DNA of 64,000 bases from Stutzerimonas nosocomialis (GTDB taxonomy: Bacteria > Pseudomonadota > Gammaproteobacteria > Pseudomonadales > Pseudomonadaceae): positions 1 to 64,000 of the forward strand of contig NZ_QLAE01000025.1 in the NCBI RefSeq assembly GCF_005876855.1, read 5' to 3'. The notes beneath the pieces were generated by a model. That model was not told where the DNA came from and did no database searches. It saw only the letters and a list, made by a program, of their open reading frames with translations. This document shows, piece after piece, positions 1 through 64,000 of the stretch. Each line of letters opens with the position of its first letter. Position 1 is the stretch's first letter. The translations under genes and the position numbers were made by a program.

Positions 1-204
1 AAAGGCCAAGCGCAGCGAAGATGAACAAACAGAGGCGAGATGCGAGTAAAAAAGAGCGCGGCACGAAGGTTCCAGATGGTCGATGTCAGTTCAGTTTTTA
101 GGGCGCATCGGTTCGATGCAGTGGAGGTGTCAATTGGCTGTGTCGTGGGAGCAGAACAGTCGTGCTTTGGCACGCCGGTGTGCTCTCGAAAAATATGGCG
201 CGGC

Positions 205-420
205 TTAAAGCTCCCGGATGGTCTGGACTTGATCTCTGTTGAGACGTTGGAGCTTGCCGTCCGGTTGCTTGAACTCGTAGAAGCTGCTCTTGGCATCGTA
301 CTCGGGGGTATTCAGCGTCTGGATCTCACCGCCGTCATTGAGCACGATGAGCGAGGGTGTCGAACATCCGGCGAGTAAGCCGAGGGTCAGGAACGACGCG
401 GTCAAAAAGGTCTTTTGCAT
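205..420 (-). CDS. Small DUF903-type (YgdI/YgdR-like) lipoprotein, 71 aa
   Basis: The N-terminus is a lipoprotein signal: a hydrophobic stretch ends in the lipobox LLAGC, with the acylated Cys at residue 19. The rest (about 50 residues) reads like the small SH3-like DUF903 fold of the YgdI/YgdR family, with the motif IVLNDGGEIQT and a KQPDGKLQRLN turn. Such proteins sit in the cell envelope and their function is unknown. The gene follows the TolC-like gene by 22 nt on the same strand, so it may be the last gene of the exporter operon. It could equally be an independent housekeeping lipoprotein. Confidence 0.85.
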   Translation of the reverse strand: MQKTFLTASFLTLGLLAGCSTPSLIVLNDGGEIQTLNTPEYDAKSSFYEFKQPDGKLQRLNRDQVQTIREL

Positions 421-442
421 CGTGTAAGTCCGTTAGTGCGGA

Positions 443-1909
443 TTACAGGGACGGGGTGGGGTGCAACTCGATGTTCGGCGGTAGAAAGTCGGTGTCCGGC
501 TCGTAGTCCGGATTCAGGTAGAGAGCGAGTTGCTGCAGGTCATCGGGACTCAGCGTGCCGGCGGCCTGCTTGAGTCGCAGGCTATCGAGGATGTAGGCGT
601 AGCGCGCGTCGTTGTAGTCGCGTACGGCCGCGTACAGGCGGCGCTGGGTGTCGAGCACGTCGACGATGTTGCGGGTGCCTACCTGGTAGCCGATCTCCGT
701 GGCTTCCAGGGCGCTCTGGTTGGAAATGATCGACTGCCGGCGCGCCTGTACCTGTTCGATATCGGTATTCACCGCCCGATGCAGGTTGCGGGTGGATTCG
801 ACCACCTGCCGGCGCAGGCTTTCGCGCTGCTGTTCGCTCTGGCTGAGCAGGTGATAGGCCTCGCGGCTCTGCGAGCTGGTCAGGCCGCCGCTGTAGAGCG
901 GGATGTTCAGCTGCAGGCCGATGCTGCGCTGTTCGGCATCGCCGGTATAGCGCGGCACCACGCCTGGCGGCAGGCCGGTGACGTCGCTGTTGGTGAAGCC
1001 CAGCAAGTCGTTGTCGCCCTTGCGGTAGGAGGCCACCGCGTCGAGCGTCGGCGCATGGCCGGCGCGGCGCTGGCGCAGGGTTTCCTCGGCCGCGGTCACG
1101 GCGTAGTTCACCGCCAGCAGGTTGAGGTTCTGTTGCGTGGCGGTATCGACCCAGGCCTTGGCGTCGTTCGGCGTCGGCGCCAGCACCGGCAGGGTATGGC
1201 GGATGCCTTCCAGGGCGATGTATTCGCGGTTGGTCAGGGTGAACAGCGCCTGGAAGGCGTCATCCACCTGGCGTTGGGCGATGGAGCGGTTGGCCCGTGC
1301 TGTATCGAAGCCGGCCCGGGCTTCGAGCACGTCGGTATGGTCGGACAGGCCGACCTCGAAGCGCTCATTGGCTTGGTCGAACTGGCGCTTGAACGCGGCT
1401 TCTTCGGCCTTCACCGCGGCCAGGTTGTCCTGAGTGCGCAGCACGGCAAAATAGGCTTGGGCGCTCTGCAGGATCAGGCCCTGCTCGGCGATCGAGTATT
1501 CTAGCGCTGCCTGCTCGCCGAAGGCCTCGGCGGCCTTGAACTGGAACCAGCGGTCGGCGCGGAAGATGGGTTGGTTGAGGGTCGCCTGGTAGGCGGCGCC
1601 GCTGCGCGACAGCGAGGTCGAGCCGGTGCTGGTGTCGACATCCGTTTCGGTATCGCTCAGTTCGGCGCCGACACTGAGGTTGGGCAGGAGCCCGGCGCGT
1701 GCCTGGGGCACGATCTCCTGGCGGGCGTGGAACTGTGCACGGGCCGTGGCGAGGTCGGCATTGTTGTTGACGGCTTGCTGATAGACGCTGACCAAATCGG
1801 TCTTGCTGGCGAGCGGAGCGGGGCTTTCTGCCCAGGCCATCTTGGCGGAGACGATACCCACGATCAGGCCCAATGAACAAAATAGGTATCGGGTGTTTGG
1901 CGATTGCAC
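443..1909 (-). CDS. TolC-family outer-membrane efflux channel
   Basis: The predicted protein has 488 aa, the usual TolC size. It has a signal peptide ending near AKMAWA|ES, then two OEP repeats rich in coiled-coil helices (for example SVYQQAVNNNADLATARAQ near the start and DVLDTQRRLYAAVRDYN near the end), as expected for the channel and periplasmic alpha-barrel. I chose the GTG at 1909 because AAGGAC lies just upstream and translation from it gives a proper signal peptide; the open frame reaching back to 2548 is only an antisense shadow. It lies 44 nt after the YhhJ-like permease, so this exporter carries its own outer-membrane exit. The substrate is unknown. Confidence 0.9.
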   Translation of the reverse strand: MQSPNTRYLFCSLGLIVGIVSAKMAWAESPAPLASKTDLVSVYQQAVNNNADLATARAQFHARQEIVPQARAGLLPNLSVGAELSDTETDVDTSTGSTSLSRSGAAYQATLNQPIFRADRWFQFKAAEAFGEQAALEYSIAEQGLILQSAQAYFAVLRTQDNLAAVKAEEAAFKRQFDQANERFEVGLSDHTDVLEARAGFDTARANRSIAQRQVDDAFQALFTLTNREYIALEGIRHTLPVLAPTPNDAKAWVDTATQQNLNLLAVNYAVTAAEETLRQRRAGHAPTLDAVASYRKGDNDLLGFTNSDVTGLPPGVVPRYTGDAEQRSIGLQLNIPLYSGGLTSSQSREAYHLLSQSEQQRESLRRQVVESTRNLHRAVNTDIEQVQARRQSIISNQSALEATEIGYQVGTRNIVDVLDTQRRLYAAVRDYNDARYAYILDSLRLKQAAGTLSPDDLQQLALYLNPDYEPDTDFLPPNIELHPTPSL

Positions 1910-1953
1910 GTCAGGTCCTTTCGAGAATGAAGGTTTCAAATCCGTTGCCCGCA

Positions 1954-3069
1954 CTAATGCAGCGACTTGCGCAGCCGCGACAGCGCGCCGAGGAAGAACA
2001 CCCCGCCAATGACCGCCAGCGCCAGCAGCTGTGGCCAGACCACCGCGGCGCCGGCGCCGCGGAACAGGATGGCCTGGGCCAGTTCGACGAAATGCGTGGT
2101 GGGCGCCGCCAGCATGATGTGCTGGACCAGCGGCGGCATGCTCTCGCGCGGTGTCATGCCGCCCGAGAGTATCTGCAGCGGCAACAGCACGAGGATGATC
2201 AGCAGGCCCAGCTGGGGCATCGAGCGGGCCAGGGTGCCGAAGAAGATGCCCATTGAGGTGGTGGCGAACAGGTGCAGGGTGACGCCGCCGAGGAATAGTA
2301 GAGTGGAGCCTGGGATCGGTACGGCCAGCCAGCCCTGGATGACGAAGCGCAGGGAAAAGGCGGCCGCCAGCAGCACCACGATGCCCATCGACCAGACCTT
2401 GGCGGACATGATTTCGAAAGGCGTGACCGGCATCACCAGCAGATGCTCGATGGTGCCGTGCTCGCGCTCGCGGATCAGTGCGGCGCCGGTAAGAATGATC
2501 GACAGCATGGTGATCTGGCTGACGATGGCATTGACCGAGCCGAACCACGACTGCACCAGGTTGGGGTTGTAGGCCATGTGTACCACGGCCTCGACCGGCG
2601 TGGCGCTGGCGCCTCGGTGACGCCTAAGGAATTCCATGGTTTCGTCGTTGATGATCCGCTGGATATGTCCGGCGCCGCTGAAGGCCTGGCTGATCTGGGT
2701 GGCGTCGACGTTCAGCTGGATGGTCGGTTGGCGTCCGGCGAGCAGGTCCCGCTGGAAGTTGGGCGGGATGTTGAGGGTGAAGGTATAGAGTCCCGTATCC
2801 AGGCCGCTGTCCATTTCGCTGAGGGTGATGTAGCTCGGCTTGAGGAAGTAGGGTTCCTGGAAGCCGCCAACGATGCGGTTGGAAACCTGCGAGCGGTCTT
2901 CGTCGACCACGGCGATGGTGGCGTGGAACGGCGACTCCGGCACACCGGTGGCCTGGGAATGGATGCTCAAGGTGAAGGCGTAGACGATCAGCAGCAGCAG
3001 GGCCGGGTCGCGGTACAGGCTGCGCAGCTCCTTGATGCCCAGCTGCAGGATGTTGCTCAGTTTGCGCAT
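1954..3069 (-). CDS. yhhJ: ABC-2 type exporter permease, YhhJ-like
   Basis: A 371-aa ABC-2 permease. One N-terminal membrane helix (about residues 22-40) is followed by a large periplasmic domain (about 45-175). Five hydrophobic segments then include TMLSIILTGAALIRERE, where the RERE motif after a helix is typical of ABC-2 permeases. It resembles E. coli YhhJ, the partner of RbbA/YhiH. It starts 1 nt after the RbbA-like stop codon, so the two are translationally linked. It should form the inner-membrane pore with the permease half of the RbbA-like protein. The exported molecule cannot be inferred. Confidence 0.88.
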   Translation of the reverse strand: MRKLSNILQLGIKELRSLYRDPALLLLIVYAFTLSIHSQATGVPESPFHATIAVVDEDRSQVSNRIVGGFQEPYFLKPSYITLSEMDSGLDTGLYTFTLNIPPNFQRDLLAGRQPTIQLNVDATQISQAFSGAGHIQRIINDETMEFLRRHRGASATPVEAVVHMAYNPNLVQSWFGSVNAIVSQITMLSIILTGAALIREREHGTIEHLLVMPVTPFEIMSAKVWSMGIVVLLAAAFSLRFVIQGWLAVPIPGSTLLFLGGVTLHLFATTSMGIFFGTLARSMPQLGLLIILVLLPLQILSGGMTPRESMPPLVQHIMLAAPTTHFVELAQAILFRGAGAAVVWPQLLALAVIGGVFFLGALSRLRKSLH

Positions 3070-3070
3070 G

Positions 3071-5800
3071 TCATTTCTCCTGCTTTTTCAGGCCGGCGAT
3101 GCTGAGCAGCATCAGCACAGGAATGGTCAGCAGCAGGGGAATGAAATAACCGTACAGATCGGGCAAGCCGAGGGCCTTTGAAAACACCCCTCGGCTGATG
3201 GTCAGGAAGTGGCTGGTCGGATAGATATGCCCGACCAGAGCGCTGACCCCTTCCATCGCTGATACCGGGTGAATCAGACCGGAGAATTGGGTAGCGGGCA
3301 CCAGGGTGGCGATGGCGGTGCCGAAGATCGCGGCGATCTGGCTGTTGAGCGCCGCCGAGATCAGCAGGCCCAATCCAGTAGCGCAAAACACGTACAGCAG
3401 CGCGCCGATGGTCAGCGAGAGCATGCTGCCCTTGACCGGCACGTCGAACACCAGCACCGAAAGGGCCACCAGCATGAAGAAGTTGACCATGCCCAGGGCG
3501 ACGTAGGGCAGTTGCTTGCCGAGCAGGAACTCCAGGCGGGTGACCGGCGTGACGTAAAAGTTGGTAATCGAGCCGAGCTCCTTCTCGCGGACCACGCCGA
3601 GTGCAGTGAGCATCGCAGGGATCATCATCAGCAGGATCGGGATGACCGCCGGAACCATGGCCGGTAGGCTTTTCACGTCGGGGTTGTAGCGATAGCGCAA
3701 GGCGACGTCGAATGGCGCGCTCGCTGCTCCCTGGGGCGCCTGCTGGGCGAGTTCCTGCAGATAGCTCTGGTGGATACCCTGCACGTAGCCCTGGACCGTG
3801 TTGGCGCGCGTCGGCATGGCGCCGTCGACCCAGAAGCCGATCTCCGGCACGTCCCCGCGCTTGAGATCACGGCCGAAGCCGGGCGGGATTTCTACCGCCA
3901 AGGCGATGTCGCCGGTGCGCATGCGCTGATCGAGCTCTTCGTAGTTTCGCAGTGGCGCCTTTTCCACGAAATAACGTGAGCCAGCGATGTTCTCCGCATA
4001 GGCCGCACTGGTAGTTGTCTGGTCTCGGTCAAGCACCGCGTAGCTCAGATCCTCTACGTCCATGCTGATGCCATAGCCCATGATGAACATCAGCAGCACC
4101 GTGCCGACCAGTGCGAGGGTGGCGCGGATCGGGTCGCGGCGCAGCTCCATCGCTTCGCGCTGGGCATAGCTGTACAGGCGGCGCAGGCTGAAGCGAGACC
4201 GACCGGCGCTGCCGCTCGGTGTCGGCGCCTCGGACGAGGCGTCCGGCTCAGCTTGGTCGTCGACGACGTCCTGCAAATAGGCGATGAAGGTCTGCTCCAG
4301 GGTCGGCAGGCCGCGCTTGTCCATCAGCGCCTGCGGCCTGTCGCTGTCCAGCACGCGGCCGGCGTGCATCATCGACATGCGGTCACAGCGCAACGCTTCG
4401 TTCATGAAGTGGGTGGAAATGAAGATGGTCACGCCATCCTCACGCGACAGCTTGACCAGCAGCTCCCAGAAGCCGTCGCGGGCGATCGGGTCGACCCCTG
4501 AGGTGGGCTCGTCGAGGATCAGAATTTCCGGCCTGTGTATCACCGCCACCGCCAACGACAAGCGCTGACGCACGCCCAAGGGCAGGTCGCTGGGCAACTG
4601 GTTGGCGACGCTATTGAGGGTGAAGCGCTCGAGCATTTCCTGCACGCGCGCCGGACGTTGCTCGTCGGGGATGTGGAACAGGCGTGCATGCAGCTCGAGG
4701 TTCTGCAATACCGTCAGCTCGCTGTACAACGAGAACGCCTGGGACATATAGCCGACCCGTCGGCGGGTACCGATGTCCCTGGGGTCGACCGGCTGACCGA
4801 ACAGGAAGGCTTCGCCTTCGGTAGCCGGTTGCAGGCCGGTGAGCATTTTCATGGTGGTGGATTTTCCGCAGCCGTTGGAGCCGAGGAAGCCGAAGATTTC
4901 TCCGCGCTCGATACGGAAATCCACATGGTCGACGGCGACGAAGTCGCCGAAGCGGCAGGTCAGGCCATGGGCCTCGATGGCGATTGCGTCCTTGCCGGTG
5001 GCGCGCTGGCGCGGTGGGATCACGAGCGTCTGGTGGTCGCGGCGCTTTTCTTCCGGCAGCAGGGCGATGAAGGCTTCTTCCAGGTTGTCGCTGCCGGTGC
5101 ATTCGAGCAATGCACGTGGCGTGCCGGTGTCCAGCACCTTGCCGTCGTCCATGGCCACCAGCCAGTCGAAGCGCTGAGCCTCGTCCATGTAGGCTGTGGC
5201 GACGACCACGCTCATGTTAGGGCGGCGCTGACGGATACGCTCGATCAGACTCCAGAACTGGTTGCGCGCCAGCGGATCGACGCCGGTTGTGGGCTCGTCG
5301 AGAATCAGCAGGTCCGGGTCATGGATCAGCGCGCAGCACAGCCCGAGCTTCTGCTTCATGCCGCCGGAGAGCTTGCCGGCCGGACGCTCGGTGAAAGACG
5401 CCAGGCCGGTGCTGCGAGTCAGATCGGCGATGCGCGCTCGGCGCTCCTCAGCATCTTGGCCAAAAAGACGGCCGAAGAAATCGAGGTTCTCGAACACCGT
5501 CAGCGTGGGATAGAGATTCTTACCCAGCCCTTGGGGCATGTAGGCGATGCGCGGGCAGACCTCGCGGCGGTGGGCGGGGTCGGCCATATCACCGTCGAGC
5601 ACGTAGATGGTGCCTTCCTGTATCTTGCGTGCGCCAGCAACCAGCGCGAGGAGGCTGGACTTGCCCACCCCGTCTGGACCGATCAGGCCGATCATGCGAT
5701 TGGCGGGGATGTCGAGGCTGATGCCGTCCAACGCCGCCGTCGCCCCATAATGCAGGCTGACATGCTCAAGCCGCGCCACCGCGGCGGTGTTCGCGGTCAT
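3071..5800 (-). CDS. rbbA: RbbA-like fused ABC ATPase (two domains) plus ABC-2 permease
   Basis: A 909-aa three-part fusion. The first ATPase domain has Walker [10 protein letters not shown] at residues 41-49 and the signature LSGGMKQKL. The second has Walker [10 protein letters not shown] near residue 315 and the weaker signature LPLGVRQRL. An ABC-2 permease domain follows from about residue 545. This is the layout of E. coli RbbA (YhiH), reported as a ribosome-associated ATPase, though this context looks like an exporter. The ATG at 5800 overlaps the TGA of the HlyD-like gene (ATGA), which fixes the start and suggests coupled translation. An ATPase fused to one permease half and paired with YhhJ implies a heterodimeric pore. 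Confidence 0.9.
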
Positions 5801-6873
5801 TGCGAGATCCGGATCTGCAGCGCTTCGGGCCACTCGGCTGCATCGTCGAGTTTCAGGTAAGCCATGCCGGGAACCCCAGTCTTGATCTGTTCGAGGTGCT
5901 CCTTGAGCAACTGCGGATCGATGCGCGCCTTGACCCGGAACATCAGTTTTTCCCGTTCGCTGGCGGTTTCCACGGTCTTGGGTGTGAACTGCGCTACGCT
6001 GGCGACAAAGGTGACCTTGGCCGGGATCACATACTGGGGAGCAGCATCCAGGACCAGTCGCACGTCCGAGCCGAGCGCGACTCGCCCCGCCTGATGCGCC
6101 GGCAGGAAGACGTTCATGTAGACGTCGTTGAGGTCCACCAGATTGAGGATCCTGCCGCCGGCGGCCAGCACCTCGCCGGGCTGGGCGATGCGGTACTGGA
6201 CCCGGCCGGCGCGAGGTGCCTTGAGCCGGCTGTCCTCGATGTCGGCCTGCAGGCGTCGGACGTTGGCCTGTTCGGCCTCCAGGGCGGATTCCGCCTCAAT
6301 GACCTGCGACTGTGCAGCCTCGATGCCAGCCTGGGCCGACAATACTTGGGAACGGGCAGCGCTGAGCGCCGCTTGGGCACTCTGGTAGGCTGCGAGGTCG
6401 TCATCGAGTTGCTGGCGAGCCAGGGCGTTGCGTGCCACCAGCGTTTCTGTGCGCTGATGGCGCTTCTGGGCGGCGACCAGTTCGGCCTGGCGCTGGTGCA
6501 CCACCGCTTCGGCGGTTGCCTTCTCGCTGATGCGCAGCGCCACTTGGGAATTGGCCGTGCGAATGGCGTTCTGCGCCTTGCGTACCCCAGCTTCGGCCTG
6601 GCTCAGCTGGGCTTCGAGCACTTGGGTGTCCATGCGCGCCAGCGTCTGTCCGGCATCGACGAAGTCGCCCTCGTCGACCAGGATGTCTAGGAGCCTGCCG
6701 GCGAGCTTGCTGGCGACATCCACCTCGGTGGCCTCTATTCGGCCGTTGGCGCTGGCGAAGCCTTCAGCAAGGCCGCTCGGGCGAAGCTCCATCCAGACCA
6801 GTACGGCGACGCCGACCAGAGCCGCGACCGCGATCAGGATCTTGACCAGCTTCTTCTGTGCTTTCCCATGCAT
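5797..6873 (-). CDS. yhiI: HlyD-family periplasmic adaptor (membrane fusion protein), YhiI-like
   Basis: A 358-aa membrane fusion protein. It has an N-terminal anchor ([19 protein letters not shown]) and a lipoyl-type half ([18 protein letters not shown]). A long alpha-helical hairpin of heptad-like Ala/Gln/Glu repeats follows (about 90-210), then the second lipoyl half and a beta-barrel. It bridges the inner-membrane ABC pump and the TolC-like channel. I chose the ATG at 6873, with GGAGG 11 nt upstream. A TTG at 6891 is in frame but would place that ribosome site inside the gene. It is the first gene of the exporter operon. Confidence 0.88.
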
Positions 6874-7323
6874 TTCGTCATGTTCCTCCAACCGTCATTT
6901 ATTGCCGAAAAGGCATGTTTCGCGCTCTGGTGACCGTGGTCGCTAGTCCAGACGCGTGCAGAAATCGCCGATAGTTTCTCCGCGGAGCGATGGCTACGCG
7001 TTGCGCTATTCATGCGCGCTCCTAGCCCTGGGGCAGGTCGGCGACAGTGCATGCACGGGGCTGGTTAAGACTTCACGTGTTTGCCGTACGGTGGTACTGG
7101 ATCAGGACCAGCGAGGCGAGTCGCCACCAGCGTTCCAGGAACGCATGAAGAACAATGCATGGGATCATCGACGTGGTCCCCAAATCTGGCAATGTCTGGA
7201 GATACCTTTGGTTTGTCCGCAGATGCCACCTAAGCGCTTGCGAGGCTATTCGATGATCTGGATCATGGGGATGCTTTCGGGATCATTTAGCATCCTCTCC
7301 GGACAGCCGATAATTGGAAAGCG
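6874..7323. other. 450-bp divergent intergenic region, no gene seen
   Basis: This stretch lies between the exporter operon (leftward) and an AraC regulator gene (rightward), so it should hold both promoters. Reading both strands I saw no recognisable coding region, RNA gene or strong palindrome. It is less GC-rich towards 7250-7320. The AraC protein is a candidate regulator of the exporter by position only. Confidence 0.5.
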
Positions 7324-8349
7324 ATGTATAGGATAAGCACCAGCTTTGTCGCCCAGTTGGCCAATAGCCTTGCAAGCGAAGGCCTGGATTCCGCCCGCCT
7401 GTGTCGAGAGGCGGGCATTGATCTTCGAACGCTCGGGCACCCGGATAGGTTCGTACTGCGGGTCGATGCCTATCGCCTGATGTCCCTGGCTGAGCGCGAA
7501 TCCGGCAATCCGGATATCGGCCTGCGTGCCTACCGGCATGTTCTCCCCGGCGGGTTCCAGCTGGTGGGCTACACAATGATGTCCAGCCCTAACCTGAGGG
7601 GGGCACTGGAATCGCTGGTGCGCTATGCCCCCCTGATCGGGAACGGCTTCACAGTCGGCCTTGCAAAGGAGGGCGAATGCCAACGGCTCTGGGGGCTCTC
7701 CGATCCCGCGGACGGCCCGGCGCCAAGAACATTTCAAGACGCCGGACTGGCTTCGATGCTGGGATTCTGCCGCTGGCTGACCGGGGGCAGCCTGCCACGC
7801 CTGCGGGAAATCGAGTTCACCTATCCGGAACCGGCCGATACTTCCGAACATCAACAGGTGTTTGGCTGTCTGCTGCGGTTCGGTGCGGCGCGCAACAGCA
7901 TCCTATTCGATCAGCAAGCGCTATCGCATCCGCTGAGTACCGCTAACGAGGCGCTGTCGTTGTTGCATGGGCGTTTCGCCGAACACCGCATGGGCCAATT
8001 GCACGAGGCGGGTTACTCGAAGCGCACCAGGGCGTGGCTCATCGAACATTTAAGCGTCGGCGGCTGCGACATGGAAGCGGTGGCGCTAGGGCTGGACGTC
8101 AGCAAGCGCGTCCTGCAGCGCGGGCTCGCCCGGGAAGGCGTGACGTTCAGGAGCGTGCAGGATGGAGCGCGTCGGCAACTGGCCGATTATTACTTGCGAC
8201 ATCATACGTACGGCCTGTCCCGCATCGGCGACCTGCTGGGCTTCAAGGAGCCGAGTAGTTTCCACAAAGCCTGTCTGCGTTGGTTCGGCATGTCGCCCGG
8301 TCGCTACCGCGAGCTGTGCGCCGGCGAATCCCCAGCAATGACCGGATAG
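7324..8349 (+). CDS. AraC-family regulator with Arabinose_bd-type N-domain (OruR-like architecture)
   Basis: A 341-aa transcription factor. The N-terminal ~200 residues match the Arabinose_bd-type ligand domain of many Pseudomonas AraC regulators (MMSSPNLRGALESLVRYAPLIGNG is characteristic in pattern). The C-terminal ~100 residues are the AraC double helix-turn-helix (VALGLDVSKRVLQRGLAREG, then IGDLLGFKEPSSFHKAC). The ATG at 7324 has GGAAAG 6 nt upstream. It is divergent from the exporter operon and convergent with gltS. The ligand is unknown; control of the exporter is possible but unproven. Confidence 0.88.
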   Translation: MYRISTSFVAQLANSLASEGLDSARLCREAGIDLRTLGHPDRFVLRVDAYRLMSLAERESGNPDIGLRAYRHVLPGGFQLVGYTMMSSPNLRGALESLVRYAPLIGNGFTVGLAKEGECQRLWGLSDPADGPAPRTFQDAGLASMLGFCRWLTGGSLPRLREIEFTYPEPADTSEHQQVFGCLLRFGAARNSILFDQQALSHPLSTANEALSLLHGRFAEHRMGQLHEAGYSKRTRAWLIEHLSVGGCDMEAVALGLDVSKRVLQRGLAREGVTFRSVQDGARRQLADYYLRHHTYGLSRIGDLLGFKEPSSFHKACLRWFGMSPGRYRELCAGESPAMTG

Positions 8350-8371
8350 GGGCGCACATGCCGGGAGTATG

Positions 8372-9586
8372 TCAGGCGCCGCTCATCAAGGTGATGAGCA
8401 GAGCGTTGACGATATCGATGAAGAATCCGCACACCAGCGGCACGATGATGAATGCATGGTGTGCCGCGCCATACTTCTGGGTGACCGCTGTCATATTGAC
8501 GATAGCTGTGGCGGTGGAACCAAGCGCTATGCCGCCGAAACCGGCGGCGATCACGCTGGATTCGTAGTCGCGGCCCATGCAGCGGAAAACCACAACCAGG
8601 GTGTAAGTGACCGTCAGCAGCACCTGCAAGGCGAGAGTGGTGAGGACGAAGACCAGCACGCCGCTCAGTTGCCAGAGCTGCAGGCCCATCAGGGCCATAG
8701 TCAGGAACATCCCCAGGCAGATATCGGAGATCAGCGCCAATCCCTGGCCAGCGCCGCTCCAGCCTTTCATCCGCTGCTCGCCCAAGGCGACAAACATCAA
8801 GTTGCGGATGAGGATGCCGGCCATCAAGCAACTGACGAAGGCGGGCAGTGTGATGCCGCTGTTGAGCAACAGCAGGTTGAGGCCGTGGCCCAGCATCAGC
8901 GTCATGTTCAGCCACATCCAGGCCCAAAGCACGTCGTAGTAGTTCAAGGGCGGTCCGCTTGGTGTGGCGGGGGCCCCGATCTCCAATGCTGGGTCTCGAG
9001 AGGGCGTCAGGCGATGGCGGCGTATCAGGTAGTTGGCGATCGGCCCGCCGATGCAGCAAGCGGCGATCAATCCCACGGTGTTGCCGGCGATGCCTAGCTC
9101 CATTGCATTGCCGATGCCCAGGCGCTCGGTGAAGATGGGCGCCCAGGCCAGGGTGGTGCCGACCCCACCAGTCAGCGACACCGAACCCAGCAGCAGGCCG
9201 GCTGTGGCGGGTAGGCCGAAGCCGCTGGCCACGCCCATCCCCAGCAAGTTCTGCAGCACGATGAACAGGCTGGCGAGAAGCAGCAGGATCGCTAAGGGGC
9301 GTCCGCCCTTGAGCAGTTCGCGAACGTCGGACTTCAAGCCGATACCGGCGAAGAAGTAGAGCAACAGCACGTCGCGCACTTCCAGGTCGAAAGTCACTTC
9401 GATGTTCAACGCGAAGAACAGTACGGCGGTGATTGCCGCACAGAAGAAACCGCCTAGCACTGGTTCCGGAATACTGTAACGACGTAACAGTTCGTATCGA
9501 TGGACGAGGCTCTTACCAACGAACAGCAGCATGATGGCAAGGGTAAAACTGACCAATCCATGGATGTAGAAGGTTTCGTCCTGCAT
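8372..9586 (-). CDS. gltS: Sodium/glutamate symporter GltS
   Basis: A 404-aa inner-membrane carrier with about ten to twelve hydrophobic segments in two inverted halves. Family motifs are visible: LLGSVSLTGGVGTTLAWAP in the first half and GGIALGSTATAIVNM in the second, the Gly/Ser/Thr-rich re-entrant loops thought to bind sodium and glutamate in the GltS (ESS) family. It should import glutamate with sodium. It is monocistronic: the AraC gene converges from the left with a 22-nt gap and a lipid A deacylase-like gene lies upstream. The start at 9586 has an AAGG-type site upstream. Confidence 0.92.
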   Translation of the reverse strand: MQDETFYIHGLVSFTLAIMLLFVGKSLVHRYELLRRYSIPEPVLGGFFCAAITAVLFFALNIEVTFDLEVRDVLLLYFFAGIGLKSDVRELLKGGRPLAILLLLASLFIVLQNLLGMGVASGFGLPATAGLLLGSVSLTGGVGTTLAWAPIFTERLGIGNAMELGIAGNTVGLIAACCIGGPIANYLIRRHRLTPSRDPALEIGAPATPSGPPLNYYDVLWAWMWLNMTLMLGHGLNLLLLNSGITLPAFVSCLMAGILIRNLMFVALGEQRMKGWSGAGQGLALISDICLGMFLTMALMGLQLWQLSGVLVFVLTTLALQVLLTVTYTLVVVFRCMGRDYESSVIAAGFGGIALGSTATAIVNMTAVTQKYGAAHHAFIIVPLVCGFFIDIVNALLITLMSGA

Positions 9587-9768
9587 GGTAAAGCCTTGAT
9601 ATCAACCAAAATGGCGTTGAGGTTCTTACGAACGCTTGCGTCATCTAAAAATTCGCATGGGTTTGCGATTTGCTCCGCCTCACCTCGAAGGTTCTCTCGT
9701 GCCCGCTGGCCTGGAGTGCATTCAGTCATTCCGTAAGGGGCGTTTGGCGAGGGTTTCCTGCGGTCGCG

Positions 9769-10755
9769 CTACAGCCAGGTGGACAGGGTCAGCGAGCCGA
9801 ACTGGTCGTGCTCGTCCTGCCCTTCGAACTCGTGGGTCCGCCAGACCGTGGCGAACGCCAGCTGCCAGCGGCTCCAGGTCAGCGCCACGCCAACCTTGGC
9901 GTCGCCGACCCACTCGCGGCGGTCCACCGAATGGCTGTCTTCGAAGGTGTTGCCGTCCAGCAGCATGTTGTGCGCCATGTAGCGCCCCTCCAGTTCGGCG
10001 AATCCGTACCAGCCGAAGTGGGCCGCGGGAGTGAAGAACTGGCTGCCACTGCTGGCCGGCGTCACTGCCGGGATGCCGTAGCTGCGGTCGAGCCGCTGCC
10101 CGAAGCGCAGGCCGAGACTGCTGGAGGCGTAGGTGTACAGGTTGCCGACGGCCAGACCCAGGCCTGGGCCGTATTCGAGTTCGAGCCCGCCGATACGCTG
10201 CTGCTGCAACCAGCGGTGAGTATAGGCAAGGTTGACGAAGGGCTCGTTCTCCAGCTGGTGATCCCAGCCCTTGGGCTCGTTGCTGCCGGTCACCTTGTGG
10301 ACCTTGCGCTGGATCTTCTTCGCCCCGGTGCCCGGCCCGACCAGGCCTACATCCAGGTGCAGCCCCTTGGCCTCTCGCCAGCCGTCATGCGGGGTGTCGC
10401 CGAATACCGACAAGCCGGCGAAGACCAGGCCGGCATAGGGCCGGTCATCCTTGCTCAGCTCGACGCGCTCGATGTCGTTCGGGGTATAGATCTGGTGGCC
10501 GAAACGGTAGGCGACGTTGTCGACTTCCTCGGCGCGCCAGCCGGGCAGGCTGCCGGCCAAGCCTCGGCTCCAGTGCTGATCGTCCGGCTCGAAGTTCCAG
10601 AAGAGTTCGAAGCCATTGCTGTAATGGCCGTCTTCGCCACTGGCCAGCAGATCGTTTTCCACTTTGAGCGACAGTGAATTAGCCATGGCGAATGCAGGTG
10701 TCAGCCCTAGAAGCACAACAACGGAAAGACGGGATAGCGCTTGGGACGAAGGCAT
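9769..10755 (-). CDS. LpxR-like outer-membrane lipid A 3'-O-deacylase (DUF2219)
   Basis: A 328-aa protein with a signal peptide (cleavage near AFAMA|NS) and alternating beta-strand character ending in an aromatic C-terminal strand (GSLTLSTWL), as in outer-membrane barrels. The mature start SLSLKVENDLLA holds the Asn-Asp pair that is catalytic in Salmonella LpxR, and DDRPYAGL is a DUF2219 hallmark. LpxR removes the 3'-acyloxyacyl chain of lipid A in a calcium-dependent reaction. The ATG at 10755 has a clean AGGAG. It is alone, with no regulatory gene attached. Activity is inferred from the family, not shown. Confidence 0.85.
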   Translation of the reverse strand: MPSSQALSRLSVVVLLGLTPAFAMANSLSLKVENDLLASGEDGHYSNGFELFWNFEPDDQHWSRGLAGSLPGWRAEEVDNVAYRFGHQIYTPNDIERVELSKDDRPYAGLVFAGLSVFGDTPHDGWREAKGLHLDVGLVGPGTGAKKIQRKVHKVTGSNEPKGWDHQLENEPFVNLAYTHRWLQQQRIGGLELEYGPGLGLAVGNLYTYASSSLGLRFGQRLDRSYGIPAVTPASSGSQFFTPAAHFGWYGFAELEGRYMAHNMLLDGNTFEDSHSVDRREWVGDAKVGVALTWSRWQLAFATVWRTHEFEGQDEHDQFGSLTLSTWL

Positions 10756-11248
10756 AAAAGCTCCTACACCAGATACATGCAGAGTGGTATGTATAGGGGC
10801 TTCAGCGTAACGGAGAGCTCGCTTAACGCCAAGAGCTATTACGGGGAACAGTATCCAGCAGCACCTGCATTCAGCAGCACTTGCCTTACCGAGCGTTTAA
10901 AGAGTTCTGAGCAGAGCTCTCGCTATTCTCTACTGTGGCAACTGTGGCGATTTACCAGTGGCACCGAGTCGCCTCTGTGCGCGGCCAGCATCTGCTCGCG
11001 CAAGTCAACGGCTATGTGCCGAAGTCGCGGTGCAGGATTTCGAGCCGGTCGGTAGAGCCAGAGGTGTTGATCCGCATGGACGATCGCATCTACTGACAGC
11101 GGTTCGAGCAGGCGCGCACGCTTTGCACCCGGATACCCGGTGCGCGTTCTGCGCGAGCGACTGCCGGGATCGAGCGAGGCACGCGGCGAACCTGAGCCAC
11201 GCAGCCATACGATTCCTGCGCAGAGCGAAGGCGCCCATGGCGCCATGC
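10756..11248. other. 493-bp intergenic region between lpxR-like gene and xylH
   Basis: The right part (about 10930-11077, minus strand) holds a decayed amidohydrolase fragment, described separately. From 10756 to about 10920 I see only the upstream region of the LpxR-like gene. From 11078 to 11248 I see nothing that I can support, apart from its being downstream of xylH. Confidence 0.5.
10930..11077 (-). pseudogene. Decayed 5' fragment of an amidohydrolase (lactonase-type) gene
   Basis: Reading leftward from the ATG at 11077, pieces of a protein start appear but in alternating frames: MRI, then QHLWLYRP, then LEILHRDFG, then VDLREQMLAAHRGDS. Joined in order they follow the N-terminus of amidohydrolase-2 family lactonases (MRIDxHQHLWxY ... 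RRDFxPxDLRxxL), which open sugar-acid lactones. At least two frameshifts and an in-frame TAG interrupt it and nothing of the remaining ~230 residues is visible. This is recognition by eye; an alignment is needed. Its place beside the xylose genes suits a lost sugar-catabolic gene. Confidence 0.4.
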
Positions 11249-12385
11249 TCAGCGGCGCTCGGTTCGACTGCTCACGTCGACCCATACCGCCAGCACCAGA
11301 ATGCTGCCCTTGACGATCATCTGCCAGTAGCTGTCGACATCGAGCATGGACATGCCGTTGTCCAGGCTGGTGATGACCAGTGCGCCGAGCAGGGCGCCAT
11401 AGACGGTGCCGGAGCCTCCGCGCATGGACGTGCCGCCGATGAAGCAGGCGGCGATGGCGTCGAGTTCCCCCATGCTCCCGGCCGAAGGCGAGCCGGCGGC
11501 CAGGCGCGCGGTATTGACCAGGCCGGCGAGGGCGCACATCACCCCCATGATGCCGAAGATCCACAGCTTCACGGCCTTCACGTTGATGCCCGACAGCCGC
11601 GTGGCCTCCATGTTGCTGCCCACCGAGTAGACGCGGCGGCCGAACACGGTCTGGCTGGTGACGTAGCTGAACACGCCGAGCAGCACGAGCAGGAGCAGCA
11701 CCGGGACCGGAATGCCATCGTAGCTGTTGAGCGTGTAGACGAACCCGGCCAGCACGGTGCCGATCAACGCCACGCGCAGCAGGTCGCGAACCAGAGAGTG
11801 TGCCGCCAGGCCATGGAGGGCGCGATTGCGGCGCTGCCTCCAGGTCAGGAACAGCGTCAGGGCGAACAGCAGCAGGCCGAGCACCACCCCCACCGTACGC
11901 GGCAGATAACCCTGGCCGATGTAAACCAGGGACGGCGACACCGGAGCGATGGTGGTGCCGTCCGTGATCCCCAGCAGGATTCCGCGAAACGCCAGCATGC
12001 CGCCCAGGCCCACGATGAAGGACGGGATACGCAGGTAGGCGGTCATGTAGCCGTTGGCCAGGCCGATCATCAGGCCGCACAGGGCGACCAGGCTCAGGTT
12101 CGCCAGCAGCGGCACGTTGTAGATCACGTCCAGGATCGCCGCCAGGCCGCCCAGCAGGCCGAGCATCGAGCCCACCGACAGGTCGATCTCGCCGCTGATG
12201 ATCACCAGCACCATGCCGCAGGCGAGAATCCCGGTGATGGACATCTGCCGCAGCAGGTTGGAAAGGTTGCGCGGTGTCAGGAAGCCGCCGTCGGTCTGCC
12301 AGCTGAAGAACAGCCAGATGACCGCCACGGCGATCACCAGCGCGAGCATCTTGTAACGGGCGAAGAGCTGTTTGAGCTGGTTCAT
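11249..12385 (-). CDS. xylH: Xylose ABC transporter permease XylH
   Basis: A 378-aa sugar ABC permease of the CUT2 class with about ten hydrophobic segments. Family motifs include SGEIDLSVGSMLGL, GLANGYMTAYLRIPSFIVGLG and the late ACFIGGTSMRGGSGTVYGALLGA. Its ATG follows the xylG stop codon with no gap (TAG then ATG), so translation is coupled. With XylF and XylG it forms the high-affinity D-xylose importer in the inner membrane. It is the last gene of the xylAFGH operon. Confidence 0.94.
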   Translation of the reverse strand: MNQLKQLFARYKMLALVIAVAVIWLFFSWQTDGGFLTPRNLSNLLRQMSITGILACGMVLVIISGEIDLSVGSMLGLLGGLAAILDVIYNVPLLANLSLVALCGLMIGLANGYMTAYLRIPSFIVGLGGMLAFRGILLGITDGTTIAPVSPSLVYIGQGYLPRTVGVVLGLLLFALTLFLTWRQRRNRALHGLAAHSLVRDLLRVALIGTVLAGFVYTLNSYDGIPVPVLLLLVLLGVFSYVTSQTVFGRRVYSVGSNMEATRLSGINVKAVKLWIFGIMGVMCALAGLVNTARLAAGSPSAGSMGELDAIAACFIGGTSMRGGSGTVYGALLGALVITSLDNGMSMLDVDSYWQMIVKGSILVLAVWVDVSSRTERR

Positions 12386-13942
12386 CTACGCGGTCGTCCG
12401 ATGAATGTCGTGATGGCCGTCCGGTTGGCTGAGCGCCGCGGCGAGCACCTGTTCCTGGGTGAGCTGGTGGTTGATGAAGTCGCCGCGCAAGTGGCCTTCG
12501 CCGATCACCAGGACGCGGTCGGAGACCCCCAGCACTTCGGCCAGCTCCGACGAAACCATGATGATCGACACGCCTTGAGCCGCCAGCGCGCCCATCAGCT
12601 TGTAGATCTCGTACTTGGCGCCGACGTCCACCCCACGGGTGGGCTCGTCGAGGATCAGCACGCGGGGCCGGGTCAGCAGCATCTTGGCCAGCACGGCCTT
12701 CTGCTGATTGCCGCCGGAGAGGCTGGTGATCGGCAGAAAGGGGCTCGCGGTCTTGAGGTGCATGCGCGAGATTTCCTTGTCGATGGCGCTCAGTTCGGCT
12801 TCGGCGTCGATGCGGGTCATCCTCGCGTAGTTCTCCAGGACCGCCAGGGTGATGTTCTGGCCGACCCCCAGATCCGGCACGATGCCTTGACGCTTGCGGT
12901 CTTCGGGGACCATGCACAGCCCGGCGCGGATGGACTTGAGCGGCGTGCGGGTATCGACCGGCTGGCCGTCCAGCAGGACTTCGGCTTCGTAGCGGCCCGG
13001 ATAGGCGCCGAAGAGCGCGGACACCAGTTCCGTGCGGCCGGCCCCGACCAGCCCGGCGATACCGAGGATTTCCCCGCGCCTGAGCACGAAGGAAATGTCG
13101 TCGACCCGTTTGCGCCGGGGGTTGTCGACGTCGTAGCAGGTGACGTGGCGCGCCTCGAAGACCACCTCGCCGACCTCATGGGGTTCGGTGGGGTAGAGGT
13201 TGCTCATCTCCCGTCCCACCATCTGCGCGATGATCTTCGGGATGTCCATGTCCGCCATGGCGGTCGTGGCGATGTGCTTGCCATCGCGGATCACCGATAT
13301 GGTGTCGCACACGGCCGCCACTTCATCGAGCTTGTGGGAGATGTAGACGCAGGCGACGCCCTTGGTCTTGAGGTCGCGGATGATGTCCAGCAACACCTCG
13401 ATTTCCGAACGGGTCAGGGCGGACGAGGGCTCGTCGAGGATCAGCAGCCGCGTCTGCTTGTTCAGCGCCTTGGCGATCTCCACCAGCTGCTGGTAGCCGC
13501 CGCCATACTGCGAAACCGGCAGCGAGACGTTCATGTCCGGCACCTTGAGTTCGCGCATCAGGGCTTCGGCGCGGTGGATCATCGCCGGATAGTTCATGCG
13601 CCCGCCGGGTAGGATCAGCTCGTGGCCCATGAAGATGTTCTCGACCACCGACAGGTCGGGTACCAGGGTCAGCTCCTGGTGGATGATGACGATTCCGGCG
13701 GCTTCGGTTTCGTTGATCGACCTGGCCCTGAGCGGCCGGCCGTCCCATAGGATTTCGCCTTCCCAGGTGCCGTGGGGATAGACCCCCGAGAGCACCTTCA
13801 TCAGGGTGGACTTGCCGGCGCCGTTCTCGCCGCACAGGCCGACGCATTCGCCGGGCCTGACCTTGAGGTCGATGCCGTTCAAGGCTTTGACACCGCCGAA
13901 GGTTTTGACGATGCCGGTCATTTGCAGCAGGTAATCGGACAC
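12386..13942 (-). CDS. xylG: Xylose ABC transporter ATP-binding protein XylG
   Basis: A 518-aa protein with two ABC domains, as in CUT2 sugar importers. The first has Walker [10 protein letters not shown] and the second a degenerate loop (GLVGAGRTE), while the second signature LSGGNQQKA and Walker [13 protein letters not shown] are intact. I chose the GTG at 13942 (SDYLLQM follows), since known Pseudomonas XylG proteins begin this way; a TTG at 13966 has no visible ribosome site and an internal ATG comes 7 codons later. It energises D-xylose import with XylF and XylH. Confidence 0.93.
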
Positions 13943-14046
13943 GGTGAGATACTCACGGATAGGCAACAGGCGGGGCGTCGGCAGGGGTGGCCTGCCGAGC
14001 CACGGGGTCGCGCTCGGGCGTCAGTCGAGTCTGCTCGGCTCGAGGG

Positions 14047-15048
14047 TCATTGCCCGGCTATCTGTGCCCTGGTGTAGAAACCGTCCTTTTCCAGCAGGTC
14101 GATGTTGTCGCGGGTCAGCAGGGTCGGGGTGAGCAGGATGGTGTCGACCTTCTTGGCACCGTTGTCGAGCTGGGAGCTGAAGGCCGGCTTCTCGTTGCGC
14201 GCCAGCTGCACCGAGAGCTTGGCGGCTTCCGAGGCGATGAGTTTGAGCGGCTTGTAGACGGTCATGGTCTGGGTACCGTCGATCACCCGCTTGACCGCCG
14301 CGAGGTCGGCATCCTGGCCGGAAATCGGTACCTTGCCGGCCAGCTTCTGCGCCGCCAGGGCCTGGATCGCACCGCCTGCCGTGGCGTCGTTGGAGGCGAC
14401 GATGCCATCGATCTTGTTGTCGTTCCGGGTCAGGGCATTCTCGACGATGCTCAACGCTTCGGTGGGGTTCCACTCCCTGACCCACTGCTGCCCGACGATC
14501 TGGATGTCGCCCCGGTCGATGGCCGGCTGCAACACCTTCATCTGGCCCTCGCGCAGGACCTTGGCGTTGTTGTCCGTGGGGGCGCCACCGAGCAGGAAGT
14601 AGTTGCCCTTGGGTGCCGCCTGCAGCACGCCCTGGGCCTGCAGTTCACCGACCTTCTCGTTGTCGAAGGAGATGTAGGCGTCGATGTCGGCATTCAGTAT
14701 GAGTCGGTCGTAGGAGACCACCTTGATCCCGGCGCGCTTGGCCTCGGCCACCGCGTTGGTCAGCACGGTGGCGTTGAACGGCACGATGACGATCACGTCG
14801 ACGCCGCGGGAAATGAGGTTCTCGATCTGGGATATCTGCTTCTGCTCGTTGGCGTCGGCCGACTGGACGAAGACCTTGGCGCCCATTTCCTCCGCCGCCG
14901 CGACGAAGTAGTCACGATCCCGCGACCAGCGCTCCAGGCGCAGGTCATCGATGGAAAAGCCGATTTTCGGGTTCGCCGGATCGGCCATGAGCGGAAGCGA
15001 GAACAGGGCCAGGGCCCCGGCGAGCAGCATGCGCTTGACTGTTTTCAT
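14047..15048 (-). CDS. xylF: D-xylose periplasmic binding protein XylF
   Basis: A 333-aa periplasmic binding protein of the pentose/hexose type 1 fold. The signal peptide ends near SLPLMA|DP. Motifs include KIGFSIDDLRLERWSRDRD, GVDVIVIVPFNA, SFDNEKVGELQA and NDATAGGAIQAL, all typical of XylF. The ATG at 15048 has AAGGACG upstream. It captures D-xylose for XylGH. It lies 145 nt downstream of xylA and 104 nt upstream of xylG, so binding protein may be made in excess from its own position in the operon. Confidence 0.94.
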   Translation of the reverse strand: MKTVKRMLLAGALALFSLPLMADPANPKIGFSIDDLRLERWSRDRDYFVAAAEEMGAKVFVQSADANEQKQISQIENLISRGVDVIVIVPFNATVLTNAVAEAKRAGIKVVSYDRLILNADIDAYISFDNEKVGELQAQGVLQAAPKGNYFLLGGAPTDNNAKVLREGQMKVLQPAIDRGDIQIVGQQWVREWNPTEALSIVENALTRNDNKIDGIVASNDATAGGAIQALAAQKLAGKVPISGQDADLAAVKRVIDGTQTMTVYKPLKLIASEAAKLSVQLARNEKPAFSSQLDNGAKKVDTILLTPTLLTRDNIDLLEKDGFYTRAQIAGQ

Positions 15049-15193
15049 GGTGGTGCGTCCTTTTATTGTTGTTGGAGACACTGCCTGACGATGAGGGTGG
15101 TACTGATAGAACTGTAGAAAGTCGAAAGGCGCCGCGAGCACAGAATTGTCGCGAGAATGTAACCGCGTGGCGCCAGCCGGAACCTGCCTGCCG

Positions 15194-16510
15194 TCAGGGG
15201 TAGATGAAGCGGTTGACGACGTTTTCCAGCATCTCCTGCCGACCGCTGACGGGCTGCGGATTCAGCTCCCGGCTGAAGGCGTGTTCGGCCAGTGATTCGA
15301 GGCTGAACTCGCCGGCCAGGACCGCCTGCCCGAACGGTTCCCGCCAGCCGGCGTAGCGCCGGTCCTTGAACTGCTGGAGTCGATCGTCCTGCAGCATGGC
15401 CGCCGCGCGTTCCAGCGCCAGGGCGAGCACGTCCATGGCCGCGACGTGACCGTGGAACAGGTCGACTTCCTCGATGCTCTGGCGGCGGACCTTGGAGTCG
15501 AAGTTGAAGCCGCCATGGGTGAAGCCGCCGGCCTTGAGGATTTCGTAGGTGGCCAGGGTCATTTCCTCGACGCTGTTGGGGAACTGGTCGGTGTCCCAGC
15601 CGTTCTGCGGATCGCCGCGGTTGGCATCGATGCTGCCGAAGATGCCCAGCGAGGCGGCCGTGGCGATCTCGTGCTGGAAGCTGTGGCCGGCGAGCGTGGC
15701 GTGGTTGGCCTCGATGTTCACCTTGATTTCCTTTTCCAGGCCGTACTGCTGCAGGAAGCCGAACACCGTGGCGCTGTCGTAATCGTATTGATGCTTGGTC
15801 GGCTCCTGGGGCTTGGGCTCGATCAGCAGGTCGCCCGTGAAGCCGATCCGGTGCTTGTGCTCGACCACCATGCTCATGAAGCGACCCAGTTGCTCGCGTT
15901 CGCGCTTCAGGTCGGTGTTGAGCAGCGTTTCGTAACCCTCGCGCCCGCCCCACAGCACGTAGTTGGCGCCCTTGAGGCGCTGCGTGGCGTTCAGGGCGCT
16001 GAACACCTGGGCGGCGGCGCAGGCGAACACCTCCGGGTCCGGATTGGTGGCTGCGCCCGCGGCAAAGCGCGGGTGGCTGAAGCAGTTGGCGGTTCCCCAC
16101 AGCAGCCTGATCCCGGTCTCTTCCTGATGGCGCTCCAGGTGGTCGACCATCTGCGCGAAATGGTTGCGGTACTCCTTCAGCGAGCTGCCCTCCGGGGCGA
16201 CGTCCGTGTCATGGAAGCTGTAGTAGTCGATGCCCAGCTTGGAGAAGAACTCGAAGGCCGCCTCGGCCTTGCCGATGGCCACTTCCATCGGATTTCCGGC
16301 GTGTTGCCAGGGGCGCTTGAAGATACCGACGCCGAACATGTCGGTCCCTGGCCAGACGAAGGTGTGCCAGTAGCAGACGGCCATCCGCAGGTGCTCGCGC
16401 ATGGGCTTGCCGAGGACGAGCTTGTCGGCGTCGTAATGGCGGAAGGCGAGGGGGGAACTGCTGGCCGGGCCTTCGTAGCGGATCGTGTCGACAGCGGGAA
16501 AGTACGGCAT
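15194..16510 (-). CDS. xylA: Xylose isomerase XylA
   Basis: A 438-aa class II xylose isomerase. The TIM-barrel motifs are intact: [11 protein letters not shown], the catalytic-His segment [31 protein letters not shown] (metal and substrate ligands) and [14 protein letters not shown]. It converts D-xylose to D-xylulose in the cytoplasm using divalent metal. The ATG at 16510 has AAGGACA upstream. It is the first gene of the operon, divergent from xylR. No xylulokinase gene (xylB) is present nearby, so the next step must be encoded elsewhere. Confidence 0.95.
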
Positions 16511-16570
16511 CGGGTATGTCCTTGTTGTTCTGGGCGGTGTCCCGATACTAGCAACGGCCCTGTGGCCGCC

Positions 16571-16607
16571 TTTTGCGAAAATCACCAAGGCGCAGTTCGA
16601 TTTTGCG
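16571..16607. promoter_or_regulatory. Candidate XylR binding site: direct repeat in the xylA/xylR gap
   Basis: TTTTGCG occurs at 16571-16577 and again at 16601-16607, 30 bp apart, about three helical turns, within the 165-bp gap between divergent xylA and xylR. AraC-type proteins such as XylR bind direct repeats. Binding is an inference from position and spacing. Confidence 0.4.
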
Positions 16608-16675
16608 TATTGAGATTGCCCGTCCGCGCGCCTAGCCTGAAGAGGTCACTCCGTGTCGATGGCCCAGGCAGAACG

Positions 16676-17863
16676 ATGAAGACCGTACCGCCCGCTCACC
16701 GCATTGCGCTGCTGTTCAACGGCAGCAAGATCTACGACCGCGGCATCATCAGCGGCATCGGCAACTACCTGAGCAGCACCCGTGCGTCCTGGGATCTGTT
16801 CCTCGAAGAAGACTTTCTCTGTCGCTTGAAAGGCATCGAGCGCTGGCAGGGCGACGGGATCATCGCCGACTTCGACGACCCGCAGATCGGCGAGGCGCTG
16901 GCCGGCATCGGGCTCCCCGTGGTGGCGGTGGGCGGTTCGTACCAGGACGTGGGTGCCTATCCGATGCGCATTCCCTATGTCGCCACCGACAATTTCGCAT
17001 TGATGAAGCTGGCCTACCAGCACCTGATCGAGGCGGGGCTGACGCGCTTCGCCTGCTTCAGCCTGCCCGAGGCGCAGGCCAATCGCTGGGCCCAGGAACG
17101 GGAAAAGGCCTTTCGCAGCCTGGTGCAGCGCGATGGCCTGCATGCCGAGATCTACCGGGGCCTGGGCACCAGCGCGCCGCTCTGGGACACCGCCGTCGAA
17201 CAGCAGATCGCCTGGCTGCAAAGCCTGCCCAAGCCCATCGGCATCATCGCCGTCAGTGACGCCCGTGCCCGGCAGTTGCTGCAGGCCTGCCTGACCGCCG
17301 GCATCGCCGTGCCGGAACAGGTGGCGCTGATCGGCATCGACAACGATCCCCTGACCCGCAGCCTGACGCGGGTGCCGCTGAGTTCGGTGATCCAGGGGAC
17401 CGAAACCATGGGCCGGACCGCCGCGCACCTGCTTCACCAGATGCTGCACGGCATGCCGTCCAGGGGCATGCAGATCCTGGTGCCACCGGATGCGATCAAC
17501 GTGCAGGCTTCGAGCCTGCATCAGCCGTTGGGCAACCCCTATGTCATGCAGGCCATGCTCTTCATCCGCCAATACGCCTGCCAGGGCATCAAGACCGCGC
17601 AGGTGGCCGGGTACGTGGGGGTATCGCGTTCGTCACTGGAGTCGCACTTTCGCAAGGTGCGCGGGCGCAGCGTGCACGACGAGATCCTGCGCTTCAAACT
17701 CGCCGCCGCGGCCAGCGGGCTGGAACGCACCGACTCGGCGATCGCCGATATCGCCCGCAGCTGCGGCTTCAAATCGGCGCAGTACTTGCACACGGTGTTT
17801 CGCCGCGAGTTCGGCTGCACGCCACGGGAATACCAGCAGGGCGCCGGCGCGGCGATGCACTGA
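16676..17863 (+). CDS. xylR: Xylose operon regulator XylR
   Basis: A 395-aa regulator with the XylR layout: an N-terminal periplasmic-binding-protein-like sugar domain (about 8-285; GSKIYDRGIISGIGNYL, ISVSD-type loop IIAVSDARARQLL, ALIGIDNDPL) and a C-terminal AraC double helix-turn-helix (about 290-390; YVGVSRSSLESHFRKVRG and FKSAQYLHTVFRREFGCTPREY). With D-xylose bound it should activate the divergent xylAFGH operon. The ATG at 16676 opens the conserved part; the open frame further upstream is antisense to xylA. Confidence 0.93.
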   Translation: MKTVPPAHRIALLFNGSKIYDRGIISGIGNYLSSTRASWDLFLEEDFLCRLKGIERWQGDGIIADFDDPQIGEALAGIGLPVVAVGGSYQDVGAYPMRIPYVATDNFALMKLAYQHLIEAGLTRFACFSLPEAQANRWAQEREKAFRSLVQRDGLHAEIYRGLGTSAPLWDTAVEQQIAWLQSLPKPIGIIAVSDARARQLLQACLTAGIAVPEQVALIGIDNDPLTRSLTRVPLSSVIQGTETMGRTAAHLLHQMLHGMPSRGMQILVPPDAINVQASSLHQPLGNPYVMQAMLFIRQYACQGIKTAQVAGYVGVSRSSLESHFRKVRGRSVHDEILRFKLAAAASGLERTDSAIADIARSCGFKSAQYLHTVFRREFGCTPREYQQGAGAAMH

Positions 17864-17892
17864 CGAAGAGGTGCCTACCGGTGCGCTGAAGA

Positions 17893-18000
17893 GTTCGCGG
17901 TCAAGACCGCTCCACGGAGGTGCCTGCTCGATCGGCGGCTGGGCGCCATACCCGCAGGATTCGTGGGAGCGGTCGGGGACGCCGAGTCTTGACCGCGAAC
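17893..18000. repeat. REP-type inverted repeat pair
   Basis: GTTCGCGGTCAAGAC (17893-17907) and its exact reverse complement GTCTTGACCGCGAAC (17986-18000) flank 78 nt. With the adjoining GCTCCACGGA and TCGTGGGAGCGGTC this looks like the common Pseudomonas REP sequence in inverted order. In the right copy 12 nt (ggggacgccgag) split the usual GCGGTCTTGACC core. It lies after xylR. Confidence 0.7.
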
Positions 18001-18088
18001 GGGCCCGATGCCGATTCCGGCCGGTGCAGTGCCACCCGCCAGCGGAGCAGATTCCTTCTGCCAGCCGGACGTCGGCCGGCAGCGAGCG

Positions 18089-19117
18089 TCAGCCCTGGCG
18101 GTAGTCCTTGGTGGTCTTGCCGGTCCATCGCTTGAATGCCCGCCGGAAGTTGGTGGGTTCCGAGAAGCCCAGGAGCAGGGCGATGTCGTCGGTGCTCATG
18201 ACCGTGGTCTTGAGGTATTCGATGGCCAGCGAGCAGCGCACATCGTCGGTGATGGCGACGAACGAGGTACCTTCTTCCAGGAGCTTGCGGCGCAGCGTGC
18301 GGATGGTCATGTGCAACCGTTCGGCCACCACGTCCATGCTGGGAAAGGCTCCGGGGGTCTGCATCATCATCTGGTAGACCTCGCCTGACACTCCTGAATC
18401 CACCTTGGCCTGGCCGATCAGCCGGTCGCAGGTATCTTGCAGCACGGTCGCCGTCAGCCGGTGGGCCAGGTGGGGTTTCTGGTCGAGGATCGAGCTGTCG
18501 TAGTGCAGCTCGCACTGGTCGTGATCGAAGATGCACGGGCAACCCAGGTACTGCGGATAGATCTCTGCATGGGCCGGGGCCGGGTAGGAAAAACAGGCTT
18601 TGGTGGGCGGGCAGCTCCTGCCGAACACATCCTGAAGATGGGTGACGTGCTGGGTGAACTGCTGTTCGATCCAGAACTGTTTGATTTCCCTCGAGGGGCT
18701 CGGGTTGGACGCGTCGGGGAAGGTCCATACCGCTTCGTCCTCGTATTCCTGCCATTCGATGGTCAGCGTCGGCGTGGCCAGCGAGTGGTATTTCACGCCC
18801 AGCCTGAAATAGTCGCGCAGCGAAAGGCAGGACATCAGCGCATAGCCGTACATGCCGTAGGCGGACAGGTGGAGGCGGGCGCCGGTCTTGAAGGGCGTGG
18901 CAGGGTCCTTCGAAAGGGTCACCGCGTTGCCGCACACGGTGGCGTACTGGCGGACCGAGGTCAGTGCCGTCGCGTCGTTGATCTCGTCCTCGGTCACGCC
19001 GCTGCCCTTCAGGCTGTCGGCCGGTGCGATGCCCTGTTCGGCGAGCACCTCCACCAGCGCGGCGATCTTGTAGGGGGCGTAGATGCGTTCGTTGAACAGC
19101 GGCTTTTTCGGCGGCAT
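18089..19117 (-). CDS. AraC-family regulator, divergent from the BKACE operon
   Basis: A 342-aa AraC-type regulator. The N-terminal ~200 residues form an Arabinose_bd-type ligand domain (LSAYGMYGYALMSCLSLRDY). The C-terminal half has helix-turn-helix motifs VVAERLHMTIRTLRRKLLEEG and IALLLGFSEPTNFRRAFKRW. It is transcribed away from the BKACE-MFS-SDR operon across a 160-bp gap, the usual arrangement of a pathway-specific activator. It differs from CdhR, the amidase-like regulator of carnitine catabolism, which argues against a carnitine role for the operon. The inducer is unknown. Confidence 0.88.
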   Translation of the reverse strand: MPPKKPLFNERIYAPYKIAALVEVLAEQGIAPADSLKGSGVTEDEINDATALTSVRQYATVCGNAVTLSKDPATPFKTGARLHLSAYGMYGYALMSCLSLRDYFRLGVKYHSLATPTLTIEWQEYEDEAVWTFPDASNPSPSREIKQFWIEQQFTQHVTHLQDVFGRSCPPTKACFSYPAPAHAEIYPQYLGCPCIFDHDQCELHYDSSILDQKPHLAHRLTATVLQDTCDRLIGQAKVDSGVSGEVYQMMMQTPGAFPSMDVVAERLHMTIRTLRRKLLEEGTSFVAITDDVRCSLAIEYLKTTVMSTDDIALLLGFSEPTNFRRAFKRWTGKTTKDYRQG

Positions 19118-19277
19118 CGGGTCACTCCTGTGCGGTGTCCCTTAGGGATTCATTTCTGTCCGGTAATGATCTTCCGGCGAGTTGAAAATTCCATAAGCTG
19201 CTCCGTAAAGAAAGCGTTCGAGCAAGCCGTGGGTCTCGAACGCGCCTGCAAATCCAATAACAATACAGGTCACGTCA

Positions 19278-20216
19278 ATGAGCCAGCCGAGCCGTAAAGT
19301 CATCATTTCCTGCGCGATAACCGGCGCCACCCACACGCCGTCGATGTCCGAACACCTTCCGCTCACCCCCGACGAAATCGAGCGGCAGTCGATCGAGGCG
19401 GCCGAAGCCGGGGCGGCGATCCTGCACCTGCATGCGCGCGACCCCCAGGATGGCCGGCCGACGCCGGATCCGGAGGTGTTCAGCCAGTTCGTTCCGGCGA
19501 TCGCCCGGGCGACCGACGCCATCATCAACATCACCACCGGCGGCAGCACGCGAATGACGCTGGCGCAGCGTCTGGCCTATCCGCTGCTCGCCAAGCCGGA
19601 GCTCTGTTCCCTGAACATGGGGTCGATGAACTTTTCGATCCACCCGATCGCCCGGAAGATTTCCTCGTGGAAGCACGACTGGGAAAGGGAACACATCGAA
19701 GGCATGGAAGATGTGGTGTTCAAGAACACCTTCAAGGACATCAAGGCCATCATGCTGGAGCTCGGCGAGTACGGGACCCGCTTCGAGTTCGAATGCTATG
19801 ACGTTGGCCATCTCTACAACCTGGCCTATTTCGTCGAGCAGGGGCTGGTCAAGCCACCGCTGTTCATCCAGTCCTGCTTCGGCATTCTCGGCGGCCTGGG
19901 CGCGGACCCGGAAAACCTGACGATCATGCGCGCCACGGCCGATCGCCTGTTCGGGCGCGAGAACTACGCGTTTTCCATCCTGGGCGCCGGAAGGCACCAG
20001 CTGCCGTTCGTGACGATGGGCGCCATCCTGGGCGGCAACGTGCGTGTCGGCCTGGAAGACAGCATCTACTTGGCCAAGGGCGTAAAGGCCCGGAGCAATG
20101 CGGAGCAGGTGCGCAAGGTCCGCCACATTCTCGAAGAGTTGTCCTACGAGATCGCGACGCCCGAGGACGCCCGGCAGATGCTTGGCCTCAAAGGCAAGCA
20201 CAACGTTCACCTTTGA
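19278..20216 (+). CDS. Beta-keto acid cleavage enzyme (BKACE, DUF849 / Kce-like)
   Basis: A 312-aa TIM-barrel enzyme of the BKACE family. These enzymes use zinc to condense a beta-keto acid with acetyl-CoA, giving acetoacetate and a new acyl-CoA. The metal-binding motif HLHAR (H50 and H52) is present, as are ITTGGS, NMGSMNFS, FECYDVGHL and the late GAGRHQLPF. Substrates in the family include 3-keto-5-aminohexanoate and dehydrocarnitine; this sequence does not tell me which applies. Start: ATG 19278 after an AGGTCA site. It leads an operon with an MFS carrier and an SDR. Confidence 0.9.
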   Translation: MSQPSRKVIISCAITGATHTPSMSEHLPLTPDEIERQSIEAAEAGAAILHLHARDPQDGRPTPDPEVFSQFVPAIARATDAIINITTGGSTRMTLAQRLAYPLLAKPELCSLNMGSMNFSIHPIARKISSWKHDWEREHIEGMEDVVFKNTFKDIKAIMLELGEYGTRFEFECYDVGHLYNLAYFVEQGLVKPPLFIQSCFGILGGLGADPENLTIMRATADRLFGRENYAFSILGAGRHQLPFVTMGAILGGNVRVGLEDSIYLAKGVKARSNAEQVRKVRHILEELSYEIATPEDARQMLGLKGKHNVHL

Positions 20217-20261
20217 GTTCGTTGTTCGAACCCGCCAAGAAAAATAAAAAGAGGTTTCACC

Positions 20262-21584
20262 ATGACAATGCTCGATACCGCGGATACCCACTGGCTGGCC
20301 ACCCGGCGCGCGATGACCCGGCTCATCCCGATGATGTGCGCCATCTACTTCATGTCCTATCTGGACCGCACGAACGTTGCGCTGGCCAAGGAGGCGCTGA
20401 ATGCCGACCTCGGCATCAGCGCGGCCGCCTACGGCCTCGGGGCGGGAATCTTCTTTCTGGGCTATGCGCTGCTGGAGGTGCCCAGCAACCTGATCGCCCA
20501 CCGCATCGGGCCGCGTCGCTGGATCGCCCGGATCGCCGTGTCCTGGGGCACCCTGTCCTCGGCGATGATGTTCGTCCAGGGCGAGTGGTCCTTCTACATG
20601 CTCCGGCTATTGCTGGGCATCGCCGAGGCGGGCCTGTTTCCCGCGCTCATGTACATGGTCACCCTGTGGTTCGCGCCCAAGGACCGCGCCATCGCCATCG
20701 GCTGGATCTACCTGGCGCCGGCGCTGGCGCTGGTCATCGGCAACCCCATCGGCGGGGCGCTGATGAAGATGGACGGCATCGGCGGGCTGCACGGCTGGCA
20801 ATGGATGTTCCTGATCGAAGGGCTGCCGAGCGTCATCCTCGGCGTGGTCCTGTGGTTCAAGCTGCCCGAGCGTCCTCGTGATGCCCGCTGGCTGACCCAG
20901 GCCCAGGCCGAGTCCCTCGAGGCCCATGCACAGCTCCCCGGTCACGCCGAGTCGCATGAATATTCCGGCCATTGGGGCAAGGCGTTGAAACGACCGACGA
21001 CCATCCTGATCGGGCTGATCTACTTCCTGAACCAGGTGGCGTTCGTGGGGCTGGTGTTCTTCACGCCTTCGATCATCCAGCAGATGCAGATCACTTCGCC
21101 GTTGACCGTCGGCCTGCTGTCGAGCAGTGTCGGGATCGGCTTTTTCGCCGGGGTCATGGTGCTGCCGAGGATTCACCGCAAGATCGACCGCGATTGCTTC
21201 TGCCTGGCGCTGTTCACCTGCGGTCTTATCGCAAGCGCCGTGGCCTTCACCCTGTTCGACGCGCCGCCGGTACGCATCGCGCTGTTCACCGCGACGGCCT
21301 TCTTCGCCGGCGGCGTGCTGCCGATCTACTGGGCCATCGCCATGAAACGTCTGCAGGGCATCCAGGCCGCCGCGGGCCTTGCGTTCATCAACACCATCGG
21401 CCTGCTGGGCGGCTTCGTCGGGCCATACCTGTTCGGGCTGATGGAAAAGGCGTCGGGCTCCAGCTCGTCCGGTTTCCAGGTGATCGTGGCCGCCGCGGTG
21501 CTGGGTTTGCTGCTGGTGCCGCTGCTGGCACGGGCAATCGGTACCGAGCCGCGTCCGCTGATGGCAGAACCCGTTGCCCAATAA
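20262..21584 (+). CDS. MFS transporter, anion:cation symporter (ACS) type
   Basis: A 440-aa permease with twelve predicted membrane segments. The opening MCAIYFMSYLDRTNVALAKEAL is the ACS-family signature, and YALLEVPSNLIAHRIGPRRW is the conserved loop 2-3 region. ACS members import organic anions such as sugar acids, phthalate and tartrate. It sits 45 nt after the BKACE gene with a GAGG ribosome site and 13 nt before the SDR gene, so it probably imports the substrate of this pathway. Confidence 0.9.
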   Translation: MTMLDTADTHWLATRRAMTRLIPMMCAIYFMSYLDRTNVALAKEALNADLGISAAAYGLGAGIFFLGYALLEVPSNLIAHRIGPRRWIARIAVSWGTLSSAMMFVQGEWSFYMLRLLLGIAEAGLFPALMYMVTLWFAPKDRAIAIGWIYLAPALALVIGNPIGGALMKMDGIGGLHGWQWMFLIEGLPSVILGVVLWFKLPERPRDARWLTQAQAESLEAHAQLPGHAESHEYSGHWGKALKRPTTILIGLIYFLNQVAFVGLVFFTPSIIQQMQITSPLTVGLLSSSVGIGFFAGVMVLPRIHRKIDRDCFCLALFTCGLIASAVAFTLFDAPPVRIALFTATAFFAGGVLPIYWAIAMKRLQGIQAAAGLAFINTIGLLGGFVGPYLFGLMEKASGSSSSGFQVIVAAAVLGLLLVPLLARAIGTEPRPLMAEPVAQ

Positions 21585-21597
21585 CAAGGAGAGCCTC

Positions 21598-22389
21598 ATG
21601 AAGATCGTCGATCTGCTGACACCGCCAGCGAACCTGAAAGTGGTCATCACCGGAGGCGCCGCGGGGATCGGCGCCGTCATCGCCCGGGCATTCCACGAGG
21701 TGGATGCACAGGTGTACGTCTGCGACATCGACCCGGGCGCGGTCGAGCGGATGACGCGGGAATACCCCGGAATCCACGCCGGCGTGGCGGATGTCGGCAA
21801 CAAGGCGGATGTCGACCGCGTCATGGACGAGGCGGTCTCGCGGCTCGGCGGCATCGACGTGCTGGTCAACAACGCGGGCATCGCCGGTCCGACGGGGAAT
21901 ATCGAGGAGCTGGAGGCCGAGGCGTGGGAGCAGACGATTTCGACGAACCTCAACAGCCAGTTCTATTTCCTGAAAAAAGCGGTTCCGTTGCTGAAGGCGT
22001 CGAAGCGGAACCCCCATATCATCGCCATGTCCTCGGTGGCCGGACGGCTGGGGTATCCCTTCAGGACGCCCTATGCCTCGAGCAAGTGGGCCATCGTCGG
22101 GATGATGAAGTCGTTGGCCAACGAACTGGGGCCGCACGACGTGCGCATCAACGCGATCCTGCCCGGTGTCGTGGCGGGCGAGCGGATGGACCGGGTCATC
22201 GACGCGCGGGCGAGGGCGATGGACGTCAGCTTCGAGTCCATGCGTGAGCAGTACCTGGAGAAGATCTCGCTGCGCCGGATGGTGACGATGGAGGACGTTG
22301 CGGCCATGGCGCTGTTCCTGTCGTCCCAGGCCGCCGTCAACATCACCGGCCAGGCGATCAGCGTCGATGGCAATGTCGAGTACCTCTAA
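21598..22389 (+). CDS. Short-chain dehydrogenase/reductase (SDR)
   Basis: A 263-aa classical SDR. The cofactor motif TGGAAGIG is at residues 18-25, the structural NNAG at 91-94 and the catalytic Y159-x-x-x-K163 with Ser at about 145-146. The acidic residue after beta-2 (CDIDP) suggests preference for NAD(H). The ATG at 21598 has AAGGAG upstream and lies 13 nt after the MFS gene. By context it may oxidise an imported beta-hydroxy acid to the beta-keto acid that the BKACE then cleaves. A strong hairpin follows the gene. Confidence 0.9.
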   Translation: MKIVDLLTPPANLKVVITGGAAGIGAVIARAFHEVDAQVYVCDIDPGAVERMTREYPGIHAGVADVGNKADVDRVMDEAVSRLGGIDVLVNNAGIAGPTGNIEELEAEAWEQTISTNLNSQFYFLKKAVPLLKASKRNPHIIAMSSVAGRLGYPFRTPYASSKWAIVGMMKSLANELGPHDVRINAILPGVVAGERMDRVIDARARAMDVSFESMREQYLEKISLRRMVTMEDVAAMALFLSSQAAVNITGQAISVDGNVEYL

Positions 22390-22441
22390 GGACGCGTTGA
22401 GGCGGTGCCGGGCCGCGTGATCTGAGCGTTGTTTCCGCGAA

Positions 22442-22465
22442 AACGCCGCCTCGAAGGGCGGCGTT
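22442..22465 (+). terminator. Hairpin terminator after the BKACE-MFS-SDR operon
   Basis: AACGCCGCC, loop TCGAAG, GGCGGCGTT: nine perfect pairs followed by ctcgttt. It lies 53 nt after the SDR stop codon. Confidence 0.75.
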
Positions 22466-22495
22466 CTCGTTTCCGGCATTCGAGGGGGCCGAATG

Positions 22496-22520
22496 AAAAA
22501 GCCCGCTTGCGCGGGCTTTT
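22496..22520 (-). terminator. Rho-independent terminator of the PA2817-like gene
   Basis: Read leftward: GAAAAGCCCGC, loop GCAA, GCGGGCTTTTT. It lies 5 nt beyond the stop codon of the leftward gene and has a proper T-tract on that strand. It could also stop rightward readthrough. Confidence 0.85.
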
Positions 22521-22524
22521 CCTG

Positions 22525-22932
22525 TCAGTGCTGGGAGCTCTGGTCGGGCAGGGTCAGCAGCTGTTTTTCCCGGTTCCAGTCGAAGGGTTCGTCGTTCTGT
22601 TCCGCCTCGTAGCGACGTTCCTCGAGTTCCTGGAACACCGCGATTTCCTCGTCGGGCATGTAGTGCAGGCAGTCGCCGCCGAAGAACCACAACAGGTCGC
22701 GCGGCACCAGGTGGGCGATCTGCGGGTAGCGGTGGAACACCTGGCAGATCATGTCCTGGCCCAGGTGGCGTTCTTCGGGCACGTTCGGCAAGGCGGCGAG
22801 CAGCTCGTCGAAGCGCTCCAGAAACAAGGCATGGCTCTCCTCGGAGACCTGTTCGTTCTCGCCCATGGCGAGCAGGATGCCGCGCAGGTGGGCCAGCAGG
22901 GCCAGGTGATGATCAAGATACGGATTGGCCAT
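22525..22932 (-). CDS. PA2817-family hypothetical protein
   Basis: A 135-aa soluble acidic protein with no signal peptide, rich in Glu, Leu and His (YLDHHLALLAHLRGILLAMGE; PRDLLWFFGGDCLHYMPDEEI). It corresponds in size and place to PA2817 of P. aeruginosa, which has no known function. I chose the ATG at 22932, with AGAGGTG upstream, over an earlier start that has no ribosome site. It is next to a FadE-type acyl-CoA dehydrogenase gene with 64 nt between them. Confidence 0.85.
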   Translation of the reverse strand: MANPYLDHHLALLAHLRGILLAMGENEQVSEESHALFLERFDELLAALPNVPEERHLGQDMICQVFHRYPQIAHLVPRDLLWFFGGDCLHYMPDEEIAVFQELEERRYEAEQNDEPFDWNREKQLLTLPDQSSQH

Positions 22933-22996
22933 TGGGCACCTCTGTCGTGTGAGGGGCGCGATTATAGGCATGCGCGCCCGGGTATGGGTGGCGGGG

Positions 22997-25444
22997 CTAG
23001 CGTATGCGTCCCGGGGTGAGTTCGAGCTCCTCCTTGGCGAAATCGTCCACGCTGATCACGGTGCGTCGCGCCGCTTCGGCGGCGGTCAGCTGCAGCGCTT
23101 CGGCATCGCTGATGACGCCGGCGAGCAGCGCCGCGGCGATGGGGTCCTCTCCGGGCGAAGGCTTCAGCGCGCCGCTCTTGAGCGCCTTGTGCAGCTTGCG
23201 CGAGAGGCCCTGGCTGGCGGCCAGTTGCTCGAAGGCATGTCGCAGCGCGCCCAGCGGCTGCTGCGGATCATGGGGGCGATAGACGCCATCGAGGATCCGT
23301 TCCAGGGCCGGATCGCCTTCGGAGCGCCCGAGGATGGCCGCGACTTCGGCGTCGAGCTCATCGGACGGCCCCTTGTGGCGAGCGCCGAACGGGAATACCA
23401 GCAGGTGGAGCAGGCCACCGAGCAGACGGTTGGGGAAGTTCGACAGGATGCCGGCCAGTGCCTGTTCGGCCTTGGCCAGGCTGTCTTCCAACCCCCAGCG
23501 CAACAGGGCTTCCTGCTCCGCCGGATAGCCCAGGTCGTGGTATCGCTTGAGCGCCGCCGAGGCGAGGTACATGTGGCTCAGCACATCGCCGAGCCGTGCC
23601 GAGAGCCGTTCGCGACGCTTGAGCTCGCCACCGAGCAGCATCATCGACAGGTCCGCGAGCAGCGCGAAGGCCGCCGCGAGCCGGTTCAGCGCGCGGAAGT
23701 ACGGGCGTACCAGCGCGTTGCCGGGAACGCGCCCGGCCACCCCGAAGGTGAGCCCGAGCACCAGGGTGCTGGCGGCGTTGCTGACCGCGAAGCCGATGTG
23801 CTCCATCAGCAGCTCGTCGAACCTGGTGATGGCCGCGTCGCGATCCGGCTCGTGCACCAGCTCCATTTCCCGCAGCACGAACGGATGGCAGCGGATCGCC
23901 CCCTGGCCGAAGATCATCAGGTTGCGCGAAAGGATGTTCGCGCCCTCGACGGTGATCGAGATCGGCGCCGACAGCCAGGCGCGGCCGAGGTAGTTGTTGG
24001 GACCCGAGATGATGCCCTTGCCGCCGTGGATGTCCATGGCGTCGGAGATGCAATCGCGACCGCGCTCGGTGAGGTGGTACTTGAGGATGGCCGAGAGCAC
24101 CGACGGCTTTTCGCCGAGATCGACCGCGTTGGCGGTGAGGATGCGGGCGCTGTCCATCAGCCAGGCGTTGCCGCCGATGCGGGCCAGCGGCTCCTGGATG
24201 CCTTCGAAGGCGGCCAGCGGGACGTTGAACTGCTCGCGGATCGAGGCGTAGCGGCCGCTGACGTAGCTGCAGGTCTTGGCCGCGCTGGTGCCCATCGCCG
24301 GCAGGGAGATGGAGCGCCCGACGGAGAGGCAGTTCATCAGCATCATCCAGCCTTTGCCGATCATGTCGCGGCCACCGACGATGTAGTCCAGCGGCACGAA
24401 GACGTCCTTGCCCCAGTTCGGCCCGTTCATGAACGCGGCGCCCAGGGGCAGGTGGCGCCGGCCGATCTGCACGCCTTCGGTGTCGGTGGGAATCAGCGCC
24501 AGGCTGATGCCCAGCTCGACCTCGCCGCCCAGCAGGCCCTCGGGGTCATAGGTCTTGAAGGCCACGCCGAGCAGGGTCGCCACCGGGCCGAGGGTGATGT
24601 AGCGCTTTTCCCAGTTCAGGCGCAGGCCGATGGTTTCCTCGCCCTGCCAGAGGGCGCGGCAGATGACGCCGCTGTCGTTCATCGCACCGGCGTCGGAACC
24701 GGCATAGGGGCCGGTCAGGGCGAAGCAGGGGATGTCGGTGCCGTTGGCCAGGCGCGGCAGGTAATGGTTGCGCTGCTCATCGGTGCCGTAGTGCAGCAGC
24801 AGCTCGGCGGGGCCGAGGGAGTTGGGCACCATCACCGTGGTCGCCAGGTCGCCACTGCGGGTGGCGAGCTTCATCACGATCTGCGAATGGGCATAGGCCG
24901 AGAAGCCCTTGCCGCCGAATTCCTTGGGGATGATCAGGGCGAAGAAGCCCTGTTCCTTGATGTAGGCCCAGGCTTCTGGCGGAAGGTCCATGCGCTGGGC
25001 GATGTCCCAGTCGCTGACCATGGCGCAGAGCGTTTCGGTGGGGCCGTCGAGAAAGGCCTGTTCCTCGTCGGTCAGGCGCGCGGCGGGATAGCCGAGCAGG
25101 GTGTCCCAGGCGGGGCGGCCGCTGAACAGCTCGCCGTCCCACCAGACGGTGCCGGCGTCGATGGCGTCGCGCTCGGTGTCGGAGATCGGCGGCAGGACCT
25201 TCTTGAACCAGTCGAACATCGGTGCGCTGAAATGGCGCCGACGCAGGTCCGGCATCAGCAGCGGCACCGCCACCGCGAGCCAGACGAGCCAGAGGATCAG
25301 CATCAGCCACACGGGCGTTTCGTAGGCCGAGCCCATCACCAGCAAGTAGACGGCGACGAGCACCAGCGCCGGCAGCGGCGAAACCCGCAGGTGGGCAAGG
25401 ACGGCAATGCCGAGCAGCAGGGCGAGCAACCATATCAGGGTCAT
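22997..25444 (-). CDS. fadE: Large FadE-type acyl-CoA dehydrogenase
   Basis: A 815-aa protein, the size of the FadE class. Two N-terminal membrane segments (MTLIWLLALLLGIAVLAHL and ALVLVAVYLLVMG) precede the acyl-CoA dehydrogenase core (about 85-520; FGGKGFSAYAHSQIVMK, CFALTGPYAGSDAGAM, ISGPNNYLGRAW) and a C-terminal DUF1974-type domain. It catalyses the first step of fatty-acid beta-oxidation with FAD, at the membrane. The ATG at 25444 has AAGGAG upstream. It corresponds to PA2815. A long open frame on the opposite strand is a composition artefact. Confidence 0.93.
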   Translation of the reverse strand: MTLIWLLALLLGIAVLAHLRVSPLPALVLVAVYLLVMGSAYETPVWLMLILWLVWLAVAVPLLMPDLRRRHFSAPMFDWFKKVLPPISDTERDAIDAGTVWWDGELFSGRPAWDTLLGYPAARLTDEEQAFLDGPTETLCAMVSDWDIAQRMDLPPEAWAYIKEQGFFALIIPKEFGGKGFSAYAHSQIVMKLATRSGDLATTVMVPNSLGPAELLLHYGTDEQRNHYLPRLANGTDIPCFALTGPYAGSDAGAMNDSGVICRALWQGEETIGLRLNWEKRYITLGPVATLLGVAFKTYDPEGLLGGEVELGISLALIPTDTEGVQIGRRHLPLGAAFMNGPNWGKDVFVPLDYIVGGRDMIGKGWMMLMNCLSVGRSISLPAMGTSAAKTCSYVSGRYASIREQFNVPLAAFEGIQEPLARIGGNAWLMDSARILTANAVDLGEKPSVLSAILKYHLTERGRDCISDAMDIHGGKGIISGPNNYLGRAWLSAPISITVEGANILSRNLMIFGQGAIRCHPFVLREMELVHEPDRDAAITRFDELLMEHIGFAVSNAASTLVLGLTFGVAGRVPGNALVRPYFRALNRLAAAFALLADLSMMLLGGELKRRERLSARLGDVLSHMYLASAALKRYHDLGYPAEQEALLRWGLEDSLAKAEQALAGILSNFPNRLLGGLLHLLVFPFGARHKGPSDELDAEVAAILGRSEGDPALERILDGVYRPHDPQQPLGALRHAFEQLAASQGLSRKLHKALKSGALKPSPGEDPIAAALLAGVISDAEALQLTAAEAARRTVISVDDFAKEELELTPGRIR

Positions 25445-25690
25445 GCGGTTCTCCTTGTGGGCGAGGCGTCGAGGGCGAGCCGCCGGAACCCGCGGTGATG
25501 CGGTGGTGGCGGCCAATGGCGACGCGGGTCGCGGATAGGATAATGACCCGTGGCGCGCGGGTTGAGTTCGTACGCGCAGCCCTGGCGCGCTCGATGCCGG
25601 CAGCGAGGGCGGTCGGTTGAAACCTGCGGTTGCATTTGCCGGACGCCGCCCTTATGTAGAAGGCTTCCTTCCGCGTTGCGTGCATCTTCT

Positions 25691-26623
25691 ATGAGTTCTG
25701 CTCTGTCCATCCGGCAGCTTACCAAGGCCTACGGCAATGGCTTCCAGGCCCTCAAGGGCATCGATCTGGACGTGGCCGAAGGCGATTTCTTCGCGCTGCT
25801 CGGCCCCAACGGGGCCGGCAAGTCCACCACCATCGGCATCCTCTCCACGCTGGTGAACAAGTCCGGCGGCACGGTCAACGTGTTCGGCCACGACCTGGAT
25901 CGCGATCCGGCGGGCTTGAAGCGCTGCCTGGGCGTGGTTCCCCAGGAGTTCAACTTCAACCAGTTCGAGAAGGCCTTCGACATCCTCGTCACCCAGGCCG
26001 GCTACTACGGCATCCCGGCCAAGGTGGCCAAGGAGCGCGCCGAGCAGTACCTGACGCAGCTGGGCCTGTGGGACAAGCGTGACGTGTCCTCGCGGATGCT
26101 GTCCGGCGGCATGAAGCGGCGGCTGATGATCGCCCGTGCGCTGATCCACCGGCCGCGGCTGCTGATCCTCGACGAACCCACCGCGGGCGTGGACATCGAG
26201 CTGCGCCGCTCGATGTGGTCGTTCCTCACCGAGCTCAACCGGGAGGGGATCACCATCATCCTGACCACCCACTATTTGGAAGAGGCCGAACAGCTCTGCC
26301 GCAACATCGGCATCATCGACCGCGGCCATATCGTCAAGAACACCAGCATGCGCGAGCTGCTCAAGCAGCTGCACGTGGAGACCTTCCTGCTCGACCTGAA
26401 GGAGTCGCAGCTGGTGGCGCCGCAGCTGACCGGATACGCCTCGCGCCTGGTCGATCATCACACCCTCGAGGTGCAGGTCGAGAAGACCCAGGGCGTGAAC
26501 GAGCTGTTTCGCCTGCTCGGGGCCCAGGGCATCGAGGTGCTGAGCCTGCGCAACAAGACCAACCGGCTGGAGGAGCTGTTCGTGTCCCTCGTGGAGAACA
26601 ACCTGGACAAGGTGGCCAAATGA
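25691..26623 (+). CDS. ABC-2 exporter ATP-binding protein
   Basis: A 310-aa DrrA/YadG-type ATPase: Walker A GPNGAGKST, signature LSGGMKRRL, Walker [13 protein letters not shown] and a switch His in TTHYLEEAEQL. The C-terminal ~80 residues form the extra domain common in this class. The ATG at 25691 lies directly before the conserved start SSALSIRQLTKAYG. Its stop overlaps the permease start (ATGA). With the next gene it corresponds to PA2812-PA2811. The substrate is unknown. Confidence 0.92.
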   Translation: MSSALSIRQLTKAYGNGFQALKGIDLDVAEGDFFALLGPNGAGKSTTIGILSTLVNKSGGTVNVFGHDLDRDPAGLKRCLGVVPQEFNFNQFEKAFDILVTQAGYYGIPAKVAKERAEQYLTQLGLWDKRDVSSRMLSGGMKRRLMIARALIHRPRLLILDEPTAGVDIELRRSMWSFLTELNREGITIILTTHYLEEAEQLCRNIGIIDRGHIVKNTSMRELLKQLHVETFLLDLKESQLVAPQLTGYASRLVDHHTLEVQVEKTQGVNELFRLLGAQGIEVLSLRNKTNRLEELFVSLVENNLDKVAK

Positions 26624-27399
26624 GCAACGAAGTGCGCTACAACCTGGTCGCCCTGCAAACCATCGTTCACCGGGAGATCCGTCGCTACACCCGCATCTGG
26701 CCGCAGACGCTGCTGCCGCCGGCGATCACGATGGTGCTGTACTTCGTCATCTTCGGCAGCCTGATCGGCAACCGCATCGGCGAGATGGACGGGTTCAGCT
26801 ACATGGACTACATCGTGCCGGGGCTGATCATGATGTCGGTCATCACCAACTCCTACAGCAACGTGGTGTCGAGCTTCTTCAGCAGCAAGTTCCAGCGCTC
26901 CATCGAAGAGCTGCTGGTGTCCCCCGTGTCGCCCCACGTGATCCTGATCGGCTTCGCCCTCGGCGGTATCACGCGGGGGTTGGCGGTGGCCTTCATCGTC
27001 ACGCTGCTGTCGATGTTCTTCACCAACCTGCAGGTCCATCACCTGGGCGTCACGTTGCTGGTGATCACCCTGACGGCGACGATCTTTGCCCTGGGCGGCT
27101 TCGTCAACGCGGTGTTCGCGCGCAACTTCGACGATATCTCGATCATCCCGACTTTCGTGCTGACGCCGCTGACCTACCTGGGCGGGGTGTTCTATTCGAT
27201 CAACCTGCTGTCGCCGTTCTGGCAGTCGCTGTCGATGGCCAATCCGATCCTGCACATGGTCAACGCCTTCCGCTACGGCATCCTGGGGGTCTCGGACATT
27301 CGCATCGGCGTCGCCATCGCCTTCATGCTGGTCGCGGCCGCCGTGCTTTACGGGGTCTGCATCCGCCTGCTCAAGAGCGGGCGGGGCATGCGTCAGTAA
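26620..27399 (+). CDS. ABC-2 exporter permease
   Basis: A 259-aa ABC-2 permease (YadH/DrrB-like) with six membrane segments; the core [20 protein letters not shown] and the [15 protein letters not shown] coupling helix are characteristic. It starts within the stop codon of the ATPase gene, so the two are co-translated. Together they form a half-by-half exporter in the inner membrane. The signature resembles transporters of lipids, polysaccharides or drugs, without deciding which. Confidence 0.92.
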
Positions 27400-27535
27400 C
27401 CGGGCCTGGGGCTGGCGGACGGGCAGCGGCTCGCCCGTCAACCTCGCTGTACGTCACCTGGGCGGTGGCGGCGGGCCGCACGGCGGAGCAGGGCGGTATA
27501 CTGGCGCCCTTTTTCAGCATCGCCAGGCCCGCTCC

Positions 27536-28366
27536 ATGCACCATCCCGCCGAACATTCGCCGCTGGGCAAGTCCAGCGAATACGTCTCGACCTACACGCC
27601 GGGGCTGCTGTTTCCCATCTCTCGGGCCACCAAGTGGGCGGAGCTGGGGCTGACGGCCCAGACGCTGCCCTACACGGGCGCGGACCTGTGGAACTGTTAT
27701 GAGCTGTCGTGGCTCACGCCATCGGGCAAGCCGGTGGTGGCGATCGGTGAATTCGCCATACCCGCCGACTCGCCGAACATCATCGAGTCCAAGTCCTTCA
27801 AGCTGTATCTGAACTCGCTGAACCAGAGCGTCTTCGCCGATCGAGCGCAACTCGAAGCCACGCTGGCGGCCGATCTTTCGGCTGCCGCGGGCGCCGCCGT
27901 GCAGGTGCGGGTGCGCAGCCTGGACGAAGTCCAGGGCATGGCGCTGGTCCGGGCACCCGGGGTATGCATCGACGATCTGGACATCGAGGTGCCGGGGTAC
28001 GATCAGCCTCGCCCGCAATTGTTGCGTTGCGATGAGCAGGTGCGCACGGCGGACGTGCTCCACAGCCATCTGCTCAAGTCCAACTGCCCGGTGACGCAGC
28101 AGCCGGACTGGGGAACGGTGGTCGTGGACTATCAGGGCTTCGCCCTCGATCACGCCAGCTTTCTCGCCTACCTGGTGAGCTTTCGCCAGCATGCCGACTT
28201 TCACGAGCAATGCGTGGAGCGGATCTTCCTCGACCTGCAGCGCCTGCTGCAGCCGGATCGGCTGACGGTGTATGCGCGCTATGTGCGTCGTGGCGGCCTG
28301 GACATCAACCCGTACCGCAGCACCCACGCGCTGACGATCGACAACGGCCGGCTGGCCAGGCAATGA
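27536..28366 (+). CDS. queF: NADPH-dependent 7-cyano-7-deazaguanine reductase QueF (long form)
   Basis: A 276-aa type II (two-domain) QueF. The catalytic Cys is C184 in [11 protein letters not shown] with D191 as proton donor. The QueF motif E84[10 protein letters not shown] (NADPH binding) is in the N-terminal half and H223-E224 is in the substrate pocket. It reduces preQ0 to preQ1 in queuosine tRNA modification. The ATG at 27536 has a weak ribosome site; a TATACT box at 27497-27502 could be its -10 element. I looked for a preQ1 riboswitch in the leader and did not see one. Confidence 0.95.
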
Positions 28367-28371
28367 AAGGT

Positions 28372-28396
28372 GGCGCCCGCCTGCAGGGCGGGCGCC
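28372..28396. terminator. Strong hairpin between convergent queF and DUF4404 gene
   Basis: GGCGCCCGCC, loop TGCAG, GGCGGGCGCC: ten perfect GC-rich pairs in the 36-bp gap between the two stop codons. There is little T-tract on either side, so termination strength is uncertain. Confidence 0.65.
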
Positions 28397-28402
28397 GGGG
28401 TA

Positions 28403-28672
28403 TCAGATACCCATGCTGACCAGACTTTGCATGATGTTGCGCAAGGTCATGGCGGTGTTGGGATGGCTGACCTCGAATCGCTCCACGGCCAGGTTGACGC
28501 CGTCGACCAACGAATCGTCGGCCACTGGCGCGCTTTCCTCGTTGGCCAGTCGCAGCTCGATGTCCTGCGTGAGCGCCTCCAGCGACGCGCGTTCTTCCTC
28601 GCTCATCGGCGTGTCCTGAGCGAGCTGACTGCGCAACTCTTCGAGTTGGACGCGTAGTTCTTGTCTCGGCAT
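28403..28672 (-). CDS. DUF4404 family protein
   Basis: A 89-aa, acidic, mostly helical protein. MPRQELRVQLEELRSQL and the following heptads suggest a coiled coil, and the end (FEVSHPNTAMTLRNIMQSL) looks like a short amphipathic helix pair. It matches the small DUF4404 family, PA2805 in P. aeruginosa. The start at 28672 has a strong AGGAGG. The function is unknown. Confidence 0.85.
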   Translation of the reverse strand: MPRQELRVQLEELRSQLAQDTPMSEEERASLEALTQDIELRLANEESAPVADDSLVDGVNLAVERFEVSHPNTAMTLRNIMQSLVSMGI

Positions 28673-28932
28673 GGTGCTTCCTCCTGGTTAGCTGATGGAC
28701 AGCTGAGGCTGCGCAAAGGTCCGCTTTGAACTAGCGTAATCCAGCGCCGCGCCGACGGCCTGCCTCTTTGCAACCAGGCGTTACGGGCGCTCGAACGATG
28801 GCGCCGGCGACGTCGACCGCTCCAGGGTTCGGCATTTGTGCGCGGGCTACTGCTACGCCGCGATGCTTGGCTTTATACTCGCGCCTTCGCTCGGCGGGTC
28901 CGCCGCACTATTTCATCCGGAGGGAAACTGCA

Positions 28933-29631
28933 ATGACGAAAACAGGTGCTGGCTGGGCCGGTTATATCAAGGCCGCGCTGTTTCTTTCCTTCGCGGCGAC
29001 GGGCTCCTCGCTGCAGGCCGCCGAGGAGGATCCCTGGGAGGGCGTCAACCGTGCGGTGTTCGCCTTCAACGACACGGTCGATACCTATACGCTCAAGCCC
29101 CTGGCGCGCGGCTACCAGGCGGTCACGCCGCAGTTTCTCGAGGACGGCATCGGTAACGTGTTCAGCAACCTCGGCGATGTGGTGGTCCTGACCAACAACC
29201 TGCTGCAGGGCAAGGTCAGGGATGCCGGCGTCGACACCAGCCGTATCCTGTTCAACACCACCTTCGGCGTGCTGGGTTTCTTCGACGTGGCCAGCCGCAT
29301 GGGGCTGCAGAAGAACGACGAAGACTTCGGCCAGACGCTTGGCGCCTGGGGCCTTGGCAGCGGGCCGTACGTGGTCCTGCCGTTGCTCGGTCCGAGTTCG
29401 GTGCGCGACACCTTCGGCCGGGTGCCCGACAGCTTCCTGCAGCCTTACCCCTACATCGACCACGTGCCGACCCGCAACGTCACCCTTGCGGTCAACACCG
29501 TCGACACCCGTGCAGGCCTGCTGCAGACCGAGCGGATGATCCAGGGAGATCGTTACATTTTCGTACGGAACGCCTACCTGCAGAATCGCGAGTTCCGCGT
29601 CAACGATGGCGTGGTGGAAGACGACTTCTAG
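28933..29631 (+). CDS. mlaA: MlaA/VacJ outer-membrane lipid asymmetry protein
   Basis: A 232-aa MlaA: EEDPWEGVNRAVFAFND, LLFNTTFG-type FNTTFGVLGFFDVASRMGL, FGQTLGAWGLGSGPYVVLPLLGPSSVRD and YLQNREF are family motifs. MlaA forms a ring in the outer membrane that removes misplaced phospholipids and passes them to MlaC. The ATG at 28933 has GGAGGG upstream. Unlike E. coli MlaA, the signal peptide has no Cys; it ends SSLQA|AEED like a signal peptidase I site, so this protein is probably not lipidated. Confidence 0.93.
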   Translation: MTKTGAGWAGYIKAALFLSFAATGSSLQAAEEDPWEGVNRAVFAFNDTVDTYTLKPLARGYQAVTPQFLEDGIGNVFSNLGDVVVLTNNLLQGKVRDAGVDTSRILFNTTFGVLGFFDVASRMGLQKNDEDFGQTLGAWGLGSGPYVVLPLLGPSSVRDTFGRVPDSFLQPYPYIDHVPTRNVTLAVNTVDTRAGLLQTERMIQGDRYIFVRNAYLQNREFRVNDGVVEDDF

Positions 29632-29658
29632 TCGACTGGCGGGGGCGTGGCGGGGAGG

Positions 29659-29684
29659 GATGAGCGTGAGAGGTCACGCTCATC
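29659..29684. terminator. Perfect hairpin between convergent mlaA and PilZ gene
   Basis: GATGAGCGTGA, loop GAGG, TCACGCTCATC: eleven perfect pairs in the 61-bp gap between the two stop codons, followed by gaaggttttc on the plus strand. Likely a two-way terminator. Confidence 0.75.
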
Positions 29685-29692
29685 GAAGGTTT

Positions 29693-29992
29693 TCAGTCCA
29701 TGGCCAGGATGGCCAGGCCCAGGCTCTGACGCCCGTCGTCCAGCTGCTGTACCCGGACGACCTCGGTCTCTGCGTCCAGCCCCTTTAGCTCGCTGTGTTC
29801 CGATGGGATCAGCACGCGGACCTTGTCCCCCATGTTCAGGCTCGACGTCGCTTCGACTTGCATTCCCGTGCTGGAAAGGTCCAGGCAAAGCGCCTCGATG
29901 CGTTGATCTCCCTGCACCAGAACCACCTTGCTTTCGATGCGCATGCGGATGAAATCCCGCTTTTCGCTATAGTCCCGCTCACCCTGGCTCAT
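29693..29992 (-). CDS. PilZ-domain protein (c-di-GMP receptor type)
   Basis: A 99-aa single PilZ domain. The c-di-GMP-binding signatures are both present: RDFIR (R12-x-x-x-R16) and DLSSTG (D38-x-S-x-x-G43). It should be a small cytoplasmic receptor that changes shape on binding c-di-GMP. It corresponds to PA2799. The ATG at 29992 has AAGAGG upstream. It is divergent from the RssB-type regulator gene, with about 206 bp between them. Confidence 0.92.
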   Translation of the reverse strand: MSQGERDYSEKRDFIRMRIESKVVLVQGDQRIEALCLDLSSTGMQVEATSSLNMGDKVRVLIPSEHSELKGLDAETEVVRVQQLDDGRQSLGLAILAMD

Positions 29993-30198
29993 CCTGTTTC
30001 CTCTTGTTTAAGCGCCTCGGCGAACGGTTATAACCCTGGCCAAATGCCGCTGTAAACCCACGCTCCGCGCACTGGCGCACGCTTGAAACACCGATCGTAT
30101 GGGAGTACCGTCTGCGCCTTGAAACGAACCCGGTCCGGCGTCCGCCGCAGGGCCGATGCTTTCGCCAAGCGTCCTGGCGAATTCCGCCTGGTAGGAAC

Positions 30199-31383
30199 AT
30201 GCACAACCCAAGCGCCACGCTCCTGATCATAGATGACGACGATGTGGTCCGAGCCAGTCTGGCGGCCTATCTGGATGACAGTGGATTTCGCGTCCTGCAG
30301 GCGGCCAATGGCCCCAAGGGCCTTGAGCTGTTCGACGCCGAACATCCCGACCTGGTGATCTGCGACCTGCGCATGCCGCAGATGGATGGCCTTGAGCTCA
30401 TCCGTCTCGTCAGCGAACGCCAGGCCGATCTGCCGGTCATCGTCGTGTCCGGTGCCGGCGTGATGAGCGATGCGGTCGAGGCGCTGCGCCTGGGCGCCGC
30501 CGACTACCTGATCAAGCCCCTCGAAGACCTGGCAATGCTCGAACACTCGGTGCGCCGCGCGCTGGACCGTTCGCGGCTGCGCCTGGAAAACCGCCGCTAC
30601 CGCGAGCAGCTCGAATCGGCCAACCGCGACCTGCAGGCCAGCCTCAACCTGCTGCAGGAAGACCAGAACGCCGGACGCCAGGTGCAGATGAACATGCTGC
30701 CGGTCACCCCCTGGAGCGCCGACGCCTTCCACTTCGCCCACCAGATCATCCCCTCGCTGTACCTGTCGGGCGACTTCGTGGACTACTTCAGGGTCGATGA
30801 CCGGCGGGTAGTGTTCTACCTGGCCGACGTCTCCGGCCACGGCGCGTCCTCGGCGTTCGTGACGGTGCTGCTCAAGTTCATGACCACCCGCCTGCTCTAC
30901 GAATCGCGCCGTAACGGCGTGCTGCGCGAGTTCAAGCCGTCCGAGGTGCTCGATCACATCAACCGCGGGCTGATCAACTGCAAGCTGGGCAAGCACGTGA
31001 CGATGCTCGGCGGTGTCATCGACGAAGAGCGCGGCATCCTGCACTACAGCATCGGCGGGCATCTGCCGTTGCCGGTGCTGTTCACCAACGGCAGTGGCAG
31101 CTACCTGCAGGGCAGGGGGTTGCCGGTGGGGCTGTTCAACGAAGCGACCTATGAAGACTACGAGCTAGAGCTGCCGGAGTCCTTCAGCCTGACCCTGCTT
31201 TCTGATGGCATTCTGGACCTTTTGCCCGGAGAGACACTCAAAGAAAAGGAATCCGCACTGCCCGGCCTTGTCGCGTCCGCGGGCGGTACGCTGGATGGTT
31301 TGCGTCGGGTGTTCGGTCTGGCCGATCTCAGTGACATGCCCGACGATATCGCCTTGCTAGTGCTGAGCAGGAACCTTGCATGA
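30199..31383 (+). CDS. rssB: RssB-type response regulator with PP2C-like phosphatase domain
   Basis: A 394-aa orphan response regulator. The receiver domain (about 5-125) has the acidic pocket DDDD (12-15), phospho-acceptor D56 in VICDLRMPQ, and the Lys in LIKPLED. A linker coiled coil (about 130-160) leads to a PP2C-like (SpoIIE-type) domain (about 180-390) with LSGDFVDYF and ADVSGHGASSAFV. Pseudomonas RssB (PA2798) has this build. In E. coli RssB delivers RpoS to ClpXP; here the phosphatase domain probably acts on the STAS partner encoded next, with overlapping genes (ATGA). Confidence 0.9.
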   Translation: MHNPSATLLIIDDDDVVRASLAAYLDDSGFRVLQAANGPKGLELFDAEHPDLVICDLRMPQMDGLELIRLVSERQADLPVIVVSGAGVMSDAVEALRLGAADYLIKPLEDLAMLEHSVRRALDRSRLRLENRRYREQLESANRDLQASLNLLQEDQNAGRQVQMNMLPVTPWSADAFHFAHQIIPSLYLSGDFVDYFRVDDRRVVFYLADVSGHGASSAFVTVLLKFMTTRLLYESRRNGVLREFKPSEVLDHINRGLINCKLGKHVTMLGGVIDEERGILHYSIGGHLPLPVLFTNGSGSYLQGRGLPVGLFNEATYEDYELELPESFSLTLLSDGILDLLPGETLKEKESALPGLVASAGGTLDGLRRVFGLADLSDMPDDIALLVLSRNLA

Positions 31384-31862
31384 GTACCGGTAAAATCCAG
31401 TTCGCCGAGCTGGACGGCACCTTCGTCCTGAAGTTCGTCGGCGAAATCCGCCTGACGCTCTGCTCGGCGCTGGATGCCACGATCGAAAAGATCTTCACTG
31501 CGCTCAACTTCTCGTCGATCGTCATCGATCTGACCGAGACGCGCAGTATCGACAGCACGACCCTCGGCCTGCTGGCCAAGCTCTCGATCCTGTCGCGGCA
31601 AAAGGTCGGCCTACTGCCAACGGTGGTGACCACCCACGAGGACATCACGCGGCTGCTGCAATCGATGGGGTTCGACCAGGTGTTCAACATCATCGACCGC
31701 CCGCTGCCGAAGTCCGAATGCCTGGCGGACCTGCCGACGCAGGATCAGTCCGAAGAGGTGGTCAAGGCGAAAGTGCTCGAGGCCCACCGTATCCTGATGA
31801 GCCTCAACGAATCCAACCGCGAGGCCTTCCGTGACCTCGTCAGTGCGCTGGAACGAACCTGA
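31380..31862 (+). CDS. rssC: STAS-domain anti-anti-sigma factor, RssC-like
   Basis: A 160-aa protein with an N-terminal STAS domain (about 1-105) and a helical tail (about 115-160). The conserved phosphorylation loop is D58-S-T-T-L-G-L-L, with S59 the likely phospho-site. It should bind a partner according to phosphorylation state, reset by the phosphatase domain of the upstream regulator, with which it is co-translated (ATGA). It corresponds to PA2797. No anti-sigma kinase is encoded here. Its stop codon and that of the convergent tal gene together form TGATCA. Confidence 0.88.
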   Translation: MSTGKIQFAELDGTFVLKFVGEIRLTLCSALDATIEKIFTALNFSSIVIDLTETRSIDSTTLGLLAKLSILSRQKVGLLPTVVTTHEDITRLLQSMGFDQVFNIIDRPLPKSECLADLPTQDQSEEVVKAKVLEAHRILMSLNESNREAFRDLVSALERT

Positions 31863-32789
31863 TCAGGCCTTGCCTGGCAGCAGCGCTTCGAGTTTTTCCT
31901 GATCACGAGCGAACTGGCGAATCCCCTCGGCCAGTTTCTCCGTGGCCATCGCATCCTCGTTCAGCCCCCAGCGGAAGCCGCTCTCGTCGAGGCTGATGCG
32001 TGCCTGGGTGCCTTTGGCGGGCGACAGCTTGCGCTCCAGGGTGCCTTGCTCGTCGGCCAGCTGGCCGAGCAGCTCGGGGCTGATGGTCAGGCGATCGCAG
32101 CCGGCCAGCGCTTCGATCTGGCCGATGTTGCGGAAGCTCGCGCCCATCACCACCGTGTCGTAGCCGTGGGTCTTGTAGTAGTCGTAGATGCGGCTGACCG
32201 ACTGCACGCCCGGGTCCTCGGCGCCGACGTAGTCGCGGCCCTCGGCCTTCTTGTACCAGTCGTAGATCCGGCCGACGAAGGGGGAGATCAGGAACACCCC
32301 GGCCTCGGCACAGGCCACCGCCTGGGTGAAGGAGAACAGCAGCGTCAGGTTGGTCTGGATGCCGGCCTTTTCCAGTTGCTCGGCCGCGCGAATGCCTTCC
32401 CAGGTGGACGCGATCTTGATCAGCACGCGGTCGCGGCCGATGCCGGCCTGCTCGTACAGCCCGATCAGGCGCTCGGCGCGCTGCAGCATCGCCTCGGTGT
32501 CGAACGACAGGCGCGCGTCCACCTCGGTGGAAATCCGACCCGGGATCAGCTTGAGGATTTCCTGGCCCACCGCGACGGCGAACAGGTCGCACGCCATGCC
32601 GATGTCACCTTCGCAGCGGCCCATGGCGGCCTTCAGGTGCTCGTTGTAACGGGGCAGGGAAGCGGCCTTGAGCAGCAGCGACGGGTTGGTGGTGGCGTCG
32701 ACCGGCTTGAGGCGCTCGATCGCGTCGAGGTCGCCGGTGTCGGCAACGACCGTGGTGTATTGCTTGAGTTGTTCCAGCTTGGAAGTCAT
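31863..32789 (-). CDS. tal: Transaldolase
   Basis: A 308-aa class I transaldolase (TalB type). Motifs: [13 protein letters not shown], the Schiff-base Lys in [11 protein letters not shown] (about residue 131), [16 protein letters not shown] and [13 protein letters not shown]. It moves a dihydroxyacetone unit between sugar phosphates in the non-oxidative pentose phosphate pathway. It abuts the rssC gene end-to-end with no gap. It is metabolically downstream of xylose utilisation, but synteny (PA2796) shows it is a core gene, not part of the xyl cluster. Confidence 0.96.
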
Positions 32790-32925
32790 CGGGGGCGCTC
32801 TGTGCTGTGAGTGGCTTGACCTTACCCGACCCGTTCGACCCGCTCAACGGGCGGCGGATGGGGCGCGACTGGGCTTTGATCGGCTCGCATCCGCCATGTT
32901 CCGCGATGCGTCCGATCGCAGCGTT

Positions 32926-33936
<1,011 letters not shown>

Positions 33937-34378
33937 GTGCTTTGTCTGATTTTCGGCTAATTTCGCCCGTTCCTGCCCTTTTCGGCGTGCTACATCGTAG
34001 CTGCGCTTGGTTTTGTAGCATCGGGAAAGGGAGACGATTACGGCGCGACCGCGCAAGGATGATGACGATGGTTATGACTGCGCAGACCAAGATCGATGCG
34101 CGAAAGGAGGGTAGTTTATCAAGAAAAGCCAGACCTTCGATCGAGAGCCGGTCGCTCAGGCTTGCTTGAGGCCGCGCGAAACTGAGTTGGCGGGCCTGGT
34201 GCGCTCGAAACCGCGGGTCAGAAGGCGCGATAGTGCGGGAGCCATCAATCGGCATCTGAGCAGCACGAGCGGACTCCGTTTGGGAAGGCTAAGCGTGTAT
34301 GAGTTCATGCCTGCTCAAATGCACAATTTTGCATAGTTGTTTTGCGGAGCGATCTTGCTCAAGTCTAGGAGGTGAGCT
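33937..34378. other. 442-bp region upstream of dusA, no intact gene
   Basis: No convincing coding region on either strand. Its base use is more mixed than the flanking genes. It lies between dusA and a frameshifted XRE antitoxin gene. The position where a HigB/RelE-type toxin gene would be expected (just before the antitoxin) contains no such gene. AGGAGG at 34367-34372 is the ribosome site of the antitoxin gene. Confidence 0.5.
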
Positions 34379-34643
34379 ATGGCTACCAGTGCATTCGATG
34401 ATCTGTTTTCCCCCGAGGAGGCGGCTGAGCTGAAGGCTCGGGCAGTGCTGCTCGAAGGGCTGCAAGCGTGGTTGGCAGGCTCCGGACTGACACAAACGGT
34501 GGCTGCGGAGCGGCTGGATACAACTCAGGCGAGGGTTTCCGATATTAAAAAATGGCAAGATCGGCAGACTAAGCATTGATCAGCTGATCAAGCTTGCAGC
34601 GCGTGCTGGGTTGCGTCCCCAGGTGCATCTGGCTGCGGCTTAG
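34379..34643 (+). pseudogene. Frameshifted XRE-family antitoxin (HigA-like)
   Basis: As written, the frame stops after 66 codons. The product starts MATSAFDDLFSPEEAAELK and has a helix-turn-helix (LTQTVAAERLDTTQARVSDI). At the run of six A residues near 34547-34552 the expected sequence DIKNGKIGRL is lost. Removing one A restores SIDQLIKLAARAGLRPQVHL to a stop at 34643, giving 87 aa, the usual length of this antitoxin class. The ribosome site AGGAGG is intact. This looks like a one-base insertion in a homopolymer, or a sequencing error. No toxin gene is adjacent. Confidence 0.75.
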
Positions 34644-34739
34644 CATTTCAGGCTAGCTAGCGGGCTCCATGGGGAGCGCCGGACGCCTACAAGCGCCCGG
34701 CGCGATGAGTGGCGCCGTATCTGGACGCGGCTTCGATGA

Positions 34740-36065
34740 TCAGCCGAGCGCGACCGCCGGACGGGACGCAGGCAGGCGGAACATCAGCACGACGCAGGCG
34801 GCGGCCACGAAGACAACGCCATAGGCGATGTACAGCTGATTGGGGTGCCAGTTGGCGTCGATCAGATGGCCGGCCACGAGCGGCGAGAGGATCGCGCCGA
34901 TGCGGCCGATGCCGATGCCCCAGCCTACCCCGGTGGCCCTGACCGAAGCGTCGTAGACCAGCGGAGAGGCGGCGTACAGCCCGGCGACGCAACCGTTGGC
35001 GAACAGACCGATCAGGGCGCCGATGACGAAGGCGGTGGTCAGGTGAGAGGTGGTGCTGACGAAAACGGCCAGCAGGATGGCGGTCACGATCATGAACAGC
35101 GCAAGGATGTGGTGCAGCTTGAAGCGGGCCGACGCGAGGCCGAGCAGGGTAGAGCCAAAGATGCCGCCGACGCTCAGCAGCACGCCGCCGGTGACGCCTT
35201 GTTCGGCGGAAAGGCCGGCGGACACCAGCAGCTTCGGCGTCCAGCTCATGACGAAGTAGAAGCCGAACATCACCAGGAAGAACGCGAGCCACAACAGCAG
35301 CGTGCTGCTCAGTAGGTCCGGCGCGAACAGCCGCTTGAAGGTGCCGCTGGCGGTGGACGGACTGTCGCTGGCGACGGGCATTGAGTCGAGCGGGGGGTGT
35401 CCGAGGCGTAGGGCCAGCTCATTGAGGCGCGCCAGCGCATTGGCTGGGCGTCGGGAAATGAGGTAATCGACGGACTCCGGCAGGCACAGGACGGTCAGGG
35501 GGATGGCGGCGAGAGTCGCCACGCCGCCGAGCAAGAACACCGAACGCCAGCCGAACTGCCCCAGCAGATAGACCGCGATCATGCCGCCAAAGGTGGCGCC
35601 CAGCGCGTAACCGGTCGATTGAAGGCTCACCGCCAGGCCACGCCAGCGCTTGTTCGAGTATTCGCTGGCGATGACGTTGCTGCTGGCCAGAATGCCGCCG
35701 ATGCCGAGGCCGGTGATCATGCGCAGCAGGCCCAGTTGAGTGGGGCTCTGGCTGTAGGCGGCCAGCACCATGCTCGTGCCGGAAAGGGCGAGGCAGAACA
35801 GGATCAGCGGCCGACGTCCGAAGCGGTCGGCCCAGGGGGCGATGAACAACGAGCCTCCGGCCATGCCAAACAGCCCGGCGCTCAGCAGCGCGCCGATTTC
35901 CGCGCCGCCGAGGTCCCATTCGGCGGATACCGAGGCCGCGGTGAATGCCATGACCAGCACATCGAAGCCATCGATCATGTTCAGCACGATACAGATGCCG
36001 ATGGCGGTCCATTGGAAGCGGTTCATCGAACCGTTGTCTACGGCGTGACGCAATTGGTTATTCAT
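34740..36065 (-). CDS. MFS aromatic-acid:H+ symporter (AAHS family, PcaK/VanK-like)
   Basis: A 441-aa permease with twelve predicted membrane segments. NMIDGFDVLVMAFTAAS carries the DGFD motif of AAHS carriers and APWADRFGRRPLILF is the loop 2-3 motif. Relatives import 4-hydroxybenzoate, protocatechuate or vanillate. It lies beside vanR-vanAB, and its 199-bp upstream region holds both a VanR-like palindrome and a PcaR-type site, so vanillate or protocatechuate is the likely substrate. A start at 36065 gives the N-terminus MNNQLRHAVDNG. Confidence 0.88.
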   Translation of the reverse strand: MNNQLRHAVDNGSMNRFQWTAIGICIVLNMIDGFDVLVMAFTAASVSAEWDLGGAEIGALLSAGLFGMAGGSLFIAPWADRFGRRPLILFCLALSGTSMVLAAYSQSPTQLGLLRMITGLGIGGILASSNVIASEYSNKRWRGLAVSLQSTGYALGATFGGMIAVYLLGQFGWRSVFLLGGVATLAAIPLTVLCLPESVDYLISRRPANALARLNELALRLGHPPLDSMPVASDSPSTASGTFKRLFAPDLLSSTLLLWLAFFLVMFGFYFVMSWTPKLLVSAGLSAEQGVTGGVLLSVGGIFGSTLLGLASARFKLHHILALFMIVTAILLAVFVSTTSHLTTAFVIGALIGLFANGCVAGLYAASPLVYDASVRATGVGWGIGIGRIGAILSPLVAGHLIDANWHPNQLYIAYGVVFVAAACVVLMFRLPASRPAVALG

Positions 36066-36210
36066 GGGGCAGGTTCTCCGTCAGTGCGTCGAGTCGAGCG
36101 GGCGACGGGGAGAAACCTTCAGGGCGGGTGGGTAGGCGACAGCGGACGCAAGACACGGCATGACGGCGATCCTCGTAATTATTTTTGTAGGCGAGGGCTA
36201 ACTTTTCACT

Positions 36211-36229
36211 AATGGATCCATTGATCAAT
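36211..36229. promoter_or_regulatory. VanR-like operator upstream of the aromatic-acid MFS gene
   Basis: AATGGATCCATT (36211-36222) is a perfect palindrome that differs from the VanR operator ATTGGATCCAAT only by swaps in the outer arms. It overlaps a second palindrome, ATTGATCAAT (36220-36229). It lies 146 nt before the MFS start codon. VanR binding is inferred. Confidence 0.5.
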
Positions 36230-36246
36230 AAGCGAAAGTGACATTG

Positions 36247-36261
36247 GTTCGGTAATCGAAC
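36247..36261. promoter_or_regulatory. PcaR-type site before the aromatic-acid MFS gene
   Basis: GTTCGGTAATCGAAC matches the P. putida PcaR site (GTTCGATAATCGCAC) at 13 of 15 positions and is identical to a site upstream of quiC at 59865. It lies between the vanR stop and the MFS gene. Confidence 0.55.
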
Positions 36262-36264
36262 GAA

Positions 36265-36969
36265 TCATTTCCTGAGGATGGTGACCTGATCCTTGTGCGG
36301 TGCGCTGAGCATTTCCCGATAACGCAGTGTGACGTTGGCGTGTTCACGCATGATCAGTTCGGCGCGCGCGCTCTGGCCGTGGACCAAGGCGTCGACCAGG
36401 GTGTGATGCTGCATGTGGGCGAAGTTGAAACGGCGGAACTCACGGGTCAGGTCGCTAAGGTTCACCGCCAGGGCGCTGACCGAGGCGAACGGCAGGTTCT
36501 CGTTCCGCGCCAGGGTGACAGCGATCGCCGGATTACCGCTGGCCTCGAGCAGGAGTCGATGAAAGCGCAGGTTGACGTCGTGATAGATCTCCAGGTCCTC
36601 TTCGGTGACATAGCCCTTGGCGAACAGCGCGTCGCCGTCTTCCAAGCACTGTTCCAGAGCGGCGCGGATCTCCGGTGGGAGGCCGCGCTCGGCGGCCTGG
36701 CGCGCGGCGAGACCTTCGAGCACGCCACGAATCTCCACGGCTCCCGCGATCTCGTCGGGGCTGACGGCCCGAACGACGTAGCCACGCGCCCCGGCCTTGC
36801 TCAGCAACCCTTCCTGCTCCAGCGTGCGAAAGGCGATGCGCACCGGCATGCGGGAGACGCCGAGGGACTCTGCGGTCGGGATCTCGGCGAGCCGTTCTCC
36901 TGCCGAGAGCTCCCCCGAGGCGATCATTTTACGCAGGGTGATCAGTACATGCTGGCCGGGCTTGCTCAT
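36265..36969 (-). CDS. vanR: GntR/FadR-subfamily repressor VanR
   Basis: A 234-aa regulator: an N-terminal winged helix (about 5-70; GERLAEIPTAESLGVSRMPVRIAFRTLEQEG) and a C-terminal FCD ligand domain (about 80-215; EIRGVLEGLAARQAAERG, YHDVNLRFHRLLLEASGN). The three metal/ligand His typical of FCD domains appear in NLRFH and MQHHTLVDAL. It is divergent from vanAB and separated from it by a VanR-type operator, so it very likely represses vanAB and itself until vanillate is present. The ATG at 36969 opens the conserved part. Confidence 0.88.
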   Translation of the reverse strand: MSKPGQHVLITLRKMIASGELSAGERLAEIPTAESLGVSRMPVRIAFRTLEQEGLLSKAGARGYVVRAVSPDEIAGAVEIRGVLEGLAARQAAERGLPPEIRAALEQCLEDGDALFAKGYVTEEDLEIYHDVNLRFHRLLLEASGNPAIAVTLARNENLPFASVSALAVNLSDLTREFRRFNFAHMQHHTLVDALVHGQSARAELIMREHANVTLRYREMLSAPHKDQVTILRK

Positions 36970-37056
36970 GGCGTGGCGTCTGCCGTGCAGAGGATGAAGG
37001 GCGCATTCTAACCCAGCCGAATCCGGCCGCTCGTCGATTGGGGTTGCGGTGAGTGG

Positions 37057-37096
37057 TTGACGGGTAAGTTTTTCGTCGGGCTTAATTGGATCCAAT
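37057..37096 (+). promoter_or_regulatory. vanAB promoter with VanR operator
   Basis: TTGACG (37057-37062) and CTTAAT (37081-37086), 18 bp apart, form a likely sigma-70 promoter. The perfect palindrome ATTGGATCCAAT (37085-37096) overlaps the -10 end and the expected start site. The same 12-mer is the VanR operator known from Caulobacter. Confidence 0.75.
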
Positions 37097-37128
37097 ACAA
37101 CGATAACAAAGCCCCATAGGAGGCCGTG

Positions 37129-38199
37129 ATGTTCCCCAAGAACGCTTGGTATGTCGCCTGCACCCCCGATGAAATCGACAGCAAACCGCTAGGCCGGATG
37201 ATCTGCGGTGAGCGCATCGTCTTCTATCGCGGCCATGAAGGACGTGTCGCGGCGGTGGAGGATTTCTGCCCGCACCGCGGCGCGCCTCTGTCGCTAGGGT
37301 ATGTCGAGAACGGCAATCTGGTCTGTGGCTATCACGGCCTGGTCATGGGCTGCGATGGCAGCACCGTCTCCATGCCTGGCCAGCGGGTGCGCGGCTTCCC
37401 ATGCAACAAGTCGTTCGCGGTCGAGGAACGTTACGGCTTCATTTGGGTATGGCCAGGCGACCAGGCCAAGGCCGATCCGGCTCTCATCCATCATTTGGAA
37501 TGGGCAGACAGCCCCGACTGGGCCTATGGCGGCGGACTGTTCCACATCGGCTGTGACTACCGGCTGATGATCGACAATCTCATGGACCTGACCCACGAGA
37601 CTTACGTCCATGCCTCCAGCATCGGCCAGAAGGAAATCGACGAGGCGGCACCCAGGACCACAGTGGATGGCGACACCGTAACCACCGCCCGGCACATGGA
37701 AAACATCATGCCGCCGCCGTTCTGGCAGATGGCGCTGCGTGGCAACAACCTGGCCGACGACGTGCCCGTGGACCGCTGGCAGATCTGCCGCTTCAGCCCG
37801 CCGAGCCACGTCCTGATCGAAGTCGGCGTTGCCCATGCCGGCCACGGCGGCTACGACGCCGACCCGAAGTACAAGGCCTCGAGCATCGTAGTGGACTTCA
37901 TCACCCCCGAGACTGAGACCTCGATCTGGTACTTCTGGGGCATGGCGCGCAGTTTCAACTCGCACGATCAGGCGCTGACCGAGTCGATCCGTGAGGGGCA
38001 GGGCAAGATCTTCTCCGAAGACCTCGAGATGCTCGAGCGTCAGCAGCGCAACCTGCTGGCCTATCCCGATCGCAATCTGCTCAAGCTCAATATCGACGCG
38101 GGGGGCGTCCAGGCGCGCAAGATCCTCGACCGGCTCATCGCCGACGAATCCGATCCCGGTGTCGTGCCGGTTAAGGTCGTAGGTGGAGGTGCGGCATGA
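37129..38199 (+). CDS. vanA: Vanillate O-demethylase oxygenase subunit VanA
   Basis: A 356-aa Rieske oxygenase. The Rieske cluster ligands are C47-x-H49 and C66-x-x-H69 (CPHRGAPL and CGYHGL). The mononuclear iron site is in [15 protein letters not shown], followed by the VanA-type C-terminal domain. With VanB it demethylates vanillate to protocatechuate, releasing formaldehyde. I chose the ATG at 37129, 5 nt after AGGAGG; the GTG one codon earlier is too close. Its stop overlaps the vanB start (ATGA). Confidence 0.95.
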
Positions 38200-39146
38200 T
38201 CACCGTCAGGGTCGCCGCGTGCAGGCAGGAAGCGCTGGATATCGTCGGCATCGAGCTGGTGCGTGACGATGGCGCGCCGTTACCGGCCTTCAGCGCGGGC
38301 TCGCACATCGACCTGCATCTGCCGGGCGGGCTGATCCGCCAGTACTCGCTATGTAACCACCCTGACGAATTCCACCGCTACCAGATCGGCGTGCTGAAGG
38401 ATCCCGCGTCGCGCGGCGGCTCCGCAGCCGCCCATACGCTGACCGAAGGCGTCCGGCTACAGATCAGCGAGCCACGCAATCTGTTCCCTTTGGTGCACGA
38501 AGCGCGGCGCAGCCTGCTGTTCGCCGGTGGCATTGGCATCACGCCGATCCTCTGCATGGCCGAGCGGCTGGCCAACCTGGGCGCTGATTTCGAGCTGCAT
38601 TATTGCGCGCGCTCCGCCGAGCGCGCGGCCTTCGTCGATCGGTTGTGCCAGGCCGCCTTCAGCGACCGCGTGCATTTCCATTTCGACGACGGCAAGGGTG
38701 GCGAGCCTCTGGACGCATCGGCGCTGTTGTCCGAGCCGGCCGAGGGCACGCACCTGTACGTCTGCGGCCCTGGCGGCTTCATGGACCACGTGCTGGGCGC
38801 GGCGAAGGCGCAGGGGTGGGACGAAGCGAACCTTCACCGAGAATACTTCAGCGCAGCGCCCACCACGCAGGCGGACGACGGCAGCTTCGAGGTCCAACTG
38901 AGCAGCAGCGGGCAGGTGCTTCAGGTGCCTGCCGACCAGAGCGTCGCCCAGGTGCTGGAAGCGGCGGGCGTGATCGTTCCGCTGTCCTGCGAGCAGGGCA
39001 TCTGTGGCACCTGCCTGACCCGCGTGCTGGAGGGCGAACCGGATCATCGGGATCTGTTCATGACCGAGGCGGAGCAGGCGGCGAACGACCAGTTCACGCC
39101 GTGCTGCTCACGGTCGAAGAGCGCACGGCTGGTGCTGGATTTGTAG
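38196..39146 (+). CDS. vanB: Vanillate O-demethylase reductase subunit VanB
   Basis: A 316-aa phthalate-dioxygenase-reductase type protein: FMN domain with RQYSLCN, NAD domain with GGIGITPIL and YVCGPGGFM, and a C-terminal plant-type [2Fe-2S] ferredoxin domain with CEQGICGTC and a final Cys in FTPCCS. It passes electrons from NADH to VanA. It is translationally coupled to vanA. No terminator is obvious in the 128 bp before the convergent flavoprotein gene. Confidence 0.95.
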
Positions 39147-39274
39147 GCGAGTCCACCTGGAGGCCTTGGGCGGTTTTCTACTCGGCTTCGCTGCCGGGCG
39201 AGCAGTAGGACGATACTCCGCCTTCATCGAGAACAGCTGTTTATTTTCAAGCCGCTGCCGTCAGCGCCCTCCGT

Positions 39275-40504
39275 TCAGCCATAGAGCGACGGCACCGGAC
39301 CCTGGCCGGTGAGCGCCCAGTGGCCGAGGTCGCGGATCTTGTAGTCGATCGGGTCGTGCAGGCTGTGCACCCGGACGTTGCGCCAGAACCGGTCGAAGCC
39401 GTAACGCGAGCTGGTGGCGCGGGCGCCCATGGCATCGAACACGTCGCTGGTGATTGCCAGCGCGGCGCGCGCCGCGGTCACCTTGGCCTCGGCGATGGCC
39501 AGCGCCAGGTCGGCGCGTTCGGCGGCCGTCAGCGCGGGCTTTTCCCAGGCGGCCTGCAGGCGCACGGCAGCCGCCTCGGCCAGGGGCAGGGCACTGCGAT
39601 AGCGTAGCCAGAGTTCGCCGTAGCGCTGCTGGACGAACGGGTCGTCGCTGGCCTGCGCCACGCCCGAGGCGGGCCAGGGCCGCGATTGTTCGCGGGTATA
39701 GCGCAGCGCCGCATCCAGTGCGCCCTGGGCATTGCCCAGATACAGCTGGGTCAGGATCAGCTGCGACACGCAGGCGCGCAGGGTGGTGCGTGGGCTGGGA
39801 CCGACCGGGCCGAGCAGTTCGGCGCTGTCGACGAATACCTGCTCGAACTGCACGGTACCGCTGTCGGTCTGGCGCTGGCCGAAGCCGTCCCAGTCCTGAT
39901 TGATGCTCAGGCCGTCGCGCTGGCCGGGCAGGACGATGAACACCCGGTCTTCGGGGTTCCTCCCGCAGGGCGCGCTGATCACCAGGGCGTCGGCACCGAG
40001 CGCGCCGGAGCAGAAGGATTTGCTGCCGTCGAGTTCGTAATGTTCCTCGCGGCGGCTGAGCATCAAGCCGGTGTCGCGGCCGTTGGTGGCGTTGCCCCAG
40101 AACCAGCGTTCCTGCACGGTGCGGGTCAGCCAGTGGCGCTGCTGTTCGGGGCTGCCGAACAGCAGCAGGGTTGCCACCTGCAGGTGCTGGAAGGCGAACA
40201 GGTGCGCCAGCGAGCTGTCCACCGCCGCCAGGTAGCGCACGATGCGGTAGATCTCCGGCCAGGCCAGACCCTGGCCGCCGTATTGCTGGGGAACGGCCAG
40301 GGTCAGCAGGCCGCTGTCGCGCAGCAGTTCGCGTTCGGCACGCGGGCTGCCGCCCTGGCGATCGCGCTCCACCGCGCTGGCCGCCAGGCGCCGGGCCAGC
40401 CGTTCGACCTTGGCCGTGCGGCTGCCGAAGTCGGCGGGAAACAGGTGGGCGGCGAACAGCGGTTCGTCGTTCGGGCTGCGTTGCAAACGGGCGCCGGTGC
40501 TCAT
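39275..40504 (-). CDS. Acyl-CoA-dehydrogenase-fold flavoprotein, putative sulfur-acquisition oxidoreductase (SfnB/DszC-like)
   Basis: A 409-aa protein of the acyl-CoA dehydrogenase fold: N-terminal helices (LLTLAVPQQYGGQGLAW), a middle beta domain (GNATNGRDTGLMLSRREEHYELDG) and a C-terminal helical bundle (ITSDVFDAMGARATSSRYGFDRFWRNVRVHSLHDP). The end resembles flavin-dependent monooxygenases such as DszC rather than true dehydrogenases. The start overlaps the stop of a sulfonate-type binding protein gene (ATGA). A role in oxidising or desulfurising an organosulfur compound is inferred from family and context. It has 3 Met and 3 Cys. Confidence 0.8.
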   Translation of the reverse strand: MSTGARLQRSPNDEPLFAAHLFPADFGSRTAKVERLARRLAASAVERDRQGGSPRAERELLRDSGLLTLAVPQQYGGQGLAWPEIYRIVRYLAAVDSSLAHLFAFQHLQVATLLLFGSPEQQRHWLTRTVQERWFWGNATNGRDTGLMLSRREEHYELDGSKSFCSGALGADALVISAPCGRNPEDRVFIVLPGQRDGLSINQDWDGFGQRQTDSGTVQFEQVFVDSAELLGPVGPSPRTTLRACVSQLILTQLYLGNAQGALDAALRYTREQSRPWPASGVAQASDDPFVQQRYGELWLRYRSALPLAEAAAVRLQAAWEKPALTAAERADLALAIAEAKVTAARAALAITSDVFDAMGARATSSRYGFDRFWRNVRVHSLHDPIDYKIRDLGHWALTGQGPVPSLYG

Positions 40505-41460
40505 TTCGGACCCCAGATGCGGACTTGGTCGGCATCCACTGCGCGCGGCAGCAGCCCCTCGGCGAAGAAGGCGTCGGCGATCTTCTGCTGCTCGCCCAGG
40601 CTGTCCGGTCGTACCAGGCGCACCTGGTAGCTGCGCTTGGCGTTGGCCTGCTCGACGATCCGCGGATCCAGATTGCCCCACAGCGGGCCGAGCACCGCGG
40701 CGGCTTCGCCCGGGTTGGCGCGTAGCCATTCGCTGGCGCGCACCAGCTCGTCGAAGACGGTCTGCAGCACCTCGGGGTGGCGCTCGGCATAGGCCGCGCT
40801 GGTCAGGTAATAGCGCTGGTAGGCGGCCAGGCCCTCGCCATCGGCGAGCACGCGGGTCGGCAACTGCTGCTGGGCGCTGCTGAGGAAGGGCTCCCAGGTC
40901 ACCCAGGCGTCGACCTTGCCGTTCTCGAAGGCGGCGCGGCCGTCGGCGGGCGTCAGGTAGGCCGGCTGGATGTCGTTGAACTTCAGCCCGGCCCGGGCCA
41001 ACGCGGCGAGCAGCAGGTAATGGCTGCCGGCGGCCTTGGTCACCGCCACCTTCCTGCCCTTGAGGGCAGCCACGTCCTGCAGCGGCGAGTCGGCGCGCAC
41101 CAGGATCGCCTGGGCGCTGGGGGAGGGCGCTTCCTGGGCGAAATAGACGAGTTCCGCACCGGCCGCCTGGGCGAACACCGGCACGGTGTCGGCGACGTCG
41201 GCGGACAGGTCGATGTTGCCGACATTGAGCGCTTCGAGCAGCGGCTGGCCATTGGGGAATTCGTGCCAGCTGACCTGGATGTCCTGCGCGGCCAACGCCT
41301 TTTCCAGGCTGCCCTGGCTCTTGAGCAGACTGATCAGGGTGGAGGATTTCTGGTAGCCGATGCGCAGGGGCTCGGCGGCCTGGAACAGCGGCGCGACGAG
41401 CAGGCCCAGGGCCAGCGCGGCGGCGATCAGTGGGGTGTGACGGGAGCGGGTGGTGAACAT
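40501..41460 (-). CDS. SsuA-like sulfonate-type ABC substrate-binding protein, without its own permease
   Basis: A 319-aa periplasmic binding protein with a signal peptide ending near LFQAA|EP. The mature start LRIGYQKSSTLISLLKSQGSLE and FPNGQPLLEALNVGNIDLSA are typical of SsuA/TauA relatives. Apart from the initiator, it contains no Met and no Cys. No permease or ATPase gene follows on this strand, so it may feed the importer encoded at 44.2-45.8 kb. It is translationally coupled to the flavoprotein gene. Confidence 0.88.
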   Translation of the reverse strand: MFTTRSRHTPLIAAALALGLLVAPLFQAAEPLRIGYQKSSTLISLLKSQGSLEKALAAQDIQVSWHEFPNGQPLLEALNVGNIDLSADVADTVPVFAQAAGAELVYFAQEAPSPSAQAILVRADSPLQDVAALKGRKVAVTKAAGSHYLLLAALARAGLKFNDIQPAYLTPADGRAAFENGKVDAWVTWEPFLSSAQQQLPTRVLADGEGLAAYQRYYLTSAAYAERHPEVLQTVFDELVRASEWLRANPGEAAAVLGPLWGNLDPRIVEQANAKRSYQVRLVRPDSLGEQQKIADAFFAEGLLPRAVDADQVRIWGPK

Positions 41461-41820
41461 GACGGCCTCGGTGAAGGCGTGCCGGTCATGGGGTGCCGGA
41501 TCACGCGCAAACTTCGTTGAAAGAGGAAGTCCGGTGATCCGGTGACGAGAAACTAAACGATCTAAAAGACCGATTGTAATAATTTTTAGGAATTAGTTTA
41601 GGCCTCGTTATTTATTCAATTTAGTTACTAGCAAGTAAAAAATAATTCTTTTTAGAGATTATCGGTAGTCTCGTAGATTGGCACCCAGCCGACAGCGGAC
41701 CTCCGCATCGGGCCCGTCAGGGGTCCTGGATGTTTCGCCAAGCGGGATGCCCGTTGTCGCGGCTCGAGCCCCTGTGCAACACACTAGAACAGCACAGCCA
41801 ATGCATCTGGAGCATCGAGC
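41461..41820. promoter_or_regulatory. 360-bp divergent regulatory region with AT-rich core
   Basis: The stretch 41550-41665 is strongly AT-rich in a GC-rich neighbourhood and separates the leftward binding-protein/flavoprotein pair from the rightward porin. It contains TCGTTATTTATTC (41605-41617), which recurs exactly before lsfA (45846-45858). A CysB-type sulfur-starvation promoter is a reasonable inference. No gene is seen here. Confidence 0.6.
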
Positions 41821-43161
41821 ATGAACAAGACTTCTCTGGCCCTGGCCATCACGCTGGCGACCATCGCCAACCAGGCCGTTGCCGCCGGTTTCATCGAAGA
41901 CAGCAAGGCCAGCCTCGACCTTCGCAACTTCTATTTCAACCAGGACACCCGTAACCAGAGCGCGCCTTCGAGCAGGGAATGGGGGCAGGGCTTCATCCTC
42001 AACGTCCAGTCCGGCTTCACCGAGGGCACCGTCGGTGTCGGCGTGGATGCCATCGGCCTGCTCGGCGTACGCCTGGACGGCGGCGGCCGTTCCGGCAAGG
42101 CCGGCATCGATCGCACGCCGGGAGCGCTGTTCCCGCTGGACAGCGACGGCAATGCCCGGCATGACTACGGCAAGGTCGGCGCCACCGCCAAGGCGCGCCT
42201 GTCCAGGACCGAACTGCGCATCGGCACCTTGCTGCCCAGGCTGCCGGTGGTGACCTACAACGACGGTCGCCTGCTGCCGCAGTTGTTCCAGGGCGGCCAG
42301 ATCACCTCCCAGGAGGTGGACGGGCTGACCTTGACGGCCGGCAAGCTGGAGCACACCAAGACCCGCAGCTCCACCGACGACATCAGCCTGCGAATCGCCG
42401 GCGCGGCGCGACCCACCGGCAGTCCGGCGAGCACGCCGCTGGCCGACTCCAATGCCTTCTACTTCGCCGGCGGCGACTACAAGCTGACCAAGGACCTGAC
42501 CGCGCAGTACTACTACGGCAACCTGGAAGACTTCTACCGGCAGCACTTCCTGGGGCTGGTGCATAACTGGGGCCTGGGCGGCGGCAACTTGAAGAGCGAT
42601 CTGCGCTACTTCCACAGCGGCTCCGACGGCAGGAACGGCAGCGTCGCGGGGCGCGCCCAGGGTTACCGCAGCAGCGGCTACTGGGCGGCCGGCGACAGCA
42701 AGGCCGGCGAAGTCGACAACCGCACCTGGAGCGCGCTGTTCACCTACGGCCACAGCGGCCACGAACTGAGCGCCGGCTACCAGCAGGTTTCGGGCGACAG
42801 CGCCTTTCCCTTCCTCAATCAGGGCGATGGGGCCACCGCCTACCTGATCACCGACCGGCAGATCGGCAAGTTCCTCAGCGCCGGCGAACGCACCTGGCTC
42901 GTCGGCTACGGGTATGACTTCGGCAAGCTCGGCGTGCCGGGCCTGAAGGCTTCGGTGGTGTACCTGTCGGGCGACAGCATCGACAGCGCCGAGCGCGACC
43001 GCAAGGAGTGGGAGCGCGATTTCCGCCTCGACTACACCCTGCAGGCCGGCGCGCTCAAGGGCCTGGGCCTGTCCTGGCGCAACGCGAGCTTTCGCAGCAA
43101 CGCCGCCGCCGACCTGGACGAAAACCGCCTGATCGTCAGCTACAACCTGCCGTTGCTGTAA
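41821..43161 (+). CDS. OprD-family outer-membrane porin lacking sulfur amino acids
   Basis: A 446-aa porin with signal peptide (NQAVAA|GF) and OprD-family motifs: GFIEDSKASLDLRNFYFN, WGQGFILNVQSGFTEGTVG, DYGKVGATAKARLSRTELRIGT-type strand, and LSWRNASFRSN near the end. It should let small organic anions across the outer membrane. Beyond the initiator it contains no Met and no Cys in 446 residues, which is exceptional and fits expression under sulfur starvation. It precedes a sulfonate-type ABC importer, so organosulfur substrates are likely. Confidence 0.9.
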   Translation: MNKTSLALAITLATIANQAVAAGFIEDSKASLDLRNFYFNQDTRNQSAPSSREWGQGFILNVQSGFTEGTVGVGVDAIGLLGVRLDGGGRSGKAGIDRTPGALFPLDSDGNARHDYGKVGATAKARLSRTELRIGTLLPRLPVVTYNDGRLLPQLFQGGQITSQEVDGLTLTAGKLEHTKTRSSTDDISLRIAGAARPTGSPASTPLADSNAFYFAGGDYKLTKDLTAQYYYGNLEDFYRQHFLGLVHNWGLGGGNLKSDLRYFHSGSDGRNGSVAGRAQGYRSSGYWAAGDSKAGEVDNRTWSALFTYGHSGHELSAGYQQVSGDSAFPFLNQGDGATAYLITDRQIGKFLSAGERTWLVGYGYDFGKLGVPGLKASVVYLSGDSIDSAERDRKEWERDFRLDYTLQAGALKGLGLSWRNASFRSNAAADLDENRLIVSYNLPLL

Positions 43162-43181
43162 CAGCCATACCCATCTCCTGA

Positions 43182-43201
43182 CCGGCCCGCCAACGGGCCG
43201 G
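43182..43201 (+). terminator. Hairpin between porin and binding-protein genes
   Basis: CCGGCCCG, loop CCAA, CGGGCCGG: eight perfect pairs 20 nt after the porin stop. No T-tract follows, so it may reduce rather than stop readthrough into the ABC genes. Confidence 0.55.
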
Positions 43202-43229
43202 AAGGACGCATCCGATCGAGGAGATGACC

Positions 43230-44222
43230 ATGAAGAAAGCCGCTTTGCGTCTTGGCCTGGCCGCGTTGCTCGCCGCCTGGCTACCCGTTTCCGCACAGGC
43301 CGCACCGCCCAGGGAAGTGCGCCTGGACTATGCCTACTACGCGCCCACCAGCCTGGTGCTCAAGCAGCAGGGGCTGCTTGAACGGGCCCTCGAGCCCCAG
43401 GGCATCACGGTCAAATGGGTGTTCAGCCAGGGCAGCAACCGCTCGCTGGAATACCTCAACGGCGGCAGCACGGATTTCGCATCCACCGCGGGCCTCGCCG
43501 CCGTGCTCAGCCGCGCCAACGGCGCGCCGATCAGGACCGTCTATGTCGCCAGTCGGCCGGAATGGACCGCGCTGGTGGTGCCCAAGGACTCGCCGATCAC
43601 CCGTCTCGAGGACCTCAAGGGCAAGAAGGTCGCCGCCACCAAGGGCACCGATCCCTTCCTGTTCCTGTTGCAGAGCCTGCAGCAGGTCGGGCTGGACAAG
43701 AGTGCCGTGGAGATCGTCCACCTGCAGCACCCGGACGGCCGCGTCGCCCTGGAGCGCGGCGACGTCGCCGCCTGGGCTGGACTCGACCCGCTGATGGCCG
43801 GCAGCGAGCTGCAGGCCGGCTCGCGGCTGCTGTACCGCAATATCGACTTCAACAGCTACGGCGTGCTCAGCGTCAGCGAGACGTTCGCCGAGCAGCAACC
43901 CGAGCTGATCCGCCAGGTCATCGCCGCTTACGAGCAGGCGCGCCAATGGGCCATCGCCAACCCAGACGCACTGGCCGAACTGCTCGCCGAGCAGGCCAAG
44001 CTGCCGCTGGAGGTGGCCCGGCTGCAGCTGTCGCGCACCGATTTCAGCAACCCGCAGCCGGGCGCCGAGCATGTCGCCGCGCTCAAGGCCGCCGCCCCGA
44101 TCCTGCTCGACGAACAGCTGGTGCGTCCCGGCACCGACGTGGCGCGGGTGGTCGACGAGCTGATCGCCCCGCAACTGGCCGCCCAGGTGATCGGCCAGCC
44201 AGCCACCACGGCGGGGCGCTGA
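43230..44222 (+). CDS. Sulfonate/sulfate-ester-type ABC substrate-binding protein
   Basis: A 330-aa periplasmic binding protein with a signal peptide (VSAQA|AP). VRLDYAYYAPTSLVLKQQGL and SLEYLNGGSTDFAST place it in the SsuA/AtsR group. I chose the ATG at 43230, 6 nt after GAGGAG; the ATG at 43224 touches that site. It has 2 Met and no Cys. It heads a three-gene importer operon with the next two genes. Which organosulfur compound it binds cannot be read from the sequence. Confidence 0.88.
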   Translation: MKKAALRLGLAALLAAWLPVSAQAAPPREVRLDYAYYAPTSLVLKQQGLLERALEPQGITVKWVFSQGSNRSLEYLNGGSTDFASTAGLAAVLSRANGAPIRTVYVASRPEWTALVVPKDSPITRLEDLKGKKVAATKGTDPFLFLLQSLQQVGLDKSAVEIVHLQHPDGRVALERGDVAAWAGLDPLMAGSELQAGSRLLYRNIDFNSYGVLSVSETFAEQQPELIRQVIAAYEQARQWAIANPDALAELLAEQAKLPLEVARLQLSRTDFSNPQPGAEHVAALKAAAPILLDEQLVRPGTDVARVVDELIAPQLAAQVIGQPATTAGR

Positions 44223-44225
44223 GCC

Positions 44226-45050
44226 ATGGGCGCGCTCAATCCCGACCTCCCACGGGCGGGCCGGTGGCCGCGCTGGCGCCCGGCGCTGGCTGATCTACGC
44301 GGCTGGGTGGTACCGCTGGCGCTGCTCGCCATGCTGGAGGCGCTGGTGCGCGGCGGCGTGCTGCCGGCGCACCAGATGCCGGCGCCGAGCCAGGTGGCTC
44401 AGACCCTCCATGCGCTGGCGCAGAGCGGCGAGCTCTGGCGGCACCTGAACGCCAGCCTGCTGCGGGTCGCGGCCGGCTTCCTGATCGGCGCCGGGCTGGC
44501 CATCGCCATCGGCACCTGGGTGGGCCTCAGCCGGCGCGCGGAGGCTTATCTCGAGCCGACGTTCCAGGCCTTGCGGGCGATCCCCAGCCTGGCCTGGGTA
44601 CCCTTGCTGCTGCTCTGGCTGGGTATCGACGAGACGCCGAAGGTCGTCCTGATCGCGCTCGGAGCATTCTTTCCGGTCTACCTGGCGCTGCTCGCCGGCA
44701 TTCGCAATGTCGACCGCAAGCTGGTCGAGGTCGGCCAGCTCTACCGCCTGGAACCCCTTGCGCTGGTGCGGCGCATCCTGTTGCCGGCGGCGCTGCCCAA
44801 CCTGTTCACCGGCCTGCGCGGCGCGCTCAGCCTGAGCTGGATGTTCCTCGTGGCGGCGGAGCTGATCGCCGCCACCCGCGGCCTCGGCTATCTGCTCAGC
44901 GACGGACGGGAAACCTCGCGCCCGGACCTGGTGATCGCCGCGATCCTGTTGCTGGCGCTGCTCGGCAAGCTCAGCGACGGGCTGCTCAAGGCCTGGGAAC
45001 GACGCGCGCTGCGCTGGCGCGACAGCTTTGGCGGGGAGGGCGGCGCATGA
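44226..45050 (+). CDS. Sulfonate-type ABC importer permease (SsuC-like)
   Basis: A 274-aa binding-protein-dependent permease with six membrane segments and the EAA loop (ELIAATRGLGYLLSDGRE region preceded by VRRILLPAALPNLFTGLRGA). It starts 3 nt after the binding-protein stop and overlaps the ATPase gene by 4 nt. It resembles SsuC/TauC. It has 4 Met and no Cys, low for a membrane protein. Confidence 0.9.
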   Translation: MGALNPDLPRAGRWPRWRPALADLRGWVVPLALLAMLEALVRGGVLPAHQMPAPSQVAQTLHALAQSGELWRHLNASLLRVAAGFLIGAGLAIAIGTWVGLSRRAEAYLEPTFQALRAIPSLAWVPLLLLWLGIDETPKVVLIALGAFFPVYLALLAGIRNVDRKLVEVGQLYRLEPLALVRRILLPAALPNLFTGLRGALSLSWMFLVAAELIAATRGLGYLLSDGRETSRPDLVIAAILLLALLGKLSDGLLKAWERRALRWRDSFGGEGGA

Positions 45051-45775
45051 CGGCGGTGCTTTCGCTGCTGCACATCCACAAGGCCTATGCCGGGCAGCGG
45101 GTGCTGGAGGATGTCAGCCTTTCGCTCGAGCCCGGCGAGGTGGTCAGCCTGCTGGGCCCCAGCGGCTGCGGCAAGAGCAGCCTGCTGCGCATCGCCGCCG
45201 GGCTCGACCGGGACTACCGCGGCGAGGTGCGACTCGATGCCGGGGCGGACGCCGCCGGCCAGCGTATCGGGGTGGTGTTCCAGGAGCCGCGGTTGATGCC
45301 CTGGCTGAGCGTCGCGCTGAACGTCGGCTTTGCAGACGGTGCCAGGGCCGACCGCGCTTGGATACGGCAACTGCTGGCCGACGTTGGCCTGGCCAGCCAC
45401 GCGGACCTGCTGCCCAAGCAGCTTTCCGGCGGGCAGGCGCAGCGCGCGGCCATCGCCCGGGGCCTGTACGGGCGTCCGAAGGTACTGCTGCTCGACGAGC
45501 CGTTCAGCGCGGTGGATGCCTTCACCCGCATGCGCCTGCAGGAGCTGCTCGGCGAGCTGGCCGCGCGCTACGGGATCGCCGTACTGCTGGTGACCCATGA
45601 TCTGGATGAGGCTTATTACCTCAGCGACCGGGTGCTGATGCTCGGTGGCATGCCCAGCCGCGTGCAGTGCGAGACGCCAGTGGCGCTCGCTCGCCCGCGT
45701 GATCGCCGGGCGCCAGAGCTGGCGCACCTGCGTGCGCAGGCGTTGAGCGAGCTGCACCAGTCTCATTCGTCATGA
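45047..45775 (+). CDS. Sulfonate-type ABC importer ATPase (SsuB-like)
   Basis: A 242-aa ATPase: Walker A GPSGCGKSS, Q-loop in VVFQEPRLMPWL, signature LSGGQAQRA, Walker B VLLLDEPFSAVD and switch His in LVTHDLDEA. It powers the importer made with the previous two genes and is co-translated with the permease (ATGA). A strong rho-independent terminator follows, ending this operon before lsfA. Confidence 0.92.
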   Translation: MTAVLSLLHIHKAYAGQRVLEDVSLSLEPGEVVSLLGPSGCGKSSLLRIAAGLDRDYRGEVRLDAGADAAGQRIGVVFQEPRLMPWLSVALNVGFADGARADRAWIRQLLADVGLASHADLLPKQLSGGQAQRAAIARGLYGRPKVLLLDEPFSAVDAFTRMRLQELLGELAARYGIAVLLVTHDLDEAYYLSDRVLMLGGMPSRVQCETPVALARPRDRRAPELAHLRAQALSELHQSHSS

Positions 45776-45797
45776 ACCTGTGTGGGCACGGGCTTGG

Positions 45798-45823
45798 CCA
45801 GGCGAAAGCCTGGTCTTTTTTTT
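45798..45823 (+). terminator. Rho-independent terminator
   Basis: CCAGGC, tetraloop GAAA, GCCTGG, then TCTTTTTTTT. It begins 22 nt after the ATPase stop and separates the importer operon from the lsfA-ssu operon. Confidence 0.92.
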
Positions 45824-45836
45824 GTTCCATACAGTT

Positions 45837-45858
45837 ATAAATAAATCGTTATTTATTC
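45837..45858 (+). promoter_or_regulatory. AT-rich inverted repeat upstream of lsfA (candidate sulfur-control element)
   Basis: ATAAATAA, spacer ATCG, TTATTTAT is a perfect 8-bp inverted repeat (45837-45856), ending in TCGTTATTTATTC (45846-45858), a 13-mer also present at 41605-41617. It lies about 70-90 nt before lsfA. CysB binding is inferred. Confidence 0.55.
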
Positions 45859-45925
45859 TTTTTAATCCGCTCCGATTCTGCACATAGTGAGCGTCACCCG
45901 ACCGATACCTTGAAGGAGCAAGACC

Positions 45926-46564
45926 ATGAGCATTCGCCTCGGCGACATCGCGCCCGATTTCGAACAGGATTCCAGCGAAGGCCGCATCCGTTTCCACGAG
46001 TGGCTTGGCGACAGCTGGGGCGTGCTGTTCTCGCATCCGGCCGACTTCACCCCGGTGTGCACCACCGAACTCGGTTTCACCGCCAGGCTCAAGGACGAAT
46101 TCGCCCAGCGCAACGTCAAGGCCATCGCCCTGTCGGTCGACCCGGTGGATTCGCACATCAAGTGGATCGACGACATCAACGAAACGCAGAACACCCGGGT
46201 CAACTTTCCGATCATCGCCGACGCCGACCGCAAGGTTTCCGAGCTGTACGACCTGATCCACCCGAACGCCAACGACACCCTCACGGTGCGCTCGCTGTTC
46301 GTCATCGACCCGAACAAGAAGGTGCGCCTGACCATCACCTACCCGGCGAGCACCGGGCGCAACTTCAACGAGATCCTGCGGGTGATCGACTCGCTGCAGC
46401 TGACCGACAACCACAAGGTCGCCACCCCGGCCAACTGGCAGGACGGCGACGAGGTGGTGATCGTGCCCTCGCTCAAGGACGAGGACGAGATCAAACGGCG
46501 CTTCCCCAAGGGCTACCGCGCGGTCAAGCCGTACCTGCGCCTGACCCCGCAACCCAATCGTTGA
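45926..46564 (+). CDS. lsfA: 1-Cys peroxiredoxin LsfA
   Basis: A 212-aa Prx6-type peroxiredoxin. The peroxidatic Cys is C45 in HPADFTPVCTTELG and it is the only Cys; the only Met is the initiator. LsfA was described in P. putida as a sulfate-starvation-induced protein, and it precedes ssuEADCBF there as here. It reduces peroxides, perhaps those made by the reduced flavin used by SsuD. The ATG at 45926 has AAGGAG upstream. Confidence 0.94.
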   Translation: MSIRLGDIAPDFEQDSSEGRIRFHEWLGDSWGVLFSHPADFTPVCTTELGFTARLKDEFAQRNVKAIALSVDPVDSHIKWIDDINETQNTRVNFPIIADADRKVSELYDLIHPNANDTLTVRSLFVIDPNKKVRLTITYPASTGRNFNEILRVIDSLQLTDNHKVATPANWQDGDEVVIVPSLKDEDEIKRRFPKGYRAVKPYLRLTPQPNR

Positions 46565-46588
46565 TCCGCAGCCGGAAAGGACATCCCG

Positions 46589-47182
46589 ATGGTGGTCGTA
46601 TCCCTCGCCGGCAGCCCCAGCCAGCGCTCCCGTTCCGGCGTGCTGCTGGAGCACGGGCGTGACTGGCTGCAGCGCCGCGGTATCGAGGTGGTGAGTTACC
46701 GGGTCCGCGACTTCGATGCCGAGGACCTGCTGCACGCCCGCTTCGACAGCCCTCTGGTGCGCCGCTTCGTCGAACACGTGGCGCTGGCCGACGGCCTGCT
46801 GATCGCCACGCCGATCTACAAGGCGTCCTTCGCCGGCGCGCTCAAGGTGCTGCTGGATCTGTTGCCCGAACGCGCCCTGGCGCACAAGGCGGTATTGCCG
46901 ATGGCCTCGGGCGGCAGCGTGGCCCACATGCTGGCGGTCGATTACGCGCTCAAGCCGGTGCTCGCCGCGCTGAAGGCGCAGGAGATGCTGCAGGGCGTGT
47001 ACGCCGTCGACGCGCAGATCCACTACGGCGAGCCGGGCCACCCGTCGAGTCTGGAGCCGGACCTGCAGGCGCGGCTGGAAGAGGGACTGGAACAACTGCA
47101 CGCGGCCTTGGCGCGGCGGCCCGCGCCGCTCGACCCGGGCCTGCTGCCGGAGCGCCTGAACAGCGCGCAGTGGAGCATCTGA
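46589..47182 (+). CDS. ssuE: NADPH-dependent FMN reductase SsuE
   Basis: A 197-aa flavodoxin-fold reductase: [14 protein letters not shown] (phosphate-binding loop), [27 protein letters not shown] and [13 protein letters not shown] are SsuE-type. It supplies reduced FMN to SsuD. It follows lsfA by 24 nt, so the two are co-transcribed. It has 4 Met and no Cys. Confidence 0.93.
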
Positions 47183-47324
47183 AAGCAGCTGAAAACTTCA
47201 GGCTGCAAGTCGAAAGCTAGACCCGGCGGCGCCTTTCTTGCCGCTTGCCGCTAAAAGAAATCCTTACTCGCCCGCCAACGGGCAAGCAGGTCGTGAACCC
47301 AACCCAGACTTCAAGGAGAGTGCC

Positions 47325-48308
47325 ATGCGCACCAACACCTTGCGTCGAGGACTGGTCGCCCTGCTTGCCGCGGCCATCTCCTTCGGCGCCCTGACCCAGG
47401 CACAGGCCCAATCGAAGCAGGACACCACCCTGCGGATCGGCTATCAGAAATACGGCACCCTGGTGCTGCTCAAGGCCCGCGGCACGCTCGAGAAGCAGCT
47501 GGCCGGGCAGGGCGTCAGGGTGCAATGGACCGAGTTCCCCGGCGGCCCGCAGTTGCTCGAGGGCCTCAATGTCGGCTCCATCGACTTCGGCGTGACCGGC
47601 GAGACGCCGCCGGTGTTCGCCCAAGCCGCTGGCGCCGACCTGCTCTACGTCGCCCATGAACCGCCGGCGCCCAGCGGCGAGGCGATCCTGCTGCCGAAGG
47701 ATTCGCCGATCCGCTCGGTCAAGGAACTCAAGGGCAAGAAGGTCGCGCTGAACAAGGGCTCAAACGTGCACTACCTGCTGGTGCGTGCGCTGGAGGAGGC
47801 CGGCCTGGCCTACGGCGACATACAGCCCATCTACCTGCCGCCAGCCGACGCGCGCGCGGCCTTCGAGCGCGGCAGCGTGGATGCCTGGGTGATCTGGGAC
47901 CCGTTCCAGGCGGCCGCCGAGGCGCAGATGCAGGCGCGCACCCTGCGCGACGGCCAGGGCCTGGTCAGCAACCACCAGTTCTACCTCGCCGCGCGTCCCT
48001 TCGCCGAACGGCATCCCGAGGTGCTGCGCACGCTGATCGAGGAGATCCGCGACATCGGCGTCTGGGTCGAGGCCAATCCGGACGAGGCCACCGCGCAGGT
48101 GGCGCCGCTGCTGGGATTGTCGGCCGACATCACGCGCAAGGCAGTGATCCGCCAGGGCTACGGCGCCAGGCCGATCGGCCCCGAGGTGGTGCGTGCGCAG
48201 CAGGCGATCGCCGACACCTTCACCGAGCTCAGGCTGATTCCCAGAACCCTGAGCGTGCGCGACGTCATCTGGACGCCGCCGAAGAACCTCGCCCAATACC
48301 CTGAATAA
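47325..48308 (+). CDS. ssuA: Aliphatic sulfonate-binding protein SsuA
   Basis: A 327-aa periplasmic binding protein with signal peptide (LTQAQA|QS). The mature start [22 protein letters not shown] and [17 protein letters not shown] are characteristic of SsuA. It captures alkanesulfonates for SsuBC. The ATG at 47325 has AAGGAG upstream. It has 2 Met and no Cys. The 142 bp before it contain a short degenerate intergenic sequence (gaaaacttcaggctgcaag) but no clear terminator. Confidence 0.94.
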
Positions 48309-48336
48309 GCCTCGCACCCACTACGGAGCAACGCAC

Positions 48337-49485
48337 ATGAGCCTGAACGTCTTCTGGTTCCTGCCCACCCATGGCGACGGCAAATACCTCGGCACCGCCG
48401 AAGGCGCCCGTGCCGTCGATCATGGCTACCTGGCGCAAGTCGCCCAGGCCGCCGACCGCCTCGGCTACGGCGGCGTCCTGATCCCCACCGGCCGTTCCTG
48501 CGAGGATTCCTGGCTGGTGGCGGCCTCGCTGATCCCGGTCACCCAGCGGCTGAAGTTCCTGGTCGCGCTGCGTCCGGGGATCATCTCGCCCACCGTGGCC
48601 GCCCGCCAGGCCGCGACCCTGGACCGGCTGTCAGGCGGCCGGGCGCTGTTCAACCTGGTCACCGGCGGCGACCCGGACGAACTGGCCGGCGACGGCCTGC
48701 GCCTGAGCCATGCCGAGCGCTACGAGGCCTCGGTGGAATTCACCCGAATCTGGCGCCGGGTGCTGGAGGGCGAGACGGTCGACTACGACGGCAAGCACAT
48801 CCAGGTGAAGGGCGCCAAGCTGCTCTATCCGCCGCTCCAGCAGCCGCGCCCGCCGCTGTATTTCGGCGGCTCCTCGGACGCCGCTCAGGACCTGGCCTCC
48901 GAGCAGGTGGAGCTGTACCTGACCTGGGGCGAGCCGCCGGCGGCGGTGGCCGAGAAGATCGCCCAGGTGCGCGAGAAGGCGGCGCGGCTCGGGCGTACGG
49001 TGCGTTTCGGCATCCGTCTGCATGTGATCGTGCGCGAGACCAACGACGAAGCCTGGGCCGCCGCCGAGCGCCTGATCAGCCACCTCGATCAGTACACCAT
49101 CGACCGCGCCCAGGCCTCGCTGGCGCGCTTCGACTCGGTCGGTCAGCAACGCATGAGCGCGCTGCACGGCGGGCGCAAGGACAGGCTGGAAGTCGCCCCC
49201 AACCTCTGGGCCGGGGTCGGCCTGGTGCGCGGCGGCGCCGGCACCGCGCTGGTCGGCGACGGCCCGACGGTGGCCGCGCGGGTGAAGGAGTACGCCGACC
49301 TGGGCATCGATACCTTCATCTTCTCCGGCTACCCGCACCTGGAAGAGGCCTACCGCGTCGCCGAGCTGCTGTTCCCACACCTGGACATCGCCCAGCCGGA
49401 ACGCCCGCAAGGACGCGGCTATGTCAGCCCGTTCGGCGAAATGATCTCCAGCGACATCCTGCCGAAGGCGACGTCGGCGAGTTGA
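48337..49485 (+). CDS. ssuD: FMNH2-dependent alkanesulfonate monooxygenase SsuD
   Basis: A 382-aa bacterial-luciferase-fold TIM barrel. [18 protein letters not shown], the conserved Cys C55 in [31 protein letters not shown] and [17 protein letters not shown] are SsuD hallmarks. Using reduced flavin from SsuE and oxygen, it splits alkanesulfonates to aldehydes and sulfite, which then enters assimilation. It has 3 Met and 1 Cys. Confidence 0.96.
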
Positions 49486-49493
49486 GCGCAAAC

Positions 49494-49584
49494 CGTAGGG
49501 TGGATGGCCAAAGCCATCCACGCGGGCGCGGCGCCAGGTCTGGCGCGCCTGTGTGGAGAAGCGCTGCGCGCGCTTTCCACCCTG
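49494..49584. repeat. Intergenic inverted repeat between ssuD and ssuC
   Basis: GTAGGGTGGA at the left and TTTCCACCCTGCG at the right form an outer, imperfect inverted repeat. Inside lie a hairpin GGATGGC-CAAA-GCCATCC and a GCGC-rich element. This type of sequence is common between Pseudomonas genes. It may tune ssuC expression relative to ssuD. Confidence 0.6.
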
Positions 49585-49618
49585 CGCACCTGAAGGCTTT
49601 TCGATTTCGAGGTAAGGC

Positions 49619-50410
49619 ATGAGCGTCACGATCAAACACCTGGCTTTACGCCTGGCCCCCTGGCTGCTGCCGCTGGCACTGCTGGCAGCCTGGCAGGGGG
49701 CGGTAGCCCTGGGGCTGCTGTCCACCCGCATCCTGCCGGCACCGAGCGCGGTGGTCGCCGCCGGCTGGGAGCTGCTGCGCAGCGGCGACATCTGGACGCA
49801 TCTGGCCATCTCCGGCTGGCGCGCCAGCATCGGCTTCGCCATCGGCGGCGGCCTCGGCCTGCTGCTGGGCTTCGTCACCGGGCTGTCGAAGTGGGGCGAG
49901 CGCCTGCTCGACAGTTCGGTGCAGATGATCCGCAACGTGCCGCACCTGGCGCTGATCCCGCTGGTGATCCTGTGGTTCGGCATCGACGAGAGCGCGAAGA
50001 TCTTCCTGGTGGCGCTGGGCACGCTGTTCCCGGTGTACCTGAACACCTACCACGGCATCCGCAACGTCGACCCGGCGCTGATGGAGATGGCGCGCAGCTA
50101 CGGGCTGTCGGGCTTCGCGCTGTTTCGCCAGGTAATCCTGCCCGGGGCGCTGCCGTCGATCCTGGTCGGCGTGCGCTTCGCCCTCGGTTTCATGTGGCTG
50201 ACGCTGATCGTCGCCGAGACCATTTCCGCCAGCTCCGGCATCGGCTACCTGGCGATGAATGCCCGCGAATTCCTGCAGACCGACGTGGTGGTGCTGGCCA
50301 TCTTGCTCTATGCCGTGCTCGGCAAGCTGGCCGACCTCGCCGCGCGCGGGCTGGAGCGCGTCTGGCTGCGCTGGCACCCGGCCTACCAGGCCAAGGCAGG
50401 TGCGCAATGA
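49619..50410 (+). CDS. ssuC: Alkanesulfonate ABC permease SsuC
   Basis: A 263-aa six-segment permease. [42 protein letters not shown] and the EAA-loop region [23 protein letters not shown] are SsuC-type. It forms the inner-membrane pore for sulfonates with SsuB and SsuA. GAGG lies upstream of the ATG. Its stop overlaps the ssuB start (ATGA). Confidence 0.94.
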
Positions 50411-51207
50411 CCGCGCTGCACAGCATTACCCCAGGCGCTCGGTCGGGCGGCCTGCCGCTGGCCATCGAGGGGATCGGCAAGGCGTTCGGCCAGCGGGACG
50501 TGCTCAAGGGCATCGACCTGCAGATCCCGGCCGGGCAGTTCGTCGCGGTGGTCGGGCGCAGCGGCTGCGGCAAGAGCACGCTGCTGCGCCTGCTGGCCGG
50601 CCTCGACCAGCCGAGCCGGGGCGCATTGCTGGCCGGCGAAGGTCCGCTGTCCGCCGCCCGTGACGATACCCGGCTGATGTTCCAGGACGCCCGCCTGCTG
50701 CCCTGGAAGCGAGTGATCGACAACGTCGGCCTGGGATTGTCCGGCGACTGGCGGCCGAAAGCCGAGGACGTGCTGGCGGCGGTCGGCCTGGCCGATCGCG
50801 CCAGGGAGTGGCCGGCGGCCCTCTCCGGCGGGCAGAAACAGCGGGTGGCGCTGGCCCGCGCGCTGATCCACCAGCCGCGCCTGCTGCTGCTCGACGAGCC
50901 ACTCGGCGCGCTGGATGCGCTGACCCGCATCGAGATGCAGCAGCTGATCGAGCGGCTCTGGCAGCAGCATGGCTTCACCGTGCTGCTGGTGACCCACGAT
51001 GTCGCCGAGGCGGTGGCGGTGGCCGACCGGGTGATCCTCATCGAGGACGGCCGCATCGGCCTGGACCTGGCGGTCGACCTGCCGCGCCCGCGCCATCGTG
51101 GCTCGGCGCGCCTGGCCGCGCTAGAGGCCGAAGTGCTCGACCGCGTCCTCGCCCAGCCCGGCGCCGAGGCGCCGGCGGAGCCCGTATCACCCCTGCCCAC
51201 GCGTTAG
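50407..51207 (+). CDS. ssuB: Alkanesulfonate ABC ATPase SsuB
   Basis: A 266-aa ATPase: Walker [11 protein letters not shown]-loop [12 protein letters not shown], signature LSGGQKQRV, Walker [13 protein letters not shown] and switch His LVTHDVAEA. It powers SsuC. The start overlaps the ssuC stop. The C-terminal ~40 residues are a low-complexity tail ([16 protein letters not shown]). Confidence 0.94.
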
Positions 51208-51295
51208 AAAAGCAGCCGAAAGCTTGAAGCCTGAAGCTGGAAGCGAGAACGATGACTTCCAGCTTCCAACTTATTTCGACCCCAGGAGAAAACCC

Positions 51296-51511
51296 ATGAC
51301 CATCAAGGCCATCAACGTACGCAACCAGTTCAAGGGCACCATCAAGGAGATCGTCCACGGCGACGTGCTCTCGGAAATCGACGTGCAGACCGCCGCCGGC
51401 ATCGTCACATCGGTGATCACCACCCGCTCGGTACGCGAGCTGGAGCTGCAGGTGGGCAGCGAGGTGATCGCCTTCGTCAAGTCCACCGAGGTGTCCATCG
51501 CCAAGTTGTGA
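51296..51511 (+). CDS. ssuF: Molybdopterin-binding (TOBE/Mop) protein SsuF
   Basis: A 71-aa single Mop/TOBE domain: INVRNQFKGTIKEIVHGDVLSEI and VGSEVIAFVKSTEVSIAKL are the two conserved strands. SsuF was defined in P. putida, where it is needed for sulfonate use though its biochemical role is unclear. The ATG at 51296 has AGGAG upstream. It has one Met (initiator) and no Cys. It closes the ssu operon, followed by a large hairpin. Confidence 0.93.
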   Translation: MTIKAINVRNQFKGTIKEIVHGDVLSEIDVQTAAGIVTSVITTRSVRELELQVGSEVIAFVKSTEVSIAKL

Positions 51512-51514
51512 CGG

Positions 51515-51547
51515 CCGAACCCGGCCGGGCAGGCCGGCCGGGTTCGG
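51515..51547 (+). terminator. Long hairpin terminator after ssuF
   Basis: CCGAACCCGGCCGG, loop GCAGG, CCGGCCGGGTTCGG: fourteen perfect pairs starting 3 nt after the ssuF stop. There is no T-tract, but the stem is very stable. Confidence 0.75.
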
Positions 51548-51698
51548 ATGCCGGCGGTCATCGGACTGGAGTGCGCGCCGCTATGACGATAACTGCTCGT
51601 TATCCCCACATCATCAGCTGTCACTAGGCGCCGCCATTGGGCGTTTCTACAGTGCTGCGACAGGCCTGTTCGCAGGCGCCACTGAAGAGGACACGTCC

Positions 51699-52694
51699 AT
51701 GCGGTTGATCCAGTTCGAGAACAGCCAGGGCCAGCGCCAGGTCGGGCAGGTGGGCGGCCCGCGCGTCGAGGTGTTGCGCGGGGTCCGCAGTACCCGTGAG
51801 CTGGCGTTGGCGGCGATAGCCGCGCGTTCCAGGCTGGCCGACCATGTTCGCACGCTGGAATGCGAGGTGGGGCCGGTCTATCAGGAACTTCTGGATGCCG
51901 GGCGGGTGTTGCCGCCCCTGGATCACGATGACCCGGCCCATTGCCTGGTGAGCGGCACGGGCCTGACTCATCTGGGCAGTGCCTCCACGCGCGACAGGAT
52001 GCACCAGCAGGCGGCGCAGGAGGAGGGCGCGCTTACCGACAGCATGCGGATGTTCCGCTGGGGCATGCAGGGCGGCAGGCCTGCGTCGGGGCAAGCCGGG
52101 GCGCAGCCGGAGTGGTTCTACAAGGGCGACGGCGCCATCCTGGTGCGGCCGGGCGCCGATCTGCCGGTACCGGATTTCGCCGAGGATTTCGGCGAAGAGC
52201 CCGAGCTGACCGGCCTGTACGTGATCGGTGAGGACCGCCGGCCTTATCGGCTGGGGTATGCCCTGGGCAACGAGTTTTCCGACCATGTGCTCGAACGCAG
52301 GAATTACCTGTACCTCGCACACTCGAAGCTGCGCTTCTGTTCGTTCGGCCCGGAGCTGCGGGTCGGCGCGTTGCCCGCGCACCTCGCCGGCATCAGCCGT
52401 ATTCGGCGCGGCACGCAGGTGCTCTGGGAGAAGGAGTTTCTCTCCGGCGAACAGAACATGTGCCACAGCCTGGAGAACCTGGAGTACCACCACTTCAAAT
52501 ATGCGCAGTTCCTGCGGCCGGGCGATGTGCATGTGCATTTCTTCGGGACGGCTACGCTGTCCTTTGCCGATGGCGTCAAGGCGCAGCCGGGCGATCGCTT
52601 CGAGGTCAGCCTCGATGCCTTTGGCGCGCCCTTGATCAACGGCATCCGTGTGCACGCGCCCGCCATCGCGCCCGGCGAAGTGGGCGTGCTCTGA
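51699..52694 (+). CDS. AraD1 (GguC)-family protein, putative 2-keto-3-deoxy-sugar-acid dehydratase
   Basis: A 331-aa fumarylacetoacetase-superfamily protein of the AraD1/GguC type: LVSGTGLTHLGSASTRDRM, EWFYKGDGAILVRPG, EDFGEEPELTGLYVIG (metal ligands) and YALGNEFSDHVLE. Relatives dehydrate 2-keto-3-deoxypentonates to ketoglutarate semialdehyde. The next gene encodes a dehydrogenase for that product, which supports the role. No pentonate dehydratase or sugar dehydrogenase gene lies nearby, so the upstream steps are missing here. Confidence 0.8.
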   Translation: MRLIQFENSQGQRQVGQVGGPRVEVLRGVRSTRELALAAIAARSRLADHVRTLECEVGPVYQELLDAGRVLPPLDHDDPAHCLVSGTGLTHLGSASTRDRMHQQAAQEEGALTDSMRMFRWGMQGGRPASGQAGAQPEWFYKGDGAILVRPGADLPVPDFAEDFGEEPELTGLYVIGEDRRPYRLGYALGNEFSDHVLERRNYLYLAHSKLRFCSFGPELRVGALPAHLAGISRIRRGTQVLWEKEFLSGEQNMCHSLENLEYHHFKYAQFLRPGDVHVHFFGTATLSFADGVKAQPGDRFEVSLDAFGAPLINGIRVHAPAIAPGEVGVL

Positions 52695-52778
52695 GCGCTG
52701 CCGCTCGACCCGGCGCCGCCAGGCGGTGGTCGGCCTGCCGTGACGCAGGCCCGAGCCTCAACCCGACAGGAGAGACCC

Positions 52779-54359
52779 ATGACCGACATTCGTGGCCACA
52801 ACTACATCGCCGGCGAGCGCAGCGCCACCGGCAGCACGATTCTGCAAAGCCTCGACGCCAGTACCGGCGAGGCCTTGCCCTACGGCTTTCACCAGGCCAC
52901 CGAAGACGAGGTGAACGCGGCCGCCGAGGCCTCCGCCGCGGCTTACCCGGTCTACCGCGCATTGTCTGCAGACGCGCGGGCGACCTTCCTCGAGGCGATT
53001 GCCGACGAGCTCGATGCCCTCGACGAGGATTTCGTCGCGCTGGTGTGCCGCGAAACCGCCTTGCCGGCTGGCCGTATCCAGGGCGAGCGCGGCCGTACCA
53101 GCGGGCAGATGCGCCTGTTCGCCAAGGTCCTGCGGCGTGGCGACTTCTACGGCGCGCGTATCGACCGTGGGCAGCCCGAGCGCCGGCCGCTGCCTCGTCC
53201 GGACCTGCGCCAGTGCCGCATGGGGCTGGGGCCGGTCGCGGTGTTCGGCGCCAGCAACTTTCCGCTGGCGTTCTCCACCGCCGGCGGCGATACCGCCGCG
53301 GCACTGGCCGCGGGATGCCCCGTGGTGTTCAAGGCCCACAGCGGGCACATGGCGACGGCCGGATGCGTGGCTGACGCGGTCATCCGTGCGGCGCAGAAGA
53401 CCGGCATGCCCACGGGCGTCTTCAACATGATCTACGGCGCAGGCGTCGGCGAGTGGCTGGTCAAGCATCCGGCGATCCAGGCGGTGGGCTTCACCGGCTC
53501 GCTGCGCGGCGGGCGGGCGCTGTGCGACATGGCGGCCGCCCGCCCGCAACCGATCCCGGTGTTCGCCGAGATGTCGAGCATCAACCCGGTGCTGCTGATG
53601 CCCGAGGCGCTCAGGCAGCGCGGCGACCTGATCGCCAACGAGCTGACCGCCTCGGTGGTGCTGGGGTGCGGTCAGTTCTGCACCAATCCGGGGTTGGTCA
53701 TTGGCATCCGTTCACCCGAGTTCACGCGCTTTCTGGACAAGCTGGCGGGCTTCATGGCCGACCAGCCGCCGCAGACCATGCTCAACGCCGGCACGCTGGA
53801 GAGCTACCGCAAGGGCCTTGCCCATCTGCGCGACCAGCCTGGCATCACGCCTCTCGCCGGGCGGGAGCAGCAGGGCAACCAGGCGCAGCCGCAACTGTTC
53901 AAGGCCGACGCGCGTCTGCTGATCGAGGGCGAGGAGGTGCTGCAGGAGGAAGTCTTCGGGCCGACGACGGTGGTGGTCGAGGTCGCCGACCGGGCAGAGC
54001 TGATACGCGCGCTGCAGGGGCTGCGTGGGCAGCTGACGGCCACCCTGATCGCCGAGGCGGCGGATCTCGCCGACAGCGCCGACCTGGTGGCACTGCTCGA
54101 GCAGAAGGCCGGACGCCTGTTGCTCAACGGCTACCCGACCGGTGTCGAAGTGTGCGACGCGATGGTCCACGGCGGGCCCTATCCGGCGACCTCCGATCCC
54201 CGTGGTACCTCGGTGGGCACCCTCGCGATCGATCGCTTCCTGCGACCGGTGTGCTACCAGAATTTCCCGGATGCGCTGCTGCCCGATGCGCTGAAGAACG
54301 CCAACCCGCTGGGCATCAACCGCCTGGTCGACGGCGAGACGACACGGTCGGCGCTCTGA
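52779..54359 (+). CDS. Alpha-ketoglutarate semialdehyde dehydrogenase
   Basis: A 526-aa aldehyde dehydrogenase of the KGSADH class: GHNYIAGERSATGS start, GPVAVFGASNFPLAFSTAGGDTAAALAAGCP, catalytic Glu in VFAEMSSINPV, catalytic Cys in GCGQFCTNPG, and YPTGVEVCDAMVHGGPYPA at the end. It oxidises ketoglutarate semialdehyde to 2-oxoglutarate with NAD(P). The ATG at 52779 has AGGAGAG upstream. It lies 84 nt after the AraD1-type gene and forms a two-gene unit with it. Confidence 0.9.
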   Translation: MTDIRGHNYIAGERSATGSTILQSLDASTGEALPYGFHQATEDEVNAAAEASAAAYPVYRALSADARATFLEAIADELDALDEDFVALVCRETALPAGRIQGERGRTSGQMRLFAKVLRRGDFYGARIDRGQPERRPLPRPDLRQCRMGLGPVAVFGASNFPLAFSTAGGDTAAALAAGCPVVFKAHSGHMATAGCVADAVIRAAQKTGMPTGVFNMIYGAGVGEWLVKHPAIQAVGFTGSLRGGRALCDMAAARPQPIPVFAEMSSINPVLLMPEALRQRGDLIANELTASVVLGCGQFCTNPGLVIGIRSPEFTRFLDKLAGFMADQPPQTMLNAGTLESYRKGLAHLRDQPGITPLAGREQQGNQAQPQLFKADARLLIEGEEVLQEEVFGPTTVVVEVADRAELIRALQGLRGQLTATLIAEAADLADSADLVALLEQKAGRLLLNGYPTGVEVCDAMVHGGPYPATSDPRGTSVGTLAIDRFLRPVCYQNFPDALLPDALKNANPLGINRLVDGETTRSAL

Positions 54360-54432
54360 CCAATGCCAGACGGGCCCTGTCCGATACCGCGGGGCCCAGG
54401 CGAGCCGCTCGCGAAGCCCCGAGGCCGTCCGG

Positions 54433-54466
54433 TTGCGATTATCGAACCATCGTTCGATAATCGAAT
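54433..54466. promoter_or_regulatory. Paired PcaR-type operator upstream of the IclR gene
   Basis: CGATTATCGAAC (54436-54447) and GTTCGATAATCG (54452-54463) are perfect 12-bp inverted arms around CATC. Read leftward, 54433-54447 is GTTCGATAATCGCAA, 14 of 15 matches to the P. putida PcaR site; read rightward, 54452-54466 is GTTCGATAATCGAAT, 13 of 15. It lies 29-62 nt before the IclR start codon. Confidence 0.75.
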
Positions 54467-54494
54467 TCCCGGTCGGTCTCGCTGGAGTCGCAGC

Positions 54495-55328
54495 ATGGAT
54501 GAACCCCGCACGCCTATGCTGGCGCCGCCCAGCTACGTGTCCCCCGCCAAGCGCATCGAGCAGTTCGCCGGCGATCCGAATTTCATGGCCTCGCTCGCCC
54601 GCGGGCTGGCCGTGGTCAACGCGTTCCAGGAACGCAAGCGCCATCTCACCATCGCCCAGATCAGCCATCGCACCGAGATACCGCGGGCGGCGGTGAGGCG
54701 TTGCCTCTACACCCTGATGCAGCTCGGCTACGTGACCACCGACGGCCGTACCTATTCGCTGCTGCCCAAGGTGCTGACGCTGGGCCATGCCTATCTGTCG
54801 TCGACGCCCCTGGCGGTGTCGGCCCAGCCGTTTCTCGACCGCATCAGCGAGCGGCTGCACGAAGCCTGCAACCTGGCCACGCTGGAGGGCGAACAGGTGC
54901 TCTACCTGGCGCGCTCGGCGATTCCCCAACGGCTCATTTCGGTGGACCTGAGCGTCGGCAGCCGTCTGCCGGCGTACTGCACCTCGATGGGGCGGGTCCT
55001 GCTGGCGGCGCTGGATGACGAAAGCCTGCGCGACTACCTGGCCAGTGCCGAGCTTCTGCCCAAGACCAGCCGCACCCTGCATCGCCCCGACGAACTCTGG
55101 GATTGCCTGCAGAAGGTGCGTCAGCAGGGCTGGTGCCTGGTCGACCAGGAGCTGGAGCAGGGGCTGCGCTCGATCGCCGTACCGGTCTACGACTCGACGG
55201 GGCACGTGCTCGCCGCGATGAACGTCAGCACCCACGCCAGCCGCGTGCCGGCCAGCGAGCTGGAGAAGCGCTTCTTGCCGATCCTGCTGTCCGCCAGCCA
55301 GGACCTCAGCGCCCAGCTGTTCCGCTGA
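54495..55328 (+). CDS. IclR-family regulator, PcaR/PobR type
   Basis: A 277-aa IclR regulator: winged helix (about 25-90; FMASLARGLAVVNAFQERKRHLTIAQIS) and effector domain (about 100-275; SVDLSVGSRLPAYCTSMGRVLLA, GLRSIAVPVYDSTGHVLAAMNVS). The extension before the helix-turn-helix and the motif SLARGLAV are as in PcaR, PcaU and PobR. I chose the ATG at 54495 (GGAG upstream). PcaR-type sites lie upstream of it, in the tctB/EamA gap, before quiC and before the aromatic carrier at 36 kb, so it may be a protocatechuate-pathway regulator. Confidence 0.88.
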   Translation: MDEPRTPMLAPPSYVSPAKRIEQFAGDPNFMASLARGLAVVNAFQERKRHLTIAQISHRTEIPRAAVRRCLYTLMQLGYVTTDGRTYSLLPKVLTLGHAYLSSTPLAVSAQPFLDRISERLHEACNLATLEGEQVLYLARSAIPQRLISVDLSVGSRLPAYCTSMGRVLLAALDDESLRDYLASAELLPKTSRTLHRPDELWDCLQKVRQQGWCLVDQELEQGLRSIAVPVYDSTGHVLAAMNVSTHASRVPASELEKRFLPILLSASQDLSAQLFR

Positions 55329-55360
55329 ACGCATCCGGCGCTCGGTGAGCGCCAGGAACG

Positions 55361-55387
55361 AAAAGGCCCGCCGAAGCGGGCCTTTTT
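55361..55387. terminator. Two-way terminator between IclR gene and tctC
   Basis: AAAAGGCCCG, loop CCGAAG, CGGGCCTTTTT, with A- and T-tracts on the two sides. It lies between convergent stop codons. Confidence 0.92.
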
Positions 55388-55399
55388 CACGGCTGACGA

Positions 55400-56395
55400 T
55401 CAGGGCTTTTCGATACCCACGCTGTCCGGCGAGATTTCGACGGCCTTGGCCTTGTACATCGACCAGGCGGTGACGGACTGCCAGCGCTTGAGGAACTGCT
55501 CGGCTTCCTCGCCCTGCAGGTTCAGCGAGTGGGCGCCGAAGTTCTTCAGGAAGCTCTGGAATTCGGGGTTGGCCACGGCCTTGGCATAGGCATCGCCCAG
55601 CTTCTGCTTGATGTCGTCCGGGGTGTCCTTGTGCACGAACACGCCCCAGAACGGGCCCCACGGCAGGTATTCGGCGATGGCCGGCAGGGCGGTGGTGATC
55701 GGCTCGACGCCGGGCAGCTCCGGAACTTCCTCGGCGGCGAGGACCGCCAGGGCCTTGAGCTTGCCGGTGCGGATCAGCTCCTTGGCGGCCGCCAGGCTGA
55801 GGGACATGAAGTCGATGTGGTTGCCCATCAGCGCCGTGATGCCGGGGCCGTCGCCGCCGAAGGTCACTTCGCGCACTTGCAGCTGGTCGACCGCATTGAT
55901 CATGGCGTTGACGGTGCTCGGCAGACCGCCGGCGCCGGTGCTGCCCATGCGCAGGGTGTCGGGCTTTTCATGGGCTTCGGCGAGCAGCTCGGCGAAGGTG
56001 TTCCAGCGGGCGTCGGCATTGGCGGCGATGACCACCACGTTCTGGCCGATGACGTTCACCGTATGGAAATCGCTGTAGTCGAAGTCGGCCAGGCCCAGCA
56101 CCGGGTAGAGCTGCGGGTTTTCCGCGCCCAGCAGAATGGTGTAGCCGTTCGGGCGCTGGCTGCGGACGTAGGTGCTGCCGATCACCGCAGTGCCGCCGGG
56201 GCGGTTGTTCAGGACCAGTTTGCCGCCCAGCTCCTTCTCCACGTAAGGCGTCAGGCTGCGCATCACGTTGTCGGTGGCGCCACCGGCTCCCCAGGGGATC
56301 ACGGCCTGGATGCTGCGGTCGGGGTAGTCGGCATGGGCCGCGGCGGCGAACACGCCGGCGGACAGGGAAAGCGCAACGAGCAGTTTCTTGATCAT
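55400..56395 (-). CDS. Tripartite tricarboxylate transporter substrate-binding protein (TctC type)
   Basis: A 331-aa periplasmic binding protein of the Bug/TctC family: signal peptide (AAAAHA|DY), DRSIQAVIPWGAGGATDNVMRS, VLNNRPGGTAVIGS and GSTGAGGLPST. It binds an organic anion and delivers it to TctAB. It is the last gene of a tctB-tctA-tctC operon. It has 7 Met in 331 residues, a useful contrast to the sulfur-poor binding proteins at 40-48 kb. Confidence 0.92.
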   Translation of the reverse strand: MIKKLLVALSLSAGVFAAAAHADYPDRSIQAVIPWGAGGATDNVMRSLTPYVEKELGGKLVLNNRPGGTAVIGSTYVRSQRPNGYTILLGAENPQLYPVLGLADFDYSDFHTVNVIGQNVVVIAANADARWNTFAELLAEAHEKPDTLRMGSTGAGGLPSTVNAMINAVDQLQVREVTFGGDGPGITALMGNHIDFMSLSLAAAKELIRTGKLKALAVLAAEEVPELPGVEPITTALPAIAEYLPWGPFWGVFVHKDTPDDIKQKLGDAYAKAVANPEFQSFLKNFGAHSLNLQGEEAEQFLKRWQSVTAWSMYKAKAVEISPDSVGIEKP

Positions 56396-56421
56396 GGTGT
56401 CACTCCAGGTTGTTGTTGTTT

Positions 56422-57927
56422 TCAGTCGTGTGCGGTCTTGCGTTTCTTGAGCAGGCCCATCAGCGGCGTCTTGCTGAGCAGGATCAGCACGATGCCGGTG
56501 GTGAGCAGCAGCGAGAGCGGGTTGGTCAGCAGTTCCCGGAACAGTTCGACCGGGCTGTCACCTACCGAGGCCATGGCCTGGCGGTAGGAGGTGTCCATCA
56601 TCGGGCCGAGAATCACCCCGAGGATGACCGGCCCGACCTGGAAGCCGTAGACCTTGAGGAAGTAGCCGAGCAGGCCGAAGCCGAGCATCCAGTACACCTC
56701 GGTCATGCTGCTGTTGATCGAATAGGAACCGACCACGCAGAGCACCAGGATCAGCGGAATCAGCACCGCCTTGGGCATCTCCACCATCTTGGCGAACAGG
56801 CGGATGCCCATCAGGCCGAAGATCAGCAGGAAGATGTTGGCCAGCGCCAGGTTGCCGACGGTGAACCAGAAGATGTGGGGGCTTTCGACCATCAGCATCG
56901 GGCCGGGGTTGAGCCCGTGGATCACCAGGGCGCCGATGATCACGGCGGTCACCGCGTCGCCGGGAATGCCGAGCGTCAGCATCGGCACGTAGGCGCCACC
57001 GACCGCGCTGCTGTTGGCGGTCTCGGGCGCGACGAGCCCTTCGTAGGCGCCTTCGCCGAAGGGCCGGCTGGGTTTCTTCACGGTGCGCTTGGCGTGGTCG
57101 TAGGCCATCAGCGCGGCGATGTCGCCGCCGACGCCCGGAAGCGCGCCGACCAGCACGCCGATGACCGAGGTGCGGATAGACAGCGGCAGGTACCTGAGCA
57201 CCATGGCGATGGAAGGAATGATCTTGTCGACCTTCTGCCGCACCGGCGCCACGTCCAGGTTGTGCAGCTGGTAGAAGGCCTCGGCGACGCCGAACAGGCC
57301 GATCATCACCACCACGTAGTGGATGCCGCCCATCAGCCCCACCTGGCCGAAGGTGAAGCGGCCCTGGGCGGTGACCGGGTCCATGCCGACCAGGCCGATC
57401 ACCGCGCCGAGGGCGGCGGCGAAGATGCCCTTGGCCAGCGAGCCGGCGGCCAGGCTGCCGACCAGCAGGAGGCCGATGGCGGCGATCAGGAAGTAATCCC
57501 GTGGGGCGAACTTCAACGCCAGGTCGCCGATCACCGGCGCGGCGCAGGCCAGCACGATCACCCCGACCAGGCCGCCGATCACCGACATCACGGTGCTCAG
57601 GCCGATGGCGCGTCCGGCCTCGCCCCGCTGGGCCAGGGGATAGCCGTCGAAGGCCGTGGAGATCGAGGAGGGCGCGCCCGGTATGTTGAGCAGGATGGCG
57701 CTGCGGGAGCCGCCATAGACGCCGCCGATGAAGATGCCGACGATCAGCGCCAGGGCGTCGTTGACGTCCCAGGCGAAAGTGAAGGACACCAGGATGGAGA
57801 CGGCCATGGTCACCGACAGGCCGGGGATGGCACCGATGTAGATGCCGGCGAAGGTGCCCAGCGCGGTGAGCAGCATCAGGTCCGGTGTGGTCCAGGCCAT
57901 CAGCAGGTAGGAGAGGGTTTCGCTCAT
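56422..57927 (-). CDS. Tripartite tricarboxylate transporter large membrane subunit (TctA type)
   Basis: A 501-aa membrane protein with about twelve segments. GAIPGLSVTMAVSILVSFTF and GALPGVGGDIAALMAYDHAKR are the twin conserved loops of TctA, and FGEGAYEGLVAPETANSSAVGGA is the family signature. It forms the transport channel with TctB. It is 12 nt after tctB and 26 nt before tctC. Confidence 0.94.
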   Translation of the reverse strand: MSETLSYLLMAWTTPDLMLLTALGTFAGIYIGAIPGLSVTMAVSILVSFTFAWDVNDALALIVGIFIGGVYGGSRSAILLNIPGAPSSISTAFDGYPLAQRGEAGRAIGLSTVMSVIGGLVGVIVLACAAPVIGDLALKFAPRDYFLIAAIGLLLVGSLAAGSLAKGIFAAALGAVIGLVGMDPVTAQGRFTFGQVGLMGGIHYVVVMIGLFGVAEAFYQLHNLDVAPVRQKVDKIIPSIAMVLRYLPLSIRTSVIGVLVGALPGVGGDIAALMAYDHAKRTVKKPSRPFGEGAYEGLVAPETANSSAVGGAYVPMLTLGIPGDAVTAVIIGALVIHGLNPGPMLMVESPHIFWFTVGNLALANIFLLIFGLMGIRLFAKMVEMPKAVLIPLILVLCVVGSYSINSSMTEVYWMLGFGLLGYFLKVYGFQVGPVILGVILGPMMDTSYRQAMASVGDSPVELFRELLTNPLSLLLTTGIVLILLSKTPLMGLLKKRKTAHD

Positions 57928-57939
57928 GGGGCTGGCTCT

Positions 57940-58449
57940 CTAGGGCAGGTAGACGCTGAAGGCGAGGGTGAACATCAGGTAGATCAGGCCCACCGAGAGT
58001 GCGCTGATCAGCAGCGCGCTGACCGGCCGCCCCTTGCGCAGAAAGGTGATCGCCAGGAACAGGAAAACGAAGGTCGCGACATAGAAGGTCGCCCACTGGA
58101 TCGCCGCCAGATAGAGCACGGCCAGCAGAATCAGGACCAGGTTGCGCAGCGGGAAATGCTCGGCGCAGAAACGCTTGCAGGCGCCCGCCCAGCTGGGTTC
58201 GTCCGAGGCGCCCTTGTGGCGCAGTTCGAGCAGGATCTTGCCCGAGGAGAGCAGCAGCACCAGGCCGACGCCCAGGGGAAAGGCGCCCGGCGAACTGATG
58301 GAGGTGAAGCCGGCGATCTGGTAGGCGGCGATCAGTACCGCCACGCTGAACAGCACCAGCATCACGGCGAAGGCGACTTCACCGACGCGTTTTTTCGGCG
58401 TCTCGGCGACGGACTCGTGGCGATCGGACAGGGACTCGGTCTGCTCCAT
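57940..58449 (-). CDS. Tripartite tricarboxylate transporter small membrane subunit (TctB type)
   Basis: A 169-aa protein with about four membrane segments after an acidic cytosolic start (MEQTESLSDRHESVAETPKK). ISSPGAFPLGVGLVLLLSSGKIL is typical of TctB. It is the first gene of the operon, whose upstream 523-bp region carries a composite regulatory element at 58693-58734. By neighbourhood the transporter may import quinate, shikimate or protocatechuate; a sugar acid for the AraD1/KGSADH pair is an alternative. Confidence 0.88.
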   Translation of the reverse strand: MEQTESLSDRHESVAETPKKRVGEVAFAVMLVLFSVAVLIAAYQIAGFTSISSPGAFPLGVGLVLLLSSGKILLELRHKGASDEPSWAGACKRFCAEHFPLRNLVLILLAVLYLAAIQWATFYVATFVFLFLAITFLRKGRPVSALLISALSVGLIYLMFTLAFSVYLP

Positions 58450-58972
58450 GGTTCAGCCTCGCGCCGGCTGAGGCCGGAGGACGCGCGACGGGAGCGTTCC
58501 GTGGCGGCTCAGGATCGAGGTGCCGAAGGGGAGCGGAGCTCCGCGCGGCGCGTCGGCAGGGGCACGCCCGAGGGCGCGCTCTGGCTGGGAAGTGAACATC
58601 GCAAGGACCCTTTTTTATTTATTGGCGCTTCGCTGGCCGAAGCGGGGTGGAGCCGATAGTGGTACCAATGAACGAACCAGGCAATTGCCGTTGCCCGATT
58701 ATCGAACAGAAAACTAACTAGTTAGAACATTTTTATCGGCTCGGCAGCGAGACCCGGGCGGACACCTGGGCAAAGGCATCATGGTCATTCAAGGCACCTG
58801 TGCCCGGCGCGCCCGGGAGCTTTTCTGGCGACGCGGAGTGTGGTCTGCTGGATCGCCCCCGTGCCGCCGACCACCGCACCGACTCATTTCCGGTGCCGTG
58901 CGGCGTCCGAAGGTGGGTCGTCAGGTGGGGCGCGCGCGGATGGGCCGGAGCGAGCCGCTGGAAGGGAAATCG
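58450..58972. other. 523-bp divergent intergenic region between tctB and EamA gene
   Basis: The left part (58450-58650) is GC-rich with no recognisable gene. An AT-richer promoter segment follows at 58665-58740 and includes the composite operator described separately. From 58741 to 58972 an open frame continues into the EamA gene (from an ATG at 58781) but encodes an Arg-rich, low-complexity stretch, so I treat it as leader. Confidence 0.55.
58693..58734. promoter_or_regulatory. Composite operator: PcaR-type site plus CTAACTAGTTAG palindrome
   Basis: Read leftward, 58693-58707 is GTTCGATAATCGGGC, 13 of 15 matches to the PcaR site. Six bases further, CTAACTAGTTAG (58714-58725) is a perfect palindrome fitting a TetR-type operator, followed by AACATTTTT. 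The same arrangement with identical spacing lies before quiC. It serves the tctBAC operon, the EamA gene or both. Confidence 0.65.
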
Positions 58973-59857
58973 ATGAGTTCGAGTAATCCGCTGTCGGGCG
59001 TGAACCGCCCCTTCATGGGCATCGCGCTGATTCTCTGCGCGACCTTCCTGTTCGCCAGCCACGACGCGCTGTCCAAGTACCTGTCGAGCCTGTATCCGAT
59101 CGTGATGGTGGTCTGGGCCCGCTACGTGGTCCACACGCTACTGATGGCGGTCATCTTCCTGCCGCAGTCGGGGTTGCGGGTCCTGCGCACGCGGCGTCCG
59201 CTGCTGCAGGTAGCGAGGGCGTGCTGCCTGCTCGGCACCAGCCTGCTGTTCACCACCGGCTTGTTCTATCTGCCGATCGCCGAAGCGACCGCGGTCAATT
59301 TTCTCGCACCACTGCTGGTGACGGCCATGTCGGTTCCGCTGCTCGGCGAGAAGGTCAGCCGCGCGCAATGGGCGGCGGTGCTGGTGGGCTTCGCCGGCGT
59401 GCTGCTGGTGGTCCACCCGGACGGCGCGATGTTCACCCCGGCCGTGCTGTTCCCCTTCGGTTCGGCGATCTGTTTTGGCACCTACCAGATCCTGACCCGC
59501 AAACTCAGCGAGACCGATAGCCCGACCACCAGCAACTTCTTCACCGGATTGTTCAACACGCTGGCGGTCAGCGCGCTGGTGCCGTTCTTCTGGCAGGTGC
59601 CGGACCTCGTCGGAGGGCTGTTCATGGTGGCGCTGGGCACCTGCGGCATGCTCGGCCACCTGCTGCTGACCCAGGCGTTCCGGCATGCGGCGCCGGCGCT
59701 GCTGGCGCCATTCGGCTATGGGCAGATCGTCTTCGCCGGGCTGCTCGGCGCGCTGTTCTTCGGCCATGTGCCCGATGCGATCTCGCTGTACGGCATTGCC
59801 ATCATCTGCCTGAGCGGGCTGGGCGCGGCGCTGATGCAGCGCAGACGGCGCGCCTGA
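58973..59857 (+). CDS. EamA/DMT-family transporter
   Basis: A 294-aa ten-segment membrane protein with two EamA repeats (LILCATFLFASHDALSKYLS in the first; FGSAICFGTYQILTRKLSETD and LLAPFGYGQIVFAGLLGALFFG in the second). DMT carriers move metabolites, often outward. I chose the ATG at 58973 (GAAGGG upstream); an in-frame ATG at 58781 would add a poorly conserved Arg-rich leader. It lies between the tct operon and quiC and shares their regulatory motif, so it may move an intermediate of the same pathway. Confidence 0.85.
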   Translation: MSSSNPLSGVNRPFMGIALILCATFLFASHDALSKYLSSLYPIVMVVWARYVVHTLLMAVIFLPQSGLRVLRTRRPLLQVARACCLLGTSLLFTTGLFYLPIAEATAVNFLAPLLVTAMSVPLLGEKVSRAQWAAVLVGFAGVLLVVHPDGAMFTPAVLFPFGSAICFGTYQILTRKLSETDSPTTSNFFTGLFNTLAVSALVPFFWQVPDLVGGLFMVALGTCGMLGHLLLTQAFRHAAPALLAPFGYGQIVFAGLLGALFFGHVPDAISLYGIAIICLSGLGAALMQRRRRA

Positions 59858-59864
59858 AAAAGAT

Positions 59865-59906
59865 GTTCGGTAATCGAACAAAAAACTAACCAGTTCGTAC
59901 ATTTTT
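59865..59906 (+). promoter_or_regulatory. Composite operator upstream of quiC
   Basis: GTTCGGTAATCGAAC (59865-59879), six A residues, CTAACCAGTTCG (59886-59897), then TACATTTTT. This repeats the element at 58693-58734 with the same spacing, and its first 15 bases equal the site at 36247-36261. It lies 114-155 nt before the quiC start. Confidence 0.65.
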
Positions 59907-60019
59907 GAGGTGGGGGACGCTTCAACCGGGGTGCATCGCGCTACATTCCATGGATAGGCCTAACGGCCGGACAACAATAAGCGGCCAGCGCCGAGCCGAC
60001 TGTTCACATGGAGTCCTGC

Positions 60020-61936
60020 ATGCACCGTTCGATTGCAACCGTGTCCCTCAGCGGAACCCTGCCGGAAAAACTCGAAGCCATCGCCGCGGCCGGGTTCGAC
60101 GGCGTGGAAATCTTCGAAAACGACCTGCTCTACTACGAGGGCAGCCCCCGGGCGATCCGCAAGCTTTGCGGCGACCTGGGCCTGGCGATCACCCTGTTCC
60201 AGCCGTTTCGCGATTTCGAGGGATGCCGCCGCGACCGCCTGCCGCGTAACCTCGACCGCGCCGAACGCAAGTTCGACCTGATGCAGGAGCTGGGTACCGA
60301 TCTGGTGCTGGTCTGCAGCAACGTGGCCGCCGATGCGCTGGGAGACGAAGCCATCCTGGTGGACGACCTGCGCCTGCTGGCCGAGCGCGCCGCCGCGCGG
60401 GGCCTGCGGATCGGCTACGAGGCGCTCGCCTGGGGCCGCCACGTCAACACCTACCAGCAGGTCTGGAACCTCGTCCGGCAGGCGGACCATCCGGCCCTCG
60501 GGGTGATCCTCGACAGCTTCCACACGCTGTCGCTCAAGGGCGATCCGGCGGCCATCGAGCAGATTCCGGGCGACAAGATCTTCTTCGTGCAGATGGCCGA
60601 TGCGCCGGTCCTGTCGATGGACGTGCTGGAGTGGAGCCGTCACTTCCGCTGCTTCCCGGGCCAGGGCGAGTTCGATCTGCCCGGCTTCCTCGCGCCGATC
60701 ATCCGCACCGGCTACCGCGGGCCGTTGTCCCTGGAAATCTTCAACGACGGCTTTCGCGCCGCGCCGCCCCGGGCCAATGCGGTGGATGGCCTGCGCTCGC
60801 TGCTCTACCTCGAAGAAAAGACCCGGACGCTGCTGGCCCAGGATGCGACGCCATCGGAGAACCTGGACATCCTGTTCGCGCCGCCACCGGCAAGCCGCTA
60901 CGACGGCGTCGAGTTTCTCGAGTTCGCGGTGGACGAAGGGCAGGGCGCCAAGCTCGCCGGCTGGCTGGAGAGACTCGGCTTCGCGCGCGCCGGCCAGCAT
61001 CGCTCCAAGGGCGTGCGGCTCATGCGCCAGGGTGACATCAACATCGTGCTCAACGCCGAGCCCTATTCGTTCGCCCACAACTTTCTCGAAGCCCATGGCG
61101 CCTCGCTCTGTGCCACGGCGCTGCGGGTGCGCGATGCCGGCAGCGCGCTGGAGCGTGCCCAGGCCTTCGGCGGCCAGCCCTACCGTGGGCTGGTGGGGCC
61201 GAACGAGCGGGAGATTCCGGCGGTACGCGCGCCCGATGGCAGCCTGATCTACCTGGTGGAGCAGGGCGACTCGCAGCAGAGCATCTACGACACCGACTTC
61301 CACCTCGATCCCGGCGCCGAGGCCACGGGCGGCCTGCAGCGGATCGACCACATGGCGATGGCGCTGCCGGCCGACAGCCTCGACAGCTGGGTGCTGTTCT
61401 ACAAATCCCTGCTCGACTTCGAAGCCGACGACGAAGTGGTGCTGCCCGACCCCTACGGCCTGGTGAAGAGCCGCGCCATCCGCAGCCATTGCGGCTCGAT
61501 CCGCCTGCCGCTGAACATCTCGGAGAACCGCAACACCGCGATCTCCCACGCGCTGTCCAACTACCGCGGCTCGGGCGTGCACCACATCGCCTTCAGCTGC
61601 GAGGACATCTTCGCCGAGGTGGCGCGGGCCAAGGAGGCGGGCGTTCCGCTGCTGGAAATCCCGCTGAACTACTATGACGATCTGGCCGCGCGCTTCGATT
61701 TCGACGACGAATTCCTGAGCGAGCTGGCCTACTACAACGTGCTCTACGACCGTGACAACCAGGGCGGGGAACTCTTCCACGTCTATACCGAGGCATTCGA
61801 GGACCGCTTCTTCTTTGAAGTCCTGCAACGCAAGAACGGCTATATCGGCTACGGTGCTGCCAACGTCGCGGTGCGCCTGGCGGCGATGGCCAAGGCGCGC
61901 AGCGCGGCGGCCGGTAACCGCGCGCCGCGTTTCTAG
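60020..61936 (+). CDS. quiC: 3-Dehydroshikimate dehydratase QuiC (fused to a 4-HPPD-like domain)
   Basis: A 638-aa two-domain protein. The N-terminal TIM barrel (about 1-280; AAAGFDGVEIFENDLLYYEG, LGVILDSFHTLS, FVQMADAP) is the sugar-isomerase-like dehydratase that turns 3-dehydroshikimate into protocatechuate. The C-terminal half (about 290-610) has a vicinal-oxygen-chelate fold like 4-hydroxyphenylpyruvate dioxygenase (DHMAMALPADS, HHIAFSCEDIF). This is the QuiC1 type of Pseudomonas. The ATG at 60020 has GGAG 6 nt upstream and gives the conserved start MHRSIATVSLSG; the ATG at 60008 lacks a site. Confidence 0.93.
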   Translation: MHRSIATVSLSGTLPEKLEAIAAAGFDGVEIFENDLLYYEGSPRAIRKLCGDLGLAITLFQPFRDFEGCRRDRLPRNLDRAERKFDLMQELGTDLVLVCSNVAADALGDEAILVDDLRLLAERAAARGLRIGYEALAWGRHVNTYQQVWNLVRQADHPALGVILDSFHTLSLKGDPAAIEQIPGDKIFFVQMADAPVLSMDVLEWSRHFRCFPGQGEFDLPGFLAPIIRTGYRGPLSLEIFNDGFRAAPPRANAVDGLRSLLYLEEKTRTLLAQDATPSENLDILFAPPPASRYDGVEFLEFAVDEGQGAKLAGWLERLGFARAGQHRSKGVRLMRQGDINIVLNAEPYSFAHNFLEAHGASLCATALRVRDAGSALERAQAFGGQPYRGLVGPNEREIPAVRAPDGSLIYLVEQGDSQQSIYDTDFHLDPGAEATGGLQRIDHMAMALPADSLDSWVLFYKSLLDFEADDEVVLPDPYGLVKSRAIRSHCGSIRLPLNISENRNTAISHALSNYRGSGVHHIAFSCEDIFAEVARAKEAGVPLLEIPLNYYDDLAARFDFDDEFLSELAYYNVLYDRDNQGGELFHVYTEAFEDRFFFEVLQRKNGYIGYGAANVAVRLAAMAKARSAAAGNRAPRF

Positions 61937-61953
61937 CGCCAGCCGCGTCACGA

Positions 61954-61971
61954 CGGCGCCTTCGGGCGCCG
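61954..61971 (+). terminator. Short GC-rich hairpin between quiC and tetR
   Basis: CGGCGCC, loop TTCG, GGCGCCG: seven perfect pairs, 18 nt after the quiC stop, without a T-tract. It may attenuate transcription into the tetR gene. Confidence 0.55.
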
Positions 61972-61999
61972 CCTGTCCTGAACCATACGAAGAACCGTC

Positions 62000-62680
62000 A
62001 TGAACGAGCCTGTGCTTTCACCGACCAGCGAGCCAGCCGAGGCGCCGCGCAAGGGTCGCAAGAACAACCCGGAACAGACGCGGGAAAACATCCTCCAGGC
62101 GGCGATCAGCGAGTTCGTCCAGCAGGGGCTGTCCGGCGCCAGGGTCGATGCCATCGCCGAGCGCACCCATACCTCCAAGCGGATGATCTACTACTACTTC
62201 AGCAGCAAGGAGCAGCTCTACCTCGCGGTGCTGGAAAAGCTCTACGGCGACATCCGCGGCACCGAGCGCATGCTGCACCTGAGGGAGCTGGAGCCGCTGG
62301 AAGCGATGCGCCGGCTCGCCGAATTCACCTTCGATCACCACGACCATAACGTCGACTTCGTACGCATCGTCAGCATCGAGAACATCAACTACGGGCAGTT
62401 CGTTTCCGGGTCCCAGGCGATCCGTTCCCAGAGCGGCGCGATCATCGACATCATCGACGACGTCCTCCAGCGGGGACGGGAACAGGGCGTGATTCGCGAG
62501 GGGCTGAACGCCCTGGACGTGCACATGCTGATGAGCTCGTTCTGCTTCTACCGGGTATCGAACCGCCATACCTTCGGCTGGATCTTCGATATCGACCTGG
62601 CCGCGGCGGCCAACCGCGAGCGTCACAAGCAGATGCTTTGCGACGTGGTGCTGCGCTACGTGACCGCCACGCCGGTATAG
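62000..62680 (+). CDS. TetR-family regulator of the quinate/shikimate genes
   Basis: A 226-aa TetR regulator. The helix-turn-helix (about 35-80) reads LQAAISEFVQQGLSGARVDAIAER then THTSKRMIYYYFSSKEQLY. The C-terminal ligand domain is helical with HDHNVDFVRIVSIENINYGQF. It follows quiC in the same order as PA0242-PA0243. It is the best candidate to bind the CTAAC-AGTT palindromes at 58714 and 59886. Its ligand may be quinate, shikimate or dehydroshikimate. Confidence 0.9.
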   Translation: MNEPVLSPTSEPAEAPRKGRKNNPEQTRENILQAAISEFVQQGLSGARVDAIAERTHTSKRMIYYYFSSKEQLYLAVLEKLYGDIRGTERMLHLRELEPLEAMRRLAEFTFDHHDHNVDFVRIVSIENINYGQFVSGSQAIRSQSGAIIDIIDDVLQRGREQGVIREGLNALDVHMLMSSFCFYRVSNRHTFGWIFDIDLAAAANRERHKQMLCDVVLRYVTATPV

Positions 62681-62741
62681 CGAAACGTCGCCGCCCCGTT
62701 CATCCGCGCGCAGACGCCGCCGGGGCGCCTGCGCCGCGCCG

Positions 62742-63587
62742 CTAGAAACTCGCGAAATGAGCGAGCATGCGATCGGCGTCCGCTTGCTCGCCGCTGAACA
62801 GCTCGAACGCCTTGACCGCCTGGAACACCGCCATGTTGCCGCCGTCCAGGGTGCGGCAGCCCAGCGCGCGGGCATGGCGCAGCAGTTCGGTCTCCAGCGG
62901 GAAGTAGATGATCTCGGCCACCCAGAGCTCAGGGCGCAGCAGCTCGGGCGGCAGCGGCGTGCCGGGCAGCTTGTCCATCCCGACCGGCGTGGTGTTGACC
63001 AGACCGTCGGCCTCGGCCATGGCTTGGGGCAGGTCCGTACCCAGGCGGGCGCGCTCGGCGGCGAAGCTCCGGTTGAGCATCTCGACCAGGGCCCTGGCCC
63101 GATCCTTTTCCACATCGAAGATGCTCAGGGTCTGCACCCCTTCGCTGAGCAGCGCATGGGCCACCGCGGCCCCGGCACCACCGGCCCCCATCTGCACCAC
63201 GCGTCGGCGGGGCGCGTCGTTCAGGTTACGCCGGAAGCCTTCGGCAAAGCCCAGGGCATCGGTGTTGTGGCCGATGCGCTTGCCGTCCCTGAGCACCACG
63301 GTGTTCACCGCGCCAATACCGCGCGCTTCGGGCGACAGCTCGTCGAGCAGCGGGATGATCAGCTGCTTGCAGGGAAAGGTGATGTTCAGTCCCGTGTAGC
63401 CCATGCGCTCGGCGGCGGTGAGCAGCTCGGGGAGGGCGTCGGTGTCGAGCCCGAGGGCGTCCAGGTCGATCAGCCGGTAGAGATAGCGCAAGCCCTGGGC
63501 GTCGCCTTCGCGCTCGTGCATCGCCGGCGTCCGGGACGCCTGGATGCCTTTGCCGATCAGGCCGGCAAGAATGCTGCGTTCTGTCAT
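62742..63587 (-). CDS. Shikimate/quinate dehydrogenase (AroE-like, catabolic type)
   Basis: A 281-aa AroE-family enzyme. The catalytic Lys is K74 in NITFPCKQ, with N95 (GAVNT) and D110 (HNTDALGF); the nucleotide loop is GAGGAG at about 134-139. The substrate loop reads S18-R-T20 where biosynthetic AroE has Ser-x-Ser, a change seen in quinate-active relatives. It should oxidise quinate or shikimate to the 3-dehydro acid. It lies 3 nt from aroQ on the minus strand, matching PA0244-PA0245. Confidence 0.9.
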   Translation of the reverse strand: MTERSILAGLIGKGIQASRTPAMHEREGDAQGLRYLYRLIDLDALGLDTDALPELLTAAERMGYTGLNITFPCKQLIIPLLDELSPEARGIGAVNTVVLRDGKRIGHNTDALGFAEGFRRNLNDAPRRRVVQMGAGGAGAAVAHALLSEGVQTLSIFDVEKDRARALVEMLNRSFAAERARLGTDLPQAMAEADGLVNTTPVGMDKLPGTPLPPELLRPELWVAEIIYFPLETELLRHARALGCRTLDGGNMAVFQAVKAFELFSGEQADADRMLAHFASF

Positions 63588-63589
63588 CT

Positions 63590-64000
63590 TCAGCCCTCCA
63601 GCAGATGGGCGAAGTGTTCGATGGCCAGCCGATAGCCGTGGCTGCCGAAACCGCACAGCACCCCGACCGCGATCGGCGAGACGTAGGAGTGGTGGCGGAA
63701 GGCCTCGCGCTTGTGCACGTTGGACAGGTGCACCTCGATGACCGGCAGCTCGACGGCCGCCAGCGCATCGCGAATCGCGACGGAGGTGTGAGTCCAGGCC
63801 GCCGGATTGATGACGATGCCGGCGCAGCGGCCGCGCGCCTGGTGAATCCACTCGATCAGCTGGCCTTCATGGTTGGTCTGCTGGAATTCGATCGAGAGCC
63901 CGAGCCGTTCGCCGGTCCGGCGGCACAGCTCGGCGATGTCGGCGAGGGTCTCGTGGCCGTAGGTGGCCGGCTCACGGGTGCCGAGCAGGTTCAGGTTCGG
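63590..64000 (-). CDS. aroQ: Type II 3-dehydroquinate dehydratase (partial, N-terminus beyond window)
   Basis: The 136 residues present begin [19 protein letters not shown] and end EHFAHLLEG. Type II motifs are intact: [37 protein letters not shown] and [18 protein letters not shown]. About ten residues before PNLNLLG lie outside the window. It interconverts 3-dehydroquinate and 3-dehydroshikimate. In this setting it is probably the catabolic isozyme (AroQ2/QuiB role), linking quinate to QuiC. Confidence 0.94.

Follow-up and report, generated by a model that had tools for sequence, protein, structure and literature searches.

The window, a stretch of 64,000 nucleotides from Stutzerimonas nosocomialis, holds at positions 39275-51511 an ssu-type gene cluster with 13 protein products (Table 1). 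The SsuD, SsuE and SsuA-family proteins together score over their curated cut-offs and mark an ssu alkanesulfonate utilisation locus; the sulfur-scavenging gene set of the original prediction is, by these gene-family matches, a sulfonate-scavenging (ssu-type) one. The porin matches PF03573 over its full length (positions 1-393 of 394), and we call its clade OprE-like after the annotation of PP_0234, assuming orthology. The peroxiredoxin, which we take to be LsfA, owes its name to the locus layout. The start ATG of the SfnB/DszC-like gene overlaps the stop of the SBP1 gene. Its product reaches 355.7 bits against DibenthMonoxDszC (NCBIfam; cut-off 850) and 282.3 bits against SfnB (cut-off 430.9), and since both scores lie below the curated cut-offs it is called SfnB/DszC-like only.

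Table 1 Features of the ssu-type cluster and two control proteins of the same window
Feature	Position	Strand	Size, sulfur residues and evidence
Acyl-CoA-dehydrogenase-like flavin oxidoreductase, SfnB/DszC-like	39275..40504	-	409 aa; 3 Met, 3 Cys
SBP1, orphan SsuA-family binding protein	40501..41460	-	319 aa; 1 Met, 0 Cys; SsuA_fam 220.8 bits (cut-off 163.5)
OprD-family porin, OprE-like clade	41821..43161	+	446 aa; 1 Met, 0 Cys; Pfam OprD 480.5 bits
SBP2, second SsuA-family binding protein	43224..44222	+	332 aa, 3 Met, 0 Cys from first ATG; 330 aa, 2 Met, 0 Cys from inner ATG; SsuA_fam 243.4 bits, over cut-off
ABC permease	44226..45050	+	274 aa; 4 Met, 0 Cys; BPD_transp_1 match
ABC ATPase	45047..45775	+	242 aa; 5 Met, 2 Cys; named from its sequence
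Terminator-like hairpin and T run	45796..45815	+	Consensus scan
LsfA-type 1-Cys peroxiredoxin	45926..46564	+	212 aa; 1 Met, 1 Cys; 1-cysPrx_C and AhpC-TSA matches
SsuE FMN reductase	46589..47182	+	197 aa; 4 Met; FMN_reduc_SsuE over cut-off
SsuA sulfonate-binding protein	47325..48308	+	327 aa; 2 Met, 0 Cys; PRK11553 and SsuA_fam over cut-off
SsuD FMNH2-dependent alkanesulfonate monooxygenase	48337..49485	+	382 aa; 3 Met, 1 Cys; TIGR03565 625.4 bits, over cut-off
SsuC permease	49619..50410	+	263 aa; 6 Met; BPD_transp_1 match; SsuC by operon position
SsuB ATPase	50407..51207	+	266 aa; 3 Met, 1 Cys; identity by sequence and operon position
SsuF, molybdopterin-binding (TOBE) protein	51296..51511	+	71 aa; 1 Met, 0 Cys; TIGR00638 over cut-off
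XylF-like protein (control)	14047-15141		333 aa from inner ATG; 6 Met
TctC-type protein (control)	55400-56395		331 aa; 7 Met

The layout lsfA-ssuEADCBF is known from Pseudomonas, and the window shows the same genes in the same order for lsfA, ssuE, A, D, C, B and F; similar arrangements occur at loci such as L089. The window cluster goes beyond this layout: a porin lies upstream, there is a second SBP-permease-ATPase unit, and a binding protein and the SfnB/DszC-like protein form a divergent pair. This fuller arrangement is also present at L033, L034 and L059-L062, as far as these loci extend. A terminator-like hairpin might split the cluster into two transcription units, but it is weak evidence because the scan found 4 such sites against 5.8 in shuffles. 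Pattern scans revealed no sigma-54 site in the porin promoter region and no sigma-70-like site.

Sulfur residues in the cluster

The counts in Table 1 for the six products originally singled out, recounted from the DNA, agree with those first given, as do those of the two controls; the total of 1707 residues with nine Met and one Cys equals the earlier 1705, eight and one once the inner start of SBP2 is used. These six (porin, SBP1, SBP2, LsfA, SsuA and SsuF) are nearly sulfur-free, and the remaining seven retain about 3-6 sulfur residues each. The claim of an almost sulfur-free gene set thus stands for six of the 13 products and fails for the cluster as a whole. After maturation no Met or Cys is left in the porin, SBP1 or SsuF, as had been predicted for the first two. 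LsfA has its initiator Met, one Cys and no other sulfur residue, SBP2 and SsuA keep one Met each in their mature parts, and altogether the six contain three sulfur residues in 1601 mature residues.

The genome baseline consisted of 262 genes of at least 150 aa, taken from twenty 20-kb stretches of this genome and called by a simple GC-position rule rather than a trained gene finder, with a pooled composition of 2.05% Met and 0.98% Cys. Of 100000 random 12-gene sets drawn from this baseline, none matched the sulfur poverty of the 12 longer cluster proteins; nor did any of 200000 five-gene sets match that of the five longer sulfur-poor ones. The ABC ATPase encoded at 45047..45775 lies at the 41st percentile of the sample and is not depleted.

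A comparison with the other porins and binding proteins of the genome had been proposed as a check, and the porin and binding proteins of the cluster do lie far below paralog and genome levels of Met. The 20 other SBPs of the genome carry 2-11 core Met, and for the three cluster SBPs 15.2 Met are expected (pooled) and 2 observed (Poisson P 3e-5); from this set L137 was removed as a duplicate of L141, and the L147 match has an internal stop. Non-cluster permease domains (n=28; the control took 30 of 55 matches) contain 3.42% Met pooled, and the sulfur contrast between LsfA and AhpC is modest. The genome's sulfate-binding protein (334 aa) has one Met and no Cys. Among orthologs retained at 80% cover and 55% identity (the identity limit being waived for the dehydrogenase-like protein), SBP1 is sulfur-free in 34 of 34 scored, SsuA in 37 of 40 and SsuF in 29 of 29, while all 41 LsfA orthologs scored have one Cys and no further Met.

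Does this depletion exceed what neutral evolution would leave behind? In porin simulations with a Met-free start, 2.78 Met per tip are expected and 0.36 observed, and 66 of 81 porins are Met-free against a maximum of 37 in 300 neutral runs. For SBP1 and SsuA none of 200 runs came out as low, whether they started from the window sequence or from the sulfur-poorest ortholog. With the window-sequence start the z values for Met are -3.8 (SBP1) and -4.1 (SsuA) and those for Cys -1.7 and -1.8; eight further residues (W, H, Y, F, I, N, Q and V) stay within 2.7 z in both proteins. When the runs start from the sulfur-poorest ortholog, some of the 200 come out as low as the observed value for ten of the 12 simulated products: 6 for SBP2, 7 for LsfA, 22 for SsuF, 119 for SsuD, 49 for SsuE, 15 for the dehydrogenase-like protein, 6 for SsuB, 35 for the permease, 27 for the ATPase and 31 for SsuC. 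In four products (second ATPase, dehydrogenase-like protein, SsuE and first permease) the window sequence is sulfur-richer than most orthologs, and these four are clearly low only from the window start, not from the poorest ortholog. Depletion goes beyond neutral expectation for the porin, SBP1 and SsuA and is less clear for the other ten products.

The OprE-like porin clade

The window porin belongs to an OprE-like clade of 81 rows, separated from the remaining OprDs of the genus (SH-aLRT 100 in a quick tree with long-branch warnings). Its mature part is Met-free in 63 of 77 members, whereas the 51 non-clade OprD paralogs have a median of six mature Met, two of them having none and eight at most two (Mann-Whitney P 3e-21, on rows related by descent). 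In the composition of the clade Met is reduced to 0.06-fold and the other residues range over 0.75-1.32-fold, Cys being near absent from both groups compared. Because the mature parts of all 51 non-clade OprDs lack Cys too, zero Cys in the porin says little, and it is Met, not Cys, that carries the depletion signal in OprD porins. The porin counts exclude L080 (broken frame) and L095 and L096 (no stop); also left aside were incomplete OprD matches (four where contigs of G000 end and a weak one in G009) and the entries L014 and L015, whose genes are already represented by L116 and L117. The survey included 40 further stretches around OprD sites, nine of them gene by gene.

The pattern recurs at 60 other Pseudomonas-group loci with ssu-type neighbours. 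A porin was regarded as linked if SsuD, LsfA, SsuA, SBP2 or the dehydrogenase-like protein had a homolog (60% identity or more) within its fetched locus; since contig ends cut L022, L028, L067 and L092, neighbours may be missed at several unlinked loci. Of the 16 clade porins that lack ssu-type neighbours, 11 are Met-free, including the P. aeruginosa PA7 copy (L069), which speaks against a strict sulfur-cluster rule. The proposed tie of Met depletion to the sulfur cluster is thus upheld by the further linked loci and loosened by these unlinked ones. Comparing the Met content of linked and unlinked porins gives Fisher P 0.15 and Mann-Whitney P 0.09, and independent pairs (2.7 for the link, 0.4 against) are too few to test. 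At least three Met are present in none of 61 linked and in 3 of 16 unlinked clade porins (Fisher P 0.008, although the rows are interdependent). Among the clade copies with more Met are L020 and L024 with three each and L093 with seven, and their listed neighbours include no recognised sulfur-use genes. Regain of Met after leaving a sulfur locus is suggested by these counts, but we did not retain this idea, the informative independent pairs being too few. Some unlinked clade porins lie near other sulfur genes, namely a sulfate-binding protein (L051) and a TauE-type exporter (L018).

Sulfur-poor homologs outside sulfur clusters, the counter-example named in the original prediction, partly exist: eight non-clade OprDs with at most two mature Met, two of them Met-free, are candidates, as are the 11 Met-free unlinked clade porins, and most of the eight adjoin genes with no recognised sulfur link. 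Among the five with at most one mature Met, L194 stands beside taurine and choline-sulfate genes, and L191 adjoins a sulfur-poor ABC cluster. The other three lie beside betaine, benzoate-type or proS genes (neighbours assigned by eye, GbdR identified separately), so that a low-Met OprD is not a specific sign of sulfur loci. We considered zero-Met OprDs as a marker of such loci and rejected it, with only one of the five beside taurine/choline-sulfate genes. The taurine/choline-sulfate locus of G008 has an OprD of another branch with one mature Met.

Probable selection for sulfur economy and its alternatives

Lasting selection for sulfur economy in the presumably abundant sulfur-starvation proteins of the cluster is, in our judgement, the probable explanation. 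The cluster would form a sulfonate-scavenging (ssu-type) regulon, presumably induced by sulfate starvation, in which the outer-membrane porin would admit organosulfur compounds and the three SsuA-like binding proteins and two ABC importers would carry them into the cytoplasm. There SsuD and SsuE, perhaps with the SfnB/DszC-like enzyme, would release sulfite, and LsfA would deal with peroxide. The porin, the binding proteins and the peroxiredoxin would reach the highest copy numbers just when Met and Cys are scarcest. Long-lasting selection on sulfur cost has probably held them almost free of sulfur residues, so that the cell could mount its starvation response without drawing on the element it lacks.

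Selection might instead act on abundance as such, with the OprE-like porin being a major outer-membrane protein under many conditions rather than in sulfur starvation. The Met-free unlinked clade porins fit this view, as does the appearance of PP_0234 OprE in P. putida outer-membrane and proteome work, in the available parts of which the conditions have no tie to sulfur. Yet OprF, the classic abundant Pseudomonas porin, has six Met in 330 aa in this genome; the non-clade OprDs keep their higher median, some of the unlinked clade members are near sulfur genes after all, and the binding proteins are left unaddressed. We regard this as rather unlikely. Met and Cys are also the most oxidisable residues, and with LsfA in the neighbourhood they could have been removed because the proteins work under oxidant stress. 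Other oxidisable residues are, however, kept in the porin clade (Trp 0.98, Tyr 0.98 and His 0.75-fold), all three stay near simulation in SBP1 and SsuA, and the genome's other exported SBPs and porins have ordinary Met, which makes this explanation very improbable. Slightly less credible still is family habit or chance, by which OprD porins and SBPs would simply be Met-poor, aided by a GC-rich genome. The general lack of Cys in OprDs and the low-Met members beside betaine, benzoate-type or proS genes would suit it; against it stand the paralog median, the missing Met of the three SBPs and the position of the porin, SBP1 and SsuA below neutral simulation, and Lys, Ile, Phe and Asn, which also have AT-rich codons, show no similar depletion in the clade.

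The sulfur-economy reading has a broader form, which is conceivable though doubtful. The OprE-like clade would be the dedicated outer-membrane organosulfur gate of pseudomonads, Met-free genus-wide through selection on sulfur cost. The lapses at L020, L024 and L093 would be copies gone from the sulfur regulon, and a zero-Met porin elsewhere would be a pointer to a sulfur-source locus not yet recognised, the ABC cluster at L191 being an example.

Known systems and significance

Sulfur-sparing assimilation enzymes have reportedly been described by Baudouin-Cornu in 2001, by Mazel and Marliere in 1989 and by Merchant and Helmann in 2012. Compared with such enzymes, the extreme here is an outer-membrane porin clade together with binding proteins, with mature parts without sulfur. 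PMC2940859 and PMC7661421, in their available parts, describe starvation-induced proteins of sulfur assimilation as depleted of Met and Cys, and low sulfur in sulfate-starvation proteins was rightly called a known idea. According to passages of PMC7661421, induced sulfonate oxygenases of Gordonia NB4-1Y contain 0.88-1.33% sulfur residues against 3.01% in the proteome. The cluster is similar, at 0.85% against about 3.0% in the genome sample. Gordonia differs in being an actinobacterium, in that oxygenases are concerned and in that depletion is tied to expression there, and the same passages do not mention a porin (PMC7661421).

For P. putida PP_0234 (OprE), the available parts of PMC3538555 and PMC3166926 describe a 2.41-fold increase under low shaking, which is interpreted as oxygen limitation, and repression by hunger on glucose, neither tied to sulfur. 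OprE goes unmentioned in the available text of the P. aeruginosa sulfur-starvation study PMC12581299, and passages of PMC12581299, PMC5069961 and PMC13332142 contain nothing on the sulfur content of porins. Among titles and abstract openings we found no sulfur-free OprD porin, which is no proof of its absence from print.

The original interpretation is partly supported, and the observation is confirmed as a clear case, common to related species, of the known sulfur-thrift principle. With one gene family in a single bacterial group, and with the paralogs serving as internal controls, the old idea becomes a natural experiment that can be quantified, and selection against single sulfur atoms becomes measurable in the OprD family. 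If the rule holds, transport genes that belong to a sulfur regulon could be recognised cheaply by their Met content. Met content would also provide a substrate hypothesis for OprE-like porins, for which oxygen limitation and glucose hunger have so far been the themes in the literature available to us.

Gene content and sulfur residues of the cluster

Gene reading and family searches resolve the cluster region into two divergent units, with the plus-strand genes listed in order in the table. SsuD, SsuE and the SsuA-family proteins pass the curated cut-offs of the family search, and the dehydrogenase-like protein falls below those of both SfnB and DszC; both ATPases are named from their sequence and place in the cluster. 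Between the divergent SBP1 and porin genes lies an AT-rich stretch, possibly a regulatory region, in a window of 65% GC. The host genome comprises 86 contigs (4.76 Mb).

Features discussed and sulfur residues (Met plus Cys) of the mature cluster products
Feature	Position	Strand	Sulfur residues
SfnB/DszC-like, acyl-CoA-dehydrogenase-like enzyme		-	5
SBP1 (SsuA-family)	40501-41460	-	0
AT-rich stretch	41540-41680		
OprD-family porin	41821-43161	+	0
SBP2 (SsuA-family)	43224-44222	+	1
First permease		+	3
Second ATPase	at 45047	+	6
LsfA		+	1
SsuE		+	3
SsuA	47325-48308	+	1
SsuD		+	3
SsuC		+	5
SsuB		+	3
SsuF		+	0
Exported-looking protein outside the cluster	9769-10755	-	
P. lopnurensis porin copy	L018, 10001-11350		
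OprD and ABC cluster	L191 (G008 contig C66), 412-10672		
OprD beside gbdR	L192 (G008 contig C33), 4023-5444		
Sulfate-binding protein of the host	L263 (G000 contig C22), 2514-3455		

The original prediction had counted almost no Met or Cys in the porin, SBP1, SBP2, SsuA, LsfA and SsuF, and a recount bears this out, given one start-codon choice in SBP2. In mature form, with initiators removed and the leaders of four exported proteins removed at fixed length, these six products together hold 3 sulfur residues per 1601 aa, and all 13 products 31 in 3627 aa (0.85%). A sample of 262 genes of the genome averages 2.05% Met and 0.98% Cys, and random gene sets as sulfur-poor as the cluster were never drawn (0/100000 for 12 proteins, 0/200000 for five). 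The sulfur-residue profile along the window dips within the cluster, and the rank order of its products fits their presumed copy numbers. Elsewhere in the window, a 328-residue, exported-looking protein, which by eye resembles an outer-membrane lipid A deacylase, is likewise low: beyond residue 25 it contains 2 Met and no Cys (0.66%), which places it near the 2nd percentile.

Paralogs and relatives

Comparison with paralogs upheld the proposed depletion of the porin for Met and not for Cys. Eight genomes of the genus yielded 55 full OprDs besides that of the window, four of them in its OprE-like clade; the 51 others carry 0-12 mature Met (median 6) and all 51 lack Cys, so that the absence of Met is unusual and that of Cys ordinary. 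The binding proteins also proved Met-poor against others of the genome: 20 proteins of two Pfam families, counted from match to end, have 2-11 Met each, and the three of the cluster have 2 in total versus 15.2 expected. Permease domains contain 1.44-6.96% Met in 28 controls, and 0.59 and 2.98% in the two of the cluster. OprF of the host has 6 Met in 330 aa. The contrast for LsfA is modest, since the sole other 1-cysPrx_C protein (187 aa), taken for AhpC, itself has just 3 Met and 2 Cys.

From GTDB genomes a scan recovered 79 loci within its best 80 matches, which represent the closer fraction of a larger set; of the named porins among the matches listed, the nearest belongs to P. lopnurensis AL-54 (87%). 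Among these best matches, 77 porins (the window and 76 loci) could be counted: 63 have no mature Met, 71 at most one, and only that of L031 contains Cys. Ssu-type neighbours accompany 61 of the 77, of which 52 are Met-free (maximum 2 Met); for the 16 where none were found, 11 are Met-free (maximum 7). In the loci listed, sulfur-free orthologs make up 34/34 for SBP1, 37/40 for SsuA and 29/29 for SsuF, all 41 LsfA orthologs have one Cys and no further Met, and all 34 SsuD orthologs one Cys. The ssu locus does not always include the porin, because four genomes of the genus (G003, G012, G017, G058) carry close SsuD genes (90-98%) with no OprD hit within 30 kb.

Neutral expectation

Can drift along the family trees account for this? 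Porin evolution was simulated on an 81-row clade (300 runs) with the LG model, set to the residue composition of the remaining OprDs and starting from the Met-free window sequence, a choice that favours the null; roots were arbitrary and the model is simple. Observed porins average 0.36 Met versus 2.78 simulated, and 66/81 are Met-free, with at most 37 in any run. Trp, Phe, Ile, Leu, Val, Tyr and Gln agree with the simulation, and His is rather low (4.6 vs 6.6). Met occupies OprD columns 190, 306, 323 and 378 in 39-65% of the OprDs outside the clade; the clade itself mostly has Leu, Leu, Val and Ser/Thr there, respectively.

For the other 12 products the outcome varies with the starting sequence. 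With the window sequence as start, none of the 200 runs is as low as five of these products, and a single run is as low as each of two more; with the sulfur-poorest ortholog, SBP1 and SsuA alone lie below all 200, SBP2, LsfA and SsuB being matched in 6-7 and the remaining products in at least 15. We limit the claim of below-neutral sulfur to the porin, SBP1 and SsuA.

Proposed sulfur economy, and porins away from ssu genes

Selection for low sulfur cost in presumably abundant sulfur-starvation proteins would explain the Met specificity, the conservation and the near-confinement to the cluster within the window. It would also explain the sulfur-poor sulfate-binding protein that the host encodes outside the window (334 aa, with the initiator Met only and no Cys) and an OprD of another branch with 1 mature Met beside taurine and choline-sulfate genes. 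On its own it does not account for those clade porins that lack Met yet lie apart from sulfur genes, nor for what has been reported for PP_0234, the P. putida OprE, which probably belongs to the clade, judging by the gene arrangement of P. putida 31800 (L089).

Some loci in which no ssu-type neighbours were found have others related to sulfur. Among the 16 unlinked loci and the partial ones, L051 has a sulfate-binding protein nearby. The P. lopnurensis copy (87% identical; several Met in the leader, one in the mature part) adjoins a TauE-type exporter and molybdate-type transport genes, not ssu; in L095 the neighbour is a taurine-type binding protein, judged by sequence and an NMT1 match; and near the porins of L028 and L088 lies a pyridoxal enzyme, tentatively taken from its family match for a D-cysteine desulfhydrase.

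Two further OprDs with zero mature Met occur in G008. One precedes a pair of Peripla_BP_4 binding proteins, in which Met and Cys make up 0.63-0.67%, within a cluster that also has a sugar-type ABC ATPase, two permeases, an AraC-type regulator and a TonB receptor and whose substrate is perhaps a sulfur source. The other adjoins the choline-metabolism regulator GbdR, a setting not obviously tied to sulfur.

The principle of sulfur economy is already in print (PMC2940859, PMC7661421), and search listings of the open-licence literature gave no sulfur-free porin clade; the sulfur-poor cluster with its porin clade is therefore regarded as a further, quantifiable instance of this known principle, in which abundance and starvation may jointly drive depletion.
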